Of a stretch of 64,000 nucleotides of DNA, positions 1-64,000 are shown in pieces (position 1 is the stretch's first letter; every line of letters starts with the position of its first letter). The stretch lies in contig JAUTXP010000047.1 of the NCBI GenBank assembly GCA_030837965.1, positions 1 through 64,000 on the forward strand. Reading direction: 5' to 3'. The translations under genes and the position numbers were made by a program. Source of the DNA: Acidimicrobiaceae bacterium (lineage in GTDB: Bacteria; Actinomycetota; Acidimicrobiia; Acidimicrobiales; JAUTXP01). A model generated the notes under the pieces. That model did not search any database, was not told the origin of the DNA, and saw only the letters and a list, made by a program, of their open reading frames with translations.

Positions 1-2
1 GG

Positions 3-398
3 GTGGTGAGCGAGCGCGTCGTTGTCGACGCCTCGGCGATCGTCGACCTCCTTCTCGGGAACGAGATCGGGGCGGCAGTGGCCGCTCGGCTCAGCGGTGA
101 GGACATGCACGCGCCCGCACACCTCGACGCTGAGGTCCTGTCGGCCCTTGGTCGACTCCACCGCGACGGTCGACTCGCCGTGCGACAGGTGCGGTCCAGG
201 CTCGAAGCACTCGTGGACGCGCCGATCGAGCGCCACCCACTCCCGCCTGTCGTTCTCGGCGCGTGGGCCAGGCGCCAGAACCTTCGGCTTGTCGACGCCG
301 TCTACGTAGAACTGGCCGAGCAACTTGGCGCATCGCTGATTACAACCGACCAGCGGCTCGCAGCAAGCGCCACAGTCGCCGAGCTCGTCGGGACGTAG
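3..398 (+). CDS. vapC: PIN-domain ribonuclease toxin, VapC family
   Basis: Small 131-residue protein with the acidic pattern of PIN-domain nucleases: an N-terminal VVDASAIVDLL strand carrying the first Asp, a mid-protein Glu (residue about 44), RLVDAVYVELAEQ with a third acidic residue, and LITTDQRLA with the last Asp. VapC toxins are Mg-dependent RNases that are neutralised by a VapB antitoxin, normally encoded just upstream. That position lies outside the window, so the partner cannot be seen. The start is GTG at 3 or GTG at 6. Length and motif order fit the family. The specific RNA target cannot be inferred. Confidence 0.85.
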   Translation: MVSERVVVDASAIVDLLLGNEIGAAVAARLSGEDMHAPAHLDAEVLSALGRLHRDGRLAVRQVRSRLEALVDAPIERHPLPPVVLGAWARRQNLRLVDAVYVELAEQLGASLITTDQRLAASATVAELVGT

Positions 399-481
399 GC
401 CGTAACCGGTCGCCGCTGCCCGTCCGCAGCGGCGTATTCGGCGGGCGCATCCCCAGCACATGGGCGGGGATCGTGGCCTCA

Positions 482-539
482 GGGGTGTTCGGACAATGAC
501 GCCCCAAGTCAACGCTAGGGGTCATTGCACGAACACCCC
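482..539. mobile_element. 58-bp relic: two facing IS481-like terminal repeats
   Basis: The arms at 482-500 and 521-539 are inverted copies of each other, 17 of 19 bases matching, separated by 20 bases. The left arm and the spacer also resemble the end of the truncated transposase at 3449-3484: the core GTGTTCG..ATGAC is shared and 16 of 19 bases match when the right arm is compared with 3449-3467. This is what an insertion sequence would leave if everything between its two ends were deleted. No clear target-site duplication is visible, so the interpretation is inferred. Confidence 0.45.
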
Positions 540-543
540 CTAC

Positions 544-579
544 AGCGGGGGGGCCGGCGTCACTGTCGGCCCCCCCGCT
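544..579. terminator. GC-rich hairpin, possible terminator of vapC
   Basis: A perfect 13-bp stem (544-556 with 567-579) of almost only G and C surrounds a 10-base loop. It lies about 145 bases after the toxin stop. No T-run follows on either strand, so termination is a guess based on stem strength. Confidence 0.35.
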
Positions 580-1065
580 CCGCGGGGCAGGTAGCCCGCC
601 CAGCGCCCGAACGTGAACACCATGCGCTCCCGGCGCTCGCGGTGCTCCTACGGCGAACTCCTGTCGACGCAGACGGCAGGGGCGCGGCCGGGATGCCGGG
701 CGGGCCGCGTATAGACCCGCTGGTCGTTGGCTGCCTGTTCTGGATGATGCTGCGCACGCCCCTCCGCAAGGCGGCTGGTCCTCAGCCCCCGCACCGACGT
801 GGGCGGAACATGAAGCCGATGCCGATTGAGGCCGGTGGTGGCGATGGCGACCTTTTTGCTGACACTGGTCCAGCCCCGGCCGGCGCCGTGATGGAGGCAT
901 TCATCGCGGCGAATCCCTGGACTGGGGTTCTGAGTAGCCCCAGCAGGCGTCGAGGAGCGTTTAGGTATACATCAGGATCGGTCCTTAGTATCTCAACGGT
1001 GGTCGGCTACCTCTCAGCTGGACGACGGAAGGCCGTCGCGTCCCGAGGGCCTGTCGGCGTCGTCA

Positions 1066-2640
1066 ATGCCGACTGACACGCTGCAACTTCAGGCGGTGGC
1101 CGCGCTCCGGCGGGCGCGGCGGTCTCGCAGGACCGATTCCCTCGACCACTTCGAGCTCTTCTACCGCACGTACATCGTGGCCCTGCTCGGCATGGTGGCC
1201 GTCGGCGTCGCCGCGTCCGCGCTCGGAGGGTCCCCGCTGGCCCAGCGCGCCACCGAAGACGTGGTGTCCCGCGGGCCGGATGTCCTGGCCCTGGTCGCGG
1301 CGGGGGTCGTGCTTGTCGGAGCGCGGTCAGGTGCCCGCGGCGGCCCGCTTGGGCTGGAGCAGGCAGACGTCCGGTACCTGCTCGAGGCTCCCGTCCCGCG
1401 GGGCGCAGTGATCCGGCCGCTCGCCCTGCGGCAGCTTCAGGCCTTGTTGGTGACGGCCGCGGCTACGGGCTCGGCCGCAGGCCTGCTGGCAGCACGGCGC
1501 TTGCCGGGTGGCGCGCCGGGTTGGATGGCGGCGGGCGCGGCGTACGGCGTCGGGCTGGCCTTGCTGGCATTCGGCACAGCCTGCGCGGCGAGTGGAACGA
1601 GGATGTCACGGGTGATGGCGACGCTGCTGGGAGCAGCAGCCGTCGCATGGGCCGCGGCCGACCTCGTCACCGGGAGCTCCACTTCGCCACTCGCGGCGCT
1701 TGCCACAGTCGGGATGTGGCCGATCGTCCCGGTACCCCTTGGCGCGGCCGCGGGATTGGTGGTCGTCCTGCTGTGTGTGACGACGTTCGGCTTGCGAAAG
1801 ATCGCAAACCTGTCCGTCGAGGACGCTGGGCGCAGGAGCAAGCTCGTCGGGGAGATGCGCTTCGCGGCCACGCTTCGGGACGTCCGCACGGTTCTGGTAC
1901 TGCACCGACAGTTGTCTCAGGACGTGCCGCGTCCGGATCCCTGGGCTGACCTTCGGAAGCAGACGACCGTACGGCATCCGGTCTGGCGCCGAGACTGGCA
2001 CGGTGTCCTGCGGTGGCGCTCCTCCCGGTTCGTCCGGATGGCGCAGCTGGGCGCCGTCGCCGGGTGGTGTACGGCCGTGGCGGCCCGCGGCACGGTCATG
2101 CTGTTCCTCGTGGGCGGCGCCGCATTCTGGATCGCCGCGCTCGACGCGGCGGATGCCATCGGGCAGGAGATGGACCACCCGTCCTTGCTGGAGTCGTATC
2201 CGCTGTGGCCACGGCGCGTGTTCGTCCGCCACCTTCCTGCCGCAATCGTCGTGATGCTCCTTCCTGCGTTGGCCGCGGGCGTCACCGCCAATGCATTCGG
2301 TCCTGGAGGTTTCAACGTGGCGGCAGTGGCAGCGATGACGTTCGCGGGAGCGGTAACTGCTGTCTGCGGCGCGATGGTGACGCTCGTGAAAGGCCCCCCG
2401 CCGCCCTTCGACCCGCTTGACCTCATCACCGCGCCCGAGGTCGCTTCGATGCGCAAGCTCCAGCAACTGCTCCTGCCCATCCTGATGGCAAGCGCAGCCT
2501 TGGGCGTCAGGACCGCGGCATCGGCGGTGTCGATTTCCATCATCGTCGCGGGCGGGACCCTCATCTGGTTGCGCGTTCGGGAGTCGACCTTGTTGCACAG
2601 GCTGCTTTCAGCGCTCACCCGGATAGTTGGACGGGTCTGA
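1066..2640 (+). CDS. ABC transporter permease-like membrane protein
   Basis: A 524-residue polytopic membrane protein with about ten hydrophobic segments in two blocks (residues about 35-240 and 330-510) separated by a charged cytoplasmic stretch (about 245-325, rich in Arg, Lys, Asp). No catalytic motif is visible. Its stop (2638-2640) overlaps the ATG of the next gene in a TGATG junction. That gene encodes an ABC ATPase, so this is most likely the membrane subunit of a two-gene exporter. The family resembles ABC-2-like permeases only loosely, and the substrate is unknown. ATG at 1066 is the first in-frame start giving a sensible N terminus. Confidence 0.7.
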   Translation: MPTDTLQLQAVAALRRARRSRRTDSLDHFELFYRTYIVALLGMVAVGVAASALGGSPLAQRATEDVVSRGPDVLALVAAGVVLVGARSGARGGPLGLEQADVRYLLEAPVPRGAVIRPLALRQLQALLVTAAATGSAAGLLAARRLPGGAPGWMAAGAAYGVGLALLAFGTACAASGTRMSRVMATLLGAAAVAWAAADLVTGSSTSPLAALATVGMWPIVPVPLGAAAGLVVVLLCVTTFGLRKIANLSVEDAGRRSKLVGEMRFAATLRDVRTVLVLHRQLSQDVPRPDPWADLRKQTTVRHPVWRRDWHGVLRWRSSRFVRMAQLGAVAGWCTAVAARGTVMLFLVGGAAFWIAALDAADAIGQEMDHPSLLESYPLWPRRVFVRHLPAAIVVMLLPALAAGVTANAFGPGGFNVAAVAAMTFAGAVTAVCGAMVTLVKGPPPPFDPLDLITAPEVASMRKLQQLLLPILMASAALGVRTAASAVSISIIVAGGTLIWLRVRESTLLHRLLSALTRIVGRV

Positions 2641-3314
2641 TGGCGGCCCTCACCGCAACAGGCCTGGAGAAGCGATACGAAGACAGCCTCGTGCTCGGGC
2701 CCGTTCACTTGGCCGTCGCTGAAGGCGAGCGGGTCGCACTCCTGGGCGTGAACGGGTCCGGCAAGACGACGTTGCTGCGCCTGTTCACCGGAGTCATCGA
2801 GCCGAGTGCAGGCACGGTGTCGGTGTGTGGCGAGCCGGCCGGTTCGCTGTCTGCCCGCGCCGCCCTCTCGTTCATCTCCGACACCCCGGTCTTCTACGAC
2901 GACCTGAGCCTGGCGGAACACCTCGAGTACATCGCAGGCCTGCACGGGGTTCGGGCGTGGCGCGACCGTGCGGAGGACTTGGTGGAACGACTCGGCCTCA
3001 GCGGGCGGGTGGACGATCTGCCCAACACGTTCAGCCGAGGACTGCGGCAAAAGGCGTCACTCGCCATCGGGCTGGTTCGGCCCCACCGGGTGTTGCTCGT
3101 GGACGAGCCTTACGTCGGCCTCGATGCAGCAGGCCGGACGGCATTCGAGCAGCTCATCGACGAGGCTTCCGCGGCGGGCGTGACCGTGGTGGTAGCCACG
3201 CACCAACTGGAGTCGGTCGGACAAGCCGTCCGATGTGTCGTGCTCGGCGAGGGCTCCATCGTGCACGATGGAGCCCTCGAGCCCGACGAGCTGACAACGC
3301 TCCTCGACCCCTAA
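2640..3314 (+). CDS. ABC transporter ATP-binding protein
   Basis: A 224-residue nucleotide-binding subunit. Walker A is GVNGSGKT (residues 36-43), a degenerate signature FSRGLRQ occupies the LSGGQ position (131-137), Walker B is VLLVDEP (151-157), and an ATH switch motif follows. The closest style is the CcmA/multidrug-type ATPase that serves two-component exporters. It is translationally coupled to the permease upstream by a one-base overlap of stop and start. The coding sequence contains a perfect 32-bp palindrome near its 3' end (3248-3279). The cargo cannot be predicted. Confidence 0.9.
   Translation: MAALTATGLEKRYEDSLVLGPVHLAVAEGERVALLGVNGSGKTTLLRLFTGVIEPSAGTVSVCGEPAGSLSARAALSFISDTPVFYDDLSLAEHLEYIAGLHGVRAWRDRAEDLVERLGLSGRVDDLPNTFSRGLRQKASLAIGLVRPHRVLLVDEPYVGLDAAGRTAFEQLIDEASAAGVTVVVATHQLESVGQAVRCVVLGEGSIVHDGALEPDELTTLLDP
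3248..3279. repeat. Perfect 32-bp palindrome inside the ABC ATPase gene
   Basis: The 16 bases at 3248-3263 are followed without a spacer by their exact reverse complement at 3264-3279. The centre reads GTGCAC. It encodes residues around 203-213 of the ATPase, 36 bases before the stop. It could act as an operator, a cruciform or a 3' RNA hairpin, or it could be chance. Confidence 0.85.
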
Positions 3315-3448
3315 CCGGCCGATCCCCCTTGGCACGACGGCTCGGGGGACACGAGCTGGCCGCCGTCTCCACGTTGGCGTCAGCGATCGCCGCTGTCGTG
3401 GCCCGCGACCTGTTGGGCGGGGTGAGCCGCAACGGCCGTGCGGACGCC

Positions 3449-3670
3449 GGAGTGTTCGTGTGATGACACCCAGGTCACGCCAGGTGTGCGACTGACGGTC
3501 GGTGCGTTGCGCGGCCGGGTCTTGGTCTTCTGTCGGAGGCGTTCGGAGGGCGTCTGTCCATCGAGGCCGCCGTGGGGCCGGTGGAAGTTGTAGAAGTCCT
3601 CCCAATCCTTGAGCTTCTCGTTGAACAGCCCGATCTCGGAATCGTCGGAGACGAGGACCGCGTTGCGGTC
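3449..3670 (-). pseudogene. Truncated IS481-family transposase, C-terminal remnant
   Basis: On the minus strand a fragment of about 70 residues carries the hallmark C terminus of IS481/IS3-type integrases: FNEKLKDWEDFYNFHRPHGG, then a G-x-TPSERLRQK segment, and an end reading PGVTWVSSHEHS that runs into the element end at 3449-3467. The N-terminal helix-turn-helix and the first two residues of the DDE triad are absent, because the sequence beyond about 3670 is unrelated. This is a decayed element. The terminal repeat matches the facing ends at 482-539. Confidence 0.8.
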
Positions 3671-3794
3671 CTCGTCCCGCTCTCGCCTGCGCGGCTCGTC
3701 AGGGGGGCGGGTGGGGGCTCGCACGGCGACCGGCTGCGAGGGTCTTGGCCACGACCGTTCCGTTCGGACGTGACGTGTAGCGTCCGGGGCGGTC

Positions 3795-6700
3795 ATGACC
3801 GCGATAGGGCAGACGGCGGCAGTGTTGGGGAACCCTGCATTCCTCTTCACCTTTGCCGTGATCCAGGCCGGCGTTCTGCTGGTCATGATCCGCTATCTCG
3901 ATCTCTACGATCGCCAGCCGCTTGGCTTCGTGGCGCTGGTGGCCGTTTGGGGTGCGACCGGTGCGGCGGCGATCTCGGTGATCGGCAACGGGTTCGTGAA
4001 AGGACTCCTCAGTGGGGACGTCCGGGTCGTCTTCGGCGACGCCATCGCCGCCCCTCTGGTTGAGGAGGCGGCGAAGGGACTCGCGCTGTTGGCCGCGGTG
4101 GGACCGGTTCGCGCACTGGCTCGCCGCGCTGGCATCAGCCTCTTTGAAGGTGTCGGCGCAGGGGTGGTGTATGGCGCGGCAGTGGGGATCGGCTTCGGCT
4201 TCACGGAGGATGTCGCCTTCCTCGTCGACACGGCGCGCACCCAGGGGATCGAGGCTGGCTTCCAAACGTTCATCTACCGGCGGGACTTCTTCGGGCCTGC
4301 GATCCTGCACCACGCCTTGTTCACCGCAGCACTCGGAGCGGGGCTCGGCGTTGCGATGTGGACTTCCCGCCGCGCCCTCAAGGTCGTTCTTCCGATGGCC
4401 GGCTTCGTCGTCGCGGTGTTGATGCACGCCGTCAACAACGGCTTGGTCGAGCTCGTGGTGGTGATCAAGCACGGGGTCCGAGTGGCGTCGATCTGGGTCA
4501 CCGCACCCTCGCTTGCCCCGACGGCGCAGAGGACAGCCGACCGCTTGACGGCCGTGATGCGCGTGATCGACTTTTTGTATCTTTCGATGTTCCTCGCGGT
4601 CATCGCGCTGTGGACACTGCGCCAACGGCGCATCATCCAGGAGGAGCTCGCCGAAGAAGTCGACCTCGGCCTGATCACGTCGAAGGACCACGCGCAGATG
4701 TTCGACGTGGCCCAGCGCAGTGCGGGACAGTGGAGGCTGTTGCGCACCGGGCAGTTGGAGCGGTTGCGACACGAGCGCCGGCTGCGCCGGGAGCTGGCCC
4801 AGCTCGGCCTCCTGAAATGGCGGACCCGGCGTTTCGGCGGAAGCTCGGCCCGTCTGCAACGCGCCCGTCGGCAGATCGCAACGTTGTCGACCTACGAGAT
4901 CGCGGCGTTCGAGGCTCCCGTACCGGCGACGCCTCTTATCGGCCGGGACCACGAGGTAGCGGAGATCGTCGGCCTGCTGGCCAGACCCGATGTGCGCGCC
5001 GTCACGCTGACGGGCCCAGGAGGCACTGGCAAGACCCGTCTGGCCATCGAGGCGGCATCGGCGCAACGCGACCGCTTCTCAGGTGGGGTGTACTTCATCG
5101 AGCTTGCGGCGGTTTCCGATCCCGAACTCGTCCCCTCGGTCATCGCCCACGTGCTCGGAGTCCAGCCCGCGCCGGGCGAGTCGGTCGTGGATGCGCTGGG
5201 CGAGCACCTTCGGGACAAGCATGTGCTTTTGGTGCTCGACAATTTCGAGCAGGTGATCGACGCGGCCCCGGCTGTCGCGCGAATGCTGACGGCGGCGGGT
5301 CGGGCCAAGCTGCTCGTGACGAGCCGTCAGCCGCTCCGGATCGCCGGTGAGCACGAAGCCCCGGTTCCTCCGTTGTTGTTGCCCGACCCCGACGCCGGCA
5401 TCGATTCGCTGGCCGACAACGCCGCGGTTGCGCTGTTCGTCGGCCGGGCGCGAGCCGTCGACCCCGGGTTCGACCTGTCCGCCGCGAACGCTGCCGCGGT
5501 GGCTCGAATCTGCATCGCCCTCGACGGGCTTCCGCTCGCCATCGAGCTCGCGGCGGCCCGTATGAACGTCCTTGCCCCCGAGGCCATACTCGAACGCCTC
5601 GGACGGCCCCTTCACGTGCTCACGGCAGGCGGGCGCGACGCCGACGCTCGCCACCGCACGCTGCGGGGCGCGATCGACTGGAGCTACGACCTCCTCGATC
5701 CCGCCGAGCAGACCTTGTTCGCCCGTCTGGGCGTATTCGTCGACGGAGCCGACCTCGCGGCGGTTGAGAAGGTCTGCCTCGATCGCGACGATGCAGCCGA
5801 CACGGTCCTCGACACCCTCAGCTCACTGCTCGACAAGAGTCTGGTGCGGCGAGGAGACGGGGCCGGCGCGGAACCGCGCTTCGGGATGCTGGCGACGATC
5901 CGCGAGTACGCCGTTGATCGCCTGAATGCAAGCGGCGAGCTCGCGGCCCAGCGCGAGCGCCATGCCCGCTACGTCGCCGAGCTTGCCGAGCGTGCTGAAG
6001 AACACATTCACGGTCCGGACCAGGCGCTGTGGATGGCGCGGCTGGACCAGGAGGTTGGGAATTTCCGCGCCGCCCTCTACTGGTGTGAGGTGACCGGCGA
6101 GATCGAGCTCGGGTTGCGTCTTGTGGGCGCCCTTCCGCGGTTTTGGAGCGTGCGGGGACTGACGGACCCGCCGCGTTGGCTGGCCTCGGCGCTCGAAGGC
6201 GGCCAAGTCGTCGCCGCGCCCGTGCGGGCCAAGGCACTGTTCGCGGCCGGATACGCGGCACTCGACCACGGCGACTTCGTCCGGGCCGAGGAGCACTTCG
6301 CGGCAAGCAGGGACGCCTACCGCCAACTCGACCAACCGACAGCCGCCGCCGCCTGCTCGGCCCAGCTCGGGGTCTTGCTCATGGCCCGTGGCGAGCACGA
6401 GCGAGCCGTCGCCCTGGCTGAGGAGAACCTTGCCGTCGCTCGGGGGCTGAACGATCGCCGCGTCGAATCGCTGGCACTCAGCACGCTGGCCGACGGCGCC
6501 ACGCGCGCCGGAAACCTCGATCGGGCAAGCGACCTGTACGAACAGAGCCTGGCGCTGCAGCGCCAGTTGGGTGACCGCCGCACGATCGGCGCCGAGCTGC
6601 TGAACCTGGGTCGGGTCGAGCTCCTGCGGGGCAAGCACGGGCGGGCTCATGCCGTCCTCGAGGAGGGCCTGGAAACGGCCCGCGAGGTCGGTGATACATG

Positions 6701-7121
6701 GAGCATCTCGGTGGGCCTCGCCAGTCTCGGTCGCCTTGCCCTCGCCACCGGCCGTCATGCCGAGGGCGCCGAGCTTTTGGGGCAGGCGTTGGAGCTGGCC
6801 GTCCAGCGCGGCGGTCAGCGGGTCGCCGCCGAATGCCTGGCCGCTCTCGCCGACGCGGCGAGGTCCGACGCGCCGACCCGCGCCGTGCGCCTGCTGGCGA
6901 GCGCCGAAGCCCTGCGACGTGCCGCGGGCGTTTCGCTGTCTCCCGTAGAGCTGGCATTGACGCCGGAGGCCCTTGACGACCTCCGGCAGGCGCTGGGCGA
7001 GGATGAGTTCGGCAGGCACTGGGAGGCCGGGCTTGCCCTCCCGATCGGGGATGGCGTGGCCTACGCTCTATCCGGCACGTCGAAGGGTCAGGCCAAGGGC
7101 GGTGCGTTTGATCGAGGGTGA
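3795..7121 (+). CDS. PrsW-type intramembrane protease fused to NB-ARC-like NTPase and TPR repeats
   Basis: A 1108-residue three-part protein. Residues 1-275 are a polytopic PrsW-like metalloprotease with all motifs in place: EEAAK (90-94), GFGFTED (133-139), HH at 172-173 and HAVNN (211-215). A charged, partly helical linker (276-375) follows. Residues about 380-700 form an AfsR/NB-ARC-like NTPase with LIGR, Walker A GPGGTGKT (407-414), Walker B LLVLDN (478-483), LLVTSRQPLRI and GLPLAIELAAARMN (577-590). The C-terminal part to about 1050 is a TPR superhelix. PrsW proteins cleave membrane substrates such as anti-sigma factors. NB-ARC/TPR modules are signal-sensing switches of the STAND class. 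The inferred role is a membrane protease gated by a STAND-like sensor. No helix-turn-helix is present. Its stop overlaps the GTG of the next gene, a lipoprotein that may be partner or substrate. An IS remnant lies just upstream. Confidence 0.85.
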   Translation: MTAIGQTAAVLGNPAFLFTFAVIQAGVLLVMIRYLDLYDRQPLGFVALVAVWGATGAAAISVIGNGFVKGLLSGDVRVVFGDAIAAPLVEEAAKGLALLAAVGPVRALARRAGISLFEGVGAGVVYGAAVGIGFGFTEDVAFLVDTARTQGIEAGFQTFIYRRDFFGPAILHHALFTAALGAGLGVAMWTSRRALKVVLPMAGFVVAVLMHAVNNGLVELVVVIKHGVRVASIWVTAPSLAPTAQRTADRLTAVMRVIDFLYLSMFLAVIALWTLRQRRIIQEELAEEVDLGLITSKDHAQMFDVAQRSAGQWRLLRTGQLERLRHERRLRRELAQLGLLKWRTRRFGGSSARLQRARRQIATLSTYEIAAFEAPVPATPLIGRDHEVAEIVGLLARPDVRAVTLTGPGGTGKTRLAIEAASAQRDRFSGGVYFIELAAVSDPELVPSVIAHVLGVQPAPGESVVDALGEHLRDKHVLLVLDNFEQVIDAAPAVARMLTAAGRAKLLVTSRQPLRIAGEHEAPVPPLLLPDPDAGIDSLADNAAVALFVGRARAVDPGFDLSAANAAAVARICIALDGLPLAIELAAARMNVLAPEAILERLGRPLHVLTAGGRDADARHRTLRGAIDWSYDLLDPAEQTLFARLGVFVDGADLAAVEKVCLDRDDAADTVLDTLSSLLDKSLVRRGDGAGAEPRFGMLATIREYAVDRLNASGELAAQRERHARYVAELAERAEEHIHGPDQALWMARLDQEVGNFRAALYWCEVTGEIELGLRLVGALPRFWSVRGLTDPPRWLASALEGGQVVAAPVRAKALFAAGYAALDHGDFVRAEEHFAASRDAYRQLDQPTAAAACSAQLGVLLMARGEHERAVALAEENLAVARGLNDRRVESLALSTLADGATRAGNLDRASDLYEQSLALQRQLGDRRTIGAELLNLGRVELLRGKHGRAHAVLEEGLETAREVGDTWSISVGLASLGRLALATGRHAEGAELLGQALELAVQRGGQRVAAECLAALADAARSDAPTRAVRLLASAEALRRAAGVSLSPVELALTPEALDDLRQALGEDEFGRHWEAGLALPIGDGVAYALSGTSKGQAKGGAFDRG

Positions 7122-7699
7122 TCGTTGTGGCACGTCGCTCCCCGCGTAGCCGAAGGACGAGGACGATCGGAGTCGGAGTCGTGGTCGCCGTGCTCACTCT
7201 CGGAGTCACAGCTTGCGGCGACGGCAGCTCAGGAGGTGGACCAGTGGCATCCGAACCCCCCAACCGGGTGTCAAGGCCCGGTGAGGTCGCCTGCGGGAGC
7301 GACTTCCACTTGCCTCCCGCTGTCCACCTTCGTTTGGAAGGGCACTTCCCCAACACGGTTGGCGCCGGGCAGAACGCCGTGAACGGCACTGTGGATGTCA
7401 GCGCCGACCAAGCGGTAAAGGGGATGGCGGCTCCGGCGGTCGACGCCTTCCTCGTCCGCCAGGGCAAGGTCGTGACCACGCCGTTGCCGCAGGACGCGAT
7501 GGGCGTTCGTTTTGATCTTGCCGCGGGCGAGACCAAGAGCGTCGTGGCCATGGGCTCACTCGTCGCTTGTGGGCAGGCCGGCGGGCACGTGCCACCGGGC
7601 GACTACGAGTTGTATGCCCGGTTCGTGCTCATCCCGGATGACGGGGTGCCCGCCACAGCCTTCGGCGGGCCGTGGCCGCTGGCGGTGAGAGCACAGTAA
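7118..7699 (+). CDS. Lipoprotein of unknown function
   Basis: A 193-residue protein with a basic N terminus, a hydrophobic segment and a lipobox ending VTAC, followed by a Gly/Ser linker, so it should be anchored outside the membrane. The rest is a beta-rich domain without a recognised family. GTG at 7118 overlaps the TGA of the PrsW-NTPase gene (GTGA); GTG at 7127 is an alternative start. The overlap makes co-translation likely, and a link to the upstream protease is an inference from position only. A strong hairpin follows the stop. Confidence 0.75.
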   Translation: MIVVARRSPRSRRTRTIGVGVVVAVLTLGVTACGDGSSGGGPVASEPPNRVSRPGEVACGSDFHLPPAVHLRLEGHFPNTVGAGQNAVNGTVDVSADQAVKGMAAPAVDAFLVRQGKVVTTPLPQDAMGVRFDLAAGETKSVVAMGSLVACGQAGGHVPPGDYELYARFVLIPDDGVPATAFGGPWPLAVRAQ

Positions 7700-7705
7700 A
7701 AGCAA

Positions 7706-7740
7706 GGGGCCGCACATGCGCTCTCGCGATGTGCGGCCCC
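7706..7740. terminator. Bidirectional hairpin between convergent genes
   Basis: A perfect 12-bp stem (7706-7717 with 7729-7740) and an 11-base loop sit between two convergent genes, seven bases after the plus-strand stop and 29 before the minus-strand stop. The stem is strong enough to serve both directions. No long T-run is present. Confidence 0.75.
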
Positions 7741-7768
7741 GAGCCTTGTAGCAGCCCTGAGTGAGGTA

Positions 7769-8827
7769 TCAGCCGGTGACGATGCTGAGGCCGAGCTCAG
7801 AGGCGATGACCGTCCATGGCTCTGCGTAGCCCGTGGTGCCGTCGGAGGCGATGGTGTTGCCCCGGATCCAGGCCCCGCTGCTGTCCATGGCGTAGAACGT
7901 GCCGCCGGAGTCGCCGGGCTGGATCATCGTGCCGCCGGTGAACACGATGACCGGCGACTTGCAGCCGGTCTGGGTGCACACCTGGCCGTTGACGCTCTGC
8001 GCCGTGTGTCCGCACGCTTGGCCAGTGGTCCGGCCGCTGTGGCAGTAGTTGGTGTAGCCGGCGTACGCCGGGCCGGCGGCGACGACATTGATCGACGTCG
8101 TGCTGGTCAAGCCTCCGGTGTAGACGTAGCCCGCGTAGCTGCTGCCGCCGACCAACTCCACGTCGGTCGTGCCCCCGGTCACCGACGGCAGGCGGCGGTT
8201 GGACACGGTTCCATACGTGTTGGCGCCGGACTCGGTCTTGGCAACGGTGCCGTTCGCCCAGCAGTGTCCAGCCGTCACGCTGAAGACGGTTCCGGAGGCG
8301 TTCTTGGCCGCGTAGCCGGCCGAGCAGGTCCCGCCGGACGCCGTGATGCCGGCGCCGCCCCAGAAGGCCGGGATGTCGTCACGGCGATTCCAGACGTCCT
8401 TGGTGGTCTTGCCCCGCTCCACCTTGGCCTTGTCGATCTCCTTCTTGTTGTTGGGATCGGGGTCGTTCTTGACCTCCGCGACGGCCTCGTCCGACGCGTC
8501 CGTGGTCAGCACGATCTGCCCGGTCGACTCGTCCAGGTAGCTCGTGAACGTCTTGCCCTTGTTCTTCTCGGCCGCTTTCTCGATCCGCTTCTGCATGGCG
8601 GCCAGCGCCTTGGCCGCGCCCGGCGGCACCTCGTGGGCTTGCACCTTGTCGGGTCGCTCTTCCTCCGCCTTCGCCTGCCCCGGCGCCCTGGGGCTCGGCT
8701 TCTTGTCGGACGAGGGGATCGACGCCTTCCTGCTGCCTCCGTCGCCGCAGGCGGCGACCAGCATGACGGTCGACAGCAGCACCACGCCCAGCTTCAAGGC
8801 CGCGGTCGGCCTCTTCGAGATCATCAT
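7769..8827 (-). CDS. Lipid-anchored chymotrypsin-fold serine protease
   Basis: A 352-residue S1-type protease of the bacterial alpha-lytic/streptogrisin style. A signal peptide with lipobox LVAAC precedes a charged Lys/Glu-rich propeptide-like segment, then the catalytic domain. The triad is visible: His in TAGHC, Asp in TDVELV, Ser in QPGDSGG. Several Cys pairs fit the disulphides of this family. The ATG at 8827 is preferred because a strong AGAGGGGGAAG ribosome site lies directly before it; the frame is open further upstream to a TTG at 8863. The gene is convergent with the lipoprotein gene. It is probably extracellular, and the substrate is unknown. Confidence 0.85.
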   Translation of the reverse strand: MMISKRPTAALKLGVVLLSTVMLVAACGDGGSRKASIPSSDKKPSPRAPGQAKAEEERPDKVQAHEVPPGAAKALAAMQKRIEKAAEKNKGKTFTSYLDESTGQIVLTTDASDEAVAEVKNDPDPNNKKEIDKAKVERGKTTKDVWNRRDDIPAFWGGAGITASGGTCSAGYAAKNASGTVFSVTAGHCWANGTVAKTESGANTYGTVSNRRLPSVTGGTTDVELVGGSSYAGYVYTGGLTSTTSINVVAAGPAYAGYTNYCHSGRTTGQACGHTAQSVNGQVCTQTGCKSPVIVFTGGTMIQPGDSGGTFYAMDSSGAWIRGNTIASDGTTGYAEPWTVIASELGLSIVTG

Positions 8828-9117
8828 TTCTTCCCCCTCTAACTCGGACATGCCCGACCACAAGCTCTGCGTCGTTCAGGTGTGCCCCGTCGCTCGCCCC
8901 TGTGTGCCGTATGTGCCCCTGCGGCACGAGGGCATGGTCGCACAGCACACGCGCGGCCGTCTGTGGCGGAACCGACAGTGTCGGCGTGACGTTCGTCTCG
9001 AACCGGCCCGCCGAGCTGGCGAACCTCAGCGAACCTCGGCGGAGGCTGTGGGCGCCGATCTCAAGTACTTTGTCCACATCCGTCTCTCGTGGGCCGGATT
9101 GAACGGGGGCCTTGAAC

Positions 9118-10806
9118 ATGTGGCGGAAGCGTCTCTGCGTTGTCCCTGCGATCGCTGCGGGCCTCATCTCGATAATGACGCCACCGGCTTCCGGCGTTGC
9201 CGCCATCGACACCCAGGCGAATCGGCCTCAGGTGAGCGGCGACCCGGCCTCCGACGGGACGGCACGGTTCCCTACGAACAAGCAGAACGAACCGACGGTG
9301 GCGGTGAATCCGCTCGACAGCCGACGGCTCATCGCGGGCTCGAATGACGAGCAACGCCAGCCGGCCTGTGGGCCCGGGCCTGTCCGCGGCGACGTCCCCC
9401 AGAGCGACTGCTCATTCTTCCCGAACGTGGGGACGTCAGGCATCTATATGTCGTCCGATGGCGGGAAGACGTGGACCAACCGTGGGCTGCTGGACGACCA
9501 GCGGTCATGGGCCGGCCTGCCGGTCGGGCAGCGGCTCGTGTCCGACGGTGACCCCGTCATCGTCTACGGCCCTCGACCCGATGCCGCCGGGCGCTTCGCG
9601 TGGCGCAACGGTGCCCGGGCCTATTACGCCACGCTGGCCAGCTTCTTCGACAATGCCGGCCAGTACCCCCCGGCCAAGGCTCCCGAGTTCGTCGCCGTCG
9701 CCTACAGCGACGATGACGGCGGCACGTGGTCTGCACCGGTTCTCGCCACGACGAAGAACAACCCCAACGACTTCAATGACAAGGAGTCGATCTGGGCGGA
9801 CGATCTCGAGACGAGCCCGTACTTCGGGCGTATCTACGTCAGCTACACCGAATTCCGCGCCGGGTCGGAGCCGATCATGGTCAGCACGTCGACCAACGGC
9901 GGGCGGGGTTTCTCCGCGCCCAAGCAGTTGTCGCCCGCGGGCAACAACGCAACGGGGAATGGGCGGCAGGGGTCAATGGTCCGCAGCGGACCGGACGGCA
10001 CCGTTTACGTGGCCTGGGAGCAGGGTTCGTCTCAAGTGATCTCGACCAGCAGCGACGGCGGCACGAAGTGGTCGCGGCCGAGAGCGATCGGGCCGGTTGA
10101 CGACATCCCGGATCCGCTCCCGGGGTCGAACTTCCGCACCGACAGCTTTCCGAGCATCGCGGCCGACCCTCGGCCAGGAAGCACGACGGTGTGGGCCGCG
10201 TGGGTGACTGAGACGCCCACCGGGAGCCGCCTGGTTGTGGCGAGCAGCCACGACCGCGCGTCCAACTGGTCCGCGGCGGCGCCGGTGAGCTCGGCCGCCC
10301 AAGGAGACGCCTTCTTCCAAGGCCTGGACGTAGCGCCGAACGGCCGAGTCGACCTCGCATATCAAGCGCAGCGTGCGGCGGACCCATCGAACTTCGGCAC
10401 CGGCAACGCGGTGATCGACTCCTGGTACGTGACCACACTGGGCGGTAGGCCCTGGTCCTCGCCCGCCAAGGTGTCGACGGCCTCAACCGACCCCGCAGCG
10501 ACTGCTCAGAACAACCTCGAGCGCCAGTTCATGGGCGACTACAACACGCTGGTTTCGTCCGCTGATCGCGCTTGGTTCATATGGACGGACGCCCGCAACG
10601 GCAAGGGATGCCCGGCGGTGGACGCGTACCAGCGCTATCTCGCCGACAACGGCTTGGCCGCCAGCGACGACGAGGGTGACGCTGGCAAGGGCCGGTCTGG
10701 CCACCACGATGACCCTTCGGATCCCAGCGCAAAGCCGGCACCGCCCGTCGAGTGCCCCCCGCAGTTCGGCAACAGCGACGTCTTCGTCGCCACGATCACG
10801 ACGTAG
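9118..10806 (+). CDS. Secreted sialidase-like beta-propeller protein
   Basis: A 562-residue exported protein. A cleavable signal (hydrophobic stretch at about residues 8-24, ending near ASGVAA) precedes several Asp-box/BNR signatures of the form SSDGGKTW, SDDDGGTW, STNGGRGF and SSDGGTKW. These mark a sialidase-fold propeller. The C terminus is polar and Asp/Gly-rich. Asp-boxes alone do not prove sialidase activity, and the Arg triad of true sialidases was not traced, so the safe call is an exo-sialidase-like secreted protein. ATG at 9118 has GGGGGC nine bases upstream; an in-frame TTG lies at 9112. Confidence 0.75.
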   Translation: MWRKRLCVVPAIAAGLISIMTPPASGVAAIDTQANRPQVSGDPASDGTARFPTNKQNEPTVAVNPLDSRRLIAGSNDEQRQPACGPGPVRGDVPQSDCSFFPNVGTSGIYMSSDGGKTWTNRGLLDDQRSWAGLPVGQRLVSDGDPVIVYGPRPDAAGRFAWRNGARAYYATLASFFDNAGQYPPAKAPEFVAVAYSDDDGGTWSAPVLATTKNNPNDFNDKESIWADDLETSPYFGRIYVSYTEFRAGSEPIMVSTSTNGGRGFSAPKQLSPAGNNATGNGRQGSMVRSGPDGTVYVAWEQGSSQVISTSSDGGTKWSRPRAIGPVDDIPDPLPGSNFRTDSFPSIAADPRPGSTTVWAAWVTETPTGSRLVVASSHDRASNWSAAAPVSSAAQGDAFFQGLDVAPNGRVDLAYQAQRAADPSNFGTGNAVIDSWYVTTLGGRPWSSPAKVSTASTDPAATAQNNLERQFMGDYNTLVSSADRAWFIWTDARNGKGCPAVDAYQRYLADNGLAASDDEGDAGKGRSGHHDDPSDPSAKPAPPVECPPQFGNSDVFVATITT

Positions 10807-10889
10807 CCGCGCGCAATCCTTCTCGGCGTTGCGTCGCGGAACGGCGGTCTTTGAATTCTTGTGGAGCGGCCACGTGCGGGGTCGACCTG

Positions 10890-12062
10890 TCAGATCAGAC
10901 GATCAGTGCGGGTGACGACCAAGGCGGCCAGTGCAGTAGTGATGGGAACCGAGGCGATGAGCCCGATGGAGCCGACGAGGGCGCGCACCACCTCCTCGGC
11001 GACGACGTCGCTGGTGAGCACCGTGCCCGCGTGCTGCCCGGAGAACGTGAAGATGATGAGCAGGGGAAGGCTGGCGCCCGCGTAGGCCAGCACGAGCGTG
11101 TCCACGACCGACGCGATGTGATCGCGCCCGACGCGCATCCCGGACCTGTACAGCGCCCGCATGCCCCGTGTCGGGTTGGCGGCATGGATCTCCCACACGG
11201 CCGAAGCCTGGGTGACGGTCACGTCGTTGAGCACACCCAACGCGCCGATGACGACGCCCGCCAGCAGCAGGCCGGTCACGCTGACCTTGTCGGTGAGGAA
11301 CTGCACGTACGTCGCCTCCTCCGACGACAGGCCGCTGAGGTGCGACGCGGCCACGAACCCCGATGCCAAGACAGCGGTCAGTCCCAGTGAGGCCAGCGTC
11401 CCGAGCAGCGCGGTAGTGGTCCGCCCGTTGAAGCCGTGGGCCAGGTACAGGACGACGAACAGAATCACCGCGCCGGCCGTGAGGGAGACGGCGACCGGAC
11501 TCTCGCCTTCGAGAATGGCGGGGATGGTGAACCGCAACAGCACGGCGCCGGTGATGCCCAGCCCGATGAGCGCGGCGATCCCTCGCCAACGGGCCACGCC
11601 GGCAACGACGAGGGCGAAGAACACCGACAGCAGCAGCAACGGGGTCCGGCGCTGGAAGTCGGCGAAGGAGTAGAAGACGCGCTGGTTGGTGGGGTCGACG
11701 GTACGGCCCACGACGATGCGGTCGCCGTCGTTCAGCCTCGGCGATCCAGGCCCGAACGACAGGTCGGAAAGCACCGCCGTCTCCCCCTTGTCAGGCCCGC
11801 TGGTGATGGTGATGAAGACGGTGAAGCAGCGACCCCCTCCCTGGCACGTCGCTGCGCTCACGTCCCCCACGGTCGCGTTCACAACACGACCGGGCTGGCC
11901 CAGGTCCGTGGCCGCCTTCGGATGGGTGTGCGCGGGCCACAGGACCATCACGGCTACGGCCGTGGCGACGGCGAAGGGCGCGATGGCGATGGCGAGCAGC
12001 CGTCGGACGTGCCTCGGGAGCACGACGCCATCAGCCCCCTGCTCACCATGCGAGTGGCCCAT
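10890..12062 (-). CDS. YibE/F family membrane protein
   Basis: A 390-residue polytopic membrane protein. One N-terminal membrane segment is followed by an extracytoplasmic beta domain (GQPGRVVNATVGDVSAATC and the following region), then about seven membrane segments containing the YibE/F signature GVLNDVTVTQASAVWEI and the conserved SGMRVGRDHIASVVDTLVLAYAG. The function of the family is unknown. The frame stays open far upstream, but the sequence there is antisense to the methyltransferase. ATG at 12062 or 12101 fits the divergent spacing. The short Gly/His N terminus MGHSHG is uncertain. Confidence 0.85.
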   Translation of the reverse strand: MGHSHGEQGADGVVLPRHVRRLLAIAIAPFAVATAVAVMVLWPAHTHPKAATDLGQPGRVVNATVGDVSAATCQGGGRCFTVFITITSGPDKGETAVLSDLSFGPGSPRLNDGDRIVVGRTVDPTNQRVFYSFADFQRRTPLLLLSVFFALVVAGVARWRGIAALIGLGITGAVLLRFTIPAILEGESPVAVSLTAGAVILFVVLYLAHGFNGRTTTALLGTLASLGLTAVLASGFVAASHLSGLSSEEATYVQFLTDKVSVTGLLLAGVVIGALGVLNDVTVTQASAVWEIHAANPTRGMRALYRSGMRVGRDHIASVVDTLVLAYAGASLPLLIIFTFSGQHAGTVLTSDVVAEEVVRALVGSIGLIASVPITTALAALVVTRTDRLI

Positions 12063-12157
12063 ATCGACAGTCTGAAGGACCCCGTCCGAAAGGTGCCGCA
12101 TCCCAGGCCCGCATCCCACGCCCGCACCAGCCGCCGCGTACCAGCGCAGGGCCCGCG

Positions 12158-12163
12158 TAGCGT
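12158..12163 (+). promoter_or_regulatory. Putative -10 box of the methyltransferase gene
   Basis: TAGCGT lies five bases before the ATG at 12169 with no ribosome site in between. This spacing matches several other genes in the window and suggests a leaderless transcript. Confidence 0.45.
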
Positions 12164-12168
12164 GGCCG

Positions 12169-12987
12169 ATGATGGCGGGGGACAGCGATCGGGTGTGGGT
12201 GGACTCGATGCCGGACGCGTACGACCGTTGGCTGGTGCCCGCGGTGTTCCATCCCTTCGCTGTCGACCTGGCCGGGCGAGTGCCGGCACATGCCCCGGAC
12301 CGAGTTCTCGAACTGGCCGCGGGCACGGGCGTGTTGACCAATGAGATCCTGGCCGCGCGGCCGACGGCAGAAGTCACGGCCACCGACCTCAACCCGGCCA
12401 TGGTTGACGTCGGCCGACGCCGCGCACCGGGGGCGCGGTGGCGGGAGGCCAATGCCCTCGACCTTGCGTTCGACGCGGCCGAGTTCGACGTCGTGGCCTG
12501 CCAGTTCGGCGTGATGTTCTTCCCCGACAAGGCCGCGGCCTTGGCCGAGGCCAGGCGGGTGCTGGCCCCGCAAGGCGTCATCCTCATGAGCACGTGGGGC
12601 GACCTTGCCGATCACGACTTCCAGGCCGCGCTGGTTGCCGGGCTCGAACGCGCGTTTCCCGACGACCCGCCCAGCTTCATGTCGTCAGTGCCCCACGGCT
12701 ACGCCGACCCGAACGTCATTGCCGCAGACCTCCGGGCCGGCGGGCTCGACTGCGTCGAGATAGAGACGGTCACCCTCGAAGGCCGCGCCCCCTCAGCCGC
12801 GGACCTGGCCATGGGCTACTGCAATGGCACGCCGGTCCGGGCCGAGATCGAGGCCCGCGGCGACCTGGCGACGACCACCGCAGTCGTGGCCAGCGTGATG
12901 GAGGAGCGACTCGGTTCCGGCCAGGTAACAGGCCGCATGGCGGCCTTGGTCATCGAGGCCCGGGCTACCGCAGAACGAACACGATGA
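12169..12987 (+). CDS. Class I SAM-dependent methyltransferase
   Basis: A 272-residue protein with the UbiE-like methyltransferase pattern: SAM-binding motif VLELAAGTG (residues 46-54), acidic motif TATDLNPAMV, and a post-motif FDVVACQFGVMFFPD followed by EARRVLAPQGVIL. The substrate is not evident. A -10-like box sits just before the ATG at 12169. The 3' end overlaps by 23 bases the end of a convergent small membrane protein gene. Confidence 0.85.
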   Translation: MMAGDSDRVWVDSMPDAYDRWLVPAVFHPFAVDLAGRVPAHAPDRVLELAAGTGVLTNEILAARPTAEVTATDLNPAMVDVGRRRAPGARWREANALDLAFDAAEFDVVACQFGVMFFPDKAAALAEARRVLAPQGVILMSTWGDLADHDFQAALVAGLERAFPDDPPSFMSSVPHGYADPNVIAADLRAGGLDCVEIETVTLEGRAPSAADLAMGYCNGTPVRAEIEARGDLATTTAVVASVMEERLGSGQVTGRMAALVIEARATAERTR

Positions 12988-13387
12988 ACGAGCAGGCCAG
13001 CCAGGCACCGGGCACGATCAGCGCCACGCCCACGCCGAGAAGGAGCAGATAGGGCCACCGCATCGCGGGCCCGTCAGCCCCCGCGGGCAGTCCTCGCAAC
13101 CCCGGCCCCAGCGCCAGTCCGACACTCACCACGCCGGCGACGCCCAGGATCCCGCTGAGCAGAACGGCGACCACGCCGAGCTTGAGCAGCTCGCCGAAGA
13201 TGTGCGGCATCTGCTCGAACGTGCAGTCGAGGACCTGCTCCATCCCGCACCTGCTCGACGAAGACACCGGTCCGGACACGAGTCGCACGGACATGGCGAG
13301 AGGCACGTTCCTGAGCACCGCCCCAACGCCCAGACCGACGACGACGGCCAAGGCCACCCGCCAATCCCGCAGCCGCGCCCGCGTCAT
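12965..13387 (-). CDS. Small membrane protein of unknown function
   Basis: A 140-residue protein with three or four hydrophobic segments (about residues 11-27, 71-95, 111-135) and two Cys in the extracytoplasmic-looking loop around residues 48-55. No family was recognised. It overlaps the convergent methyltransferase by 23 bases and begins 33 bases after the end of the YdeI-like gene on the same strand, so it may share its transcript. Confidence 0.6.
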   Translation of the reverse strand: MTRARLRDWRVALAVVVGLGVGAVLRNVPLAMSVRLVSGPVSSSSRCGMEQVLDCTFEQMPHIFGELLKLGVVAVLLSGILGVAGVVSVGLALGPGLRGLPAGADGPAMRWPYLLLLGVGVALIVPGAWLACSFIVFVLR

Positions 13388-13420
13388 CCCGTCAATCTGG
13401 CCGCAACCGCCGAGCGCGAC

Positions 13421-13894
13421 CTACCGCTGGCCCCTGCCGTCGGCCAATCGGTCCACGGCTTGAGCGACCCGCCGAGCGCGGGTCTCGGGCTTTTTGGCCG
13501 ACTCGATCCCGTCCACGAACCAGCGCTGTTGCGAGTACGACAACCCCTCGAAGAACCGACGCGCCTGGGGCGCGGCGGCGAGCGCGTCCCCGAAGTCGGG
13601 AGGCACCGTCACCGTGCGAGGTGCGCTGTCCAAGGCCAGTTCCACGTCGACCTCGTCGCCCGCGGCCACTCGGGCCTTGGCCCGGTTGTCGGCGCTCACG
13701 CCGATCATGAAGACGCCGCCCATGGTGGCGACCGTGCTTCGGTAGGTATGACCGCCGATGGTCACCTGCACCGCGGGCCGCTTGCCCGCGGCCAGCGCAG
13801 CCACGACCTCGTCAGGAACCTGGATGCCGGTCGCCGTCTTGCCGTTGCTCTGGAGCACCGCCCGGAAGGTGACGGTCTTCGCTTCGTTGGCCAT
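13421..13894 (-). CDS. YdeI/OmpD-associated family protein (DUF1905-OmdA)
   Basis: A 157-residue protein with an N-terminal DUF1905 beta-barrel (FRAVLQSNGKTATGIQVPDE, then VQVTIGGHTYRSTVATMGG) and a C-terminal OmdA-like helical segment (FFEGLSYSQQRWFVDGIESA, then KKPETRARR), the usual order of this family. The biochemical role is not established. The start MANEAK at 13894 is preferred over an upstream ATG at 13927, because the domain begins directly after it. Confidence 0.8.
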   Translation of the reverse strand: MANEAKTVTFRAVLQSNGKTATGIQVPDEVVAALAAGKRPAVQVTIGGHTYRSTVATMGGVFMIGVSADNRAKARVAAGDEVDVELALDSAPRTVTVPPDFGDALAAAPQARRFFEGLSYSQQRWFVDGIESAKKPETRARRVAQAVDRLADGRGQR

Positions 13895-14233
13895 GTCCTT
13901 TTGACGGCCACCCGCTCCCGGACTCATCGGCCGCCGCCACCGTCACCGTCACCGCCACCGCTGAGTTCGGCGGGCTCGCAGCGTCCCATCCTTGTGGCTG
14001 CCGTCGTGGCGTGGGGCCGGATCGTGTTCTTGCGTCCGAACGGCGCGCCGTCCGGCCCGCCCACCAGCCCGCCCACCGGACCGCGATGGGCGTTGCTCGC
14101 CTCGCACGCCGGGGCCGACCTCGGCACGGTCGACGCGTTGGCCCACGCCCTGCTCGTGGCCCGACGGCTAGGCGGCACGCTGCGCATCGAGCACATGACT
14201 GGCGACCTGGCCGACCTGCTCGAACTGGCCGGA

Positions 14234-15208
<975 letters not shown>

Positions 15209-15303
15209 CGACCTGCATGCTACGACCGCTTCGTCCAATGCGACTGTCGACATGCCTGTAGGACGTGCGGCGACGGACGAACTCGTCGGTGGCCCCACGG
15301 ACG

Positions 15304-15352
15304 TTCTCGTCATGGTGCCCACGCCCGCGATCCGAACTCACCATGCCAAGAA
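15304..15352. promoter_or_regulatory. Large palindrome, copy A, in a divergent promoter region
   Basis: Outer arms TTCTCGTCATGGTG and CACCATGCCAAGAA (14 bases, two mismatches) enclose 21 bases that include CCGAACT. It lies between the divergent sigma factor and lipoprotein genes. It resembles the 46-bp palindromes at 50424-50469 and 58789-58834 in its TGCCAAGAA arm and CGAACT inner motif. Confidence 0.55.
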
Positions 15353-15477
15353 AGGCGAGGGTGGGTGGCAGGGCGGGCCGATGTCGCCGTCCGACCCCGC
15401 CCCTGCGGGCGCGTGCGCGTGACGGACGTCGGGCCGTTCTGTGCATTCGTACCTAGTCAGCCCGTTCGCGCTGTGCG

Positions 15478-15483
15478 TACTAT
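15478..15483 (+). promoter_or_regulatory. Putative -10 box of the lipoprotein/RTX operon
   Basis: TACTAT lies 20 bases before the proposed GTG start at 15504, with an AGTAGGA ribosome site between them. A TAGTCA hexamer sits 18 bases upstream as a possible -35. This is a pattern judgement only. Confidence 0.35.
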
Positions 15484-15503
15484 GTCCACGTTCAGTAGGA
15501 ATT

Positions 15504-16106
15504 GTGCCGCGGGGGGCGGCCCGGCTCTGGGGGCAGGAATTGTCGGGGAAGCAGCAGTATCGACGCGCTTGGCGCGCCGTCACGCACGCCACACGGCCGG
15601 TCGTCCGGCGCGGGCTGGCCACTGCGACGGCGGCGTGCATCGTGTCCGCCCTCCTGCTGACCGGCGCCTGCGGCAAGAACAACGACAGCGGCACCACCAA
15701 CCGCGTCAGCCCCGCGGCCCAGGCCCGTTTCGCCACCGACCTCGAACAGGTCGCCGCGTCCTACCGCCAGCAGACGCAGGCCCTCCAGGCCCAGGCCCGG
15801 GCCGTGCTCGGCCAGTCGGCCAGCGCCCAGCTCCCGATCTACGAGTCGCTTCAGGCCGCGGTGCGCACGGCCCGTGAGAAGTACCGCGGCCTGCGCACGC
15901 CCAAGGCGTTCGCGGCGCGCGTCGACCACATCGTCAACGTGCTCGACGGCCAGGACAAGGCCCTTACCGAGATCATCGACGGGGCCAAGGCCAACCGCGG
16001 CCCGGACGTGACCAAGGCGCTCCAGCGCCTGAGTGAACTGCTCAACGACTTCGGCCGCTCGAATGCGGCCTTGGAGCAGGCGCTCCAGAAGGAAGCCAAG
16101 CACTAA
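15504..16106 (+). CDS. Lipoprotein upstream of the giant RTX protein
   Basis: A protein of about 200 residues with an Arg-rich N terminus, a hydrophobic segment and the lipobox LLTGAC, then a mostly helical domain (QARFATDLEQVAASYRQQTQ through LQRLSELLNDFGRSNAALEQ) with coiled-coil character. No enzyme motif is seen. The start is uncertain: GTG at 15504 follows AGTAGGA, while TTG at 15540 and ATG at 15441 are in frame. Only 51 bases separate its stop from the RTX gene, so the two are probably co-transcribed and the lipoprotein may help anchor or export it. Confidence 0.7.
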   Translation: MPRGAARLWGQELSGKQQYRRAWRAVTHATRPVVRRGLATATAACIVSALLLTGACGKNNDSGTTNRVSPAAQARFATDLEQVAASYRQQTQALQAQARAVLGQSASAQLPIYESLQAAVRTAREKYRGLRTPKAFAARVDHIVNVLDGQDKALTEIIDGAKANRGPDVTKALQRLSELLNDFGRSNAALEQALQKEAKH

Positions 16107-16147
16107 CAGCAGGACCAAACGCGCGCCGGGGGGCGCACACGTTCTTT

Positions 16148-16153
16148 GGAGGA
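16148..16153 (+). promoter_or_regulatory. Ribosome site that fixes the RTX start
   Basis: GGAGGA is a full Shine-Dalgarno match with four bases to the ATG at 16158. It rules against the in-frame TTG at 16146, which would lie upstream of its own ribosome site. Confidence 0.8.
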
Positions 16154-16157
16154 ACGA

Positions 16158-19100
16158 ATGCAAGAGGGACTGGGGAGCACGCACGGAGTACCGACGCCGC
16201 CGACGCCACCGTCGGCGCCGACCGGCAGGACCCGATCGAAGCGGGCCCGACTGGGCGCGGTCACGGCCGCCTTCGTCGGCGTGTCCGTGGGCCTGTTCGC
16301 GTGGGCCCAGGCGGGCGCGGCCGAGGACCCCAACGCGGGCAAGCTGCGCGCCGGGCTCCAGAGCTTCGCGACCAAGGCGGCGCAGTTGGCGTCCAGCCCC
16401 GAGCTGACGCGCGCCGTGCCCATGACCGGTATCAACCCGGCCCAGACCCTGAGCCTCGACCACGTCTTCAACGACGTGATGGCCGCCATCCCGACCAACG
16501 CCACGAGCGTGGGCGACCTGGCCGACAAGCTGAACGACCCGTCGATGGACGCCGACTACGGCACTGCCGCCGTGCACGTAATCGTGGGTTGTGCCACCGG
16601 CGAGTCGTCCCCCGGCGACTGCGTCAACGCGTCGACCCAGACGCTGCCCAACGGGCACATCACCCTCACTGTCCCGCTGCGAGCCCGGCGCGTCGTCAAC
16701 ACGCCGTTGAGCCTCGACACGGCCTCGTTCACCTTGAACGGCGGCACCCTCCAGGCCGCGGCCACGTTGGCGACCACCCTCACCTTCGACCTCGACCCGA
16801 CCGTCGCCGACCCGGCCCACGCGTTCTCGCTGGTGTCACCCGCCACCCTCACCTTCGGCGTGGCCGTGGACGACGCCAGCCCGCTGGCCTTCACCGCCCA
16901 CCTCGGCTTCACCGACGTGACCGTGGGCGGCACCATCACGACGGCGCGCCTCGGCGTGGTGGGCACCCTCGTCGACCCCGACGGCAGCGGCGCCATTACC
17001 CAGGACGAGTGGACGAGCACCAACCTCCAGGACCTCGTCACCCTGACGCCGAGCGGCGCGGTGGACGCGGCCCTCACCCTGGACACCCCGCTCACGTCGG
17101 CCTCGCCCGACGCCACTCTCCCCGTCAACGTTCCTAGCGTCGGCGCCGACTTCCCGCCCGTCGCCGTGCCCGGTCTGGGCAGGCTGGCCGACTTCTCCAA
17201 CGTCCAGCCCGAGACCGTCGTGGCGGGCCTGAGCCAACTGGCCAACGGCCTCCAGGGCCTCAAGCAGGCGGGCGACCCGCGCCTGCCCTTCCTGGGCGAC
17301 GGACTGGGCAAGGTGCTCGACGTGGCCCAGCCCGTGCTCAACCTGGTGGACCGCGAGAGCGTGGTCTGCGGCACGGCCAACGGCAATCCGCCCACCGGCG
17401 ACGTGAGCCACCTCCCGGCCAACGCCGAGGTCTTTTGTCAGGCCCGCGTGAGCGCGGACCCGACCACCGCAGTCACGTGGACCATCGCCAACGGCACCCC
17501 GGCCACGGTCACCTCGCCCGCGGCCGACCACACCGTGGGCCTCCACCCCGACCACACCGTGTCATTCCACATGGCCACGCCCGGCACGCCCGACGTGACC
17601 GCGGCCTACTCGGTGGGCGCGCAGCAGCTTCACATCGGGCGCCCGGCCCTGACCGCGCAGCAGCTCAAGGACCAGCTTCGCGACGTGGCCGGCTTCCAGG
17701 ACGTCCCCGACGCGGTGCACTACGAGGAGGCCGACCGGGCCCTCGTGTTCCATCTGCGCAAGACCTTCGACCCGGGCCAGACGCCGCACACCGATCCGGG
17801 CGACACCCAAGGCCACACCGTCACCTTCGACATCGGCGACCAGCTTCAGGCCATGGGCATCAAGGGCCTGTCGCCCGGCTCGACGGCCAACGTGCAGATC
17901 GACACCGGCCAGGTCACGTTGGACCTGAACTTCGGCGTGCTGCTCGTCCCCCAGGCCACTGACATCACCCCCGCGGACAACGGCGACGCCGCCGCCCCGC
18001 CGGGCGAGGTCGACCGCTTCTTCTTGAAGGTCAACCCGAGCGCGGCCGAGCTGTCCTACCAGGACGCGGCCATCACCGCGAACCTCGACGTGAAGGGCGC
18101 CATCGGCTACCTGGAAGTGGCCGCCACCGGCGACGGCACTGCTCCGGGCGCGGACGGCCACGCCTTCGAGATCACCAAGCGCAGCGACCGCCCCGCCACC
18201 GACCCCGTGCTTGCCGTCAACCTCGACGGGCCCGGTATCTCGGAGACGGTGGACGGCAGCGCCCACGCGGTGGCCGCCGCCATCCGCATCCGCGACCTGC
18301 TCGGCCATCTCACGAGCAACGTCCACGCCGACCTCAACGCCCAGCTCCACGCGGGCCTGGCCGTGTCGACGTCGTTGTCGGGCACGCAGATCGCGGGAGG
18401 CAAGGTCGGCGTGTCGTGGCCCAACGTCACGACCGGCGTGCCCACCGTGCAGGCCGACACCGCGTTCGGCGACAGCCTGCGCCAGTTCGGCAACATCCTC
18501 GGACCCGATCCGGCCCATCCCGACCCCCAGGCCCTGCTCGGCCTGATCCTCGACAACCTCGACTCGATCGCGCACGGGTTCGACTCGGTGGCGGGCAGCG
18601 CGGGCCCGATCTACGACACCCGGCTCCCGCTGGTGGGCATCTCGGCCCGTGACGTGGTGACCCAGTTCCGCCGCATCCAGGCCGTCAACGACGAGCTGCG
18701 AGGGGCACCGGGCCCGGTTCTGGCCTGCGGCACTCTCGACCGCGACACGACGGCCAACCCGCCCCGGCCGCTGCCGTCCATGCCCGCCAACGCCAGCCTC
18801 GACGCCCTGCCGCCGGGCACGACGACCGTGTATTGCGCGGCCACCAACCCCAAGAACGCGACCGCGGTGCACTGGTCGGTGGACAACGCCACCGCCGCTC
18901 CTGCCAACGCGGGCAATGTGGCCACGGTGAAGGGCGCGCCCGACGCGACCTTCTCCTTCACGGTCACCGACAAGCAGGCCGCCAGCGACGCCAACCCGAC
19001 CGGGTGGAAGGTGAAGCTCGACTTCACCGACGAGGACGGCGACCACAACGTCGAGATCCCCGAGGTGGTGGCGCCCACCACGCTCCAGAAGCTCGAGCGG

Positions 19101-22100
19101 GCCATCGAGGAGAAGCTGCACCTGCCTGCCGAGGCCCTGACCTTGGCCCTCAAGGACTTCAACGGCCAGAAGAACCTCGTGATCCGCCTGAACTTCAGCG
19201 AGTGCACCGACGGCACCAACGCCGACCCGGCCCAGCACAACATCGCCGTCGCGGGCTGCGCGGTGGGCGACCGCACCGTGCCCAAGAAGTCCATCCCGAT
19301 CGCGTTCGACCTAGGCCCGTCCGGCGGCCTGGTCGGCATCGGCTCCAACTCATCGGTGAACCTCGAGTACATCGCCAGGGCCAAGCTCAACCTGGCCATC
19401 CCGCTGTCCGCCTCGCCCGTTCCGCAGATCCTCGACTCCAGTGGCGTCGACCTCCAGGCGGGCCTGTCGGCCAACGACTTGAACGTGACGGCCAACCTCG
19501 GCCCGCTGTCCATCCAGCTCGGCACGGCGGTGGACACGGACACCAGCACCGCGGCCATCGACCACGGGCATGGCGCGGCCGTCTTCGGCGCGGGCTTCAC
19601 CCTCAGCAGCCCCAACAACGCGCCCGCGCCCGAGGCCAGCGAGACGCCGCAGTCGATCACCACGTTCGCATCGGGGGCCCAGGCCCGGTTCACCAACCCG
19701 GCGACCACCGCCCAGGGATGCGGCTCGCTCGACGACGACAACGACCCGAACACCGAGCCCGTCGACCTCGACCACGGTGTGGGCTGCGCCCGTCTCGCAG
19801 TCGGATTCGGCGGACACTACGACGGCGACCTCGGCATCAAGATCACCAGCCTCAGCCCGTTCTCGGCCACGCCCTACATCCCGGCCGCGCTCCAGAACGA
19901 TCTGGCCCACGCCGCGCTGGACTGGACGGTGCTGCTCCAGGCCCTGCCCAACCTGCTGGACCGGTTGGAGGCCACGCTCGACGGCACCTCGGCCAACACC
20001 AAGCTCCCGCTCGTCGGCGACACGCTCGACGCGGGCGCCAACGTGGTGGGCAACCTGCGCGACCACATCGTCACGCCCCTGGCCAACCTGGGCCAGCAGG
20101 TCAACGCCGTCGTGCTGGACAACACCGACTACAACGGCAGCGGCTCGGCCGACGCGCTCGACGTCCACGACAAGATCCAAGACCTCGTCTTCCAGGCCAC
20201 CAGCACCAACGGCCACTTGTTGCAGGACTCGTTGACCGCGTCGCCCGGCACGGTCGACAAGCAGGACGTGGCCGTGACCATGGTCTGCTCCGGCCACCCC
20301 TGCATCGCGGGTGATCCGCTCACGTCCATCGAGGACGCGCGCCTGACCCTCGCCCTGGGCCAAGGCCTGGGCGCGACTGGCCTGCCCGCACAAGGCTGCG
20401 ACGCGTCGTGCGTGGCGGGCATGGCCCTGCCCTTCGACATCGGCCTCGACGGCCTGCCCCTTCGACTCACCGGCTCCATCACGCCGCACGTCGGCTGGCG
20501 AGCCCTGATCGACTTCGGCCTGAGCCGGGCCGACGGCCCGTACCTCGTGGTGGCCGGACCGGGCCACGGCTCCAGCCCCGAGCTGCAAGTGGGCGCGGGC
20601 GTTGGGCTGGGCACGGCCTCGTGCGACCCGGCCGACCCCAATACCTTCCCCGGACGCCCGGCCGACCTCGGCGGGTACTCGGAGAACACGTGCCTCACCG
20701 GCACCCTCGGCTTCCTGGGCGTCAGCGTCCGTGACGGCGCCGATGCGGCCCACGCCACGCCCAGTGCGGACGACGACCCGACCGGCATCAATCTGTTGGC
20801 CACGGTCGACCTGAACCGGCGTTCGGGCAGCGGCGACCGCATCAAGCTCCTCGACATCCCGTCCGCCCTGGGCGCCGACTTCTCATTGAGCGCCGACGCC
20901 AACGTGGACGCCCGCGTCCGCACCGGCCTCCGGGTCGGCGAGGCCGCGGGCCTGCCGTCGATCTACGGCACCTTCCACCTCGGATGGCACTGGGGGACGG
21001 GGACCGGCGGCCAGCCCGTCAACTCCACCACGCCCACCATCTCCTTCGGCGACCTCTATCTCGACGCGGGCGGCTTCATCACGCAGTACCTCCAGCCGCT
21101 CACCAACGAGGTCAAGAACATCACCTCGCCGCTCAAGCCCATCATCGACACGTTGCAGGCGCCCATCCCTGTGGTGTCCGACCTGGCCGAGCTGGTGGGG
21201 GCCGACCCCATCACCCTCATCAGCCTGATGCGCGCCATCGGCGGGTCCGACCTCGACGTGGTCGACAGCGTCATCGCCTTCATCGACTTCGCCAACCACC
21301 TGCCCACCGACAGCGGGCTCATCCCGCTGGGCGGCCTGGCCAGCGGAAGCCGTCAGCCGGGTTCCTTCAACGTCGACGCGTCGAAGGCCAAGAGCGGGCC
21401 GCAGACGCCCACCACCGCGGGCCAGCTCGTGCAGCCTGTCGCAGGCGGGTCCGGCGCGTCGCTGCTCGACGAGGTCAGCGGCCACGACCGGCCCGTGCCC
21501 GCCATGCACGAGGACCGGCCCAGCACCTTCGGCGTCCCCGGCCTCAGCTTCCCGATCATGGAGAACGCGGGGAACATCTTCTCGGTGCTTATGGGCCAGG
21601 ACCAGACGCTGGTCCGTTACGACCTCGGCACCATGTCGGCCACCGCCGGCTTCAGCTACAGCTTCGGGCCGTTCTTCATCGGCCCTGTGCCCGTCACCGT
21701 CAACCTCGGCGGCTCGGCCACGATCAACGGCCGCTTCGCCTTCGGCTATGACACCAGCGGCCTGCGCAAGGTGTTGGCGGGCGGCTCGGGCGAGCACCTC
21801 TTCGACGGCATCTTCCTCGACGACCTCGACAGCCACGGCGTCGACGTGCCCGAGGTCCAGCTCATCGGCGAGGTGACCGCGGGCGCAGCCGTCGACCTGG
21901 TCGTCATCTCGGCCGGGATCGAGGGCGGCCTGCGGCTGACCGTGAACCTGAACCTCAACGACAGTCCGAACCCGGACGGCAAGCTGCACATCGAGGAGAT
22001 CTTCAACAAGCTCAACAACCCGATCTGCCTGTTCGACGTGTCGGGGTCGCTCGACGCCTTCCTGCGGGCCTTCGTGGAGATCGACCTGTTCTTCTACTCG

Positions 22101-25100
22101 GACCGCTTCGAGTTCGAGCTGGTCAACATCACGCTGCTCGACTTCTCGAGCTCGTGCCAGCCGCCGCAGCCGGTGCTGGCCGTGCTCAATCCCACCAACG
22201 GACAGCTCACCCTGAACATGGGCTCCGACGGCCGACGCCACGACCGCCAGATCAGCGTGGACGAGATCAACGAGAAGTTCACCGTGCGAAAACTGGGGCC
22301 AGGACGCGTGTCCGTGTCCGCCTTCGGCGCCTATCAAGAGTTCGGCGACTCGGCCCACCCGGTCACGTCCGTGTACGGCGACGGGGACACGGGTGACGAC
22401 GTCGTCTCCCTGTTGCCCGGCGCCAGCAACACCGTCGATCAGAACGCGGCGGGCACCACGGCGACGGTCAGCGGTCCGAGCACCGAGACGTTCGACATCC
22501 CGGCCACCATCAACGGCGGCCCGGGCTCGGACGCCATCACCACCGGCGACGCCAACGACACCATCCATGGCGACGGCGGCGCGGCGACGCCGCTGGCGGA
22601 CGGCAACGACAAGATCAACGCGGGCGGCGGGGCCGACACGGTGTTGGGTGACGGCGGCGACGACCAGATCGACGGCCAGCTCGGCGACGACACGCTTCTG
22701 TCCGGCGGCGTGGGCAACGACACCGTCAACGGCGGCCCGGGCGCGGACGTGATCCACGGCGATGAGAACAACGACGCCCTGACCGGTGGACCCGGCAGCC
22801 AGGCCGCCGACCCGGCCCACCCGGAGGCCAAGGACGACTTGGGCGACACCATCGTCGGAGGCTCGGGCGAGGACAGCATCCAAGGAGGCTTCGGCGACGA
22901 CTTCCTGCACGGCGACACGGACTTGGGCACCGACTTCGAGACGGCCTGCGCCAACAACGCCACCGGCGGGTTCGCACCGCCGCCGGCAAGGGACCAGGTC
23001 GACGGCGGGCCGGGCACCGACCTGCTCACCGGCGGACGCTACACCGACTCGCTCGTCGGCGGGGACGGCAACGACTTCCTGTGCGGCAACGCGGGCAACG
23101 ACACCATCGAGGGCGACAGCGACACGTCGACCGCACCGGGCAACGACAAGGCCGACGGCGGTTCGGGCAACGACGTTGTCAGGGGCCGTGCCGGCGCCGA
23201 CCTCCTGCGGGGCGGCAGCGGCAACGACCACGTGCTCGGCGGGATCGGCAATGACGACATGCTCGGCGGCACCGGCCGCGACCTGCTGGAAGGCGAGGCG
23301 GGTGTGGACGTGGTGCTGGGCGACGACGGCACCATCGACGCGGCCCGCGTGGCCCATGTCGGCTCGTCGTCGGGCTCGGACAGCGCGTGGAACTGCGCGG
23401 CCTACTCGCAGACCGACGCCACGCCCGGCAACGCCGACTGCATCAACGGCGGGTCCGAAGGGGACCTCCTCTATGGCGAGGGCTCGGCCGACCAGCTCTT
23501 CGGCGAGGACGGGGCCGACTACATCGAGGGCAACGCCGGACCCGACCAGGTCCGAGGCGGCCGCGACGGCGACACCATCCACGGCAACAACGGGGCCGAC
23601 CACCTCTTCGGCGACAGCGGCAATGACACCATGTTCGGCGACGCCGACTGCGACGAGCTTCGTGGCGGCATCGGCGACGACCACATCGAGGGCAACGGCG
23701 GGGCGGACACCGCCTTCGGCGACGCCGACCAGGACGACATCATCGGCGGGTCGTCCATCGCGGGTGCCGAGGACAACCAGGCCGACTGCGCCGACGGACT
23801 CGGCCTGCGCGGCGACCGCCTCATCGGTGGCGCAGCCCAGGACGTGATCCTGGGCGACAACGGCACCGTCGTGCGGCCCAGCCCCACTGCGGTGGACCCG
23901 GACGACAACGCGCCGGTCCCGCCGCTGTCGGCCACGGTGGCCCGCACCGTCACGCTGCTCGACGTGAACAGCCAGGCCGACGCCATCGCCGGCCCGGACT
24001 TCATCGACGGCGGCGAGGCCAACGACCGGCTGTACGGCCAAGGCGAGAACGACGACATGCACGGCGGCAACGGCATCGACCGCATGGAGGGCAACGCGGC
24101 CTCGGACGCCATGTTCGGCGACGGCGGCAACGACCTCATGCTCGGCGGCTCATCGGGCACCCCGGCCAGTGACCGGGACGCGGGCGACGCCATGAACGGC
24201 GGTGGCGACGACGACGTGATCGTGGGCGACAACGGGGCCATCGCGTGGAACGGCAGCGTCACGCCGCCCACCGGCGAGAACGCAGTGACCTTCGGTGTCG
24301 ACACCATCCACGGCAACGACGGCTACGACCGCATCTACGGCGAACTGGCGGGCGACTCCCTGTACGGCGACGCGGGCGGCGACTACATCCTGGGCGACCG
24401 GGGCACGGTGACGCCGGTGTCGACGCCGGTGGCCATCTGGCCGGGCGGGGCCCGCAACAACAGCGTGAGCCTGTTCTCGCCGGAGACGGGCGGCCTCGAC
24501 TTCATCTATGGCAACGGCGGCGACGACCACCTGTACGGCGGTTGGGCCAACGACACCATGGAGGGCGGCCCGGCCGACGACTACATGGAGGGCAACGGCG
24601 GCAAGGACCGGATGTTCGGCCTGGCCGAGAGCCCGACGATGGCCGAGAGCCTGGAGGCCGGGCCCATCCCGGTGGGCACGGGCGACCAGGACGACATGAT
24701 CGGCGGCTCGTCGTCCACCGACAGCCCGGACCCCCGCAAGGACGAGGGCGAGTTGGAGATGCGCGGCAACCTCGAGCAGGACGTGATGGCGGGCGACAAC
24801 GCCGACATCGTCAGGACGGTCAGCGTCAACCCGGCCGTGTGGGCGGTGGACAACATCACCGGCGGGGCTGCTCGCTCCGTCACCCTGCTCGACCGGGAGA
24901 AGACGGGCGCGGCCCTGACCGTGGTCAGTGGCGGCGACACCATGCTCGGCAACGAGGGCAACGACCGCATGTACGGCCAGGGCGGCCAGGACGTGATGAA
25001 GGGCAACGCCCAGGACGACTATCTCGAAGGCAACCAGGACGCCGACCAGGTCGAGGGCAACTCCGACGAGGACGACGTGATCGGCGGCAGCTCGCTCCAG

Positions 25101-26897
25101 TCCAGCCCGGGCATCGGCGACCCCGATGCTGCTGACGCCCTGTATGGCGGCGGCGGGGCCGACGTGGTGGTGGGCGACAACGCCATCGTCACTCGGGACC
25201 AGGCCAACCCCGGTGGGGCCTACGACTGGTCGACCGTCCAGTACAACTGGCTGCCGCCGGCCACGGACCGCTGGGTGCGGTTCTTGGACAAGACGGCCGT
25301 GGCCAACCCGACCCGCTTCGGCGCCGACGTGCTGTCGGGCGGATCGCAGGAGGACGTGCTGTTCGGTCAGGACGGCAACGACGCCGTCTACGGGGGAAGC
25401 CACGACGACTACATGGAGGGCAACGCGGGCGCCGACACGCTGTACGGCGACGCCGTGGCCCCGCCTGTTCCCGGCAACGTCACCTTGAGCGCCGAGCCCG
25501 ACCTCAACGGGCTGCCGGGCGCAGCGGGACAAGACGACCAGATCGGCGGCAGCTCGCTGGTCAAGTCGACTGCGTCCGACGGGGCCGTCACCGGCCAGCG
25601 CGACGAGGCCGACCAGATCCACGGCGACGGGGCCGCCGACTTCCAGCTCGGCGACAACGGCCGCATCCTGCGCCGGGTCGCGGGCACGGTGTGGAAGGAC
25701 TACTTCGCCCAGACCGGCAGGCACACCGTGCTGCGCCAGGGCGCCTTCCAGGCCAACCCCGAGACCAAGCTGCCTGCTCGGTACGACGTGGGCGCTCCGG
25801 CCGCGTCGGGCGTCTGGGGCGCGGACACGCTGTACGGCGACGGCGGCGACGACTACCAGTTCGCCCAGGACGGCAACGACTTCGTCTATGGCGGGGCCAA
25901 CGACGACGACCAGTACGGCGAGCTGGGCGACGACCGCTTGTTCGGGGAGTCGGGCCAGGACGCCCAGATCGGTGACCGCGGCCTCATCATCGACCGACTG
26001 GAGGACGGCAGCAGGCAGGTCAACGCCGACACCAAGGGCCCTGGGTTCTTCGTGTACAAGGGCCTGCTCTCGGGCCAGTACGACCGCAGGGTCACGCTGA
26101 CGGACGATGGGGACGGCGCGCCGCAGCAGGCGCTGGGCCTGACCGTGGGGGGCAACGACCGGCTGCGGGGCGGGCCTGACCACGACTCCATGCACGGCGC
26201 CTATGGAGACGACCTGATGAACGGCGAGTCGGGCGGCGACTGGCTGTTCGGCGACCAGGGCGCGGACGTGATGTGGGGCGGCAAGGGGAGCGACGACCCG
26301 GCCAACCCGAACGACAGGGGAGTCAACGACTCGTACGTCGACTACCTGTTCGGCGGCCACGGCGGCACCCAGGCCGACGAGGTGGCCGCGGCCGACATCC
26401 TCGACTTCCTGCCCCGCTCGCCCGGCCCCGGCTTCACCGGCGACCCTGACGAGTGGTTCGAGATGACCAACATGGCCAAGGGCGGGATCGACCCCAACCC
26501 GGCCGACGACCAGTACCACCAGGGCATCGACTGGATCTACGGCGGCTTCGACCGTGACGTGCTCGAAGGCGACGTGGGCAAGAACGGTCCCGACTTCGGA
26601 GACCGGCTGATGGACTGGAACGGGGCCTACAACCTGTTCACGCGGTGCAACGCGTCCTACGGGGACGACGGGGACATCCGCCAGCACAGCCCGGCCATGC
26701 AGCAACTGCTCCAGACGATGGCCTTCGGGTCGGGCGCGGGGCTCACGTCTGCCGAGGTCACCACCGAGGGCACGTCCGCCTTCGAGGAGCTGGGCCTGGT
26801 CTATCCGGGTGACAAGGGCAACGCGGGCAAGGCGTTCCCCACCACGCCCGGCCACTTCGAGCAGATCAGCTGCTCGCCGGGGACGCCGCCGAAGTAG
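16158..26897 (+). CDS. Giant secreted RTX-repeat calcium-binding protein (3579 residues)
   Basis: A basic N terminus and hydrophobic signal (residues about 33-50, AGA-A cleavage near 54) indicate export. Residues 55-2100 are a Thr/Ala/Asp-rich beta region with two related Cys-pair modules (near 402 and 855) and low sequence complexity. From about 2118 to 3475 lie dozens of RTX nonapeptides of the GGxGxDxxx type (for example GGDGNDFLC, GGSGNDHVL), which bind calcium in parallel beta-rolls. They occur in larger units that repeat IGGSS, GDNG and TLLD landmarks. The C terminus has no LPXTG anchor. RTX proteins include toxins, adhesins and S-layer proteins; no catalytic domain is seen here, so an adhesin or surface-layer role is inferred. 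It follows a lipoprotein gene in the same transcript. Confidence 0.9.
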   Translation: MQEGLGSTHGVPTPPTPPSAPTGRTRSKRARLGAVTAAFVGVSVGLFAWAQAGAAEDPNAGKLRAGLQSFATKAAQLASSPELTRAVPMTGINPAQTLSLDHVFNDVMAAIPTNATSVGDLADKLNDPSMDADYGTAAVHVIVGCATGESSPGDCVNASTQTLPNGHITLTVPLRARRVVNTPLSLDTASFTLNGGTLQAAATLATTLTFDLDPTVADPAHAFSLVSPATLTFGVAVDDASPLAFTAHLGFTDVTVGGTITTARLGVVGTLVDPDGSGAITQDEWTSTNLQDLVTLTPSGAVDAALTLDTPLTSASPDATLPVNVPSVGADFPPVAVPGLGRLADFSNVQPETVVAGLSQLANGLQGLKQAGDPRLPFLGDGLGKVLDVAQPVLNLVDRESVVCGTANGNPPTGDVSHLPANAEVFCQARVSADPTTAVTWTIANGTPATVTSPAADHTVGLHPDHTVSFHMATPGTPDVTAAYSVGAQQLHIGRPALTAQQLKDQLRDVAGFQDVPDAVHYEEADRALVFHLRKTFDPGQTPHTDPGDTQGHTVTFDIGDQLQAMGIKGLSPGSTANVQIDTGQVTLDLNFGVLLVPQATDITPADNGDAAAPPGEVDRFFLKVNPSAAELSYQDAAITANLDVKGAIGYLEVAATGDGTAPGADGHAFEITKRSDRPATDPVLAVNLDGPGISETVDGSAHAVAAAIRIRDLLGHLTSNVHADLNAQLHAGLAVSTSLSGTQIAGGKVGVSWPNVTTGVPTVQADTAFGDSLRQFGNILGPDPAHPDPQALLGLILDNLDSIAHGFDSVAGSAGPIYDTRLPLVGISARDVVTQFRRIQAVNDELRGAPGPVLACGTLDRDTTANPPRPLPSMPANASLDALPPGTTTVYCAATNPKNATAVHWSVDNATAAPANAGNVATVKGAPDATFSFTVTDKQAASDANPTGWKVKLDFTDEDGDHNVEIPEVVAPTTLQKLERAIEEKLHLPAEALTLALKDFNGQKNLVIRLNFSECTDGTNADPAQHNIAVAGCAVGDRTVPKKSIPIAFDLGPSGGLVGIGSNSSVNLEYIARAKLNLAIPLSASPVPQILDSSGVDLQAGLSANDLNVTANLGPLSIQLGTAVDTDTSTAAIDHGHGAAVFGAGFTLSSPNNAPAPEASETPQSITTFASGAQARFTNPATTAQGCGSLDDDNDPNTEPVDLDHGVGCARLAVGFGGHYDGDLGIKITSLSPFSATPYIPAALQNDLAHAALDWTVLLQALPNLLDRLEATLDGTSANTKLPLVGDTLDAGANVVGNLRDHIVTPLANLGQQVNAVVLDNTDYNGSGSADALDVHDKIQDLVFQATSTNGHLLQDSLTASPGTVDKQDVAVTMVCSGHPCIAGDPLTSIEDARLTLALGQGLGATGLPAQGCDASCVAGMALPFDIGLDGLPLRLTGSITPHVGWRALIDFGLSRADGPYLVVAGPGHGSSPELQVGAGVGLGTASCDPADPNTFPGRPADLGGYSENTCLTGTLGFLGVSVRDGADAAHATPSADDDPTGINLLATVDLNRRSGSGDRIKLLDIPSALGADFSLSADANVDARVRTGLRVGEAAGLPSIYGTFHLGWHWGTGTGGQPVNSTTPTISFGDLYLDAGGFITQYLQPLTNEVKNITSPLKPIIDTLQAPIPVVSDLAELVGADPITLISLMRAIGGSDLDVVDSVIAFIDFANHLPTDSGLIPLGGLASGSRQPGSFNVDASKAKSGPQTPTTAGQLVQPVAGGSGASLLDEVSGHDRPVPAMHEDRPSTFGVPGLSFPIMENAGNIFSVLMGQDQTLVRYDLGTMSATAGFSYSFGPFFIGPVPVTVNLGGSATINGRFAFGYDTSGLRKVLAGGSGEHLFDGIFLDDLDSHGVDVPEVQLIGEVTAGAAVDLVVISAGIEGGLRLTVNLNLNDSPNPDGKLHIEEIFNKLNNPICLFDVSGSLDAFLRAFVEIDLFFYSDRFEFELVNITLLDFSSSCQPPQPVLAVLNPTNGQLTLNMGSDGRRHDRQISVDEINEKFTVRKLGPGRVSVSAFGAYQEFGDSAHPVTSVYGDGDTGDDVVSLLPGASNTVDQNAAGTTATVSGPSTETFDIPATINGGPGSDAITTGDANDTIHGDGGAATPLADGNDKINAGGGADTVLGDGGDDQIDGQLGDDTLLSGGVGNDTVNGGPGADVIHGDENNDALTGGPGSQAADPAHPEAKDDLGDTIVGGSGEDSIQGGFGDDFLHGDTDLGTDFETACANNATGGFAPPPARDQVDGGPGTDLLTGGRYTDSLVGGDGNDFLCGNAGNDTIEGDSDTSTAPGNDKADGGSGNDVVRGRAGADLLRGGSGNDHVLGGIGNDDMLGGTGRDLLEGEAGVDVVLGDDGTIDAARVAHVGSSSGSDSAWNCAAYSQTDATPGNADCINGGSEGDLLYGEGSADQLFGEDGADYIEGNAGPDQVRGGRDGDTIHGNNGADHLFGDSGNDTMFGDADCDELRGGIGDDHIEGNGGADTAFGDADQDDIIGGSSIAGAEDNQADCADGLGLRGDRLIGGAAQDVILGDNGTVVRPSPTAVDPDDNAPVPPLSATVARTVTLLDVNSQADAIAGPDFIDGGEANDRLYGQGENDDMHGGNGIDRMEGNAASDAMFGDGGNDLMLGGSSGTPASDRDAGDAMNGGGDDDVIVGDNGAIAWNGSVTPPTGENAVTFGVDTIHGNDGYDRIYGELAGDSLYGDAGGDYILGDRGTVTPVSTPVAIWPGGARNNSVSLFSPETGGLDFIYGNGGDDHLYGGWANDTMEGGPADDYMEGNGGKDRMFGLAESPTMAESLEAGPIPVGTGDQDDMIGGSSSTDSPDPRKDEGELEMRGNLEQDVMAGDNADIVRTVSVNPAVWAVDNITGGAARSVTLLDREKTGAALTVVSGGDTMLGNEGNDRMYGQGGQDVMKGNAQDDYLEGNQDADQVEGNSDEDDVIGGSSLQSSPGIGDPDAADALYGGGGADVVVGDNAIVTRDQANPGGAYDWSTVQYNWLPPATDRWVRFLDKTAVANPTRFGADVLSGGSQEDVLFGQDGNDAVYGGSHDDYMEGNAGADTLYGDAVAPPVPGNVTLSAEPDLNGLPGAAGQDDQIGGSSLVKSTASDGAVTGQRDEADQIHGDGAADFQLGDNGRILRRVAGTVWKDYFAQTGRHTVLRQGAFQANPETKLPARYDVGAPAASGVWGADTLYGDGGDDYQFAQDGNDFVYGGANDDDQYGELGDDRLFGESGQDAQIGDRGLIIDRLEDGSRQVNADTKGPGFFVYKGLLSGQYDRRVTLTDDGDGAPQQALGLTVGGNDRLRGGPDHDSMHGAYGDDLMNGESGGDWLFGDQGADVMWGGKGSDDPANPNDRGVNDSYVDYLFGGHGGTQADEVAAADILDFLPRSPGPGFTGDPDEWFEMTNMAKGGIDPNPADDQYHQGIDWIYGGFDRDVLEGDVGKNGPDFGDRLMDWNGAYNLFTRCNASYGDDGDIRQHSPAMQQLLQTMAFGSGAGLTSAEVTTEGTSAFEELGLVYPGDKGNAGKAFPTTPGHFEQISCSPGTPPK

Positions 26898-26920
26898 CCC
26901 GCCGCACTCGGTCCCTCGCC

Positions 26921-26971
26921 CTGGAGGACATGGCCTGCCGTTTGCGCAGGCCATGTCCTCCAGTCGCGTCT
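26921..26971 (+). terminator. Terminator of the RTX operon
   Basis: A perfect 18-bp stem (26921-26938 with 26946-26963) with a seven-base loop lies 23 bases after the RTX stop. It is followed at once by TCGCGTCT (26964-26971), the same octamer that follows two other hairpins in the window. Its CTGGAGGACAT core also appears in the hairpin at 52651-52697. Confidence 0.8.
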
Positions 26972-27018
26972 GGGGGGTGTGCGTTTCTGTGCGGTGATGT
27001 GAGAACGGGGCCTGAAGA

Positions 27019-27034
27019 CCCCCCGAACGGGGGG
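27019..27034 (+). terminator. Short C6/G6 hairpin, terminator-like or leader structure
   Basis: Six C, a GAAC loop and six G are followed by TTGTG. It is either a second terminator after the RTX gene or part of the leader region of the M23 peptidase gene. Confidence 0.35.
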
Positions 27035-27125
27035 TTGTGCCTACTGCTACTCAAAGTCATACTCGCCTCTGGCACACTATACGTAGCGACGGGCGAAGAG
27101 CCCGGCGCGGAGACAGAGGCAGGCG

Positions 27126-28946
27126 ATGCTGGGGCGGGAAGGGGCAACTTCATCCAACCGACAGGTCGAACGCGACCACGGCCAGGTCCACAGACAGGCA
27201 CATCCACCGGCCGCGGTTCTGCCGCGTCCGACGACGACGGGGCGGGGGCGAGTCACCACGTCGCTTGTCGCCGCGGGCGCGCTGCTGGCCGCGGTCGGGG
27301 CCGCGCTGCTCATGCTGCTCGCAGGCGCGTCGCCCGCGGCGGCGTCGACGTCAGTCCGCTCGCCCGCGCTCCAGTTCCCGTGGCAGGAGAACGCGGGCCA
27401 TCGCATCACGGGGTCGGGCTACAACTGCGGCGGGCACACCGGCCTTGAGCGCTACGCCCTCGACTTCGACTTCGCGTCCGGGACGCCGGTGACGGCCGCG
27501 GCTGTGGGCCATGCCCACACCGGCGTCGACAGCGCCGGGGCGTTGTACGTGTGGATCGAGCACGGCAACGGCTATGTGTCGACCTACTTCCATCTGAGCC
27601 AGTTCGCGGTCACCGGCGGGGCCTGGGTCAACCAGGGCCAGGTCGTCGGCTACTCGGGCAACACCGGCAACTCGACTGGCCCGCACCTGCACTTCGCCGT
27701 GCACCAGAACGCCTTCAACGGCGAGTGGTCGGGCGACGCCTACCGGCCCGAGCCCATGTACGGGCCGTACCGAGGCGGCAACGCGGGCTTCGGCTCCTAT
27801 GGCCTGTGCGGCAGCGGGGCCAGCCCGCTCTACACGTCGAAGGCGGCCTGTCCTTCGGGCTCGTCGACGACCGAGTACATCCGATCCACCGCCTCCGGCT
27901 ACTACTTGGTGGGCGAGGACGGCGGCGTGTTCGCCTACGGCGGGGCGCCCTACAAGGGCTCGGCCGGAGGCTTGGCCCTGAACTCCGTCATGACCGGCAT
28001 GGCCCGCACGTGGGACAACCAGGGCTACTGGCTGGTGGGCGCGGACGGCGGGATCTTCGCTTACGGCAGCGCCCCGTTCAACGGCTCGGCGGGCGGCATC
28101 AACCTGGTGTCGTGCATCCAGGGCATGGCCTCGCGATCGGACGGCAAGTACTGGCTCGTCGCCGCGGACGGCGGGATCTTCGCCTACCCCATCGGCAGCA
28201 ACCACTACTACGGCTCGATGGGCGGGCAGTTCTTGGCCGCTCGCATCCAGGGCATGACGCCCACGCCGGACGGCGGCGGCTATTGGCTGGTCGGCGCGGA
28301 CGGCGGCGTGTTCAACTTCGGCAACGCGCCGTTCCTCGGCTCGCTGGCGGGCGCCGCGCCCAACCCGGTGACGGCCATCGCGGCCACGCCCAGCGGGCGC
28401 GGCTACTGGATCCTCCAGGCCGACGGGACCGTGGCCGGCTTCGGCGACGCGCCGAACCTGGGCTCGGTCGCCAACCCCATCGCCCCGGCCATCGGGATCG
28501 GGCCCGTCACCAACGGCGACGGCTACTGGGTCGCCCTGAGCGACGGCCAGGTGATCCCGTTCGGCACGGCCCATGACTGGGGCGGGCTGTACGGCAGCAT
28601 CAACGCCCCGGTCGCAGGCATCACCGGGCTGCATGCCATCACGCCCGACTTCACCTTGAGCGCACTGCCCAGCACGATCGTGGCGCCCCCGGGCTCGTCG
28701 GGCACGTCGACCATCACGGCCACGGCCGGGACCACCTTCCAAGGCACGGTCTCGTTCAGCGTGAGCGGGGTCACGTCGGGCAACTCGGCGACCATGACGC
28801 CGCCTTCGGTGGATCTCAACCGCAACCAGTCGGGCACCAGCACGCTGCGGGTGACCCGAGGGCTCACGTCCGTAGGCGCCTTCACCGTGACCGTCACCGG
28901 TTGCGGAAACGGCGCTTGTCATTCCGTCCCCGTGACGGTCAACTAG
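27126..28946 (+). CDS. Secreted M23 peptidase with WLV-ADGG repeats
   Basis: A 606-residue exported cell-wall enzyme. The signal segment (about residues 44-72, ending AGASPAAA) is followed by an M23/LytM-type domain with GYNCGGHTG, YALDFDF and the zinc-ligand motif GPHLHFAVHQ. Six repeats of about 45 residues follow, based on GYWLVGADGGIFAYGSAPF and GS. The last part is a beta domain (FTLSALPSTIVAPPGSSGTS, then a VSFSVSGVTSGN segment). M23 enzymes cut peptidoglycan cross-bridges; the repeats are probably a propeller that binds the wall. The first His of the family HxxxD is weakly placed, so activity is likely but not certain. ATG at 27126 has GGCAGG upstream. Confidence 0.8.
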   Translation: MLGREGATSSNRQVERDHGQVHRQAHPPAAVLPRPTTTGRGRVTTSLVAAGALLAAVGAALLMLLAGASPAAASTSVRSPALQFPWQENAGHRITGSGYNCGGHTGLERYALDFDFASGTPVTAAAVGHAHTGVDSAGALYVWIEHGNGYVSTYFHLSQFAVTGGAWVNQGQVVGYSGNTGNSTGPHLHFAVHQNAFNGEWSGDAYRPEPMYGPYRGGNAGFGSYGLCGSGASPLYTSKAACPSGSSTTEYIRSTASGYYLVGEDGGVFAYGGAPYKGSAGGLALNSVMTGMARTWDNQGYWLVGADGGIFAYGSAPFNGSAGGINLVSCIQGMASRSDGKYWLVAADGGIFAYPIGSNHYYGSMGGQFLAARIQGMTPTPDGGGYWLVGADGGVFNFGNAPFLGSLAGAAPNPVTAIAATPSGRGYWILQADGTVAGFGDAPNLGSVANPIAPAIGIGPVTNGDGYWVALSDGQVIPFGTAHDWGGLYGSINAPVAGITGLHAITPDFTLSALPSTIVAPPGSSGTSTITATAGTTFQGTVSFSVSGVTSGNSATMTPPSVDLNRNQSGTSTLRVTRGLTSVGAFTVTVTGCGNGACHSVPVTVN

Positions 28947-28960
28947 AGGAGGGGGAAATC

Positions 28961-30181
28961 ATGACGCGCACCATGCAAGACCCGCCGGACGACGTCATCG
29001 TCCACGATGAGCCGTTGGCCGCGGCCCTGCCACCGAAGCGGCGTTCGCGCCGGCGGCTGTTGATGGCAGGCGGCTCCGCCCTGGCCGTACTGGCCGCGGT
29101 GATCGGCGTGGCCGTGGCCTCGGGCCGCAGCTCCACCGACGTCCGCCAAGCCGGGGTGGGCTCGCCTGCGGACGAGCCCGCGGCTCCGCCCACCACGGCC
29201 GCACCGGCCCCGGCCCCCGCGGCCACGCCGGCTCCGGCTCCGGCAGCACCGGCGGCTGCACCCGCGGCCGCGGCCCAGTCGTGCCCGGCGGCGTCGGCCA
29301 ACCCGCCCGGACCGCGGTTCGGGTCGGCCGTGGCCATCGACCCGAGCGGTCTGGTCGTGGTCGGAGGCCGGGGCTCGGACTTCGCCGACAAGGCCGAGAC
29401 GTGGGCCTTCGGCTGCGGGCACTGGGGCAACCGGGCTCCATCTGTTGCCCCGCCCGCCGACCTCGGCGCGGTGGCGGCCTACGACGCGGCCCGCGGTGCC
29501 ACCGTGCTGCTGGCCGCCGACGGGACCACGTGGACGTGGAGCGCCAACGCGTGGACGGCCCGGCATCCGGCCGCGTCGCCGCCCAAGCTGTCGTCCGCCC
29601 TGGCCGTCTACGACGACGTCCGCCAGAAGGTCTTGGTGGTGGGGTCGGCCATGTCCGGTGGCGGGTTCGAGGCCTGGGCGTGGGACGGAGCCACGTGGGC
29701 CAAAGCCGGCGGTGCGGGCGCCACGCCCGACCCGCGCAGCGCGGCGGCCTTGGCCTTCGACAGCGTCCGCGGCACGGCCGTGCTCTTCGGCGGCATGCCG
29801 GGCGACACCGGCGCGGGTCTGAGTGACACGTGGACCTTCGACGGCTCGTCGTGGACCAAGCGGGCCCCGGCCCATACCCCGCCCGGCGGCCCGGCCACTG
29901 CGGCCTTCGACGCGGTGCGCGCCAACGTGGTGGCCTTGGTCGGCAATGGCGAGACGTGGACGTGGAACGGCAACGACTGGGCCAAGCAGGCCCCGGCGTC
30001 GTCGCCCGGCCGCAGGCTCTTCACGTCCATGGCCTGGGTCCCCGGCTTGAACCGTGTGGTCGTGTTCGGCGGCAAGGTGGTCCGCACCGCCTCGTCGCCC
30101 GGCACCAACACCAAGGCCGACGAGGAGATCGTCAACGACCTGTGGGCATGGGACGGCTCGGCCTGGTCCAAACTGGCCTGA
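28961..30181 (+). CDS. Membrane-anchored Kelch-like beta-propeller protein
   Basis: A 406-residue protein. A cytoplasmic N terminus precedes one membrane segment (about residues 33-53, LLMAGGSALAVLAAVIGVAV), then a Pro/Ala linker rich in PAP repeats, then Kelch-like repeats seen as VVVGGRGSDFADKAETWAF, VLVVGSAMSGGGFEAWAWDG and VLFGGMPGDTGAGLSDTWTF. It has no catalytic motif and is likely a cell-surface binding protein. The ATG at 28961 follows a very strong AGAGGAGGGGG site, which excludes an upstream in-frame start at 28901 inside the M23 gene. It follows the M23 gene by 14 bases in the same transcript. Confidence 0.8.
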   Translation: MTRTMQDPPDDVIVHDEPLAAALPPKRRSRRRLLMAGGSALAVLAAVIGVAVASGRSSTDVRQAGVGSPADEPAAPPTTAAPAPAPAATPAPAPAAPAAAPAAAAQSCPAASANPPGPRFGSAVAIDPSGLVVVGGRGSDFADKAETWAFGCGHWGNRAPSVAPPADLGAVAAYDAARGATVLLAADGTTWTWSANAWTARHPAASPPKLSSALAVYDDVRQKVLVVGSAMSGGGFEAWAWDGATWAKAGGAGATPDPRSAAALAFDSVRGTAVLFGGMPGDTGAGLSDTWTFDGSSWTKRAPAHTPPGGPATAAFDAVRANVVALVGNGETWTWNGNDWAKQAPASSPGRRLFTSMAWVPGLNRVVVFGGKVVRTASSPGTNTKADEEIVNDLWAWDGSAWSKLA

Positions 30182-30238
30182 CTGCGGTGCCGGCCTGACG
30201 GACCGGCACGGCTGAACAGCAACGCCCAGCGGCTGCGT

Positions 30239-30279
30239 CGATGGCGGGGGGAGTGCGCCCCTCCGCCATCGTCGCGTCT
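30239..30279 (+). terminator. Hairpin terminator after the Kelch-like gene
   Basis: Stem 30239-30251 with 30259-30271 (13 pairs, one G-T) is followed directly by TCGCGTCT (30272-30279), whose last T begins the -10 box of the next gene. It therefore separates two transcription units by a few bases. Confidence 0.65.
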
Positions 30280-30284
30280 ACCGT
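30279..30284 (+). promoter_or_regulatory. Putative leaderless -10 box of the PPOX gene
   Basis: TACCGT lies six bases before the ATG at 30291 with no ribosome site. The same spacing is seen at 38900, 58856 and 60259. Confidence 0.5.
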
Positions 30285-30290
30285 CCGGGC

Positions 30291-30725
30291 ATGACCTCGC
30301 CTGCGCCCGTCCCCATCCCCGACGAGGCTCGGCCCGTCCTGACCTCGGGGGCGCTGGCCCACCTCGTCACCATCAACCGCGACGGCTCGCCGCAGGTCAG
30401 CATCGTGTGGGTCGGTGTGGAGGACGAGACGGTGGTGCTGGCCTCGCTGGGCGCCCGACAGAAGCTGGCCAACATCGAGCGCGACGACCGGGTGGCGGTG
30501 TCGCTCGAGACGTCGTCCACCAACGCCATGGGACTGGTCGAGTACCTGGTGGTGCACGGCCGGGCCCGCATCGAGCACGGCGGGGCGCCCGAGCTGTTGC
30601 AGCGGCTGGCCGAGGTCTACATCGGGCCGGGCGTGAAGTTCCCGCCCATGGACGACCCGCCGCCGGGCTACGTGGTGCGCATCACGCCGGAGCGTTACGG
30701 CGGCGTCGGCCCTTGGGCCTCGTAG
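30291..30725 (+). CDS. PPOX-class flavin/F420-dependent oxidoreductase family protein
   Basis: A 144-residue split-barrel protein with the typical N-terminal pattern LTSGALAHLVTINRDGSPQV and VSIVWVGVEDETVVLAS, then a KLANIERDDRVAVSLE strand pair and VVHGRARIEHGG. Actinobacterial relatives bind F420 or FMN and reduce small substrates, and the exact cofactor cannot be read from this sequence. Its stop lies three bases from the stop of the convergent cyclase gene. Confidence 0.85.
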   Translation: MTSPAPVPIPDEARPVLTSGALAHLVTINRDGSPQVSIVWVGVEDETVVLASLGARQKLANIERDDRVAVSLETSSTNAMGLVEYLVVHGRARIEHGGAPELLQRLAEVYIGPGVKFPPMDDPPPGYVVRITPERYGGVGPWAS

Positions 30726-30728
30726 TCC

Positions 30729-31376
30729 TCAAGCCGAGAGGACCCGGCTGTCCCACGTGGACGCGCACGCATCCGAGCAGAACCAGACCGTTTCCCCTGC
30801 CGCTTGGCGCTGTTGCGGGCACACCGACTGGGGGAGCACCAGCTTGCACACCGGGTCCTCGGCCACGGCCTCGCCCTGGGCGGGCTTGACGATGGCGATG
30901 GACAGGGCGGGCACGGGCCGGGCGAATCCGGGGACGGACCGGGCCGAGTCGTCCACCACGTGGGCCCACGGAGGCAGGAGGTGGGCCATGTCCGAGGTGG
31001 CCAGCACTTCGCCCGGCCCGGCCACGTGGCACAGGTGCGAGGCCAGGTTGACCGAGCTGGAGATGTAGTCGTCGCCCTCGAAGAGGATGGCGGGCCCGAC
31101 GGTGGCGCCCGCGCTGACCTCGAGCGGCAGCGACGAGGCGGCCAGGTTGTGGGCCACCTCCAACAGCGAGTCGATGAGCGGCGCCGACTCGACGGCCACG
31201 ATCATGGCCCCGTCGCCCAGCCACTTGGCCAGGCGCACGCTGCGTCGGGATGCGATCTCACGCAGGCAGTTGCGGAACTCGGACAGGACCCGCACCGTCT
31301 CCTGCACGCCGTGCTCCTCGGTGAAGGCGGTGAACCCGCACAGATCCACGAAGGCGAAGCCGCGCGACACGAGCAC
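30729..31376 (-). CDS. Class III nucleotidyl cyclase homology domain fused to YHS domain
   Basis: About 215 residues. The cyclase domain begins with GFAFVDLCGFTAFTEEHG, which carries the first metal Asp; VRLAKWLGDGAMIVA provides the substrate Lys position and the second Asp; and VNLASHLCHVAGPGEVL is the region that in active enzymes carries the Asn and the transition-state Arg. Here the Arg position reads His, so activity is doubtful. The end of the protein (EDPVCKLVLPQ to VWFCSDACASTW) is a YHS domain, a small Cys-containing metal-associated module. The proposed start is GTG at 31376 or 31370. The fusion suggests a redox- or metal-sensing regulatory protein. Confidence 0.7.
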   Translation of the reverse strand: MLVSRGFAFVDLCGFTAFTEEHGVQETVRVLSEFRNCLREIASRRSVRLAKWLGDGAMIVAVESAPLIDSLLEVAHNLAASSLPLEVSAGATVGPAILFEGDDYISSSVNLASHLCHVAGPGEVLATSDMAHLLPPWAHVVDDSARSVPGFARPVPALSIAIVKPAQGEAVAEDPVCKLVLPQSVCPQQRQAAGETVWFCSDACASTWDSRVLSA

Positions 31377-31439
31377 GGTCCTCAGTCTGCAACAGCGGGT
31401 GCCACGGGACCGAACCGGTTCGCGGGTAGAACTGTCGCC

Positions 31440-32537
31440 ATGCCTCGACGGCCCAGACCCGCCTTCGCTCCCAGCCCCGCCCGCACGCCCTTCGTCCTCC
31501 TCGCCCTCGCCACGGCCATGGCCTTGGTGGCCGCCGGGTGCGGGGGCGACAAGAAGGCGGCCAAGCCCAAGGTGCCGATCACCACGTCCACCGCCCCGAC
31601 CACCACCGCGGTGCCGCCGCCCGGGTTCCCAGCCGGGGCCGCGCCCCTCACCGCCCTGCCCGCCAAGCCCGAACTGCTGCACCGGCCCGTGCTGGTGGTG
31701 AAGATCGACAACGCGCCCAAGGCCCGGCCCCAGTCCGGGCTGCTGCAAGCCGACATCGTGGTGGAGGAGAAGGTGGAGGACGGGGTGACCCGGTTCTTCA
31801 CCATGTTCCAGTCCCAGGACGCGGGCGCGGTGGGCCCGGTGCGATCGGCCCGGTCGACCGACATCACCTTGGTCACCCCGCTCAACCGGCCGCTGTTCGC
31901 CTACTCGGGCACCAACGCCACGTTCCAGAAGCTGATCAGCGCGGCCCCGCTGGTCGACGTGGGCGTGAACGCGGCGGCGGGCGAGTACCACAGGGAGGGG
32001 GGCAGGCCCGCGCCCTACAACCTGTTCAGCACCACGCCCGGGCTGTTCGGCCACGCGCCGGCTGGCGCAGGCGCGCCGCCGCCGGTGTTCGCCTATCGGC
32101 CCGCGGGCCAGCCCAGCGCCAACGCGTCGGCCACCCCGCTGGGCCACGTGCACATCGAGTACAAGGGCGTGCACGTGACGACTGTTGTCGACTGGACCTG
32201 GGACCCGGCGGCCCAGTCCTGGCTCCGGGCCCAGGACGGCGGGCCGCACAAGGACTCGGCGGGCGCCCAGGTGTCGGCCAAGAACGTGGTCGTCCAGTTC
32301 GTCGACTACGTGGACACGGGCCAGCGGGACCGGTCCAACACGGTCGTGCCCGAAGGCAAGCTCATCGGCACGGGTGAGGCGTGGGTCTTCACCGACGGCA
32401 AGCTGGTGAAGGGCACGTGGTCAAAGCCCACGCCGGAGGCGGTCACGTCCTACGTCGACCCCGCGGGCGCGCCCATCGGCCTCACCCCAGGTCAGACGTG
32501 GGTGGAGCTGCCGCCGCCGGGCTCGGCCGCGGTATAG
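31440..32537 (+). CDS. DUF3048 family lipoprotein (YerB-like)
   Basis: A 365-residue lipoprotein. The signal segment ends in the lipobox VAAGC, followed by a Thr/Pro linker. The DUF3048 region includes RPVLVVKIDNAPKARPQSGL, ADIVVEEKVEDGVTRFFTMF, and GAVGPVRSARSTD; the C-terminal part has VVVQFVDYVDTG and GKLVKGTWSKP. Relatives such as YerB of Bacillus are envelope lipoproteins of uncertain function. The divergent cyclase gene starts 63 bases upstream. A TAGAAC box lies seven bases before the ATG at 31440. Confidence 0.85.
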   Translation: MPRRPRPAFAPSPARTPFVLLALATAMALVAAGCGGDKKAAKPKVPITTSTAPTTTAVPPPGFPAGAAPLTALPAKPELLHRPVLVVKIDNAPKARPQSGLLQADIVVEEKVEDGVTRFFTMFQSQDAGAVGPVRSARSTDITLVTPLNRPLFAYSGTNATFQKLISAAPLVDVGVNAAAGEYHREGGRPAPYNLFSTTPGLFGHAPAGAGAPPPVFAYRPAGQPSANASATPLGHVHIEYKGVHVTTVVDWTWDPAAQSWLRAQDGGPHKDSAGAQVSAKNVVVQFVDYVDTGQRDRSNTVVPEGKLIGTGEAWVFTDGKLVKGTWSKPTPEAVTSYVDPAGAPIGLTPGQTWVELPPPGSAAV

Positions 32538-32751
32538 CGCACGCCGAAGCGGGGCAGCAGCGCTGGCAAGGAGCGCTACAAGGGGAGGGGCGAGGGCTCG
32601 GGCAGCAGGGGCGGGAGCGGCCGCGCTGGGCGCTCCGACCGGGGCTCGGCGGTCTGGCCGTCGGCCGGTCCGCTCTGGGACTGGCTGCTCGACAGGGCGC
32701 GCGAAGACGTTTCAGTTCTCGGCATCGACCGCACCTCTACCCCCTTTCAAA

Positions 32752-32782
32752 CTTTTCCACAGCACCTGCTGCTGTGGAAAAG
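32752..32782. terminator. 31-bp convergent hairpin, copy 1
   Basis: Arms CTTTTCCACAGC and GCTGTGGAAAAG (12 bp, perfect) surround the loop ACCTGCT, between convergent genes ending at 32537 and 32793. The T4 and A4 ends give each strand a T-tract after the stem, so termination in both directions is likely. It is identical to copy 2 at 40302. The 214 bases before it hold no recognisable gene; the frame after the DUF3048 stop is open but has no start. Confidence 0.8.
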
Positions 32783-32792
32783 ATCGGGGGGG

Positions 32793-33758
32793 TCAGGCGG
32801 GGGTGGCGAGGGAGAGGGCGAAGTCGCCTGCCGGGTCGGTCCACCAACGGGCCAGGGCCAGGCCTGCGGCGGCCAACTCGGCCTCCACCCGCGGGCGCCG
32901 GAACTTGCAACTGACCTCGGTGCGCATCTCCTCGCCGTCGGCGAACTTCACGTCCAGCCCGAGCCCGGCCACGTGCACGGCCTGGTCGCCCTGGGCCCGC
33001 AGCCGCATCTCCACCCACTCGGCATCCGGGTCCCACCGGGACACGTGGGCGAAGCGGTCCACGTCGAAGTCGGCGTCCAACTCCCGGTTCAACACCCGCA
33101 GCACGTTGCGGTTGAACTCGGCCGTCACGCCTGCCGCGTCGTCGTAGGCGGCCACCAGCCGGGCCGGGTCCTTCACCAGATCGGTGCCCAGCAGCAGAGC
33201 GTCGCCCGGGCCCATGCCCTCGGCCACCTCGGCCAGGAAGGCGGCCCGCACGGACGGCTTCAAGTTTCCAATGGTGCCGCCCAAAAAGGCGACCAGCCGC
33301 CGCCCGCCGCCCGGCACCAGCGGCAGGTGGCGCTCGAAGTCGCCCACCACGCCGTGCACCTCGATACCCGGATAGTCGGCCGCGATGGCCTCGCCCGCGG
33401 CCACCAACGTGGCCTCGCTCACGTCGAACGGCACATACCGCAGCAGCCCGCCTTGGGCCGACATGGCGTCGAGCAGGAGGCGGGTCTTGGTCGACGTGCC
33501 CGACCCCAGTTCCACCAGCGTGTCCGCCTCGGCCGCGGCCGCGATCTCGCCTGCCCGCTCGGCCAGGATGGCCCGCTCGCAACGGGTCGGGTAGTACTCC
33601 GCCAGCCGGGTGATCTGGTCGAACAGCTGCGAGCCCCGGTCGTCGTAGAACCACTTGGGCGGCAATTCTTTGGGCACCGCGGTCAGCCCGGCGGCGGCGT
33701 CGGCCCGCAGCGCGTCGGCCATGTCCGTGGGGCCGAGGTGCACGTCGAGCTTGATCAC
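32793..33758 (-). CDS. egtD: L-histidine N-alpha-methyltransferase (ergothioneine)
   Basis: A 321-residue enzyme that trimethylates histidine to hercynine with SAM. It shows [20 protein letters not shown] at the N terminus, SAM motif [38 protein letters not shown] and the EgtD-typical [20 protein letters not shown]. The GTG at 33758 overlaps the TGA of egtC (GTGA). It is the last gene of the minus-strand egt operon and ends near a bidirectional hairpin. Confidence 0.95.
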
Positions 33759-34492
33759 AGCCCGCCCACCCGCACCGACTCGGCCGTGGCCTCCACCAAG
33801 GACTGGTCGGGCACCGGCTCCCATCCCTCGTGATCGTCAAAGGGCTCGGACGCGAGGACCACGCCCGCACCCGACCGCACGAACAGGGACTCGCCGCATG
33901 CGGCCGCGGTCACCGTCGTTCCGTCGAGCAGGACCATGTTGAGCCGCCCGCCGCCCGCCGTGCTCGTCACGGCCTCGACCACGCCTCGCAACGCGTCGGC
34001 GGCCGACGCGCCCGCGTCGAGTCGGTCCAAGGCCAGACCGAACAGCACCTCGCTGTCGGTCCCGCCCCGCAAGCCGGCCAGGCGCTCGTCGGACAAGCCC
34101 CGGCGCAGCCTGCCCAACGACTGCGGGAACCCGTCGACCGCCCCGTTGTGGGCGAACAGCCAGCGGCCGTCGGCGAAGGGCGGCGAGTTGTCGTCGGAAA
34201 CGGGCGAAGGCGGCGTGGCGCTGCGCACCGCGGCCAGCACCGCGCCCGAGCGGATCATGGGCGCCAGGCTCGCCAGGTTGGCGTCGGCCCACATGGGCTG
34301 GGCGCTGCGGTACAGGGCAGGCTCGGCCCGCGTGGCCAGGTCGTACCAGCCCACGCCGAACCCGTCCGCGTTCACCACCCCGTGGGCCTGATGCCGCGGC
34401 GCCCAGGACTGGCGCAGCAGCGAGTGCGGCGGGGCGAGCAGCAGCGAGGCCAGGTCGACGGGCGGGCCCGCGTAGGCCAGGAGCCGGCACAT
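33755..34492 (-). CDS. egtC: Gamma-glutamyl-hercynylcysteine sulfoxide hydrolase
   Basis: A 245-residue class II amidotransferase-like hydrolase. Cys2 after the initiator Met (MCRLLAYAG) is the N-terminal nucleophile. [24 protein letters not shown] and [13 protein letters not shown] follow the Ntn hydrolase pattern. It removes the glutamyl group from the intermediate made by EgtB. The ATG at 34492 overlaps the egtB stop, so it is translationally coupled. Confidence 0.95.
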
Positions 34493-35832
34493 CAGGCCCC
34501 GTCCCTGGCGCATCGGAAGCCCGCGAAGATCTGGCGCCGGATGGGGTAGTCCCAGTTGCGGAACGTCGTGCGCAGCGCGCTCGGGTCGGTGGCCCACGAC
34601 CCGCCTCGCAGCACCTTGTAGTCGGCCCCGAAGAACACCTCGCTGTACTCCCGGTAGGGGAACGAGCGAAAGCCCGGATAGGGATCGAACGACGAGGCCG
34701 TCCACTCCCACACGTCGCCCGCCATGGCCAGGCAGCCCACGGCCGACGCGCCCTGCGGATGGGCCCCTACCCGTGACGGCCCGAACCGGCGCTGTCCCGC
34801 GTTGGCCCGCTCGCCGTCGGGCGGCGCGTCGCCCCATGGGTAGCGGCGCTTGCGACCGGTGGCCGGGTCCCACGACGCCGCCTTCTCCCACTCGGCCTCG
34901 GTGGGCAGACGCTTGCCCGCGAACCGGGCGAAGGCGTCGGCTTCGTACCAGCACACGTGCTGCACGGGCTCGTCCGGGGCAAGGGCCTCGCGCCGGCCGA
35001 AGCGGATGCGGCCGCCGTCGCCCGTCCAGAACTGCGGCCCGACCAACCCCTCGGACTGGCGCCACTTCCAGCCTTCGTCGGTCCAAAGGTCAGGCCGCTC
35101 GTACCCGCCCGCCTCGACGAACTCGGCGTAGGCCGCGTTGGTGACGGGCGTGGCGTCGATCCAGAAGGCGGGCACGTCGACCACGTGGGCCGGGCGCTCG
35201 TTGTCGTAGGCCCATGACTCGGTGTCAGTGCCCATCACGAAGGGCCCGCCCTCGACCAGCACCTCGGCCTGCCCGGTGTAGGCGTCCGCGCTCACAGCCG
35301 CTAAAAGGCCCGGGCGGTCTTGGTGGGCGGGCTCGTACACCGCGTCGCGCAACTGCAAGGTGGCCAGCATGGTCTCGGCGTGCTGGTGCTCGTGCTGCAC
35401 GACCATGCCGTACACGAACGCATCGGCCAACAACGGCTCGGGCCCGTCCGGGTCGAGACAGGCCTGACCCACCCGGGCCAAGTGCTCGATGGCCCGGTCC
35501 CGCACCTCGTCGATGTAGCGCCGGGCCGGGCCCGGACCGAGCAGGGGCAACGCGGGCCGGTTCTGGCGTGGATGGCGGAAGGCGTCGTACACGTCGTCGT
35601 GCTGCGGGCCGACACCGGCCGCGCCCAAGGCCCGCAACAGCCACAGGTCCTCGTAGTTGCCGACGTGGGCCAGGTCCCACACCAGCGGCGACATCAGGGG
35701 CGAGTGTTGGCGCAGCAGGTCGGGCTCGTCCACCGGGTCGAGCAGGTCGAGCGAGCGGCGACGGGCCGACGTCAGTCGGGCGGCAACGGCCTCGACCGAC
35801 CGCTCGTCGGCCACCGAAAGCCGACCGTTCAC
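34492..35832 (-). CDS. egtB: Hercynine oxygenase (sulfoxide synthase)
   Basis: A 446-residue non-heme iron enzyme that joins gamma-glutamylcysteine to hercynine. The N-terminal DinB-like half has the metal ligands: WDLAHVGNYEDLW and VVQHEHQHAETM (HxxxHxE). The C-terminal half is an FGE-sulfatase fold with GGPFVMGTD, GKRLPTEAEWEKAA, GDVWEWTASSFDPYPGF and LRGGSWATD. GTG at 35832 overlaps the stop of egtA in GTGA, which fixes the start. Confidence 0.95.
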   Translation of the reverse strand: MNGRLSVADERSVEAVAARLTSARRRSLDLLDPVDEPDLLRQHSPLMSPLVWDLAHVGNYEDLWLLRALGAAGVGPQHDDVYDAFRHPRQNRPALPLLGPGPARRYIDEVRDRAIEHLARVGQACLDPDGPEPLLADAFVYGMVVQHEHQHAETMLATLQLRDAVYEPAHQDRPGLLAAVSADAYTGQAEVLVEGGPFVMGTDTESWAYDNERPAHVVDVPAFWIDATPVTNAAYAEFVEAGGYERPDLWTDEGWKWRQSEGLVGPQFWTGDGGRIRFGRREALAPDEPVQHVCWYEADAFARFAGKRLPTEAEWEKAASWDPATGRKRRYPWGDAPPDGERANAGQRRFGPSRVGAHPQGASAVGCLAMAGDVWEWTASSFDPYPGFRSFPYREYSEVFFGADYKVLRGGSWATDPSALRTTFRNWDYPIRRQIFAGFRCARDGA

Positions 35833-36938
35833 GCCCACGCGGCCACCGCCAGGTCGTCGCCCGGACAGCGCCCCCTGGCCGTGAAGCGCTCCACGAACTC
35901 GCCCGCCTCCGGCACGGCCGACAGACAGTCCAGCGCAGCCGGGCCGAGCACCGGATGGGACAGGCCGTCCCTGGCCGCCTCGAGCCACAGCCCGGCCGTC
36001 GCCGTACACGCCCGCTCGGCGGTCTCGGACGCGGCCTGGTCGTCGAGCAGAGCGCACAACGCGGCGGCCGCAACCTGCCACCAAGGCGAGGGCAGGGCGT
36101 CGAGGAAACGGACCTCCAGCCAGCCCCGCGGCCGCACTGGGGGGAACAGCGTGGTCAAGTGATAGGCCACGTCGGCGTCGGTGGGCCACCCAGCGGGATG
36201 TCCGTTCTCCAGCCAGTCGGCCAGGGTCATGGTCCCGTTCACCGGCTCGTAGCGGTCGGGGTCGACCCGCACGAACATCACGTTGGCGGCCATGGCGTAG
36301 TCGACCCACGCGCCTGCCCCGGGTCCGCCCACCGGCGTGCAGCGCGTCGGGTCCAGCGCCAGCCATACCCGGAGCCGGTTGGACCGCCAGCCCGTGGGCC
36401 GCCCGGCCGCCACCGGCGAGTTGGCAAAGGCGGCGGCCAGCACCGGACCCACCGCGTGCAGCAGGCGCCACCGCCCCTCGTCGCCCGCGTCCACGTTCAC
36501 CTGAAACGCGGCCGTGTCGCGCATCATGATCCTGCCCTCGCCGCCGAGGGTGTCGAAGTAGGCCTCCATGGCCCGGTACCGAGGCAGGTCGAGGACGCGG
36601 GGCCGGCCGCCCGTCGGGTCCAGCCCCACCGCGTCCAGCGTGATGCCCGCGGCCCGTACGGCAGCCAGGTCCCGCTCCATGGCCCGGCAGGCCTGGCCCA
36701 CGTCGGGCAGGCACGGGCCGCTCAACTCCACCTGCCCGCCGGGCTCGAAGGTCAAGGCGCTGCCACCAGGCCAGGCCATGGCGGACAGGGCCTGGACCAC
36801 GTGGTCGTGAGGCTGGCGCGCCAAGGCCTCGACCTCGAGGCCCACATGACCGCCGAGACGTCTTGGCGGCACCGCCGCGGCGGCGGCGATGAGGTCCTTC
36901 GCCCCCCGCACGGTGAGATGACGCAGGGGGACGGGCAT
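35829..36938 (-). CDS. egtA: Glutamate-cysteine ligase of the ergothioneine pathway
   Basis: A 369-residue GCS2-family ligase that makes gamma-glutamylcysteine from glutamate, cysteine and ATP. The region GGHVGLEVEALARQPHD, the FEPGGQVELSGP strand and MRDTAAFQVNVDAG are conserved in this family. It is the first structural gene of the egt operon. ATG at 36938 begins six bases after the stop of a 37-codon ORF, and no strong ribosome site of its own is visible, which suggests coupled translation. Confidence 0.9.
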   Translation of the reverse strand: MPVPLRHLTVRGAKDLIAAAAAVPPRRLGGHVGLEVEALARQPHDHVVQALSAMAWPGGSALTFEPGGQVELSGPCLPDVGQACRAMERDLAAVRAAGITLDAVGLDPTGGRPRVLDLPRYRAMEAYFDTLGGEGRIMMRDTAAFQVNVDAGDEGRWRLLHAVGPVLAAAFANSPVAAGRPTGWRSNRLRVWLALDPTRCTPVGGPGAGAWVDYAMAANVMFVRVDPDRYEPVNGTMTLADWLENGHPAGWPTDADVAYHLTTLFPPVRPRGWLEVRFLDALPSPWWQVAAAALCALLDDQAASETAERACTATAGLWLEAARDGLSHPVLGPAALDCLSAVPEAGEFVERFTARGRCPGDDLAVAAWA

Positions 36939-36944
36939 GTGCGG

Positions 36945-37058
36945 TTAGAGCTGGGTGCCCATGGGCCGATGGGCGCGCAGGGCGGTCCGGCTGACGGGAG
37001 GCGCGTGAACCGCGCAGACAGCGGACGCGCCGACAGCGCAGGCGTGTGCCACGGCCAT
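36945..37058 (-). CDS. 37-codon ORF between whiB and egtA, candidate leader peptide
   Basis: ATG at 37058 starts eight bases after the whiB stop, and the TAA at 36945-36947 leaves six bases to the egtA ATG. The product begins MAVAHACAVGASAVCAVHA and contains three His and two Cys, two of the amino acids consumed by ergothioneine synthesis. The tight fit on both sides argues for translation. Regulation of egtA by a coupled or attenuating leader is a hypothesis; no convincing alternative hairpins were worked out. Confidence 0.45.
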   Translation of the reverse strand: MAVAHACAVGASAVCAVHAPPVSRTALRAHRPMGTQL

Positions 37059-37066
37059 CGAAGCTA

Positions 37067-37303
37067 CTACGCGGCGGTGGGCCGCCGGCGCCGGACGCGT
37101 CGGCGCTCCGACTCGCTCAGCCCGCCCCACACGCCGTCGTGCTGGCGGGTGGTGAGGGCGAAGTCGAGGCAGGCCTCTCGCACGGGACAGCCCGTGCAGA
37201 CGGCCTTGGCCGGCGCGGCGTCGGCCTCGCTCTCCGGGAAGAAGAGGGAGGTGTCGAGGTCGCGGCACGCGGCCCGTTGCTTCCAATCCAGTCGTGGTGC
37301 CAT
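37067..37303 (-). CDS. WhiB-family iron-sulfur transcriptional regulator
   Basis: A 78-residue protein with four Cys at 13, 36, 39 and 45 (CxxC in the middle) for a [4Fe-4S] cluster, the GVWGG turn (57-61) and a basic Arg-rich tail RRRVRRRR for DNA or sigma-factor contact. WhiB proteins are redox-sensitive partners of sigma factor region 4. The ATG at 37303 has GGAAG upstream. It precedes the egt genes on the same strand with no gap large enough for a terminator, so it likely shares their transcript. Ergothioneine is a redox buffer, which fits. Confidence 0.92.
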   Translation of the reverse strand: MAPRLDWKQRAACRDLDTSLFFPESEADAAPAKAVCTGCPVREACLDFALTTRQHDGVWGGLSESERRRVRRRRPTAA

Positions 37304-37336
37304 TGGACCGCTTCCAACCGCGCCCGCCGGAGGCAC

Positions 37337-37356
37337 ATTCCCCCCGATTGGGGAAT
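37337..37356. promoter_or_regulatory. Inverted repeat between whiB and the zinc-ribbon gene
   Basis: ATTCCCC and GGGGAAT are perfect seven-base arms with a six-base spacer, located in the 89-bp divergent region. A TACCGT hexamer follows at 37363 as a possible -10 for the plus-strand gene. It is a candidate operator shared by both genes. Confidence 0.4.
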
Positions 37357-37392
37357 ACCGCATACCGTCCAAATGCGCCACACTGGTGGCAA

Positions 37393-37797
37393 ATGCAACC
37401 AACCGGCACGCAGCTTGCGTCCCTGGCCCAGACCCTGGCCCAGGAGGACTTCGACAGTGACACCGCGGTCGGCGTCCTCGAACGGGCGTCCGGTCCCGGC
37501 CGAGCCCTGGAGGCGGCCCGAGCCGCCCTGTCGGACCGGGTCCACAGGCGACCGGGCGACGAGGTGGCCAAACAGGCGTTGGAGCTGGTGGAGTCGGCCT
37601 TGGAGCAGCACTTGCGCACCGCGTCGGCCCACCCCCAGTACGTCCACTGCGGCAAGTGCGGGCACAAGGGCGCCTACCTGGTCGCCGACCGGCCCGTGGT
37701 GCGCTGCAAGTACTGCTCGGCCATGCTCAACCTGTCGCAGGACGAACGGACGGCGGCCGAGGCCGACGTCAGCCTCTTCGCCGACCGCCTGGGCTGA
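37393..37797 (+). CDS. Zinc-ribbon protein of unknown function
   Basis: A 134-residue acidic protein. The N-terminal helical region (QLASLAQTLAQEDFDSDTAV) is followed by a zinc ribbon with CGKC (86-89) and CKYC (105-108) spaced by a YLVADRPVVR strand, then an acidic tail. No family name is known to me. ATG at 37393 begins the conserved-looking helix; the frame is open further upstream into the whiB gene region. The 3' end overlaps the convergent LysR gene by 29 bases. Confidence 0.7.
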   Translation: MQPTGTQLASLAQTLAQEDFDSDTAVGVLERASGPGRALEAARAALSDRVHRRPGDEVAKQALELVESALEQHLRTASAHPQYVHCGKCGHKGAYLVADRPVVRCKYCSAMLNLSQDERTAAEADVSLFADRLG

Positions 37798-38725
37798 CCG
37801 CGCCCATTGGGTGGACCCCGGGGGGCAGTGATTCGCCCACGCCCTCGGCGGCCGGGTCGAGCATCCCGACCAACAGGGCCAGCACGGCTCGGGCGGGCGC
37901 CGCGAGCTGGCCCAACCGGCGCTGGGCCACGCCAACGGATCGCCGGGGCAGGCCGTCCACCGCCACCGACGCCCACCGGTCCCGCATGAACCCGGGCATG
38001 GCCGTGGCGGGCAGCACCGCAGGCCCGTGGCCCTCGAAGGCCAGCGAGGCCAACAGGCGCACGCCGTCGATCTCGGACTTGGCCCGCAGGTGCACGCCCG
38101 CCGCCGCGCAGGCCGCGTCCAAGTCGTCTCGAAACGACGTGCCCGGTAGGGGCAGGAGCACATCCAGCCCGTCCAGCTCGCGAAGGGGGACGGTCGGGCG
38201 CCGCGCCCACGGGCTGTCCCGCTCCACCACGAGCACCAGGTCCTCTTCGAACAACGGCTGGGTCACCATGTCGGGGTCGGGGAGGGGCAGGTTGACCACG
38301 GCCAGGTCCAGTCGGCCGGAGGTGAGCTGAGGCCCGAGCGTGGTCGTGGTGCCCTCGACCAGCACCAGGTGGACGCCGGGGTGGCGGTCCGGCAGCAGGC
38401 CGAGGAGGCGGGGGACCAGCCAGCGCCCGGTGGTGCCGATCATCCCGAGCCGGACCGTGCCGGTGACCTGGTTGTTGACCGCGGCCACGTCGGCCACGAT
38501 GCCGTCCAGCTCGGCCCCGACCCTCCTGGCCCTGGCCACCACGGCCTGGCCCTCCTCGGTGAGGCGCCCGGCGGCCCGGTCCACCAAGGTGACGCCCAGC
38601 TCGCGTTCGAGCCGGGCCACGTGGGCCGACACGTTGGACTGGACCGTGTGCAGGACGGTGGCCGCGGCCGAGAAGCTGCCCGTCTCGGCGATGGCCACCA
38701 AGGCGTTGAGCTGGCGCAGATCCAT
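37769..38725 (-). CDS. LysR-family transcriptional regulator
   Basis: A 318-residue regulator. The helix-turn-helix is MDLRQLNALVAIAETGSFSA with AAATVLHTVQSNVSAHVARL, and a substrate-binding domain follows (GTVRLGMIGTTGRWLVPRLL, then DLAVVNLPLPD). ATG at 38725 starts the canonical MDLRQL motif; two upstream codons are possible. The divergent HAD-PlsC gene is a natural target candidate by position. The effector is unknown. Confidence 0.9.
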   Translation of the reverse strand: MDLRQLNALVAIAETGSFSAAATVLHTVQSNVSAHVARLERELGVTLVDRAAGRLTEEGQAVVARARRVGAELDGIVADVAAVNNQVTGTVRLGMIGTTGRWLVPRLLGLLPDRHPGVHLVLVEGTTTTLGPQLTSGRLDLAVVNLPLPDPDMVTQPLFEEDLVLVVERDSPWARRPTVPLRELDGLDVLLPLPGTSFRDDLDAACAAAGVHLRAKSEIDGVRLLASLAFEGHGPAVLPATAMPGFMRDRWASVAVDGLPRRSVGVAQRRLGQLAAPARAVLALLVGMLDPAAEGVGESLPPGVHPMGAVSPGGRRRG

Positions 38726-38840
38726 CGCCGAAGATGATGGCACGCATCACTCAGAACTGTTGGACCGATCGGTGGCCAGTGTCGCACAATGGTCCCAGCA
38801 CCGAAGTGCAGCGGGCCTCCCCCCTCCCGCTCCTTCTCGA

Positions 38841-38886
38841 ACGAAGGGGCCGCGCCTCCCCCCAGAGCGGCCCCTTCGTCGCGTCT
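38841..38886 (+). terminator. Hairpin followed by TCGCGTCT in a divergent region
   Basis: A perfect 13-bp stem (38841-38853 with 38867-38879) and 13-base loop is followed by TCGCGTCT (38879-38886), as at 26964 and 30272. It lies just upstream of the HAD-PlsC promoter and could insulate it from antisense transcripts running over lysR. Confidence 0.55.
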
Positions 38887-38899
38887 GGGGGGCGGGAAG

Positions 38900-38905
38900 T
38901 AGCGT
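38900..38905 (+). promoter_or_regulatory. Putative leaderless -10 box of the HAD-PlsC gene
   Basis: TAGCGT lies six bases before the ATG at 38912, and no ribosome site fits between them. Confidence 0.5.
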
Positions 38906-38911
38906 GGCCCC

Positions 38912-40291
38912 ATGGCTGGTGGGGCTGCCTTTTTCGACTTGGACCGCACGCTGCTGCGAGGCGCCAGCGGCCCGCTGATCGCCGAGGCGTTGGGCGCCGC
39001 GGGCCTGGCTCCCACCCGAAAGCTGCCCGGCCAGGACCTGCTCTACAAGGTCTACGACCTGTTGGGCGAGACCCTCCCGACGATGGCCTTGGCCCGGGGC
39101 GCGGCCCTGGCCGCCCGGGGTCAGAGCCGGGCTGCCGTGCAAGAGGCGGGGCGCCGGGCGGCCGAGCGCCTGGAAGACCTGGTCACGCCCTACGCCCGCC
39201 CCCTGCTCGACGAGCACCGCAAGGCCGGTCGGCCCGTCGTGCTGGCCACCACCACGCCCCTCGACCTGGTCGAGCCGCTGGCCGAGCGCCTGGGTTTCGA
39301 CGACGTGGTCGCCACCCGATACGCCGAGTCGGCCGAGGGCCGGTACACGGGGCGGCTGGAGGGCGAGTTCGTCTGGGCCACGGGCAAGCTGGCCGCCGTG
39401 CGGCGGTGGGCCGACACCCACGGCATCGACCTGGCCCAGAGCTACGCGTACTCGGACTCGGTCTACGACCTGCCCATGCTGGGTGCGGTGGGCCACCCCC
39501 ATGCGGTGAACCCGGACCCGCGGCTCCACGTCGTGGCCATGGCCCGACGCTGGCCCGTCCTGCACCTGGACGTTCCCCCGGGCGTGCCCAAGCTGCTGGG
39601 CGTCGAGCCCGCCGACCTGGCCCGCGTGCTGGCCCGTCCCGAGCTGATGCCCTACGCCCGTTTCGACCTGCAAGGGCTGGAGGGCATCCCGAAGACCGGG
39701 GCGGCCATCGTGGTGGCCAACCACCGCTCGTACTTCGACACCGCCGCGCTGGGCCTCACCGTCATGCGGTCCGGGCGGGCGCCGCGCTTTTTGGGCAAGA
39801 AGGAGGTCTTCGACGCGCCGGTGATCGGGCCCGCGGCCAAGGCCATGGGCGGGATCCGGGTGGACAGGGGGAGCGGGTCGGGCGAGCCGTTGCAGGAGGC
39901 GGCCCGGGCCTTGGACGCGGGCGAGATCGTGGCCCTCATGCCCCAGGGCACCATTCCCCGGGGCGAGGCCTTCTTCGACCCGGTGCTGGTGGGCAAGACC
40001 GGCGCGGCCCGGCTGGCGGCCATGACGAGGGCGCCCGTCATCCCGGTCGGCATCTGGGGCACCGAGAAGGTGTGGCCCCGGCGCGAGCGGGTGCCCCGGG
40101 TCTGGAACCTGCTCGACCCGCCGTTGGTCACCGCCCGCGTGGGCAAGGCGGTCGACCTGGCCTACGACAACGCCAAGGCCGACACGGCCCGCATCATGCA
40201 GGCCCTGGTCGACCTGCTGCCGCCCGAGGCCCGCAGGCGCCGGGCCCCGACGGCCGAGGAGATCGCCCTCGCCTCACCCCCCTCCCACTGA
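38912..40291 (+). CDS. HAD-IB phosphatase fused to PlsC-like acyltransferase
   Basis: A 459-residue bifunctional lipid enzyme. Residues 1-215 are a HAD-IB (SerB-like) hydrolase with FFDLDRTLLRG, LATTTPLDLVEPLAERLGFD and AYSDSVYDLPML. Residues about 245-430 are a PlsC acyltransferase with NHRSYFD (from residue 270) and the substrate motif MPQGTIPRGEAFF. Such fusions occur in actinobacteria and are expected to acylate lysophosphatidate and handle a phosphorylated intermediate. Start ATG 38912 has a -10 box six bases upstream. It ends 10 bases before a bidirectional hairpin. Confidence 0.9.
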   Translation: MAGGAAFFDLDRTLLRGASGPLIAEALGAAGLAPTRKLPGQDLLYKVYDLLGETLPTMALARGAALAARGQSRAAVQEAGRRAAERLEDLVTPYARPLLDEHRKAGRPVVLATTTPLDLVEPLAERLGFDDVVATRYAESAEGRYTGRLEGEFVWATGKLAAVRRWADTHGIDLAQSYAYSDSVYDLPMLGAVGHPHAVNPDPRLHVVAMARRWPVLHLDVPPGVPKLLGVEPADLARVLARPELMPYARFDLQGLEGIPKTGAAIVVANHRSYFDTAALGLTVMRSGRAPRFLGKKEVFDAPVIGPAAKAMGGIRVDRGSGSGEPLQEAARALDAGEIVALMPQGTIPRGEAFFDPVLVGKTGAARLAAMTRAPVIPVGIWGTEKVWPRRERVPRVWNLLDPPLVTARVGKAVDLAYDNAKADTARIMQALVDLLPPEARRRRAPTAEEIALASPPSH

Positions 40292-40301
40292 CCCCCTCCA
40301 T

Positions 40302-40332
40302 CTTTTCCACAGCACCTGCTGCTGTGGAAAAG
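40302..40332. terminator. 31-bp convergent hairpin, copy 2
   Basis: It is identical base for base to copy 1: stem 40302-40313 with 40321-40332, loop ACCTGCT. It sits between convergent genes ending at 40291 and 40349, and a T-tract follows the stem on each strand. Confidence 0.85.
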
Positions 40333-40348
40333 TTGAGATGCCAGGGCG

Positions 40349-42091
40349 TCAGTAGGCGGGGACGGCGGGGGGCGCGGGAGCCCGGAAGGCGCTGAGCAGT
40401 TCGGCCGCGCCGGCCGGGCACAAGATGTTGCCGTCCAGGCCGTTCGGGAACTGCACCAGCCAGGGCGTGCCCCCGCCGAAGGAGCGGTCGGGTGCGCAGG
40501 CCGCGGGGGCCTCGGCCGCGTTCTTGGGCCCGGCCACCCAGGTGGGCAGCCCCGGCGCGTAGCCCGCGGTGATGACGTTCCACTGGTACTGCGAGGAGTA
40601 GAAGCCGACCCGCAGCTTGGCCGCCTCCAGGCCCTCCTTGGCCCCCTTGACGATCAGCACGTTCAGCCGGGGGTCGGGCGACCATCGGTTGGTCGTCTCC
40701 ACGTCCAGCCACCACATGGGCGCCGAGACGTGGTGGGCGTTGGCCACGGCCACCGCCGCGGCCGCGCCCCGCCTGCCCCACCAGTAGAGCTGGCACGGCA
40801 GCTCGTGGGCCTTGCACACGTCGGCGTACTGCTCGTCCAGCCTGGGCTCGTCGTCCTTGGACGGCCAGTTCACGTTCATGTAGAGCGACGCCATCGAGCC
40901 GTGGCGCAAGGCCCATCGGTACTCGGCGGCCAGGCACGGGTTCTCGCTGAACTCGTGGCCCTTGGTCACCCCCACGATGCCGAAGGCATAGCCGCCGCCG
41001 GGCAGCCGGGCTCCGCACTGGGGCCACGAGATGTCCCAGCCGAAGGTGCCGGTGAGGGACTGGGCCTGGGTGCGCACGTCAGTGCCCGAGCCCGCGATCA
41101 GGCCGACGACCCGGCTGCGGCTGCCGTCCTCGACGGGAGCGCCGTAGAAGCCCGCGTCGCCATAGGCGAACACGCCGCCGTCGGCCCCGGCCAGCCAGTA
41201 GCCCCGGCCCGAGGCGGTGGTGGCCAGGCCCACGATGGGCGCAGTGGGGTTGGCCCCGATGGCCGAGCCGAAGTATCCGGCGTCGCCGTAGGAGAACACG
41301 CCGCCGTCCGCACCGACCAGCCAGTACCCGAGCCCGAACGGGGTGGCGGCCATGCCCACCACGCCCCGGTGCAGGGGCGTGCCCGCGGCCCCGCCGAAGT
41401 AGCCCGCGTCGCCGAACGCGAACACCCCGCCGTCCTTGGCCACCAGCCAGTAGCCCAACCCTGAAGGGGTCGAGGCCAGGCCGACGATGGGCTGGTTGAG
41501 CCGGGTGCCGGCCAACGAGCCTTTGAAGGCGGCGTCGCCGAAGGCGAAAACGCCCCCGTCGGACGCGGCAAGCCAGTACCCGCGGCCCGTGGGCGACGAG
41601 GCCATGGCCACCACTGAGCTGTTGAGCAGCTTGCCCGCGGCCGCGCCCAGAAAGGCGGCGTCGCCGTAGGCGAAGACCCCGCCGTCCTTGGCCGCCATCC
41701 AGTACCCCAGGCCCGAGGGCGTGGCCGCGATGGCGGCGACGGCCCGGCGCAAGGGGGTCCCCGCGGCGGACCCTGCGAAGTGGGCCCTGCCGTAGGCGAA
41801 CACGCCGCCGTCGGCCGCGGCCACCCAGTACCCCGGGCCCGGGCCGGACGGCCCTGCGGCCGCAGCCGCATCGCCTACCGCGGATGCGTCGACCGGTGGG
41901 AGAGGGACGTGGGGGAGGCGCCCGGAGAAGGGCGACGCGCCCGCGGGCGCGCTCATCAGCGTCAGGGCGCCGGCCAAGGCCAGCAGGCGCGAACGGAAGT
42001 GTCGAGAGCGAAAGGGCACGATGCGCGCCGGGGGAGGTCGCCGCGACGCCGCCGTCGTCAGCCCGCGCCCCACCCCCCGGTAGGCGGGCAC
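40349..42091 (-). CDS. Secreted WLV-ADGG repeat protein with GH25-like domain
   Basis: A 580-residue exported protein. The signal segment (RLLALAGALTLMSAPAGA) precedes six tandem repeats of about 45 residues with consensus GYWLVAKDGGVFAFGDAGYFG. The C-terminal part (FGWDISWPQCGARLPGGGYA, then WWLDVETTNRW and GFYSSQYQW) resembles glycoside hydrolase family 25 lysozyme-type or related TIM barrels that act on peptidoglycan. The Asp/Glu pair in WWLDVETT is consistent with catalysis. Starts GTG 42091 and GTG 42019 both precede the signal. The repeats also occur in the M23 peptidase. Confidence 0.75.
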   Translation of the reverse strand: MPAYRGVGRGLTTAASRRPPPARIVPFRSRHFRSRLLALAGALTLMSAPAGASPFSGRLPHVPLPPVDASAVGDAAAAAGPSGPGPGYWVAAADGGVFAYGRAHFAGSAAGTPLRRAVAAIAATPSGLGYWMAAKDGGVFAYGDAAFLGAAAGKLLNSSVVAMASSPTGRGYWLAASDGGVFAFGDAAFKGSLAGTRLNQPIVGLASTPSGLGYWLVAKDGGVFAFGDAGYFGGAAGTPLHRGVVGMAATPFGLGYWLVGADGGVFSYGDAGYFGSAIGANPTAPIVGLATTASGRGYWLAGADGGVFAYGDAGFYGAPVEDGSRSRVVGLIAGSGTDVRTQAQSLTGTFGWDISWPQCGARLPGGGYAFGIVGVTKGHEFSENPCLAAEYRWALRHGSMASLYMNVNWPSKDDEPRLDEQYADVCKAHELPCQLYWWGRRGAAAAVAVANAHHVSAPMWWLDVETTNRWSPDPRLNVLIVKGAKEGLEAAKLRVGFYSSQYQWNVITAGYAPGLPTWVAGPKNAAEAPAACAPDRSFGGGTPWLVQFPNGLDGNILCPAGAAELLSAFRAPAPPAVPAY

Positions 42092-42185
42092 GTGCCATCT
42101 ATGTTCGGCTGAAACAGCCGCCGCGACAGGCCGATCAGTGGCTATTTCCGCGAATCGTCCCTGCCTAGTCAGCCGCTACTTGCCG

Positions 42186-42232
42186 TTCTCGTCGCAGTCC
42201 GTCCCGGTGCTCGGGAAGGACTGCGACGAGAA
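42186..42232 (-). terminator. Terminator of the aconitase operon
   Basis: A perfect 15-bp stem (42186-42200 with 42218-42232) and an inner five-base stem lie two bases after the minus-strand stop at 42235. The minus strand has only short T pairs after the stem. Confidence 0.75.
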
Positions 42233-42234
42233 GG

Positions 42235-42825
42235 TCATTCGGGCGGGGCTAAGGGGAGGGCGGTGAACGAGGCCATGAACTCGTCGTGCTTGGGCGGCGT
42301 CTTGGACGTGGACACGACCTGGATCACGTAGGCGTCCCGTCCGACAAGCACGGTGCGCGACGAGACATAGCCGCCTTCCACCCGAGCCTGGTACTCGATG
42401 CCGGGATGGCCGTCCTCGCTCACGAAGGCGGTGTGCACCAGGGTGCCCTTCACGGCCGAAACGCTGCCCCGCTCGGTGGCTTCGAGGAACGACCGCGCGG
42501 CCGCATCGTCCACGGGCGGGGCGGGCAGTTGGAACCACCCCACCGAGTAGCCCAGGTTGGCCCCGACCTGCGCGGTGTACTGGACGAGCCGCAGGGGGCC
42601 GCCCGGGGTGGCCACCTGCTGATCGGCGCGGCTGGGGCGTTTCGGGAACGAGGCCCGAAAGTGGGCGTCGGCTGCGGTGAACGGGGTCAGCCTGCCCACC
42701 CCGGGCGACCGACTGTCGAGCTCGTTCAACGCCACCGAGACCAAGAGAGCGGCCACCGCGGCCGCGGCCACGCCTGTCAGCAGGACGACCCACCGGGGCC
42801 GCGGCGCGGTGATCGGCTCGGTCAC
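42235..42825 (-). CDS. Membrane-anchored protein coupled to aconitase
   Basis: A 196-residue protein with a single membrane segment (about residues 13-33) and an extracytoplasmic domain containing [36 protein letters not shown] and [20 protein letters not shown]. This resembles a repeated actinobacterial surface domain with no assigned role. The GTG at 42825 overlaps the aconitase TGA in GTGA, so it is coupled to aconitase. The reason for pairing a TCA enzyme with this protein is unclear. Confidence 0.7.
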
Positions 42826-45095
42826 ACGCCTCGCTCGTGCTTGGCCCGGATGAGGTTGAGGGCCCCGCCTGCCCGGAACCAGTCGATGTGCTCGGGGGAC
42901 ATGGTGTGGTTGCAGGCGAAGTCGACGGTGGTGCCGTCGGCGTGGGTGATGCGGCAGGCCACGGGCTGGTCCGGGGCCAGGTCGGCCAGGCCCAGGATGG
43001 AGATGCGGTCGTCCTCGCGGACCTCGTCGTAGACGGCCGGGTCGGCGAAGGTGAGCGGCAGCACGCCTTGCTTTTTGAGGTTGGTCTCGTGGATGCGGGC
43101 GAAGCTGCGCACGATGATGGCCTTGGCGTTCATGAACCGCGGCTCCATGGCCGCGTGCTCGCGCGACGAGCCCTCGCCGTAGTTCTCGTCGCCCACGGCG
43201 ACCCAAGGCACGCCCGCCTCGCGGCAGTGGCGCGCCGCCTGCGGGAAGGGCTCGGCGCCGCCGTCCGGATGGACCGGGCAGCGCCCCATGCCCGCCTCAC
43301 CGGTGAAGGCGTTGACTGCACCGAGGAACAGGTTCTGGCTGATGTTGTCGAGGTGGCCGCGGTACTTGAGCCAGGGCCCGGCGGCCGAGATGTGGTCGGT
43401 GGTGCACTTGCCCTTGGCCTTGAGCAGCACGGCCAGGTCGGTGAAGTCGCGCCCGTCCCATGCGGGGAAGGGTTCGAGCAGTTGGAGGCGGTCGCTGTCG
43501 GGGCGGACCACGACGTCGACCCCTTCGCCGCTCGGGGGCGGGGCGATGAAGCCCGCCTCGCCTGACTCGAAGCCGCGGGCGGGCAGCTCCTCGCCCACGG
43601 GAGGGTCGAGCCGCACGCCGTCCACCGAGTCGGTGAGCGGGTTGAAGTCGAGCGTGCCCGCCAGCGCGTAGGCCATCACCGTCTCGGGCGAGGTCACGAA
43701 GGCCAGCGTGGAGGCCAGACCGTCGTTGCGCTTGGGGAAGTTGCGGTTGTACGACGTGACGATCACGTTGGGCACGCCCTCTTGGACGTCGTCGCGCTTC
43801 CACTGCCCGATGCACGGGCCGCACGCGTTGGCCAGGACCGTGGCGCCGACCGCTTCGAGGTCGGCCAGCAGGCCGTCGCGCTCGATGGTGGCGCGCACCC
43901 GCTCGGAACCGGGCGTGACCAGCAGCGGCGTCTTGACCCGCAGGCCCTTGGCGCTGGCCTGGCGGGCCAGGCTGGCGGCCCGGGTGATGTCCTCGTAGGA
44001 CGAGTTGGTGCAACTGCCGACCAGGGCGGCGCTGATCTCCAGCGGCCAGCCGTTGGCCCTGGCGTCGTCGGCCATGCGCGAGACGGGGTGGGCCAGGTCG
44101 GGGGTGTGCGGGCCGTTCAACTGCGGCTCCAAAGTCGACAGGTCGATCTCGACGACCTGGTCGAAGACGGCGGCGGGGTCGGCCTCCACGTCGGCGTCGG
44201 CCCGCAGGTCGGTCATCACCGCTGAGGCCCGGTCGGCATGGGCCTCACGGCCGGTGGACTTCAGATAGATGGCGCTGTGGTCGTCGTACGGGAACAGCGA
44301 CGTGGTGGCCCCGATCTCCGCGCCCATGTTGCAGATGGTGGCCCGGCCCGTTGCGCTGATGCTGTCCACGCCTGGTCCGAAGTACTCGACGATGGCGCCG
44401 GTGCCGCCCTTCACGGTGAGCAGCTCGGCGACCTTGAGGATCACGTCCTTGGCGCTGGCCCAGCCGCTGAGGGCACCGGTGAGGCGCACGCCGATCAGCT
44501 TGGGCCACCGCAGCCCGAAGGTGCCGCCCACCATGACGTCGACCGCATCGGCGCCGCCCACGCCGATGGCGACCATGGCCAGGCCGCCCGCGTTGGGGGT
44601 GTGGCTGTCGGTGCCGATCATCATCCCGCCGGGGAAGGCGTACTGCTCCAGCACGACCTGGTGGATGATCCCCGATCCCGGCTTCCAGAAGCCGATGCCG
44701 TACTTGGCGCTCACCGTGCGAAGGAACTCGTAGACCTCTTGATTGGTGTCGTTGGCATCGAGGAGGTCCTGCACCGCGCCGCTGTGGGCCTGGATGAGGT
44801 GGTCGCAGTGGACGGTGGTGGGCACGGCCGTTTGGGCCAGGCCCGCGGTGGTGAACTGGAGCAGGGCCATCTGGGCGGTGGCGTCCTGCATGGCGACGCG
44901 ATCGGGGTACAGCTCGGCGTAGCTGCGGCCCCGCTCCACCTCCTGGTGCTCAGGGTCGGCCAGATGGTTGAACAGGATCTTCTCTGCGAGGGAGAGGCCC
45001 CGGCCCAGGCGGCGGCGGCCGATGGCGGCGCGCTCCGGGAGGCGGCCGTAGACCTCGTCCAGCAGTTCGAGGGGCGTGCTTGCGGTCACAGTCAT
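42822..45095 (-). CDS. acn: Aconitate hydratase
   Basis: A 757-residue [4Fe-4S] aconitase that interconverts citrate and isocitrate in the TCA cycle. Features are [30 protein letters not shown], the cluster Cys in [10 protein letters not shown]-like [14 protein letters not shown] and [11 protein letters not shown], and the C-terminal swivel domain with [15 protein letters not shown]. The length is shorter than bacterial AcnA (about 890) and closer to the mitochondrial-type enzyme. ATG at 45095 is preferred; TATACT lies eight bases upstream (leaderless-like). A 196-residue membrane protein is coupled downstream. Confidence 0.95.
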
Positions 45096-45115
45096 TGAGT
45101 ACAAGTATAAGACAA
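45096..45115. promoter_or_regulatory. 20-bp divergent promoter of aconitase and GntR
   Basis: The whole region between the two start codons is 20 bases. On the minus strand TATACT (45109-45104) ends eight bases before the aconitase ATG. On the plus strand TATAAG (45106-45111) ends four bases before the GntR GTG. ACTTGT occurs twice as a direct repeat on the minus strand and is a possible binding site. Confidence 0.55.
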
Positions 45116-45826
45116 GTGAGGACGCTGCGCTACAAGGAAACCGCATCGGCGCTGGAGGCGCGTATCGCGGCGGGCGAGTTCGGCCCCGGCGCCCTCCTGC
45201 CCAGCGAGTCCGAGCTGTCTGCGGCCTACGACGCCAGCCGCATCACCGTACGCCGGGCCTTGGAGGAGTTGCGGGCGCGCGGCCTGGTCGACTCCCGGCA
45301 GGGCTACGGCTGGTTCGTGGCCTCGGACCCGCTCCACCAGACGTTGGGAACGCTCGGCACGCTGGAGGCGCAGTTGGCCGAGCGCGGCGTGGAGGCGTCG
45401 AGGAAGATCCTCGAGTTCGGGTTCTTGAAGGCGCCCCGCCGGGCCAGGGCCGTGCTCGGCGCCGACACCGTGTTGCGGGTGCGGCGCTTGAACCTGGCCG
45501 ACGGGCAGCCCTTCGCCCGGGTCACGGTGTGGGTGCCGGAGGAGCTGGGCGCCGGGCTGTCGAGGCGCGACGTGGAGCAGTCGTCGTTCTACGACCTGCT
45601 CGGCGTGCGGCTGGGCGGGGCCCGCCAGACCATCGGCGCCGCGGCCTGTTCGGCCGCCGACGCGGCCGTCCTCGAAGTACCGGTGGGCTCGCCCGTGCTG
45701 CGCTGCGAGCGGGTGACCCGATCGGTGGACGACGTGCCGGTGCTGCTGTCCGAGTTCGTGTTCCCGGCCCTGCGCACCGAGTTCGTGGTCGACCTGCCCG
45801 AGCCCCCCGAGGTCTGGCGCACCTGA
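45116..45826 (+). CDS. GntR/HutC-family transcriptional regulator
   Basis: A 236-residue regulator. The N-terminal winged helix has [40 protein letters not shown] and [20 protein letters not shown]. The C-terminal UTRA ligand domain has [20 protein letters not shown] and [20 protein letters not shown] at 45116 begins the winged helix; the longer frame upstream is antisense to aconitase. It shares a 20-bp divergent promoter with aconitase, so it is a likely regulator of acn or of itself. The ligand is unknown. Confidence 0.88.
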
Positions 45827-45837
45827 CCCCCCCTCCT

Positions 45838-45868
45838 CTTTTCCCCAGCAGCAGGTGCTGTGGAAAAG
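45838..45868. terminator. 31-bp convergent hairpin, copy 3 (inverted)
   Basis: It matches the reverse complement of copies 1 and 2 in 30 of 31 bases. The stem 45838-45850 with 45856-45868 has one mismatch and loop GCAGG. It lies between convergent genes ending at 45826 and 45884. Confidence 0.8.
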
Positions 45869-45883
45869 ATGGAGGGGTGGGCG

Positions 45884-48800
45884 TTAGGTGGCGGCGCCGA
45901 CGCGGGCGGTGGCCGCGTCGAGCTGGCGGGACCGGCCCTTGGGCGTGATGGCCCAGAAGTCCTGCGACGCCTCCTGCCAGTCGGCCAGGAGCGCGGCGGC
46001 GCGGGCCGACGCGGTGAAGTCGTGATGGCGGTCGACGAGCCAGCGCAGCTCGTCCAACTGCGACACGTCGGGCCGGTCGGCCTCGACCAACTGCGAGTTG
46101 AGCCGGGCGGGCAGCTCGTGGCCCGGGTCCCAGACGAACACGGTGCCGCCGGTCATCCCCGCGCCCACGTTCCAGCCCACCGGTCCGAGGATGACGACGG
46201 TGCCGCCGGTCATGTACTCGCACGCATGGTCGCCCACGCCCTCGACCACCGCGTTGGCGCCGGAGTTGCGCACCGCGAACCGCTCGCCTGCCGATCCGGC
46301 CAGGAACAGGTCGCCGCCGGTGGCGCCGTACAGGCACGTGTTGCCCGCCAGCACAGGGTCGCCCGCGTCGTCCGCGGGGGGGCGCACGACGATGCGGCCC
46401 GCGGCCATGCCCTTGCCCACGTAGTCGTTGGCCTCGCCGGTGAGGTGCAGCTCGATGCCGTGGCCGAGGAAGGCGCCGAAACTCTGGCCCGCCGAGCCCG
46501 TGAGCCGCACCACCGCCGTGCCCCGCGGCGGCTTGTCGCCGAACTCCAACGCCAGCGCGCCCGCCAAGGCGGCGCCGATCGTGCGGTCCCGGTTGCGGAC
46601 TTCGTACGAAAGCTCCAACTCGTCGCCATCCCAGATGGGCTGGAAGGCGTCGGTGACCAACTGGTCGCCCAGCGACGACCGCGGCCGCTGCAAGGCGTCG
46701 GGGGCGATGAAGCCGCGTCGGCCTTCGCCTGGCGCGGGCGTGGAAAGAAGCGGGGACAGGTCCATGGAGTCGGCCCGCTCGTCGCCGGTGCTGCGCTGGC
46801 GCAGGCATTCGACCCGCCCGATGGCCTCGTCCAACGAGCGCAGGCCCAGGGACGCCAACGTCTGGCGGACCTCTTGGGCCATGAAGGCGAAGTAGGAGGC
46901 CACCCCTTCGGCCGTGCCCTTGAAGTTGGCCCGCAGCGCAGGCCGCTGGGTGGCGATGCCCGGCTTGCAGGTGTCCTTGTGGCAGGACCGCAGCATGATG
47001 CAGCCCTCGGCGATCATGGCTGCGGTGCCGAAGCTGTACTCGTCCGCGCCGAGCAGGGCGGCCACCACGATGTCGCGTCCGGTGAGGAACCCGCCGTCCA
47101 CGCGCACCCGCACCCGCGACCGCAGGTCGTTCTCCAACAGCACCTGCTGCGTCTCGGCCAGTCCCAACTCCCACGGCAGGCCCGCGTGCTTGATCGACGA
47201 CAGCGGCGACGCGCCCGTGCCGCCGTTGGCCCCGCTGATCTGGACCACGTCGGCCAACGCCTTGACCACCCCCGCGGCGATGGTGCCGACGCCTTCCTCG
47301 GCCACGAGCTTGACGGAAACGTCCGCGAACCGGTTGACCTGCTTGAGGTCGAAGATGAGCTGGGCCAGGTCCTCGATGGAGTAGATGTCGTGATGGGGCG
47401 GCGGCGAGATCAGGGTGACGCCGGGTTGCGTATGGCGCAGCCGGGCGATCTCGTCGGAGACCTTGTTGCCCGGCAACTGTCCGCCCTCGCCTGGCTTGGA
47501 CCCCTGCGCCATCTTGATGTTCAACTCGTCGGCGAAGGCGCAGTACTCCGGCGTCACGCCGAAGCGGCCCGACGCGATCTGCTTGATGCGCGAGTTCTTG
47601 TCACCCGTGGGCAGGCCGCGGGTGCGAAAGCGCGACGGGTCCTCGCCGCCCTCGCCGCAGTTGGACTTGGCCCCGAGCAGGTTCATGGCCTCGGCCAGCG
47701 TCTCGTGGGCCTCACGCGACAGCGAGCCGTGGGACATGGCCCCGGTGGAGAAGCGCCTGCAGATGGCCTCGACCGGCTCCACCTCCTCGACCGGCACCGC
47801 CTCTCGGAGCGGCACCAGCTCCAACAGGTCGCGCAGCTCGGTGGCGGGCCGCTCGTTGACCAGCGCCGCGAACTGGTCGTACAGCTCGTCGCGTCCGGCC
47901 TTGATGGCCTTTTGCAAGAGGTGGGCCGCGGCCATGGCGTTCAGGGCGTCGGACACCTCCTTGTTATGGGTGTGGTACTCGCCGCCCCGCTTCACGCCCT
48001 TGTCCCGGTAGTAACCGGGATTGGTGATGCCCGACTCGGCGTGGCGGGCCAGCGCGTCGGCGCCCAGCGCGGCCCAGCCGATGCCGCCCACGACCGAGGG
48101 CGTGCCCGCCAAGCAGACGTCGACCACCTCGGACGACAGGCCGACCACCTCGAAGATCTGCGCACCGCGGTACGAGTCGACGGTGCAGATGCCCATCTTG
48201 GACAGCACCTTCAACACGCCGTCTTCGACCGCGGTCTGGAAGCGCTCTTGCGCTTCGGCCGAGGTGACGTCCGAGTCGGACGCGTCGGCGTCGGCTGCGA
48301 CCGTTTGGAGCGCGAGCCGCGGGCAGATGGCGTCGGCGCCGTAGCCGAGAAGGCAGGCGATGCCGTGCACGTCGCGGGCGTCGTCGGCCATCACGATGAG
48401 CGACGCGGCCTGGCGCAGGCCCGCGGCGATGAGGCGGTGATGCACGGCGCCCGTGGCCAGGACCGAAGGCACAGGAGCCCGGTCAGCGCTGACCGCGGCG
48501 TGGTCGAGGAACACCAGCGCGTCGCCGTCGCGCACCGCGGCCTCGGCCTCGTCGCACAGCCGGATCACCGCGGCCCGCAGGCCGTCCGCGCCTTCGGACA
48601 CCGCGAACGTCGTGTCGAGCATCGACGTGCCCAGGTCGGCGCCCGCGCCGTCGAGCAGGCGGGCGATGGCTGACGGATACAGGAAGAACGACGGCAGCTC
48701 GATGAGGCGGGCCGCGTCGGGCGACTCGGTGAGGATGGGCGCGCGCGGCCCGAGCAGCGTGCGCACCGACATCACCAGTCGCTCGCGCAGATGGTCGATG

Positions 48801-50290
48801 GGCGGGTTGGTCACCTGGGCGAAGCGCTGCCTCAAGAAGTGGTGGATGGGCCGGGGCCGGCCTGCCAAGTGGGGGAGGGGCGAGTCGTCGCCCATCGAGA
48901 ACACCGGCTCCTTGCCGTCGACCACCATGGGCTTGAGCACGAGCCGAAGCTCTTCGTCGGTGTAGCCGTGGGCCACATGACGGGCTTCCAGCTCGCCGGG
49001 CTCGAACACGTCGTCCACCGGCCTGCCCGAGTCGACGTAGCGCAGGCCGTCGGCCGCCCACCGCGTATAGGGCCCGGCCGCGGCCACCCGCTCCTTGCAG
49101 TCCTTGTCCAGCAGCACGCCCCGGCTCGGATCGACGAACAGCATCTCGCCCGGACCGAGGCGACCGCGCTTGACCTTGCCCCGGCCGGTCACGTCCACGG
49201 CCCCGACCTCCGAGCAGGCCACAACCAGGCCGTCCTCGCAGATGAGGTAGCGCAGCGGGCGCAGGCCGTTGCGGTCGAGGGCCACGCCCACGCCGAGGCC
49301 GTCGGTGAACACCAGGCCCGCGGGCCCATCCCACGGCTCCATCAGGGACGCGTGGTACCGGTAGAAGCCCGTCACCTCGGGGTCGAGGTCCTTGGCCCCC
49401 TCCCACGCCTCGGGCACCAGCATGGCCACCGCGTGGCGGATGTCGCGCCCGCCGCGCACCAGCAGCTCGATGGCCGAGTCGAGCATGCCCGAGTCCGAGT
49501 CGGAGTCGTTCAGGACGGGATGGAACAGCTCCTCCGGCCCGAGCCCCGCGGCCTCGGTGCCCAATACGGCCCGGGCCCGCATGCGGTTGACGTTGCCTGC
49601 GATGGCGTTGATCTCGCCGTTGTGGCACAGGGTGCGGAAGGGCTGGGCCCGCTCCCACGTGGGCAGCGTGTTGGTGGAGAAGCGCTGATGGAAAACGGCG
49701 AAGCCCGCGGCGAAGCGCTCGTCGGCCAGGTCCGCGAAGAAGCGGCCCAACAGGTCGGCGGCCACCAAGCCCTTGTAGACGACGGTGCGAAACGAGCAAC
49801 TGGCCACGTACGTGCCATCGACGGCTCGCTCGATACGCCGACGGAGCCGGTACGCGGCCCGCTCGCTGCCCGGTCCGTCGAGCGATCGGAACACGGCTTG
49901 GAGGAACTCGGGGCGCGAGGCCAGAGCCTGCTCACCCAGTTGGCTGTCGTCCGTGGCGGGCGTGCGCCACTCGACCACTTCGAGGCCCTCCTCCTTGGCC
50001 GCCTGCTCGACCTCGGCGCGAGGGTCTTCGCCGCGCACGAACAGCATGGCTACGCCGTGGCCCTCGCCGAAGATGGCGGGCGGGATGGGCACGAGCAGGC
50101 CGGACCCGTCGGCCGTGCGGTGGTCGGCCGCCACCGCGCCCCGATGGATGACGTTGGCCAGGCCTTCGAGGGCGGCCTCGACGATGCGGCGCGACGGGCG
50201 GCCCTGGACGTCGGCCGTGAAGCCGATGCCGCATGCGTCGAGTTCAGGGCGCGTGGGGCGATGCGGTCGCGTTGCGTGCAGCGGGCGCAT
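45884..50290 (-). CDS. gltB: Glutamate synthase large subunit
   Basis: A 1468-residue enzyme that makes two glutamates from glutamine and 2-oxoglutarate. Cys20 (CGIGF) is the N-terminal nucleophile of the class II amidotransferase after a short propeptide. Further motifs are FHQRFSTNTLPTWERAQPFR, the FMN/synthase barrel LISPPPHHDIYSIEDLAQLI and ISGANGGTGASPLSSIKHAG, the [3Fe-4S] Cys in CIMLRSCHKDTCKPGIATQ, and the GXGXG-type beta-helix domain at the C terminus. ATG at 50290 has GGAAAGG nine bases upstream. No gltD small-subunit gene is found in the window. A large palindrome lies upstream. Confidence 0.95.
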   Translation of the reverse strand: MRPLHATRPHRPTRPELDACGIGFTADVQGRPSRRIVEAALEGLANVIHRGAVAADHRTADGSGLLVPIPPAIFGEGHGVAMLFVRGEDPRAEVEQAAKEEGLEVVEWRTPATDDSQLGEQALASRPEFLQAVFRSLDGPGSERAAYRLRRRIERAVDGTYVASCSFRTVVYKGLVAADLLGRFFADLADERFAAGFAVFHQRFSTNTLPTWERAQPFRTLCHNGEINAIAGNVNRMRARAVLGTEAAGLGPEELFHPVLNDSDSDSGMLDSAIELLVRGGRDIRHAVAMLVPEAWEGAKDLDPEVTGFYRYHASLMEPWDGPAGLVFTDGLGVGVALDRNGLRPLRYLICEDGLVVACSEVGAVDVTGRGKVKRGRLGPGEMLFVDPSRGVLLDKDCKERVAAAGPYTRWAADGLRYVDSGRPVDDVFEPGELEARHVAHGYTDEELRLVLKPMVVDGKEPVFSMGDDSPLPHLAGRPRPIHHFLRQRFAQVTNPPIDHLRERLVMSVRTLLGPRAPILTESPDAARLIELPSFFLYPSAIARLLDGAGADLGTSMLDTTFAVSEGADGLRAAVIRLCDEAEAAVRDGDALVFLDHAAVSADRAPVPSVLATGAVHHRLIAAGLRQAASLIVMADDARDVHGIACLLGYGADAICPRLALQTVAADADASDSDVTSAEAQERFQTAVEDGVLKVLSKMGICTVDSYRGAQIFEVVGLSSEVVDVCLAGTPSVVGGIGWAALGADALARHAESGITNPGYYRDKGVKRGGEYHTHNKEVSDALNAMAAAHLLQKAIKAGRDELYDQFAALVNERPATELRDLLELVPLREAVPVEEVEPVEAICRRFSTGAMSHGSLSREAHETLAEAMNLLGAKSNCGEGGEDPSRFRTRGLPTGDKNSRIKQIASGRFGVTPEYCAFADELNIKMAQGSKPGEGGQLPGNKVSDEIARLRHTQPGVTLISPPPHHDIYSIEDLAQLIFDLKQVNRFADVSVKLVAEEGVGTIAAGVVKALADVVQISGANGGTGASPLSSIKHAGLPWELGLAETQQVLLENDLRSRVRVRVDGGFLTGRDIVVAALLGADEYSFGTAAMIAEGCIMLRSCHKDTCKPGIATQRPALRANFKGTAEGVASYFAFMAQEVRQTLASLGLRSLDEAIGRVECLRQRSTGDERADSMDLSPLLSTPAPGEGRRGFIAPDALQRPRSSLGDQLVTDAFQPIWDGDELELSYEVRNRDRTIGAALAGALALEFGDKPPRGTAVVRLTGSAGQSFGAFLGHGIELHLTGEANDYVGKGMAAGRIVVRPPADDAGDPVLAGNTCLYGATGGDLFLAGSAGERFAVRNSGANAVVEGVGDHACEYMTGGTVVILGPVGWNVGAGMTGGTVFVWDPGHELPARLNSQLVEADRPDVSQLDELRWLVDRHHDFTASARAAALLADWQEASQDFWAITPKGRSRQLDAATARVGAAT

Positions 50291-50423
50291 GGGCGCGTGC
50301 CTTTCCGTGGTCAATCCGGTGGTGCGACCGGGGGCCTTCTTCGGTGAAGGAGGCACCATTGCCACGGGACTCGCCCCGGTCCTGCTCGACCGCAGATGGT
50401 AGCGGACGGCCCTCGTCTCCTGC

Positions 50424-50469
50424 TTCTTGGCAGGGCCAGTCCGAAATACCGGACTGACAATGCCAAGAA
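50424..50469. promoter_or_regulatory. 46-bp palindrome, copy B, between gltB and the PP2C gene
   Basis: Arms TTCTTGGCA and TGCCAAGAA (nine bp, extended to ten by the next C-G pair) flank inner arms AGTCCG and CGGACT around a six-base centre. Overall length and arm spacing are identical to copy C (58789-58834). TACCTT at 50485 is a possible -10 for the plus-strand gene. Confidence 0.7.
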
Positions 50470-50509
50470 GGGCGGGCGGCGCGGTACCTTGGCGGCAATC
50501 GTCCCCTCC

Positions 50510-52618
50510 GTGCCCCCCTTTGCGGGAGATCCTGCGGCGATCTCCGACCAACTCCGGCGCCTGCTCCTCGATGGGGACGACGCCGGCGGTTGGGCGCTGT
50601 TGGAGCACGCCATGCGGGCTGGGGCCACACCCGCCGATCTGTTCGTCGACATCCTGGGTCGGGCCATGCAGGCGGTGGAGCGAGACGAGGTCGACGAGGC
50701 CGCGGCGCATGCGGCCCAAGCGGCAGGGACCCGCCTGTTGCACCGACTGGCCACGGCCACCGGGTCGGCGTCGGCCCCGGCGTCGGCTTCGGCCCCGCCC
50801 ACGCCCCGGCGGCGGCTGGCCGACGAACTGGTCCGGCGGCTTCAGCACGTCACCGATGCCGCCCTCGCCCACCTCGACTTGGACGAGCTGCTGGACGAGG
50901 TCACCGCGCGCACCTGCGAGGCGCTCGACGCCGACACCATGGCCATCTTCCTGCGCGACGGCGACGACCTGGTGGCCCGGGCCACCCGTTGCCCCGAAGG
51001 CCTATTGCGCGAAGAGGTGCGGATGGGGCTGGGCGAGGGTTTGGCCGGACGCATCGCGGCCGACCGCGTGCCGGTGGTAGTCGACGACCTGGCCGCGTCT
51101 GACCCTGAAGCGCCGTTGCATCTGGACAAAGGGGTGCGGGCCGTGGTGGGCGTCCCGCTGGTGGCCGCGGCTGACCTCATCGGCGTGGTCCACGTGGGCA
51201 GCCGCAGGCCCCACCACTTCGGCGACGACCACGTCCGCTTCCTCCAACTGGTGGCCGACCGGGTCGGGCAAGCTATCGACCGGTCCCGGCTCTATCAAGC
51301 CGAGCGCGAGGCGCGCACGCTGGCCGAGGCCACCCAGCGCAGGCTCGCCTTCTTGACCGCCGCGGGCGAGGCCCTGGGCCGCTCGCTCGACTGGCAGACC
51401 ACCCTCGACACGGTGGTACGACAGGCGGTGCCCTTCCTGGCCGACTGGTGCGCGGTCGACCAGATGGGCGACGACGGCGATGTGCGCTGTGTGGCCGTCG
51501 CCCACCGCGACCCAAGCCTCGAGCCGCTGGTCCGCCAACTGCACGACTCGCGGCCGCCGGACCCGACCAAGGCCAAGGGCGTGGGACGCGTCGTGCGCAC
51601 CGGGCAGGCCGCGGTATGGCCTTCCATCCGCGAGGAGGACCTGCCCAGTGTGGCGGGCAGCACGGACCGGCTGGCCCTGTTCCGTACCCTTGGTCCCGCA
51701 TCGGCCATGCTGCTTCCCGTCTATCTGCGGGACAAGCTGGTGGCCACCATCAGCTTCGTGTACTCGTCGTCGGGACGCCTCTACACCGAGGCCGACGTGG
51801 CCTTGGGCGAGGAACTCGTCCGCCGCGCGGCGATGGCCTTGGACAATGCCCGTCTCTTCACCGAGCGCAGCGAAGTGGCACGCACGCTTCAAGCCAGCCT
51901 CTTGCCGCCGCATCTGCCGGAGATCCCGGGCGTGGAGCTGGCGGGCCTGTACGAGCCGGGCGGCGAGGGTTTGGACGTCGGCGGCGACTTCTACGACGTC
52001 TTCCTCACCGAGCCGGGGGACTGGGCCCTGGTCGTGGGCGACGTGTGCGGGAAGGGCGCGGAGGCGGCCGCGGTCACGGCCATGGGGCGCTACACGTTGC
52101 GGGCCGCGGCCATGCAGGCCCGCCGCCCGAGCCGGGTGCTGCACGTGCTCAACGAGGCCATGGTCCGACAAGGCGCGGCCCGGCCCTTCCTCACCGTGGC
52201 CTACGCCCGTCTGCAACTGGGCGAGTCCGGCGGGGCACGGGTCACCGTCGGCTGCGGCGGGCATCCGCTGCCGCTCGTCCTGCGGGCCGACGGCACGGTC
52301 GAGTCGGTGGGCAGGCCGGGCACCCTGCTCGGCTGCTTCGAAGAGGTCGAGATCGAAGACGTGGCCGTCGACCTGCAACCGGGCGACGCGTTGGTGCTCT
52401 ACACCGACGGCGTGGACGAGGCCCGCGACCGGGGTGGGCGCCAACTCGGCCCCGAGGGTCTGGCCGCGGTCTTGGCCGGTGCGGCCGGGCTGTCGCCCGA
52501 CGAGGTCAACGCCCGCGTCCACCAGGCCGTGGCCGCGTATCAGGCCGACCGGGGCGACGTGGTGGCCGACGACGTGGCCGTGCTCACCATGCGCCTCGTC
52601 GGCTCCCAGCCCGCCTGA
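50510..52618 (+). CDS. GAF-GAF-PP2C serine phosphatase (RsbU/SpoIIE-like)
   Basis: A protein of about 702 residues. It starts with a helical domain resembling the cap of B12-binding proteins (LLEHAMRAGATPADLFVDIL), followed by a GAF domain (HLDLDELLDEVTARTCEALD), a second GAF (DTVVRQAVPFLADWC) and a PP2C domain with GGDFYDV, VVGDVCGKGAEAAAV, LYTDGVDEARD and DDVAVLTM carrying the metal Asp residues. Such phosphatases dephosphorylate STAS anti-anti-sigma factors in stress signalling, and a STAS gene is present at 14006-14320. The start is uncertain: GTG 50510 precedes the first helix; TTG 50489 and ATG 50396 are in frame. Confidence 0.85.
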   Translation: MPPFAGDPAAISDQLRRLLLDGDDAGGWALLEHAMRAGATPADLFVDILGRAMQAVERDEVDEAAAHAAQAAGTRLLHRLATATGSASAPASASAPPTPRRRLADELVRRLQHVTDAALAHLDLDELLDEVTARTCEALDADTMAIFLRDGDDLVARATRCPEGLLREEVRMGLGEGLAGRIAADRVPVVVDDLAASDPEAPLHLDKGVRAVVGVPLVAAADLIGVVHVGSRRPHHFGDDHVRFLQLVADRVGQAIDRSRLYQAEREARTLAEATQRRLAFLTAAGEALGRSLDWQTTLDTVVRQAVPFLADWCAVDQMGDDGDVRCVAVAHRDPSLEPLVRQLHDSRPPDPTKAKGVGRVVRTGQAAVWPSIREEDLPSVAGSTDRLALFRTLGPASAMLLPVYLRDKLVATISFVYSSSGRLYTEADVALGEELVRRAAMALDNARLFTERSEVARTLQASLLPPHLPEIPGVELAGLYEPGGEGLDVGGDFYDVFLTEPGDWALVVGDVCGKGAEAAAVTAMGRYTLRAAAMQARRPSRVLHVLNEAMVRQGAARPFLTVAYARLQLGESGGARVTVGCGGHPLPLVLRADGTVESVGRPGTLLGCFEEVEIEDVAVDLQPGDALVLYTDGVDEARDRGGRQLGPEGLAAVLAGAAGLSPDEVNARVHQAVAAYQADRGDVVADDVAVLTMRLVGSQPA

Positions 52619-52650
52619 CCCCCACCCCAACCCCCTCGTCTTTCGCAGCC

Positions 52651-52697
52651 GACTGGAGGACATAGGCACACCCAGTCGGTACCTATGTCCTCCAGTC
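52651..52697. terminator. Bidirectional hairpin at a convergent end
   Basis: A perfect 16-bp stem (52651-52666 with 52682-52697) with a 15-base loop lies between the PP2C stop and the PlsC stop. Part of the right arm encodes the end of PlsC. It shares CTGGAGGACAT with the hairpin after the RTX gene. Confidence 0.75.
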
Positions 52698-53609
52698 CGA
52701 GAGGTGGGGCCAGGGACGGGCCGTGCTCGGTGAGCGTCGGCGCGGCCCGTTGGGCAGGGCCCAGGCCCGGCGCCACGCGGGCGCGGCGGGCCCGGTGAGG
52801 GCGGGGGTCGTCCCTGCGGCCGCTCGTTTGCGGGCCGACCACCAGTCGCTCGACTGCTCGTCGGCCAGCACGGCCAACGCCGCCTCCAGCCGGGCGGCCA
52901 AGGCGCGGGCGTCCTCATCGGTTTCGGGATACAGCGGCGCGCCGAACGTGATGGTGGTCCGTCCCGGTCGCACCCGGTTGGCGCCCTTGCCCAGGATGCG
53001 TCGGGTGCCCTCGAGGTGGACGGGCACCAGCGGGACGCCGGCGCGGGCGGCCAGATAGGCCGGGCCGGGATGGTGGGGCTGGCCCCACCCGTCTGGCGAC
53101 CGGCTGCCTTCGGGAAAGATCAGCAGGCTCCAGCCGTCGGCGATCAGCGACCCGGCCAGGCGCACCGATCGGGGCGACGGGCGGTTGCGCTCGATGGGCA
53201 CGGCGTTGATGGCGAAGGCCCACAGCGCGCCCTTCCAACGCTTGTCGAAGAAGTAGTCGGCACCGGCGCCGACGGCGGCGCGATGGCGAAAGCGCGGCGG
53301 CAGCGAGGCCAGCAGCAAAGGGGTGTCGACATGGCTGGCGTGGTTGGCCGCGAACACGGCCGGTCCATGGAGCTGCTCGATGCGGTCGAGGCCGCGAATG
53401 TCCGGTGACGCCACCGCGTGCAACAAGGGCCGGGTGACGCCGTCGAGCACGACGGCGCGCGCCAAGCGCACGCCGTAACGACGGGACCAGTCCGTGTCGA
53501 AGTCGACGCCGGTGCGGCGCTCAACCGGCGGCCGCGGGACCGACGTGGGCCACGTCGGCTCGCGCACCACAGTGCGCACGGTCCGCCAGAGGCTCTTGGG
53601 CGCGCTCAT
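52683..53609 (-). CDS. 1-acyl-glycerol-3-phosphate acyltransferase family (PlsC)
   Basis: A 308-residue acyltransferase with NHASHVDTP (catalytic His-Asp), IERNRPSPRSVR, FPEGSRSPDGW and GVPLVPVHLEGTRRIL. It is expected to transfer an acyl chain to a lyso-phospholipid. The C-terminal 60 residues are basic and low-complexity, and the end runs into a hairpin. It lies 12 bases after the LarA-like gene in the FAR operon. Confidence 0.85.
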   Translation of the reverse strand: MSAPKSLWRTVRTVVREPTWPTSVPRPPVERRTGVDFDTDWSRRYGVRLARAVVLDGVTRPLLHAVASPDIRGLDRIEQLHGPAVFAANHASHVDTPLLLASLPPRFRHRAAVGAGADYFFDKRWKGALWAFAINAVPIERNRPSPRSVRLAGSLIADGWSLLIFPEGSRSPDGWGQPHHPGPAYLAARAGVPLVPVHLEGTRRILGKGANRVRPGRTTITFGAPLYPETDEDARALAARLEAALAVLADEQSSDWWSARKRAAAGTTPALTGPAAPAWRRAWALPNGPRRRSPSTARPWPHLSDWRT

Positions 53610-53621
53610 GTCAGCGGACCG

Positions 53622-55208
53622 CTAACGGACATCGGCCAAGAGCAGGGGCGGGGTGTGGACGTGGGTGATGGACGGGTCGCGGCCCACCACGTCCTCGGCC
53701 ATCTCCAGCGCGTCCCGCAACGTCGACGCGGGCTTGAACCCCAGCCTGCGCACGGCCTTGGGATCACCGCCCACGATGATCACCGCGCCCAAGTGCTGCA
53801 TGGCGTGCGCCCCCCAGTACCACATGTAGAACGGATGGACCCCGTGGTACGCGTTGGTCGTGCGGTACAGGTGCACGTACCACGGGTCGGTGGCGTAGCG
53901 CTCCTCGTAGGTCTTTTCGATCTCGAGCGGGTCGGTGGTGTCGGCCAGCACCTCGTCGAAGAAGTCGATGTAGCTGGGATGGTGCACGGGGTGGAACTCC
54001 CACGGGGTCGGGTGGCTCATGATCACCGCGCCGCCCTCGCGCACGAGGGGCTTGCCCCGGTAGAGGTTGAAGAAATAGCCGAGCCCGAGGCACATCACGA
54101 GGATCGGGTTCATCACCGAGTTCACGTTGTACGGGCAGATGTAGGGCAGGCCCATGGTGAGGACGTCGGTCTGGCCGCTCACCTCGACGAGCTGCTGCCG
54201 ATAGACGTGCTCGGTGGTCTGGGCGTGCACGGCCTCGACCTCGCCCGCCTGCACGCTGGTCAGGTCGTACGGCGAGCGGATGCCGTGCAGGATCTGCCGG
54301 GACAGGCGAGTGGGCGTGCGGTCCAAGGCCTTGCTCGACGCCGCGAACAGGGCCCGGTCCTTGGCCGACCACTCCCACTCCCGCTTGGACAGGAAGCTGA
54401 ACTGGTCCGGGAAGGTGCGGTTGTTCAGCGTGGTCTCGATCTGGAACACCTTGACGCCGCTGGCCGCGATGAGCTTGCCCATGCGCCAGTTGGACGAGTG
54501 CAGCTCCGAGCGGTGCTGGTCCATGAACGACCGGCTGTGCTGCATGGTGCGCACGTTGTGGTGGTGGCGCAGGCTCCGGTACGACGACAGGCCGGTGGCC
54601 ACGCTCTTGTGGCCGCCGTCCATGGCCACCAAGTTGATGTTCACGTAGACGATGAGGTCGCTGGTGGCCGCCCGCTTGTTGATCTCGACGTCCTCGCCCT
54701 GCTCGGTCTGGCCCAGGAACGTGAGGTTGTCCGGGTCCTCCGCATCGTGCTGGGTCAGCAGTCCGTTGGGCGCGAACGCGTCGAAGACCCGGTCGCCCAG
54801 CGCGTGGCGTAGCTCGTCGTCGGTCATGCGCCGGTGCAGGGCCAGCGCGGCCACGAGCTGCACATCGTCAACGCCCTTTTCGGCGGCCACGTCGAGGACG
54901 GCCTCGATGACCCGCTGGCGCACGTCCGGCCCCTTCATGGGCGGCAGCGGCAGCGACACGTCGTCGAAGCAGATGGTCAACCTCATGCCCGGCCGCAAGA
55001 GGTCGGGCAGTGGGGCCGAGTCGCCCAGCGGGTTGCGCAGGGCATGGCGGATGGCCGCGTCCGGGTCGGGCAGGCCGGCGAGGGGCTCGGGCGGGTAGAT
55101 GACGCGGCTGCCGGGCGGGAGCTGTTCCAGCCGGTAGCCCTCACCGTGCCAGAAGAGGGTGGGCGGGGTGGAGCGGTCGACGTCGAGGACGAACCCAGGG
55201 CGGGGCAA
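53622..55208 (-). CDS. LarA-like nickel-dependent racemase family protein
   Basis: A 528-residue protein of the LarA/DUF2088 family. It shows LTICFDDVSLPLPPMKGPDV, the catalytic region VAALALHRRMTDDEL, and DGGHKSVATGLSSYR with the Lys that in LarA carries the nickel-pincer nucleotide, followed by LRHHHN. Lactate racemase activity is not implied: the family is broad, and neither larB, larC nor larE is seen in the window. Start TTG 55208 is five bases after the stop of the dehydrogenase gene. It lies in an operon with lipid genes. Confidence 0.7.
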   Translation of the reverse strand: MPRPGFVLDVDRSTPPTLFWHGEGYRLEQLPPGSRVIYPPEPLAGLPDPDAAIRHALRNPLGDSAPLPDLLRPGMRLTICFDDVSLPLPPMKGPDVRQRVIEAVLDVAAEKGVDDVQLVAALALHRRMTDDELRHALGDRVFDAFAPNGLLTQHDAEDPDNLTFLGQTEQGEDVEINKRAATSDLIVYVNINLVAMDGGHKSVATGLSSYRSLRHHHNVRTMQHSRSFMDQHRSELHSSNWRMGKLIAASGVKVFQIETTLNNRTFPDQFSFLSKREWEWSAKDRALFAASSKALDRTPTRLSRQILHGIRSPYDLTSVQAGEVEAVHAQTTEHVYRQQLVEVSGQTDVLTMGLPYICPYNVNSVMNPILVMCLGLGYFFNLYRGKPLVREGGAVIMSHPTPWEFHPVHHPSYIDFFDEVLADTTDPLEIEKTYEERYATDPWYVHLYRTTNAYHGVHPFYMWYWGAHAMQHLGAVIIVGGDPKAVRRLGFKPASTLRDALEMAEDVVGRDPSITHVHTPPLLLADVR

Positions 55209-55213
55209 GAGGC

Positions 55214-56368
55214 TCAGCGCCTTTCTGTACGTAGGTCGAAGGCGATCTTCACCGCGCCCCGCCTGCCCGCGTGGGCGGCGTGGTCGACGGCCTCGCGATA
55301 GCGGTCGAGGGGGTAGAGGGCGGACACCAGCCTGCCCAAATCTGCTTGTGCGACAAGGCCGAACGCGTCGTGGAAGTCCTCGGCGGTGTAGGCGTAGGCG
55401 CCCTTCAGTGCCACCTCGCGATGCCACAGCGGCGTGAGATCGATGGACGTGGTGCCCGCCATGCCGACGAGGACGACGGTTCCTCCGGGGGCCACCACCT
55501 TGAGGGCTTGGGTGACGGACTGCCGCGAGCCGACACAGTCGAACACCGCGTCGACGCCGCCGGTGAGCTGGCCGTCTGCGCGCGCGTTGTCGGTGCGCAG
55601 GCTGGACGTGGTCCGGCGCACGCCGCGCTCGATGTCGTCCACCGCGGTCGCGCCCAGTCCTGTGGCCAGGAGCTTTTGGTGGGGGTGCTTGGCCGAGACG
55701 AGCACCGGACGCTCGGAGAGCAAGCGCAGGGCGGCGACCGTGCACAGGCCCAGGGTGCCCGCGCCGATGACGGCGACTGCTCCGCTTGCACCGTCGGGCG
55801 GAACCAGTCGGGCCGCGTGCAGCGCGCAGGCGGTGGGCTCCACCATGACCGCGGTCTCGTCGCTCATGCCTTCGGGAACGCGGTGGAGCTGCGAGTCGTG
55901 GGCGACGAGGGCGTGGCCCCAACCCCCGCCGGTGTCCTGGCAGAACCCTGTCTGCAAGCCGGGGGAGAGGTGGCCGAAGGCCTGTCGCTCGCACAGGTTG
56001 GTGCGACCGGCCTGGCACTGCGGGCACGACGGATCGATGCCGCGCGCCGCGCAGGCGAGGGTTGCGGCCAACGCCACGCGAGTGCCGTCGTCCAGTTCGC
56101 CCACCACCTCATGGCCGGGTGTGAAGGGGAAGCTGACGATGGGCTCGAAGTAGCGGGAGCTGTGCCCGTCGATGGTGGCCAGGTCGGAGCCGCAGATGCC
56201 CGACAGGCGCGGCCGCACCCGATGCCAGCCCGGACCCGGGGGCGTGGGCCCGTCCACGTCCTTCAAGCTGAGCGGCCCGACACGCGCCCCTCGCCCGGGA
56301 CTGATGCGGCCTGCGATGGCCGCCGCCGCGTACTTGGGGATGGAGCGCTCGAAGACGAGCGCCTTCAT
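55214..56368 (-). CDS. Zinc-dependent medium-chain alcohol dehydrogenase
   Basis: A 384-residue MDR-family enzyme. Catalytic zinc ligands lie in GICGSDLATI and GHEVVGEL, the structural zinc Cys cluster is seen in CAARGIDPSCPQCQAGRTNL, and the Rossmann motif is VAVIGAGTLGLCTVAA. The substrate is not known. In this operon it follows a fatty acyl-CoA reductase, so a fatty alcohol/aldehyde is a reasonable guess. The start region is repeated three times in tandem (56352-56402); the third ATG, at 56368, is in frame. Confidence 0.88.
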   Translation of the reverse strand: MKALVFERSIPKYAAAAIAGRISPGRGARVGPLSLKDVDGPTPPGPGWHRVRPRLSGICGSDLATIDGHSSRYFEPIVSFPFTPGHEVVGELDDGTRVALAATLACAARGIDPSCPQCQAGRTNLCERQAFGHLSPGLQTGFCQDTGGGWGHALVAHDSQLHRVPEGMSDETAVMVEPTACALHAARLVPPDGASGAVAVIGAGTLGLCTVAALRLLSERPVLVSAKHPHQKLLATGLGATAVDDIERGVRRTTSSLRTDNARADGQLTGGVDAVFDCVGSRQSVTQALKVVAPGGTVVLVGMAGTTSIDLTPLWHREVALKGAYAYTAEDFHDAFGLVAQADLGRLVSALYPLDRYREAVDHAAHAGRRGAVKIAFDLRTERR

Positions 56369-56402
56369 CGGACGACACCCTTCATGTGACGACAGCCTTC
56401 AT
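56352..56402 (-). repeat. Three tandem 17-bp copies of a start-codon region
   Basis: Minus-strand units begin at 56402, 56385 and 56368, each opening ATGAAGG followed by a TGTCGTC or closely similar stretch. Units 1 and 2 encode the six-codon ORFs MKAVVT and MKGVVR. Each of the three ATGs overlaps the preceding TGA (that of FAR, mini-ORF 1 and mini-ORF 2), which forms a chain of ATGA couplings ending at the dehydrogenase MKALVF. Confidence 0.9.
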
Positions 56403-58720
56403 CGGGCTCGGGCCCCGATGGGCAGCAGCGGCCGCGGCCCGCCCGGCGACTTGTCCCACTGCTCGACGTGCCAGCCCCGCTTGCGGGCGATGGTGGCCAG
56501 CTTGGCCTCGGGGTTGACGGCGACGGGGTGGCCGACGGCTTCGAGCATGGGCAGGTCGCTGGCCGAGTCGGCGTAGGCCACGGCCTGTTCGAGGTCGAGC
56601 CCGTGGGCATCGGCGTAGTCCTGCATGACGATGGCCCTGGCCTCGCCGGTGGGCGGCGCCTCCTGCAACTCGCCGGTGAGGCGGCCGTTCGAGTCGGTGG
56701 TGAGATGGGCCGCGACCACGTCGTCGAACAGAGGCTCGAGGGGCGCGATGACGAAGTCGAGGGCGCCGGTGATGAGCAGCGTGCGGTGGCCGCGGGCCCG
56801 GTGCTCGCGCACCCTGCGGATACCGGCGGGGAACGACTTGGTGAGGATCAGACCGGCGAACAGGTCCCACGCGTCGTCGTGCAGCCGGGCCGCAGGCGCG
56901 CCCTCGTAGCGACGGTAGAAGTGACGGAGGAAGTCGCCTCGGTCGCGCCGGTCGAGGGCCAAGAGGGCAGGCGCCTCGCGCAGCGTGCGGGCCACGAAGC
57001 GGGCCCGGTCGGCGGTGGGCAGGTGGCGGGTCGCCAACCACGCGTAGCTCTCGACCACGTTCGACGCGATCAGCGTGTTCTCCAAGTCGAACACGGCCAG
57101 ATGGCGCTTGGGGTCGAGGATGGCCTTGCGCCCCCGCTCCTCGCGGGTCGGCCCCTGCTTGCGGCCCGCGGCGGTGCGGACCCGTGCATGCACGACGATG
57201 GAGGGCAGGTGGATGTCGTGCACGTAGTCGCGCCACCCGACCAGCGCGGGGTCGAAGCCGAAGGCGGCCTGGTCGGCCGCGTCCATGCGTGACCAAAGAC
57301 CGATGAGCCGGTCGACCTGGAAGACGGCCTCGGTCTCCGTGTAGGCGCCGTAGAGGCGGACGTATCCCAGGGCCCGGTCGGCTTGCGTGCGGCGCTCTTC
57401 GAGACGGCCGCTCAACTGCGCCCGCCGGCCTCGCACGGGCAGACTGGTGAGGACCTTCTCGGCCGCGGCCAAGGTCTTGGTGGCCCGCTCGAGTTGGCGC
57501 TGGACACGCCCTCGGCCGGGGAACGACCACTCGGGCACGACGATGGGCTGGCCCTCGCCGTCGTAGAGCGGGTTGGCCGTGAACCATTCGCGCACGAGGT
57601 CGACCAGGCCTCGGTAGCGCAGCGGGTTGCGGGCCCCGGACGCGACCTGAAAGACGCCTTCTTCCCGGGTGGCGGCCACGGCGATGATGGCCGCGACCAC
57701 CAGGTCGACGGGGATGACGTCGACCACGCCTTCGGGGATGCCGGGGAACTCCTTCAGCAGGCCGCGGCCGTAGCTGATGATGACGGGCTCGGCCATGCGG
57801 AAGCCCCTGATCCATCCGGGCCGGGGCTCGGCCAGCGCGGACTCGATGATGCTGGGGCGGACGACCGCAGTGGGCTGGCCGGTGCGGGCCGTGGTCTCGA
57901 ACAGGGCCTTCTCGCCCAAGGCCTTGGTGTAGGCGTAGGCGTCGGGCCAGCCGAGGGACTGGGCCCGGGCCCGACCCTGCTCCACCAGTTGGTCGGCGAC
58001 CCACTCGGTCCGCAGGCGCTCGGCCCGGTCGGCGATCAACGGCGTCGACGCCGCGCCCAACTCGTGGCGGGCCTGCTTTGTGAAGCTCGACAGCCGCTCG
58101 GGGCGGCGGCTCTCGGTGTCCGCGTCTTGGCGGGATCGGCGGGCGGCGTCGACTTCAGTCCGCCAGTCGATGTCCTTGACCGGGCTGAACGGCGTCTCGG
58201 TGAGCGGGCGTTCGTGGGCCGGGCCTCGGCGGGTGCCCGCCACATAGGCGGTGGAGACGGCGACGAGGTGGGCCTTGGTGTTGCCGGTCTGTTCGAGGGC
58301 CTCGGCCACGCGGCTGGGGCCGAGCAGGTTGACCTCGACGGCCGCGTCCAGGGCCGCGTCGAAGCTGACCGTGGCGGCCGAGTGGATGACGATGTCGGCC
58401 TCGCCCAGTGCGCGCCGGCCGTCGTCGTCCAGGCCCAGACCGTCTTGGCCCACGTCGCCCGCCACGGTGTGGAGCCGGTCGCGGATGAGGGCGTCGAAGG
58501 CCTCGGGCCCGACCTCGGCGCGGAGGCGGTCGAAGCAGTCGTTGCGCAGGATCTCCCTGCGGGTGCGCTCGGCCGCGGCCGTGCGCCGGCCCGAGCGGAC
58601 GAGGACGGTGACGTGCAGATCGGGCACGCAGCGCAGCAGCCGCTCGACCAGCGCCGTGCCCAGGAAGCCGGTGGCCCCGGTGACCAGGACCCGCTTGCCC
58701 GCCAGCCCTTCTCGGATCAT
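56399..58720 (-). CDS. Fatty acyl-CoA reductase fused to HAD-family hydrolase
   Basis: A 773-residue fusion. Residues 1-530 are an SDR-type reductase with VLVTGATGFLGTALVERLL, IVIHSAATVSFDAALD, VAVSTAYVAGT and the YxxxK-like AYAYTKALGEK, followed by a FAR C-terminal domain. Residues about 540-773 are a HAD-IB domain, but the first motif reads FDLENT instead of DxDxT, so the second Asp is Glu. FAR enzymes reduce acyl-CoA to fatty alcohol for wax esters. The first gene of a four-gene operon with a dehydrogenase, LarA-like protein and PlsC. A TetR gene and a 46-bp palindrome lie upstream. ATG at 58720. Confidence 0.88.
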   Translation of the reverse strand: MIREGLAGKRVLVTGATGFLGTALVERLLRCVPDLHVTVLVRSGRRTAAAERTRREILRNDCFDRLRAEVGPEAFDALIRDRLHTVAGDVGQDGLGLDDDGRRALGEADIVIHSAATVSFDAALDAAVEVNLLGPSRVAEALEQTGNTKAHLVAVSTAYVAGTRRGPAHERPLTETPFSPVKDIDWRTEVDAARRSRQDADTESRRPERLSSFTKQARHELGAASTPLIADRAERLRTEWVADQLVEQGRARAQSLGWPDAYAYTKALGEKALFETTARTGQPTAVVRPSIIESALAEPRPGWIRGFRMAEPVIISYGRGLLKEFPGIPEGVVDVIPVDLVVAAIIAVAATREEGVFQVASGARNPLRYRGLVDLVREWFTANPLYDGEGQPIVVPEWSFPGRGRVQRQLERATKTLAAAEKVLTSLPVRGRRAQLSGRLEERRTQADRALGYVRLYGAYTETEAVFQVDRLIGLWSRMDAADQAAFGFDPALVGWRDYVHDIHLPSIVVHARVRTAAGRKQGPTREERGRKAILDPKRHLAVFDLENTLIASNVVESYAWLATRHLPTADRARFVARTLREAPALLALDRRDRGDFLRHFYRRYEGAPAARLHDDAWDLFAGLILTKSFPAGIRRVREHRARGHRTLLITGALDFVIAPLEPLFDDVVAAHLTTDSNGRLTGELQEAPPTGEARAIVMQDYADAHGLDLEQAVAYADSASDLPMLEAVGHPVAVNPEAKLATIARKRGWHVEQWDKSPGGPRPLLPIGARAR

Positions 58721-58788
58721 CGAGCCAACTGTCTACCAGTTGGTAGACCAGCGCCGCGAACCACGCGTCGGCGTGCTGGCCTTTCCGC

Positions 58789-58834
58789 TTCTTGTCAGGG
58801 TCAGTTCGACATCTCGAACTCACGGTGACAAGAA
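58789..58834. promoter_or_regulatory. 46-bp palindrome, copy C, between FAR and TetR genes
   Basis: Outer arms TTCTTGTCA and TGACAAGAA, inner arms AGTTCG and CGAACT, centre of six bases. Spacing is identical to copy B. It lies in the 147-bp divergent region between the FAR and TetR starts. Confidence 0.75.
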
Positions 58835-58855
58835 CGGCGATGCGCGGCGGCAGCG

Positions 58856-58861
58856 TACGAT
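58856..58861 (+). promoter_or_regulatory. Putative leaderless -10 box of the TetR gene
   Basis: TACGAT lies six bases before the GTG at 58868, with no ribosome site between. Confidence 0.5.
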
Positions 58862-58867
58862 CCGGCT

Positions 58868-59506
58868 GTGGCCGCGCCGCCCATCACGCCGACGAACGAG
58901 CGCATCTTGGACACGGCCCTGACCTCGTTCGGGAACCGGGGCTACGACGTCACCTCGTTGGACGACCTGGCCAACACGCTGGGCATCCGCAAGCAGACGA
59001 TCCTGTACTGGTTCCCCAGCAAGGAGGCTCTGCTCGGCGCGGTGATCGATCAGAGCGCGGCCGAGCTGTCGGGCGTGTTGGAGCGCACGTTGGACCGGGC
59101 CGGTCCGGGTTGGGAACGGGTCGAGGCCATCGTCAAGAGCGTGTTCCGCATGGCCGCCCGCCGGCCGGAGTTGCTGGGCCTGGTGCGCGAGGTCAGTCGT
59201 CTGGGCCCCCCCGCGTCCACCCGACTGCTCGACGGCCTCCAGCCGCTGCTGGGCCGGGCCACGGGTTTTCTGGAAGCCGAGATGCGGGCCGGGCGCATGC
59301 GCAAGCAGGACCCGCGGGTGGTTCTGCTGGCCGCCTACTCGGCTGTGCTCGGGATGGCCACCGAGGTCGAGGTGCTGCGGGCCATGGGCTTCGACCCGAG
59401 CGCCCGGGACCTGGTGCGCAGGCGCAAGCAGCTCCTCGAATTCCTGCGGTCGGCCGTGGGCGTGGCCGACGACAGCGGCTACCGCTTGCGGGCCGGAGGC
59501 GTGTAG
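58868..59506 (+). CDS. TetR-family transcriptional regulator
   Basis: A 212-residue regulator with an N-terminal TetR helix-turn-helix (RILDTALTSFGNRGYDVTSL then DDLANTLGIRKQTILYWFPS) and a helical ligand domain. It is divergent from the FAR operon and separated from it by a palindrome, so it is a likely repressor of lipid genes; the ligand may be an acyl-CoA, by analogy with FadR/FasR-type TetR proteins. The 3' end overlaps the convergent membrane protein gene by 28 bases. Start is GTG at 58868. Confidence 0.88.
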   Translation: MAAPPITPTNERILDTALTSFGNRGYDVTSLDDLANTLGIRKQTILYWFPSKEALLGAVIDQSAAELSGVLERTLDRAGPGWERVEAIVKSVFRMAARRPELLGLVREVSRLGPPASTRLLDGLQPLLGRATGFLEAEMRAGRMRKQDPRVVLLAAYSAVLGMATEVEVLRAMGFDPSARDLVRRRKQLLEFLRSAVGVADDSGYRLRAGGV

Positions 59507-59976
59507 CGCTTCGACGGCTTGGGCGGGGCCTTGCCCGTGGACGCAGCCGGCGCGTCCCCGTCGCCGCCGCGCCCGCTCCGACGGCCGCCCTTGCCGCGAG
59601 CAGCCCGCTTGGCGGCCAGCGCCTCGTCCCGAGCCTGGCGGCGGGCCTCGATCTCCTCGGGGCTGGGCTTGCCCCTGAACCACAGCCACATGCCCAGGAT
59701 CAGAAACGGCGTGCCCGCCAGCGTGACCGGCCACGGGAAGGCCACGAGGAACGACATCACGCCTGCGAAGAACCGGGACCGTCGTCGCGACGAATAGCCC
59801 AACAGGCCGGCCAGCACCACGCCGATCGACGCGCCCAACAGGGCCGTCGTCTCGAAGAAGCCGGGCGCCCACAGGCCCAGGAACGCGGCCCCGCCGACGA
59901 CCGCGGCGTACAGCGTGACCCGCTGCTCGAGGTCGTCGAGCGGCTTCATGGCGAACGCGCTGCTGGGCGAGGTCAT
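59479..59976 (-). CDS. Small membrane protein with basic tail
   Basis: A 165-residue protein with three or four hydrophobic segments (about residues 21-38, 43-60, 68-98) and a long C-terminal tail rich in Lys/Arg/Ala/Pro. No domain is recognised. ATG at 59976 overlaps the stop of the upstream 91-codon gene in ATGA, so both belong to one transcript. It may bind nucleic acid or lipid headgroups through the tail, which is a guess. Confidence 0.65.
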   Translation of the reverse strand: MTSPSSAFAMKPLDDLEQRVTLYAAVVGGAAFLGLWAPGFFETTALLGASIGVVLAGLLGYSSRRRSRFFAGVMSFLVAFPWPVTLAGTPFLILGMWLWFRGKPSPEEIEARRQARDEALAAKRAARGKGGRRSGRGGDGDAPAASTGKAPPKPSKRYTPPARKR

Positions 59977-60248
59977 CGATCGCCCCGAAGCAGCCACGGG
60001 CGTACGACCACCCACGTGTCCTCGGGCGAACCCCATTCGAGGTGCAGTTCGATGGGCTGCTCGGGCGGGCCGAACGGGTCCGGCGCGTCCTGCACGATGG
60101 CCACTTCCTCGCTGGGCTCCTCCAACGCCTCCCGCAGCCCCAAGGCGATGGCGGTCAGGACCACGCCGCTGGCCGTGTGCCTGCGCCACGAGTCGAACAG
60201 GGTCGCGGGGGCCCGCCGGCTCGAATCGAAAACCGGCTCGGCGTCCAC
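59973..60248 (-). CDS. Small acidic protein of unknown function
   Basis: A 91-residue soluble protein with VFDSSRRAPATLFDSWRRHT, VLTAIALGLREALEEPSEEV and PIELHLEWGSPEDTWVVVRP. No family is known. GTG at 60248 is preceded by TACCGT at a six-base spacing, and the stop overlaps the ATG of the next gene, so the ORF is credible despite its length. Confidence 0.6.
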   Translation of the reverse strand: MDAEPVFDSSRRAPATLFDSWRRHTASGVVLTAIALGLREALEEPSEEVAIVQDAPDPFGPPEQPIELHLEWGSPEDTWVVVRPWLLRGDR

Positions 60249-60254
60249 GGGCCA

Positions 60255-60264
60255 ACGGTACCCT
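60255..60264. promoter_or_regulatory. Overlapping divergent -10 boxes
   Basis: The palindrome GGTACC (60257-60262) forms the core of TACCCT on the plus strand (60259-60264) and TACCGT on the minus strand (60260-60255). Each box is exactly six bases from its start codon (GTG 60271 and GTG 60248). Confidence 0.55.
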
Positions 60265-60270
60265 CCGCTC

Positions 60271-60933
60271 GTGCAATCCGACTCCGGGCGGGCCCGCCGC
60301 GCCCCCGCGACCGACAACGCCGAAGCCGACCTGGCCGCTCGCACCCAGGCTGCGGCCGCCCTCCGCAGGCTGGGCCACGCCCTGGTCGGCCACCACGTCG
60401 ACCCGGAGTCGCTCGTGCGACTGGCCGCCCACGTGGAGACCTGGCTGCCGGAGCTCGAGTCAGCCCCCACCCGGCGCCGGGCCGTGGGCGACATGAAGCG
60501 CCGCCTGTTCGAGGCGCCCATCGGCGACGGGCCCGACCTCGAGCACTTCCCCGACTGTGTGGTGTCGGGGCCTGCCAACCCCATGGGCATCGCCGTCGAC
60601 CTGCACAGGGACGGCGACGACGCGGTTGCGCTGGTGAGCCTGGGCGCGGCTTTCGAGGGCGCTCCCGGCCGGGCCCACGGCGGCATCGTGGCTGCCGTGT
60701 TCGACGACGTCATGGGCCTGGTCCTCAAGATGGTCGGCACCCCGGCGTATACCGGCGAGCTCACCGTGCGCTACCTGGCCCCCACCCCGATCGGCGAGCG
60801 ACTGGAGTTCCGGGCCCGGCTGGCCGATCGTGATGGCCGCAAGCTCTTCATCGAGGCCGAGGCCTATCGGGCCGCCGACCGCGTCCAAGTGGCGTCGGCC
60901 CGGGCCGTGTTCATCGCCATCGACTGGCGATGA
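60271..60933 (+). CDS. PaaI-like hotdog-fold thioesterase
   Basis: A 220-residue protein. The N-terminal half is a helical segment, and the C-terminal half is a hotdog thioesterase with PANPMGIAVDLHRDGDDAVA, APGRAHGGIVAAVFDDVMGL (typical HGG catalytic loop) and LTVRYLAPTPIGERLEFRAR. It probably hydrolyses acyl-CoA. The GTG start has a -10 box six bases upstream that overlaps the promoter of the divergent 91-residue gene. Confidence 0.85.
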   Translation: MQSDSGRARRAPATDNAEADLAARTQAAAALRRLGHALVGHHVDPESLVRLAAHVETWLPELESAPTRRRAVGDMKRRLFEAPIGDGPDLEHFPDCVVSGPANPMGIAVDLHRDGDDAVALVSLGAAFEGAPGRAHGGIVAAVFDDVMGLVLKMVGTPAYTGELTVRYLAPTPIGERLEFRARLADRDGRKLFIEAEAYRAADRVQVASARAVFIAIDWR

Positions 60934-60981
60934 CCGAGGACATGACTGCCTTGACCGCTGAACGCGTCCGCCCGCCCGCGT

Positions 60982-62319
60982 TCATGCTGCCGTGCCTGGC
61001 TCTGCTCGGCGCGTCGGGGGCCGAAGGTCGGTGAGGACGGACAGCACCGCGGCGATGGCCGCGCCCGCCACCACCACGTCGGTCACGGACGTGCGCGACG
61101 CGATGGCGCCGCCCAGCAGGAGCCCGAGCGGGACGGTGCCGCCGAAGCCCATGATCCAAAGGGCCATCACCCGCCCTCGCACGGCGTCGTCCAAGTGGGC
61201 CTGCAAGTGGGTCGACAGCGACGTCACCGTGGTGAAGTAGGTCAGGCCCACGAAGAACCCGATGGGGTAGGCGGGCGGGGCGGCGCGCAACAGTCCGAAC
61301 ACCAGCAGGAACCCGCCGAACAAGGCCAGGCCGATGCGAACCATGCGGGGCTTGGGCTGGTGGACGAGCACGGTCCCCACCGACACTGCGCCCAGGGCCG
61401 CGCCCAGGCCGAAGGACGCATAGAGCCAGCCGTAGGCCGCGCTGTTCGGGTCGATGCCGAGGTTGTCGCCGGCGAGCACCGGCATGAGCCCGATGAAGGG
61501 CAGGCAGAAGAACGAGATCGACCCGATGGCCAGCAGACAGCGCGCCACCAGCGGGTCGCGCCGGGCGATGGCGAATCCGCTCACCAGCCTGCGCCAGCCC
61601 TTGGGCGCGTTGTCGTTGGCCACGATGGGCGGCGGGCGCACAGCCAGGAGGGTGCCGATGGCGAACAGGTAGGTGACGCCGTTCAACGCGAACACGCCAG
61701 GCGCGCCGATCACGGGCAGGAGCAGTCCGCCGAACGCGGGCCCCACGACGCGCGACACGTTCATCTGCACCGACTGGAGCGACACCGCGCCGGTCAGGTC
61801 GCGCTTGCTGACCAGTCCCGGCAGCACGGCCGCGAATGCGGGCGCGTTCATGGCGTTGCCCACACCCACCAAGGCCACCACGGCGACGACGGCCGCCTTC
61901 GACGGATGATCGCCCCTGGCCACGAAGGCGAGCACGAACGAGAACAGCATCTGCTCGGCCTGGGCCGCCACGAGCAGCCTGCGCCGGTCGACGATGTCGG
62001 CCAATACGCCGCCGATGGGGGACAGGAACAGCAGCGGCCCGAGTTGGGCGAAGCCGAGCAGGGCCACGAACTGGGCCGAGTGGGTGAGCCGATACGCGAA
62101 GACGCCCAAGGCGATGTTCTGCATCCACGTGCCGATGTTCGACGCCAGCGAGCCCGACCACACGATGGTGAAGTCGCGATGGGCCAGTGCGGCCCGGGCC
62201 GATCCCGGCGTGTAGGGCCGGTCGCCTTCGAGGGCGGCATCCTCCGCGGCCTCGACCGGCTCTTCGAGGGTGGCGTCGAGGTCGGCGTCTGCGGCGGCGT
62301 CGTCAGGTCTGCGGGACAT
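60982..62319 (-). CDS. MFS transporter, EntS-like
   Basis: A 445-residue major facilitator with an acidic N-terminal tail and about 12 membrane segments. It has FTIVWSGSLASNIGTWMQNI, SPIGGVLADIVDRRRLLVAA and the FAIARRDPLVARCLLAIG loop that is typical of the EntS/MFS-3 exporter group. The substrate is unknown. It lies 36 bases after the alkyl-DHAP synthase gene. Inverted arms ACATAGGG/CCCTATGT surround the start region. Confidence 0.85.
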   Translation of the reverse strand: MSRRPDDAAADADLDATLEEPVEAAEDAALEGDRPYTPGSARAALAHRDFTIVWSGSLASNIGTWMQNIALGVFAYRLTHSAQFVALLGFAQLGPLLFLSPIGGVLADIVDRRRLLVAAQAEQMLFSFVLAFVARGDHPSKAAVVAVVALVGVGNAMNAPAFAAVLPGLVSKRDLTGAVSLQSVQMNVSRVVGPAFGGLLLPVIGAPGVFALNGVTYLFAIGTLLAVRPPPIVANDNAPKGWRRLVSGFAIARRDPLVARCLLAIGSISFFCLPFIGLMPVLAGDNLGIDPNSAAYGWLYASFGLGAALGAVSVGTVLVHQPKPRMVRIGLALFGGFLLVFGLLRAAPPAYPIGFFVGLTYFTTVTSLSTHLQAHLDDAVRGRVMALWIMGFGGTVPLGLLLGGAIASRTSVTDVVVAGAAIAAVLSVLTDLRPPTRRAEPGTAA

Positions 62320-62344
62320 AGGGCGGCGGACAACGACCCTATGT
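62316..62344. promoter_or_regulatory. Inverted repeat at the MFS gene start
   Basis: ACATAGGG (62316-62323) and CCCTATGT (62337-62344) are perfect eight-base arms with 13 bases between; the left arm includes the MFS start codon. It could be an operator or a hairpin that masks the start. Confidence 0.4.
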
Positions 62345-62355
62345 GCTCCGAACCG

Positions 62356-63921
62356 TTAGCTTGCGAACAATACGCCGGGGTTCAGCACGCCCGACGGGTC
62401 CAGCGTCGACTTGGCCGCCCGCAGGGCATCGGCAAACAGGTCGGGTCGCTGCCGCTCGTACCAAGGCCGGTGGTCGCGCCCCACCGCGTGGTGGTGGGTG
62501 ATGGTCCCGCCTGCGGCCAGCAGGGCCTCGGACGCGGCCTGCTTGACCTCGTCCCACATCTGCACCAGCGAACCCCGCCTGCCCGGCGCCACCACGGAGA
62601 AGTAGGGCGCGGGACCGTCCGGGTACACGTGGGTGAAGCGGCACGTGATCCACCCGCCACCGCACACCTCGGCCAAGGCCTTGTCCACCGTGTCCGTGAC
62701 GGACGCGTGCAAGGCGCCGAAGCGGTCCCACGTGATCGCCGTCTCGAACGTCTCCACGATCACGTCCATGGCGACCAGCGCGTCACGGGTGTACGGCGCC
62801 CGCAGGAACGAGCCCTTCCACGCGCCTGCCGCCCCTTCGCCCGACGACGTGCGCACCCCTTCGGGCAGCGTGCCGCCGTGGTCCTGCACCAGTTCCACGG
62901 CCCTGGCCATCCACGCGTCGACCGGATGGTCGGCCGACTCGAAGCCCAGCACCAACAGCGCGCTGCCATCGGCCACGCCCGCCGCGGTCATGGCCTCGCC
63001 CGGGTCGAGCAGCCGGCAGTTGGCGGAGAACAGCGCGGCCTGGCTCAAGGCCCGGACCGCGGCCACGCCCGCGTCGAACGTCTCGAAGCGCACGCCCGCA
63101 GAGGACTTGTGCACGGGTCGCTCCTGCACCCGCATCCATGCCTCGGTGATGATGCCGAGCGTGCCCTCCGAGCCGAGGAACAGCCGGTCGGGCGAGGGTC
63201 CCGCGCCCGATCCCGGCAGCCGGCGCGACTCGACCAGGCCCGCGGGAGTGACCACGCGCATCGACTCGCAGAAGTCGTCGATGTGCGTGTAGTTGGTGGC
63301 GTAGTGACCGCCCGAGCGGGTCGCCAGCCAGCCCCCCAGGGTCGAGAACTCGAAGGACTGCGGGTAGTGGCGAAGGGTGTAGCCCTCGGGTCGAAGCTGC
63401 TCTTCCAGAACCGGGCCGAGCGCGCCGCCTTGGATGCGGGCCGCCCGGCTCGCCCTGTCGATCTCGACCACGCGGTCCATGCGCGTCATGTCGATGCACA
63501 CGCCGCCCGCCAACTCGGTGCCGCCGACTACGGACGACCCGCCGCCGTACGGCACCGCGGGCGCGCCGGCGGATGCGCACCAGTCGAGCAGGGCGACGAC
63601 GTCCGCCTCCGACTCCGGGTAGGCCACGAAGCTGGGCGCGGGCGACAGGTCGCCGTTGAAGCCCCGCACCACGTCTCGGAACGACTTGCCGTAGGTATGC
63701 GACGCACGGTCGAACGGCTCGGTCGAGCACAGGCGGGCCAGCGCGGCAGGCGGCTCGAACCGGGGAGGCGGAAGGACGGCCGCGTCCAGGTCGGGCGGCG
63801 ACTGCACCTCGATGTCGCTCAACCCCAGCCGCGCGCCCACGGCCCCGGCCAGGCTCTGCTTCTGCTCGGAGGTCAGGGCCTGGTCCTCCCAGCCCCAGCC
63901 CCACCAGGACCGTCGGCGCAT
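62356..63921 (-). CDS. Alkyldihydroxyacetonephosphate synthase-like FAD oxidase
   Basis: A 521-residue flavoprotein. The FAD_binding_4 domain shows VAYPESEADVVALLDWCASA, AVPYGGGSSVVGGTEL and RHYPQSFEFSTLGGWLATRS with GGHYATNYTHIDDF. The C-terminal cap has TITHHHAVGRDHRPWYERQR with the active-site His run of AGPS enzymes. The N terminus WWGWGWED is also typical of AGPS. These enzymes form the ether bond of ether lipids. The next gene on the other strand begins a WS/DGAT. Confidence 0.9.
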   Translation of the reverse strand: MRRRSWWGWGWEDQALTSEQKQSLAGAVGARLGLSDIEVQSPPDLDAAVLPPPRFEPPAALARLCSTEPFDRASHTYGKSFRDVVRGFNGDLSPAPSFVAYPESEADVVALLDWCASAGAPAVPYGGGSSVVGGTELAGGVCIDMTRMDRVVEIDRASRAARIQGGALGPVLEEQLRPEGYTLRHYPQSFEFSTLGGWLATRSGGHYATNYTHIDDFCESMRVVTPAGLVESRRLPGSGAGPSPDRLFLGSEGTLGIITEAWMRVQERPVHKSSAGVRFETFDAGVAAVRALSQAALFSANCRLLDPGEAMTAAGVADGSALLVLGFESADHPVDAWMARAVELVQDHGGTLPEGVRTSSGEGAAGAWKGSFLRAPYTRDALVAMDVIVETFETAITWDRFGALHASVTDTVDKALAEVCGGGWITCRFTHVYPDGPAPYFSVVAPGRRGSLVQMWDEVKQAASEALLAAGGTITHHHAVGRDHRPWYERQRPDLFADALRAAKSTLDPSGVLNPGVLFAS

Positions 63922-63967
63922 GGCGGCACGCTAGACCGGGCCCGCACCAGCGGGCAGGCTGTAGGGC

Positions 63968-64000
63968 ATGGACCGCATGAGCCCCCTCGACGCCTCGTTC
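63968..64000 (+). CDS. Start of a WS/DGAT wax-ester synthase gene, truncated by the window edge
   Basis: The last 33 bases encode MDRMSPLDASF, the typical N terminus of actinobacterial wax ester synthase/diacylglycerol acyltransferases (MxxLSxLDASF). The second Met (63977) could be the true start. Only 11 codons are present, so the call rests on the N-terminal motif and on the neighbouring fatty acyl-CoA reductase. Confidence 0.6.
   Translation, partial: MDRMSPLDASF

What the first reader, a model, noticed from the sequence alone, without database searches (positions are those of the whole stretch)
3795..7121. PrsW intramembrane protease joined to a STAND-like NTPase and TPR sensor
Seen: complete PrsW motifs (EEAAK, GFTED, HH, HAVNN) in residues 1-275, an intact Walker A/B NB-ARC-like NTPase (380-700) and a TPR end, in one frame with no helix-turn-helix. 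Known: PrsW proteins cleave membrane anti-sigma factors, and STAND NTPases with TPR sensors switch on an N-terminal effector on ligand binding, sometimes in antiphage immunity. Inference: a signal-gated membrane protease, possibly a defence or envelope-stress system. A VapC toxin and IS remnants nearby fit an accessory island. I do not know a described case of this fusion.
Basis: partly seen in the sequence, partly recalled or inferred. Interest (0 to 1): 0.8.

Follow-up and report, generated by a model that had tools for sequence, protein, structure and literature searches.

The report
Membrane protease fused to NLR-like switch
One actinobacterial gene joins a complete membrane-embedded protease (PrsW) to a cytoplasmic ATP-driven switch with a ligand-sensing end, a combination also found as one gene in one distantly related bacterium; it looks like a signal-controlled protease, probably regulatory, with no evidence so far that it is a defence system.

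Summary
Window 3795-7121 (+) is one 1108-aa reading frame: a PrsW-family membrane protease (about 1-275), a cytoplasmic helical tail (275-365), a short linker, an NB-ARC/STAND NTPase (about 385-712) and a TPR array (about 781-1093). It is not an assembly join. A Solirubrobacteraceae MAG encodes the same fusion in one 1200-aa frame, 65% identical, with low pN/pS in every segment. The PrsW residues E90/E91/K94, E138, H173, H211 and N215 are invariant in 24 relatives. Walker A and B and other NB-ARC motifs match those of 17 STAND relatives. Predicted folds are APH-1-like (protease) and Apaf-1/MalT/STAND-TPR-like.

The fusion is rare: found in the window's genome and one other, from roughly 1,000 genomes searched and a motif scan of about 85,000 species. 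Elsewhere the PrsW half, tail included, stands alone, and related STAND halves carry HTH, BTAD or cyclase domains instead. The two genomes share no neighbouring genes. No defence model fits the whole protein. PrsW fused to other signalling domains is already described, so this is a new variant of a known kind.

Most likely it is a ligand- and ATP-gated intramembrane protease acting in regulation. Gating, substrate and ligand are inferred, not shown.

The parts
3795..7121 (+). PrsW-STAND-TPR fusion gene, 1108 aa
   Evidence: full-length homologue L068:4947-8549, 65% identical
3834..4622 (+). PrsW membrane protease domain (residues 14-276; Pfam PF13367 at 41-223); the models read as seven membrane helices
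   Evidence: Pfam; AlphaFold models; APH-1-like fold Z 13.6
4062..4439 (+). PrsW active-site motifs: E90 E91 xx K94, E138, H173, H211 xxx N215 (span)
   Evidence: invariant in 24 aligned relatives
4617..4889 (+). Cytoplasmic helical tail (residues 275-365), also present in standalone PrsW relatives
   Evidence: alignments; helices
4890..4934 (+). Fusion joint / linker (residues 366-380); 33% identity to L068, model pLDDT under 50 at 362-378
4947..5930 (+). NB-ARC/STAND NTPase with its helical/winged-helix part (about 385-712)
   Evidence: Pfam; Apaf-1 and NRC1 NB-ARC matches
5013..5036 (+). Walker A GPGGTGKT (407-414)
   Evidence: G409, G410, G412 and K413 each 17/17 in STAND relatives
5226..5249 (+). 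Walker B LLVLDNFE (478-485)
   Evidence: D482 and E485 each 17/17
6135..7073 (+). TPR sensor array (about 781-1093)
   Evidence: Pfam TPR_12; MalT domain III, Rap and NprR matches
7118..7699 (+). Predicted lipoprotein (193 aa) whose GTG start overlaps the fusion's stop (GTGA); likely co-translated here but not found near the homologue L068

Best explanation
A signal-gated intramembrane protease. The PrsW bundle sits in the cytoplasmic membrane with its C-terminus inside. Its native cytoplasmic helical tail connects to a STAND ATPase and TPR array in the cytosol. Binding of a ligand (small molecule or peptide) to the TPR array is expected to open the ADP-bound NB-ARC, allow ATP binding and oligomerisation, and so cluster or re-orient PrsW so that it cuts a membrane-anchored substrate, most plausibly a regulator such as an anti-sigma factor. 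Shown here: domain content, conserved active-site and NTPase motifs, conservation of the fusion in a second genome, and predicted folds. Inferred: topology, oligomerisation, gating, substrate and physiological role.
For: One frame with both complete modules. The fusion is conserved at 65% identity in a genome whose partial 16S is about 81% identical, with purifying selection in PrsW, tail, NTPase and TPR alike. All PrsW catalytic residues are invariant among relatives. The PrsW model matches APH-1 at Z 13.6, against 7.2 for the first unrelated row. The STAND part matches the STAND-TPR protein 6mfv, Apaf-1, NLRs and MalT. The tail after the last membrane helix is strongly basic, 21 K/R against 12 D/E in 274-380, as expected for the cytoplasmic side. 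Both halves of the two fusions group at 100/100, so the fusion was inherited as a unit. PrsW joined to PilZ, cNMP, FHA or Zn-ribbon domains has been proposed to act as signal-coupled signaling peptidases (PMC3482391), and a PrsW-PilZ protein is described in Leptospira (PMC12943098). Relatives of the STAND half carry regulatory outputs.
Against: No substrate or ligand is identified and no gene neighbour is shared between the two genomes. Only two genomes carry it. PrsW gating by any fused domain has not been demonstrated experimentally in what I could read. The relative placement of the PrsW and STAND parts in the full model is uncertain (pTM 0.66, pLDDT under 50 at 362-378).
Confidence: 0.5

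Rival explanations
1. A bacterial NLR-like immune or cell-death protein: phage or stress sensing by the TPR/NB-ARC part unleashes PrsW against membrane proteins and kills or arrests the cell.
For: STAND with an N-terminal effector and C-terminal sensor is the layout of antiphage STAND proteins (background knowledge). Patchy distribution, foreign-looking composition of genes 1066-7699, and a PIN gene and IS remnant nearby.
Against: Only a generic PADLOC TPR model hits; no defence family in the Pfam scans of neighbours; no relative of the PrsW half in the viral collection; nearest STAND relatives have regulatory outputs; the homologue lies in a different neighbourhood.
Confidence: 0.15
2. PrsW cuts its own chain at the tail or linker to release the STAND-TPR part from the membrane, as proposed for PrsW in polymorphic toxins.
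For: Autoproteolytic release of C-terminal domains is proposed for PrsW toxins (PMC3482391). The joint at 366-380 is the least conserved and least ordered segment.
Against: The released part would have no recognisable output domain. The tail is native to standalone PrsW proteins, so it is not a purpose-made cleavage linker. The joint lies about 90 residues beyond the membrane domain.
Confidence: 0.12
3. The PrsW half serves mainly as a membrane anchor or receptor for the STAND switch and no longer cleaves anything relevant.
For: APH-1 in the gamma-secretase complex shares the fold; in that complex it is a structural subunit (background knowledge).
Against: All catalytic residues are retained in both fusions and pN is low in the PrsW part.
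Confidence: 0.1
4. Two genes joined by a frameshift or assembly error.
For: The window is from a fragmented, 88-contig genome, and PrsW relatives are otherwise standalone.
Against: The same fusion occurs in a separately assembled MAG, at 65% identity, with aligned joint and selection signal.
Confidence: 0.01

Closest known systems
PrsW-PilZ / PrsW-FHA / PrsW-cNMP / PrsW-Zn-ribbon signaling peptidases (PMC3482391; Leptospira LIC_20173 in PMC12943098)
   Same: PrsW membrane protease joined to a signal-sensing domain, proposed to be coupled to an internal signal; catalytic motifs kept
   Different: Here the partner is an ATP-driven STAND switch with a TPR sensor, which could oligomerise; no described PrsW-STAND/NB-ARC/NACHT case was found in the paper library
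Standalone actinobacterial PrsW (Rubrobacter, Nocardioides, uncultured actinobacterium L069)
   Same: Same membrane domain and the same cytoplasmic tail; 28-38% identical over residues 1-370; L069 is the sister of the fusion clade
   Different: They end at the tail, and no STAND gene lies within 5 kb
STAND-TPR regulators of actinobacteria (SARP/BTAD, XRE-HTH, cyclase-STAND) and MalT
   Same: NB-ARC-like NTPase followed by TPR, 30-41% identical; MalT domain III fold match Z 24.5
   Different: Their outputs are DNA-binding or cyclase domains; here the output position is a membrane protease
Bacterial NLR-like defence proteins (Avs, bNACHT) and Apaf-1/plant NLRs
   Same: N-terminal effector, NB-ARC-type switch, C-terminal repeats; Apaf-1 and NRC fold matches
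   Different: No defence model fit, no defence neighbourhood, and an intramembrane protease as effector is not described to my knowledge
PrsW polymorphic toxins (PMC3482391)
   Same: N-terminal PrsW followed by a large C-terminal part
   Different: The C-terminal part is an NTPase-TPR module, not a toxin domain, and the PrsW half groups with standalone PrsW proteins

Membership tests
PrsW family (PF13367, MEROPS M82) | Pfam model above gathering cut-off | tested here: met
   93.4 bits against 23.5
PrsW family (PF13367, MEROPS M82) | Motifs EExxK, FxxxE, H, HxxxN/D | tested here: met
   E90 E91 K94, F134/E138, H173, H211/N215, invariant in 24 relatives
PrsW family (PF13367, MEROPS M82) | Multi-helix membrane fold related to CPBP/APH-1 | tested here: met
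   Model pLDDT 86; APH-1 Z 13.6, rmsd 4.2 over 216 residues, above unrelated rows
PrsW family (PF13367, MEROPS M82) | Proteolytic activity | not testable with these tools
   needs biochemistry
PrsW sensu stricto (RsiW site-1 protease, NF033739) | NCBIfam equivalog cut-off | tested here: not met
   25.4 bits against 225; it is a family member, not this equivalog
STAND NTPase / NB-ARC | NB-ARC model and Walker A/B with GLPL-type motifs | tested here: met
   25.2 bits against 23.5; motifs conserved with 17 relatives
STAND NTPase / NB-ARC | NB-ARC fold | tested here: met
   Apaf-1 Z 24.8 over 426 residues, rmsd 5.8; NRC1 NB-ARC Z 24.1 over 308, rmsd 4.2; 6mfv E 1.2e-12
STAND NTPase / NB-ARC | ATP-dependent oligomerisation | not testable with these tools
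   needs purified protein
TPR-sensor STAND (MalT / AfsR type) | C-terminal TPR array | tested here: met
   TPR_12 48.6 bits; MalT domain III Z 24.5, rmsd 4.5 over 340 residues
TPR-sensor STAND (MalT / AfsR type) | DNA-binding output domain | tested here: not met
   no HTH or BTAD in Pfam or NCBIfam scans
Antiphage STAND (Avs / bNACHT) | Match to known defence model | tested here: not met
   PADLOC gives only a generic TPR model
Antiphage STAND (Avs / bNACHT) | Located among defence genes | tested here: not met
   Pfam and PADLOC scans of neighbouring window genes show ABC transporter, lipoprotein, YibE/F, sigma factor and others; the L068 neighbourhood was only partly annotated
Antiphage STAND (Avs / bNACHT) | Confers phage resistance | not testable with these tools
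   needs phage assays
PrsW polymorphic toxin | C-terminal toxin domain | tested here: not met
   C-terminus is NB-ARC plus TPR

The most novel reading that the evidence does not exclude
A bacterial NLR in which the effector is an intramembrane protease: ligand-triggered assembly switches on PrsW and gives immunity or programmed cell death by proteolysis inside the membrane.
Probability: 0.12. Interest if true: 0.8.

Novelty: new variant of a known kind. Interest (0 to 1): 0.5.

Why it matters
How PrsW proteases are switched on is not well understood. A natural fusion to an ATP-driven switch with a defined sensor makes the question testable in one polypeptide: mutate the Walker A lysine or delete the TPR array and measure cleavage. 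It would also add a membrane-embedded protease to the outputs that STAND/NLR-type switches can carry.

Tried and rejected
Assembly or frameshift artefact: rejected by the independent full-length homologue. Defence system: no specific PADLOC match, no defence neighbours in the scans made, no PrsW-half relative in viral contigs, and only the STAND half on plasmids. Conserved operon partner: only the fusion itself is shared between the window and about 35 kb of the G866 contig, apart from a weak 33% ABC-type match. Split version with PrsW and STAND side by side: none within 5 kb of 79 standalone PrsW loci. Other PrsW-STAND fusions: in a phylum sample, 99 of 396 genomes had a PrsW match, and the window's was the only one in a frame over 800 aa. 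Long frames in the order sample (G142, G070, G026) were read and carry no NB-ARC by eye; those of G142 and of one G070 locus look like toxin-type PrsW, the second G070 frame is a related PrsW, and G026 is a standalone PrsW behind a spurious upstream frame. A first mixed alignment (A2) misplaced the PrsW tails and was discarded. Dating transfer by synonymous change failed: rpoB and the fusion show similarly high synonymous divergence. Foldseek alone gave no significant hit for the PrsW model; the VIA re-alignment did.

Full report
Observation. Window 3795-7121 (+) is one open frame of 1108 aa starting with ATG. Pfam assigns PrsW-protease to residues 41-223, NB-ARC to 386-591 and TPR to 853-924, and no helix-turn-helix. 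The frame has coding-type codon-position composition.

Is the fusion real? Searches of the window's order, class and phylum gave only the window's genome with a PrsW in a frame of this length. These samples overlap; together they cover roughly 1,000 distinct genomes. A motif scan of GTDB genome contigs (84,980 species) with the PrsW half returned 80 loci. The best, L068 in a Solirubrobacteraceae MAG (JAUXSD010000182.1), continues in one frame of 1200 aa through the NTPase and TPR parts. Identity is 73% in residues 1-240, 70% in the tail 276-365, 33% at the joint 366-380, 65% in the NTPase and 61% in the TPR part. pN is about 0.19-0.24 against pS of 0.50-0.58 in every segment. So this is a functional fused gene, and the two MAGs were assembled independently.

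Origin. The whole of residues 1-365, including the stretch after the membrane domain, aligns with standalone PrsW proteins of about 330-370 aa from Rubrobacteria and other actinobacteria; Nocardioides relatives are more distant. The cytoplasmic tail is therefore native to PrsW, and the STAND module was attached at its end. The STAND-TPR half is 30-41% identical to proteins carrying XRE-HTH, BTAD, OmpR-type HTH or nucleotide-cyclase domains, as I read them from their sequences. In trees of each half the two fusions group at 100/100; the nearest PrsW relative is the standalone L069 (98/95), though on long branches, and the nearest STAND relative is unresolved. Each of the two genomes has no other close STAND of this type. 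The fusion was thus probably made once and inherited as a unit.

Spread. Partial 16S of the two hosts is about 81% identical, yet the fusion is almost as conserved (65%) as RpoB (about 69% over filtered columns). Genes 1066-7699 have GC3 0.77-0.82 against 0.915 (sd 0.044) for 81 other genes of this genome, and the homologue is also below its contig mean, 0.88 against 0.93. No neighbouring gene is shared. Horizontal transfer is likely but not proven; synonymous sites are too diverged to date it.

Structure. The PrsW part (residues 1-370, 24 sequences) folds with mean pLDDT 86. Its best solved matches are APH-1 of gamma-secretase (Z 13.6, rmsd 4.2, 216 residues) and chains of the multipass translocon and BOS complexes (Z 13.0 and 12.4), well above the next row at 7.2. 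This agrees with the published PrsW-APH-1 relationship (PMC4602095). The full-length model has mean pLDDT 85 and pTM 0.66, with a disordered joint at 362-378. The NTPase-TPR part matches the STAND-TPR protein 6mfv (Foldseek E 1.2e-12), Apaf-1 (Z 24.8, 426 residues), NRC1 NB-ARC (Z 24.1), MalT domain III (Z 24.5) and peptide-binding Rap/NprR proteins (Z 20-27). TPR repeats match many proteins, so the ligand cannot be read from this.

Mechanism. The models read as seven membrane helices in the PrsW part (my reading). The tail after the last one is strongly basic, so the NTPase should be cytoplasmic. By analogy with other STAND proteins, ligand binding at the TPR array would permit nucleotide exchange and assembly, and assembly would activate or cluster the protease. 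That is an inference. The substrate is unknown; an anti-sigma factor is only the best-known kind of PrsW target, and this protein falls far below the RsiW-PrsW equivalog cut-off. The lipoprotein gene overlapping the stop codon (7118-7699) may be co-translated but was not found beside the homologue.

Comparison with what is known. PrsW domains fused to PilZ, cyclic-nucleotide, FHA and Zn-ribbon domains were described in 2012 and proposed to be signalling peptidases (PMC3482391), and a PrsW-PilZ protein is described in Leptospira (PMC12943098). Full-text searches found no description of PrsW with NB-ARC, NACHT or STAND; the library covers open-licence papers only. This is therefore a new variant of a known kind.

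Verdict. Observation confirmed; the signal-gated protease reading is well founded in anatomy but untested; the defence reading has no positive support beyond the general NLR-like layout and the island-like setting. The fusion is rare, clean, and offers a direct test of how PrsW is switched on.

Noticed in passing
L173 (G070:C8) and L172 (G142:C118): PrsW-like N-termini followed by what look, by eye, like toxin-type C-terminal parts (a peptidase-like HExxH-type end, and a nuclease-like end), resembling the PrsW polymorphic toxins of PMC3482391. Pfam finds only the PrsW part in the L173 protein.
   Followed up: partly
window 16146-26897 +: A single 3583-aa reading frame with strong coding composition; not analysed.
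   Followed up: no
window 1066-7699: Block of low-GC3 genes (a putative ABC permease, ABC ATPase, the fusion, a lipoprotein) that looks acquired relative to the rest of the contig.
   Followed up: partly
window 53622-56027 -: 801-aa protein with a lactate-racemase N-terminal domain (Lar_N) at residues 309-501, preceded by about 300 unassigned residues.
   Followed up: no
window 14234-15322 -: ECF-type sigma factor with a weak SnoaL-like C-terminal match about 7 kb downstream of the fusion; a link to the protease was not tested.
   Followed up: no
L068:8250-8549: The homologue has about 90 extra C-terminal residues after the region shared with the window protein; not analysed.
   Followed up: no

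Follow-up and report, generated by a model that had tools for sequence, protein, structure and literature searches.

A tandem 17-nt repeat at a reductase-dehydrogenase gene junction in an Acidimicrobiaceae bacterium, a probable termination-reinitiation relay kept in phase

The array at the reductase-dehydrogenase junction

The window, i.e., the whole 64,000-nt stretch of DNA analysed here, carries on its minus strand (53622-58720) a run of three genes. The upstream gene (56399-58720) was identified by domain matches as encoding a fusion of a fatty acyl-CoA reductase-like protein (NAD_binding_4, Male sterility-like) with an HAD-IB domain, hereafter FAR. It is followed by a gene for a zinc-binding alcohol dehydrogenase family protein (55214-56368), whose start was set from the conserved, MKALxFER-like N-terminus of its relatives, and then by a gene for an NPN-dependent hydroxyacid isomerase of the LarAH14/15/16 family, hereafter LarA (53622-55235, start approximate). 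The order FAR, dehydrogenase and LarAH14/15/16-type isomerase is kept in many relatives, and some relatives have no dehydrogenase between FAR and LarA. Elsewhere in the window, a 27-nt unit is repeated in tandem at 22844-23519, and we take these repeats to translate into GGxGxDxxx-type nonapeptides, RTX-like; another tandem repeat, with a 126-nt unit (4.6 copies, 71% matches), lies at 41139-41716.

At the junction of FAR and the dehydrogenase, Tandem Repeats Finder and sequence reading delimited an array of three 17-nt units on the minus strand (56402-56352). Unit 1, ATGAAGGCTGTCGTCAC (56386-56402), has GAGCCCG immediately 5', unit 2 is ATGAAGGGTGTCGTCCG (56369-56385), and unit 3, ATGAAGGCGCTCGTCTT (56352-56368), is the 5' end of the dehydrogenase gene itself and is followed by CGAG. 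Tandem Repeats Finder gave a period of 17, 2.6 copies, 81% matches and a score of 67, the highest in the window among periods that are not multiples of 3. In a three-copy test the period-17 self-match was 26 of 34 positions, a value that was not reached once when the 161-nt region was mononucleotide-shuffled 2000 times and that was reached by 8 of about 800 window tiles, i.e., the array and seven others with periods 18, 24 or 27. The copies have diverged, with 12-14 of 17 positions identical when compared by eye in the reader's register. An earlier, sequence-only reading had placed three 17-base units at 56352-56402, and these coordinates proved exact.

The FAR stop codon, TGA at 56401-56399, is part of the first ATGA of the array. 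Mini-ORF 1 (MKAVVT*, 56382-56402, minus strand) has its ATG on this stop and terminates in the second ATGA; mini-ORF 2 (MKGVVR*, 56365-56385, minus strand) uses the ATG of the second unit and terminates inside the third ATGA. A script check showed that the chain from the FAR stop through MKAVVT* and MKGVVR* to the dehydrogenase ATG is unbroken, confirming both the peptides and the frame logic of the ATGA relay described in that reading. A co-directional stop/start overlap of 4 or 1 nt, the mark of a termination-reinitiation coupled gene pair, is present at all three links. By eye, no clear Shine-Dalgarno-like motif was seen at the window junction before either the first start or the dehydrogenase start, and the RNA structure was unremarkable there: the folding energy was -77.3 kcal/mol, where shuffled sequences gave -71.9 ± 4.0 (z = -1.35), and 25 of the 200 shuffles were just as stable.

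Junction classes and phase among relatives

The relatives compared belong to the order Acidimicrobiales, as judged by the named ones; a search of the genome collection turned up no other member of the window's genus or family. Of 397 genomes of the order that were sampled, 339 had a strong FAR match (E ≤ 1e-150). Named matches included Acidimicrobiales, Ilumatobacter and Candidatus Microthrix, beside many actinobacterial MAGs, and the few titled Bifidobacterium breve, Acidobacteria or Thermoanaerobacterales are presumably misnamed. We examined 303 FAR loci, 120 of them fetched from listed matches that favour closer relatives, and left out repeated contexts and three loci with no usable downstream gene. 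One of the latter, L226, is by eye another relay. This gave 246 distinct contexts, 193 of FAR with the dehydrogenase and 53 of FAR with LarA and no dehydrogenase at that place.

Among the 193 FAR-dehydrogenase junctions, 157 had a direct overlap, 31 a relay holding one to three mini-ORFs, two an in-frame N-terminal extension, and three neither. The overlap, direct or relayed, is thus conserved among relatives (188 of 193). The three exceptions are L058, where the start may be a CTG that forms part of a CTGA overlap; L092, with TAG followed by ATG; and L165, with a GTGA mini-ORF that stops with TAG just 5' of a GTG having a Shine-Dalgarno motif. The 53 FAR-LarA contexts comprised 24 direct overlaps, 17 relays and 12 uncoupled or other junctions, the LarA start being chosen in the relay's favour; with the same preference, 121 distinct dehydrogenase-LarA contexts comprised 79 direct overlaps, 12 relays, 18 gapped junctions and 12 with a possible longer overlap. 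A single one of these 18 gapped contexts had an NTGA stop (L298). Coupling can therefore be lost, as these uncoupled and gapped contexts indicate, nearly all of them with a stop other than NTGA. The mini-ORFs ranged from 8 to 191 nt and were spread over 14 families or more, with no conservation of the encoded peptides between relatives. Longer inserts of about 160-200 nt with internal or shared repeats were seen at FAR-dehydrogenase (L033, L134, L246) and dehydrogenase-LarA (L264, L267, L300) junctions; these might be small mobile repeats that behave like mycobacterial interspersed repetitive units (MIRUs).

For the analysis of phase, a FAR stop was scored as lying in NTGA when N was A, G or T, i.e., when a start codon overlapped it, and the dehydrogenase start was set by homology, as the start codon nearest the conserved N-terminus, the relay playing no part in the choice. 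Where the FAR stop lay in NTGA and the dehydrogenase started downstream and out of that frame, an intact relay was found in 30 of 31 cases; no out-of-frame run from an NTGA FAR stop into the dehydrogenase was seen in the 193 contexts. When each insert was shuffled and its length varied by one either way, 9.4 relays in 30, about one third, were expected with free length. Against one third, the binomial probability was 1e-13 with rows taken as independent and 2e-7 with each of 14 coded families counted once, figures to be read with the shared ancestry of the counted rows and a sampling that favours closer relatives. We also considered that the gap might stem from a premature FAR stop; this was rejected by reasoning, because such a stop stays in the same frame, so that the distance would be 0 mod 3 instead of 2 mod 3.

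Ribosome entry signals separated the two junction classes. A Shine-Dalgarno-like motif, defined as at least 4 nt of AGGAGG located 5-16 nt before the start, preceded the dehydrogenase in 90 of 157 direct overlaps versus 7 of 31 relays (Fisher P = 0.0006), the shuffled background being 22% and 17%, respectively. At the end of FAR, before the first start of the relay, the motif was found in 13 of 31 cases against 18% in shuffles. The dehydrogenase starts of relays therefore come without a Shine-Dalgarno-like signal, as expected if their ribosomes arrive from the mini-ORF.

The relay state changed at least 27 times on a FastTree phylogeny of 166 FARs, gains and losses pooled. Comparison of the junction in related genomes, a check already proposed from the sequence, showed that the unit number varies: in genus g85, no unit was present in G413, G334 and G155, one 14-nt unit in G317 and three in G095, and G414 had a 29-nt mini-ORF. 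In genus g127, a relay was present in all seven genomes examined; the mini-ORFs measured 26, 29 or 41 nt, thus differing by multiples of three, and encoded unlike peptides. The FAR-LarA junctions of genus g35 were direct in 11 of 22, with 14, 56 or 59 nt in 10 and one not classed. The mini-ORF starts resembled the start of their own dehydrogenase, with a mean identity of 0.465 versus 0.401 with the dehydrogenases of others (positions 5-14), and only 6 of 20000 permutations were as high. A clear copy of the dehydrogenase 5' end (0.6 or more) was present in about 9 of 30, the window among them; traces of duplication are thus limited to roughly one third of the cases, since the other 21 or so relay inserts no longer resemble, or never resembled, the dehydrogenase start. 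In G011 (L021), four units of 31/32 nt were found; the second, 1 nt shorter, reads through the next two and still stops on the dehydrogenase ATGA.

Relays and ATGA arrays at other loci

In 342 kb of the window's own genome (G000), the window included, a crude gene caller classed 6 of 184 co-directional gene pairs as relays and 36 as direct overlaps, and the same crude calling gave relays in 2 of 109 and 3 of 114 co-directional pairs of two other genomes. One locus of the own genome, L408 (contig C71:73041-73072, plus strand), has two 14-nt relay units, ATGAAGGCGATCCG and ATGAAGGCGACCCG, between gcvPA and gcvPB, which encode subunits of one enzyme; the gene downstream starts ATGAAGGCGACGAG. Another, L380 (= L323:14445-14490, contig C55), is a triple 14-nt relay, MTAAR*/MTPTR*/MTPIR*, and neither of its flanking small ORFs had an NCBIfam match. 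At L359 (G030, contig C37), a long ORF starting MKVVAK is immediately preceded by a 14-nt unit (MKVPA*) in six identical copies, and no long upstream ORF terminates at the array, so relay-like arrays occur in leaders too. G095 (contig C69:17587-17702) has an extended run of nearly identical ATGAATTCGGAAAG units, each 14 nt long, whose copy number might vary.

Exact triple ATGA arrays were searched in 198 genomes of the order and were found in 71 with period 14, 58 with period 17, 21 with period 13 and 38 with period 16; by our own count from the tables, the backward-pattern controls for periods 14, 17, 13 and 16 gave 19, 14, 10 and 20 genomes. The last ATG opened at least 100 codons in 41 of 50 arrays of period 14 or 17 versus 9 of 22 of period 13 or 16 (Fisher P = 0.0009), and the first TGA also closed at least 100 codons in 23 of 50 versus 3 of 22 (Fisher P = 0.009); in these comparisons the period-14 set consisted of 30 listed loci and two from the own genome, the other periods were hand-picked, mostly one per genome, and AT-rich and simple-repeat arrays were passed over for periods 13 and 16. 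The latter periods are a partial control only, because a pair of such units measures 26 or 32 nt, which is also 2 mod 3; by eye, the arrays at L411 and L443 are bridgeable from the first to the last ATG. Phylum-wide, period-14 arrays occurred in 31 of 198 genomes, 4 of these in the order, and with a 60-codon criterion only 6 of the 29 loci listed (three of the 29 in the order) lay at a gene junction; for this reason, we confine the claim to the order.

Interpretation and known systems

The array is likely to be a termination-reinitiation relay that arose by tandem duplication of the dehydrogenase 5' end and was kept by selection on phase. The direct overlap is probably the ancestral state, as it is the commonest among FAR-dehydrogenase contexts. 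The ancestral junction would have been a single RTGA overlap, at which a ribosome finishing FAR restarts at once on the dehydrogenase. A duplication starting at the ATGA would spare both proteins, with FAR stopping at the first TGA and the last copy starting the dehydrogenase, and would add extra ATGs between the two. If the unit is 2 mod 3 (14, 17, 32 and so on), the frame from each ATG would stop on the next ATGA and the ribosome would be handed on; with other lengths the frame would enter the dehydrogenase out of frame or extend its N-terminus. Selection would retain the 2-mod-3 class, and the hexapeptides would have no function of their own. Ribosomes crossing the window array would thus reinitiate two or more times running, and it is for this passage that we infer selection. 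Published coupling data fit such a cost: coupling requires an overlap or a very short distance, and distances of about 20 nt almost abolish it in Haloferax volcanii and Escherichia coli gene pairs, according to the accessible part of the report (PMC10666635), so that an insertion at the junction should carry a cost, except where the insert is a coupled ORF in its own right.

Other accounts have to be weighed against this relay. The sequence-only reading held that ribosomes pass through the two mini-ORFs by ATGA links and that this lowers or tunes dehydrogenase translation relative to FAR. Its first part is in line with the coupling-type overlaps and the conservation of the unbroken chain. The second part, in which each reinitiation would lose ribosomes and the number of units would set a selected dehydrogenase:FAR ratio, appears unlikely to us: unit number does differ within genus g85, and whole units are gained or lost with the chain unbroken, but most relatives carry no unit and overlap directly, relays appear and disappear within genera, the length and sequence of the mini-ORFs, peptide included, vary freely, and a passive by-product would explain the same data. 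A simpler account than tuning, and the one that the comparison suggests, is that a coupled junction tolerates insertions and deletions only when ribosomes continue to be delivered. Leader peptides that stall or sense, attenuator-like, are highly improbable here, even if a short ORF right before a gene can regulate that gene, as described for mgtQ in the part of PMC8092293 available, because neither the peptide nor its length is conserved among relatives and the RNA structure is ordinary.

A neutral repeat, with a dehydrogenase start that binds ribosomes independently and a phase due to chance, would leave the dehydrogenase ORF intact regardless of the DNA upstream, and by eye each unit has AAGG 10 nt before the next ATG, a possible weak ribosome-binding site. 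However, intact chains made up 30 of 31 cases where about a third was expected, and Shine-Dalgarno-like motifs before the dehydrogenase were rarer in relays, which makes this explanation very improbable. We give the least credence of all to an assembly or sequencing artefact: the draft genome is in 88 contigs, but the three units differ mutually and many other assemblies show relays of this kind, including the single-contig genome G002 (L033).

Returning to the phase-selected relay, it can be extended to a bolder proposal that we hold only tentatively and rather doubt. The 14- or 17-nt unit would be a self-contained relay module, since any copy number keeps the chain as long as the length is 2 mod 3 and ATGA begins the unit, and across Acidimicrobiales such arrays could act as fast-evolving and perhaps strain-variable translation rheostats for downstream operon genes, with ribosomes reinitiating successively on five-codon ORFs, as the six identical units before one gene at L359 would allow. 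If this is true, the arrays could expand and contract by slippage with both proteins unbroken. At the FAR-dehydrogenase junction, the many separate insertions into one conserved site, nearly all in a reinitiation-compatible phase, amount to a natural experiment on translational coupling, and they suggest that in these bacteria a ribosome gets to a downstream gene by restarting at once after termination, rather than by scanning or binding freely. The relays also show how nonsense mini-ORFs arise within operons, where such short ORFs are easily overlooked in annotation, and junctions with 0, 1, 2 and 3 units are ready-made constructs for measuring the cost per reinitiation step.

The primary paper on MIRUs is reportedly that of Supply in 1997. 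According to the part of PMC12548453 accessible, a MIRU inserted at a start codon provides an ORF coupled at -4 and disturbs expression little. The relays share this arrangement of a repeat ORF coupled to the downstream gene at -4 spacing; unlike the mobile and interspersed MIRUs, their units are short local copies, locus-specific and often matching the 5' end of their own gene. The period-14 and period-17 arrays of the own genome (window, C55, C71 and C68) differ in unit sequence, and judged on these arrays and by the dispersed-repeat criterion, the window array works like a MIRU but is not one. The conventional -4/-1 coupled pairs, in which stop and start share 4 nt (ATGA or GTGA), have the same overlap, and those described in the accessible parts of PMC10666635 and PMC6728339 are single junctions, whereas the two genes here are joined through a chain of one to several mini-ORFs. 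The axe-txe minigene mg2, for which the distance from the minigene stop to the next start matters (PMC8708949, in part), and the intergenic short ORF mgtQ, which acts with alternative stem-loops (PMC8092293, in part), are likewise very short ORFs just 5' of a gene whose translation they influence; as these partial texts present them, they are single and have no stop/start relay from an upstream gene, whereas the window mini-ORFs are tandem and relayed. In the literature on coupling, MIRUs and minigenes, which took in few subscription papers and several texts in part, we found no account of operon genes joined by relays of tandemly duplicated mini-ORFs. Mycobacterial RTGA-coupled small ORFs, which are enriched over chance and in which the linkage but not the peptide is conserved, also use the RTGA tetramer to link a small ORF to the next gene; as far as the available part of PMC4633059 goes, they start leaderless transcripts, whereas the window mini-ORFs start on the stop codon of an upstream operon gene and, to judge by the sequence, not at a leaderless 5' end, and such relay ORFs may be tandem. 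The closest known systems are thus the MIRUs and the RTGA-coupled small ORFs of mycobacteria.
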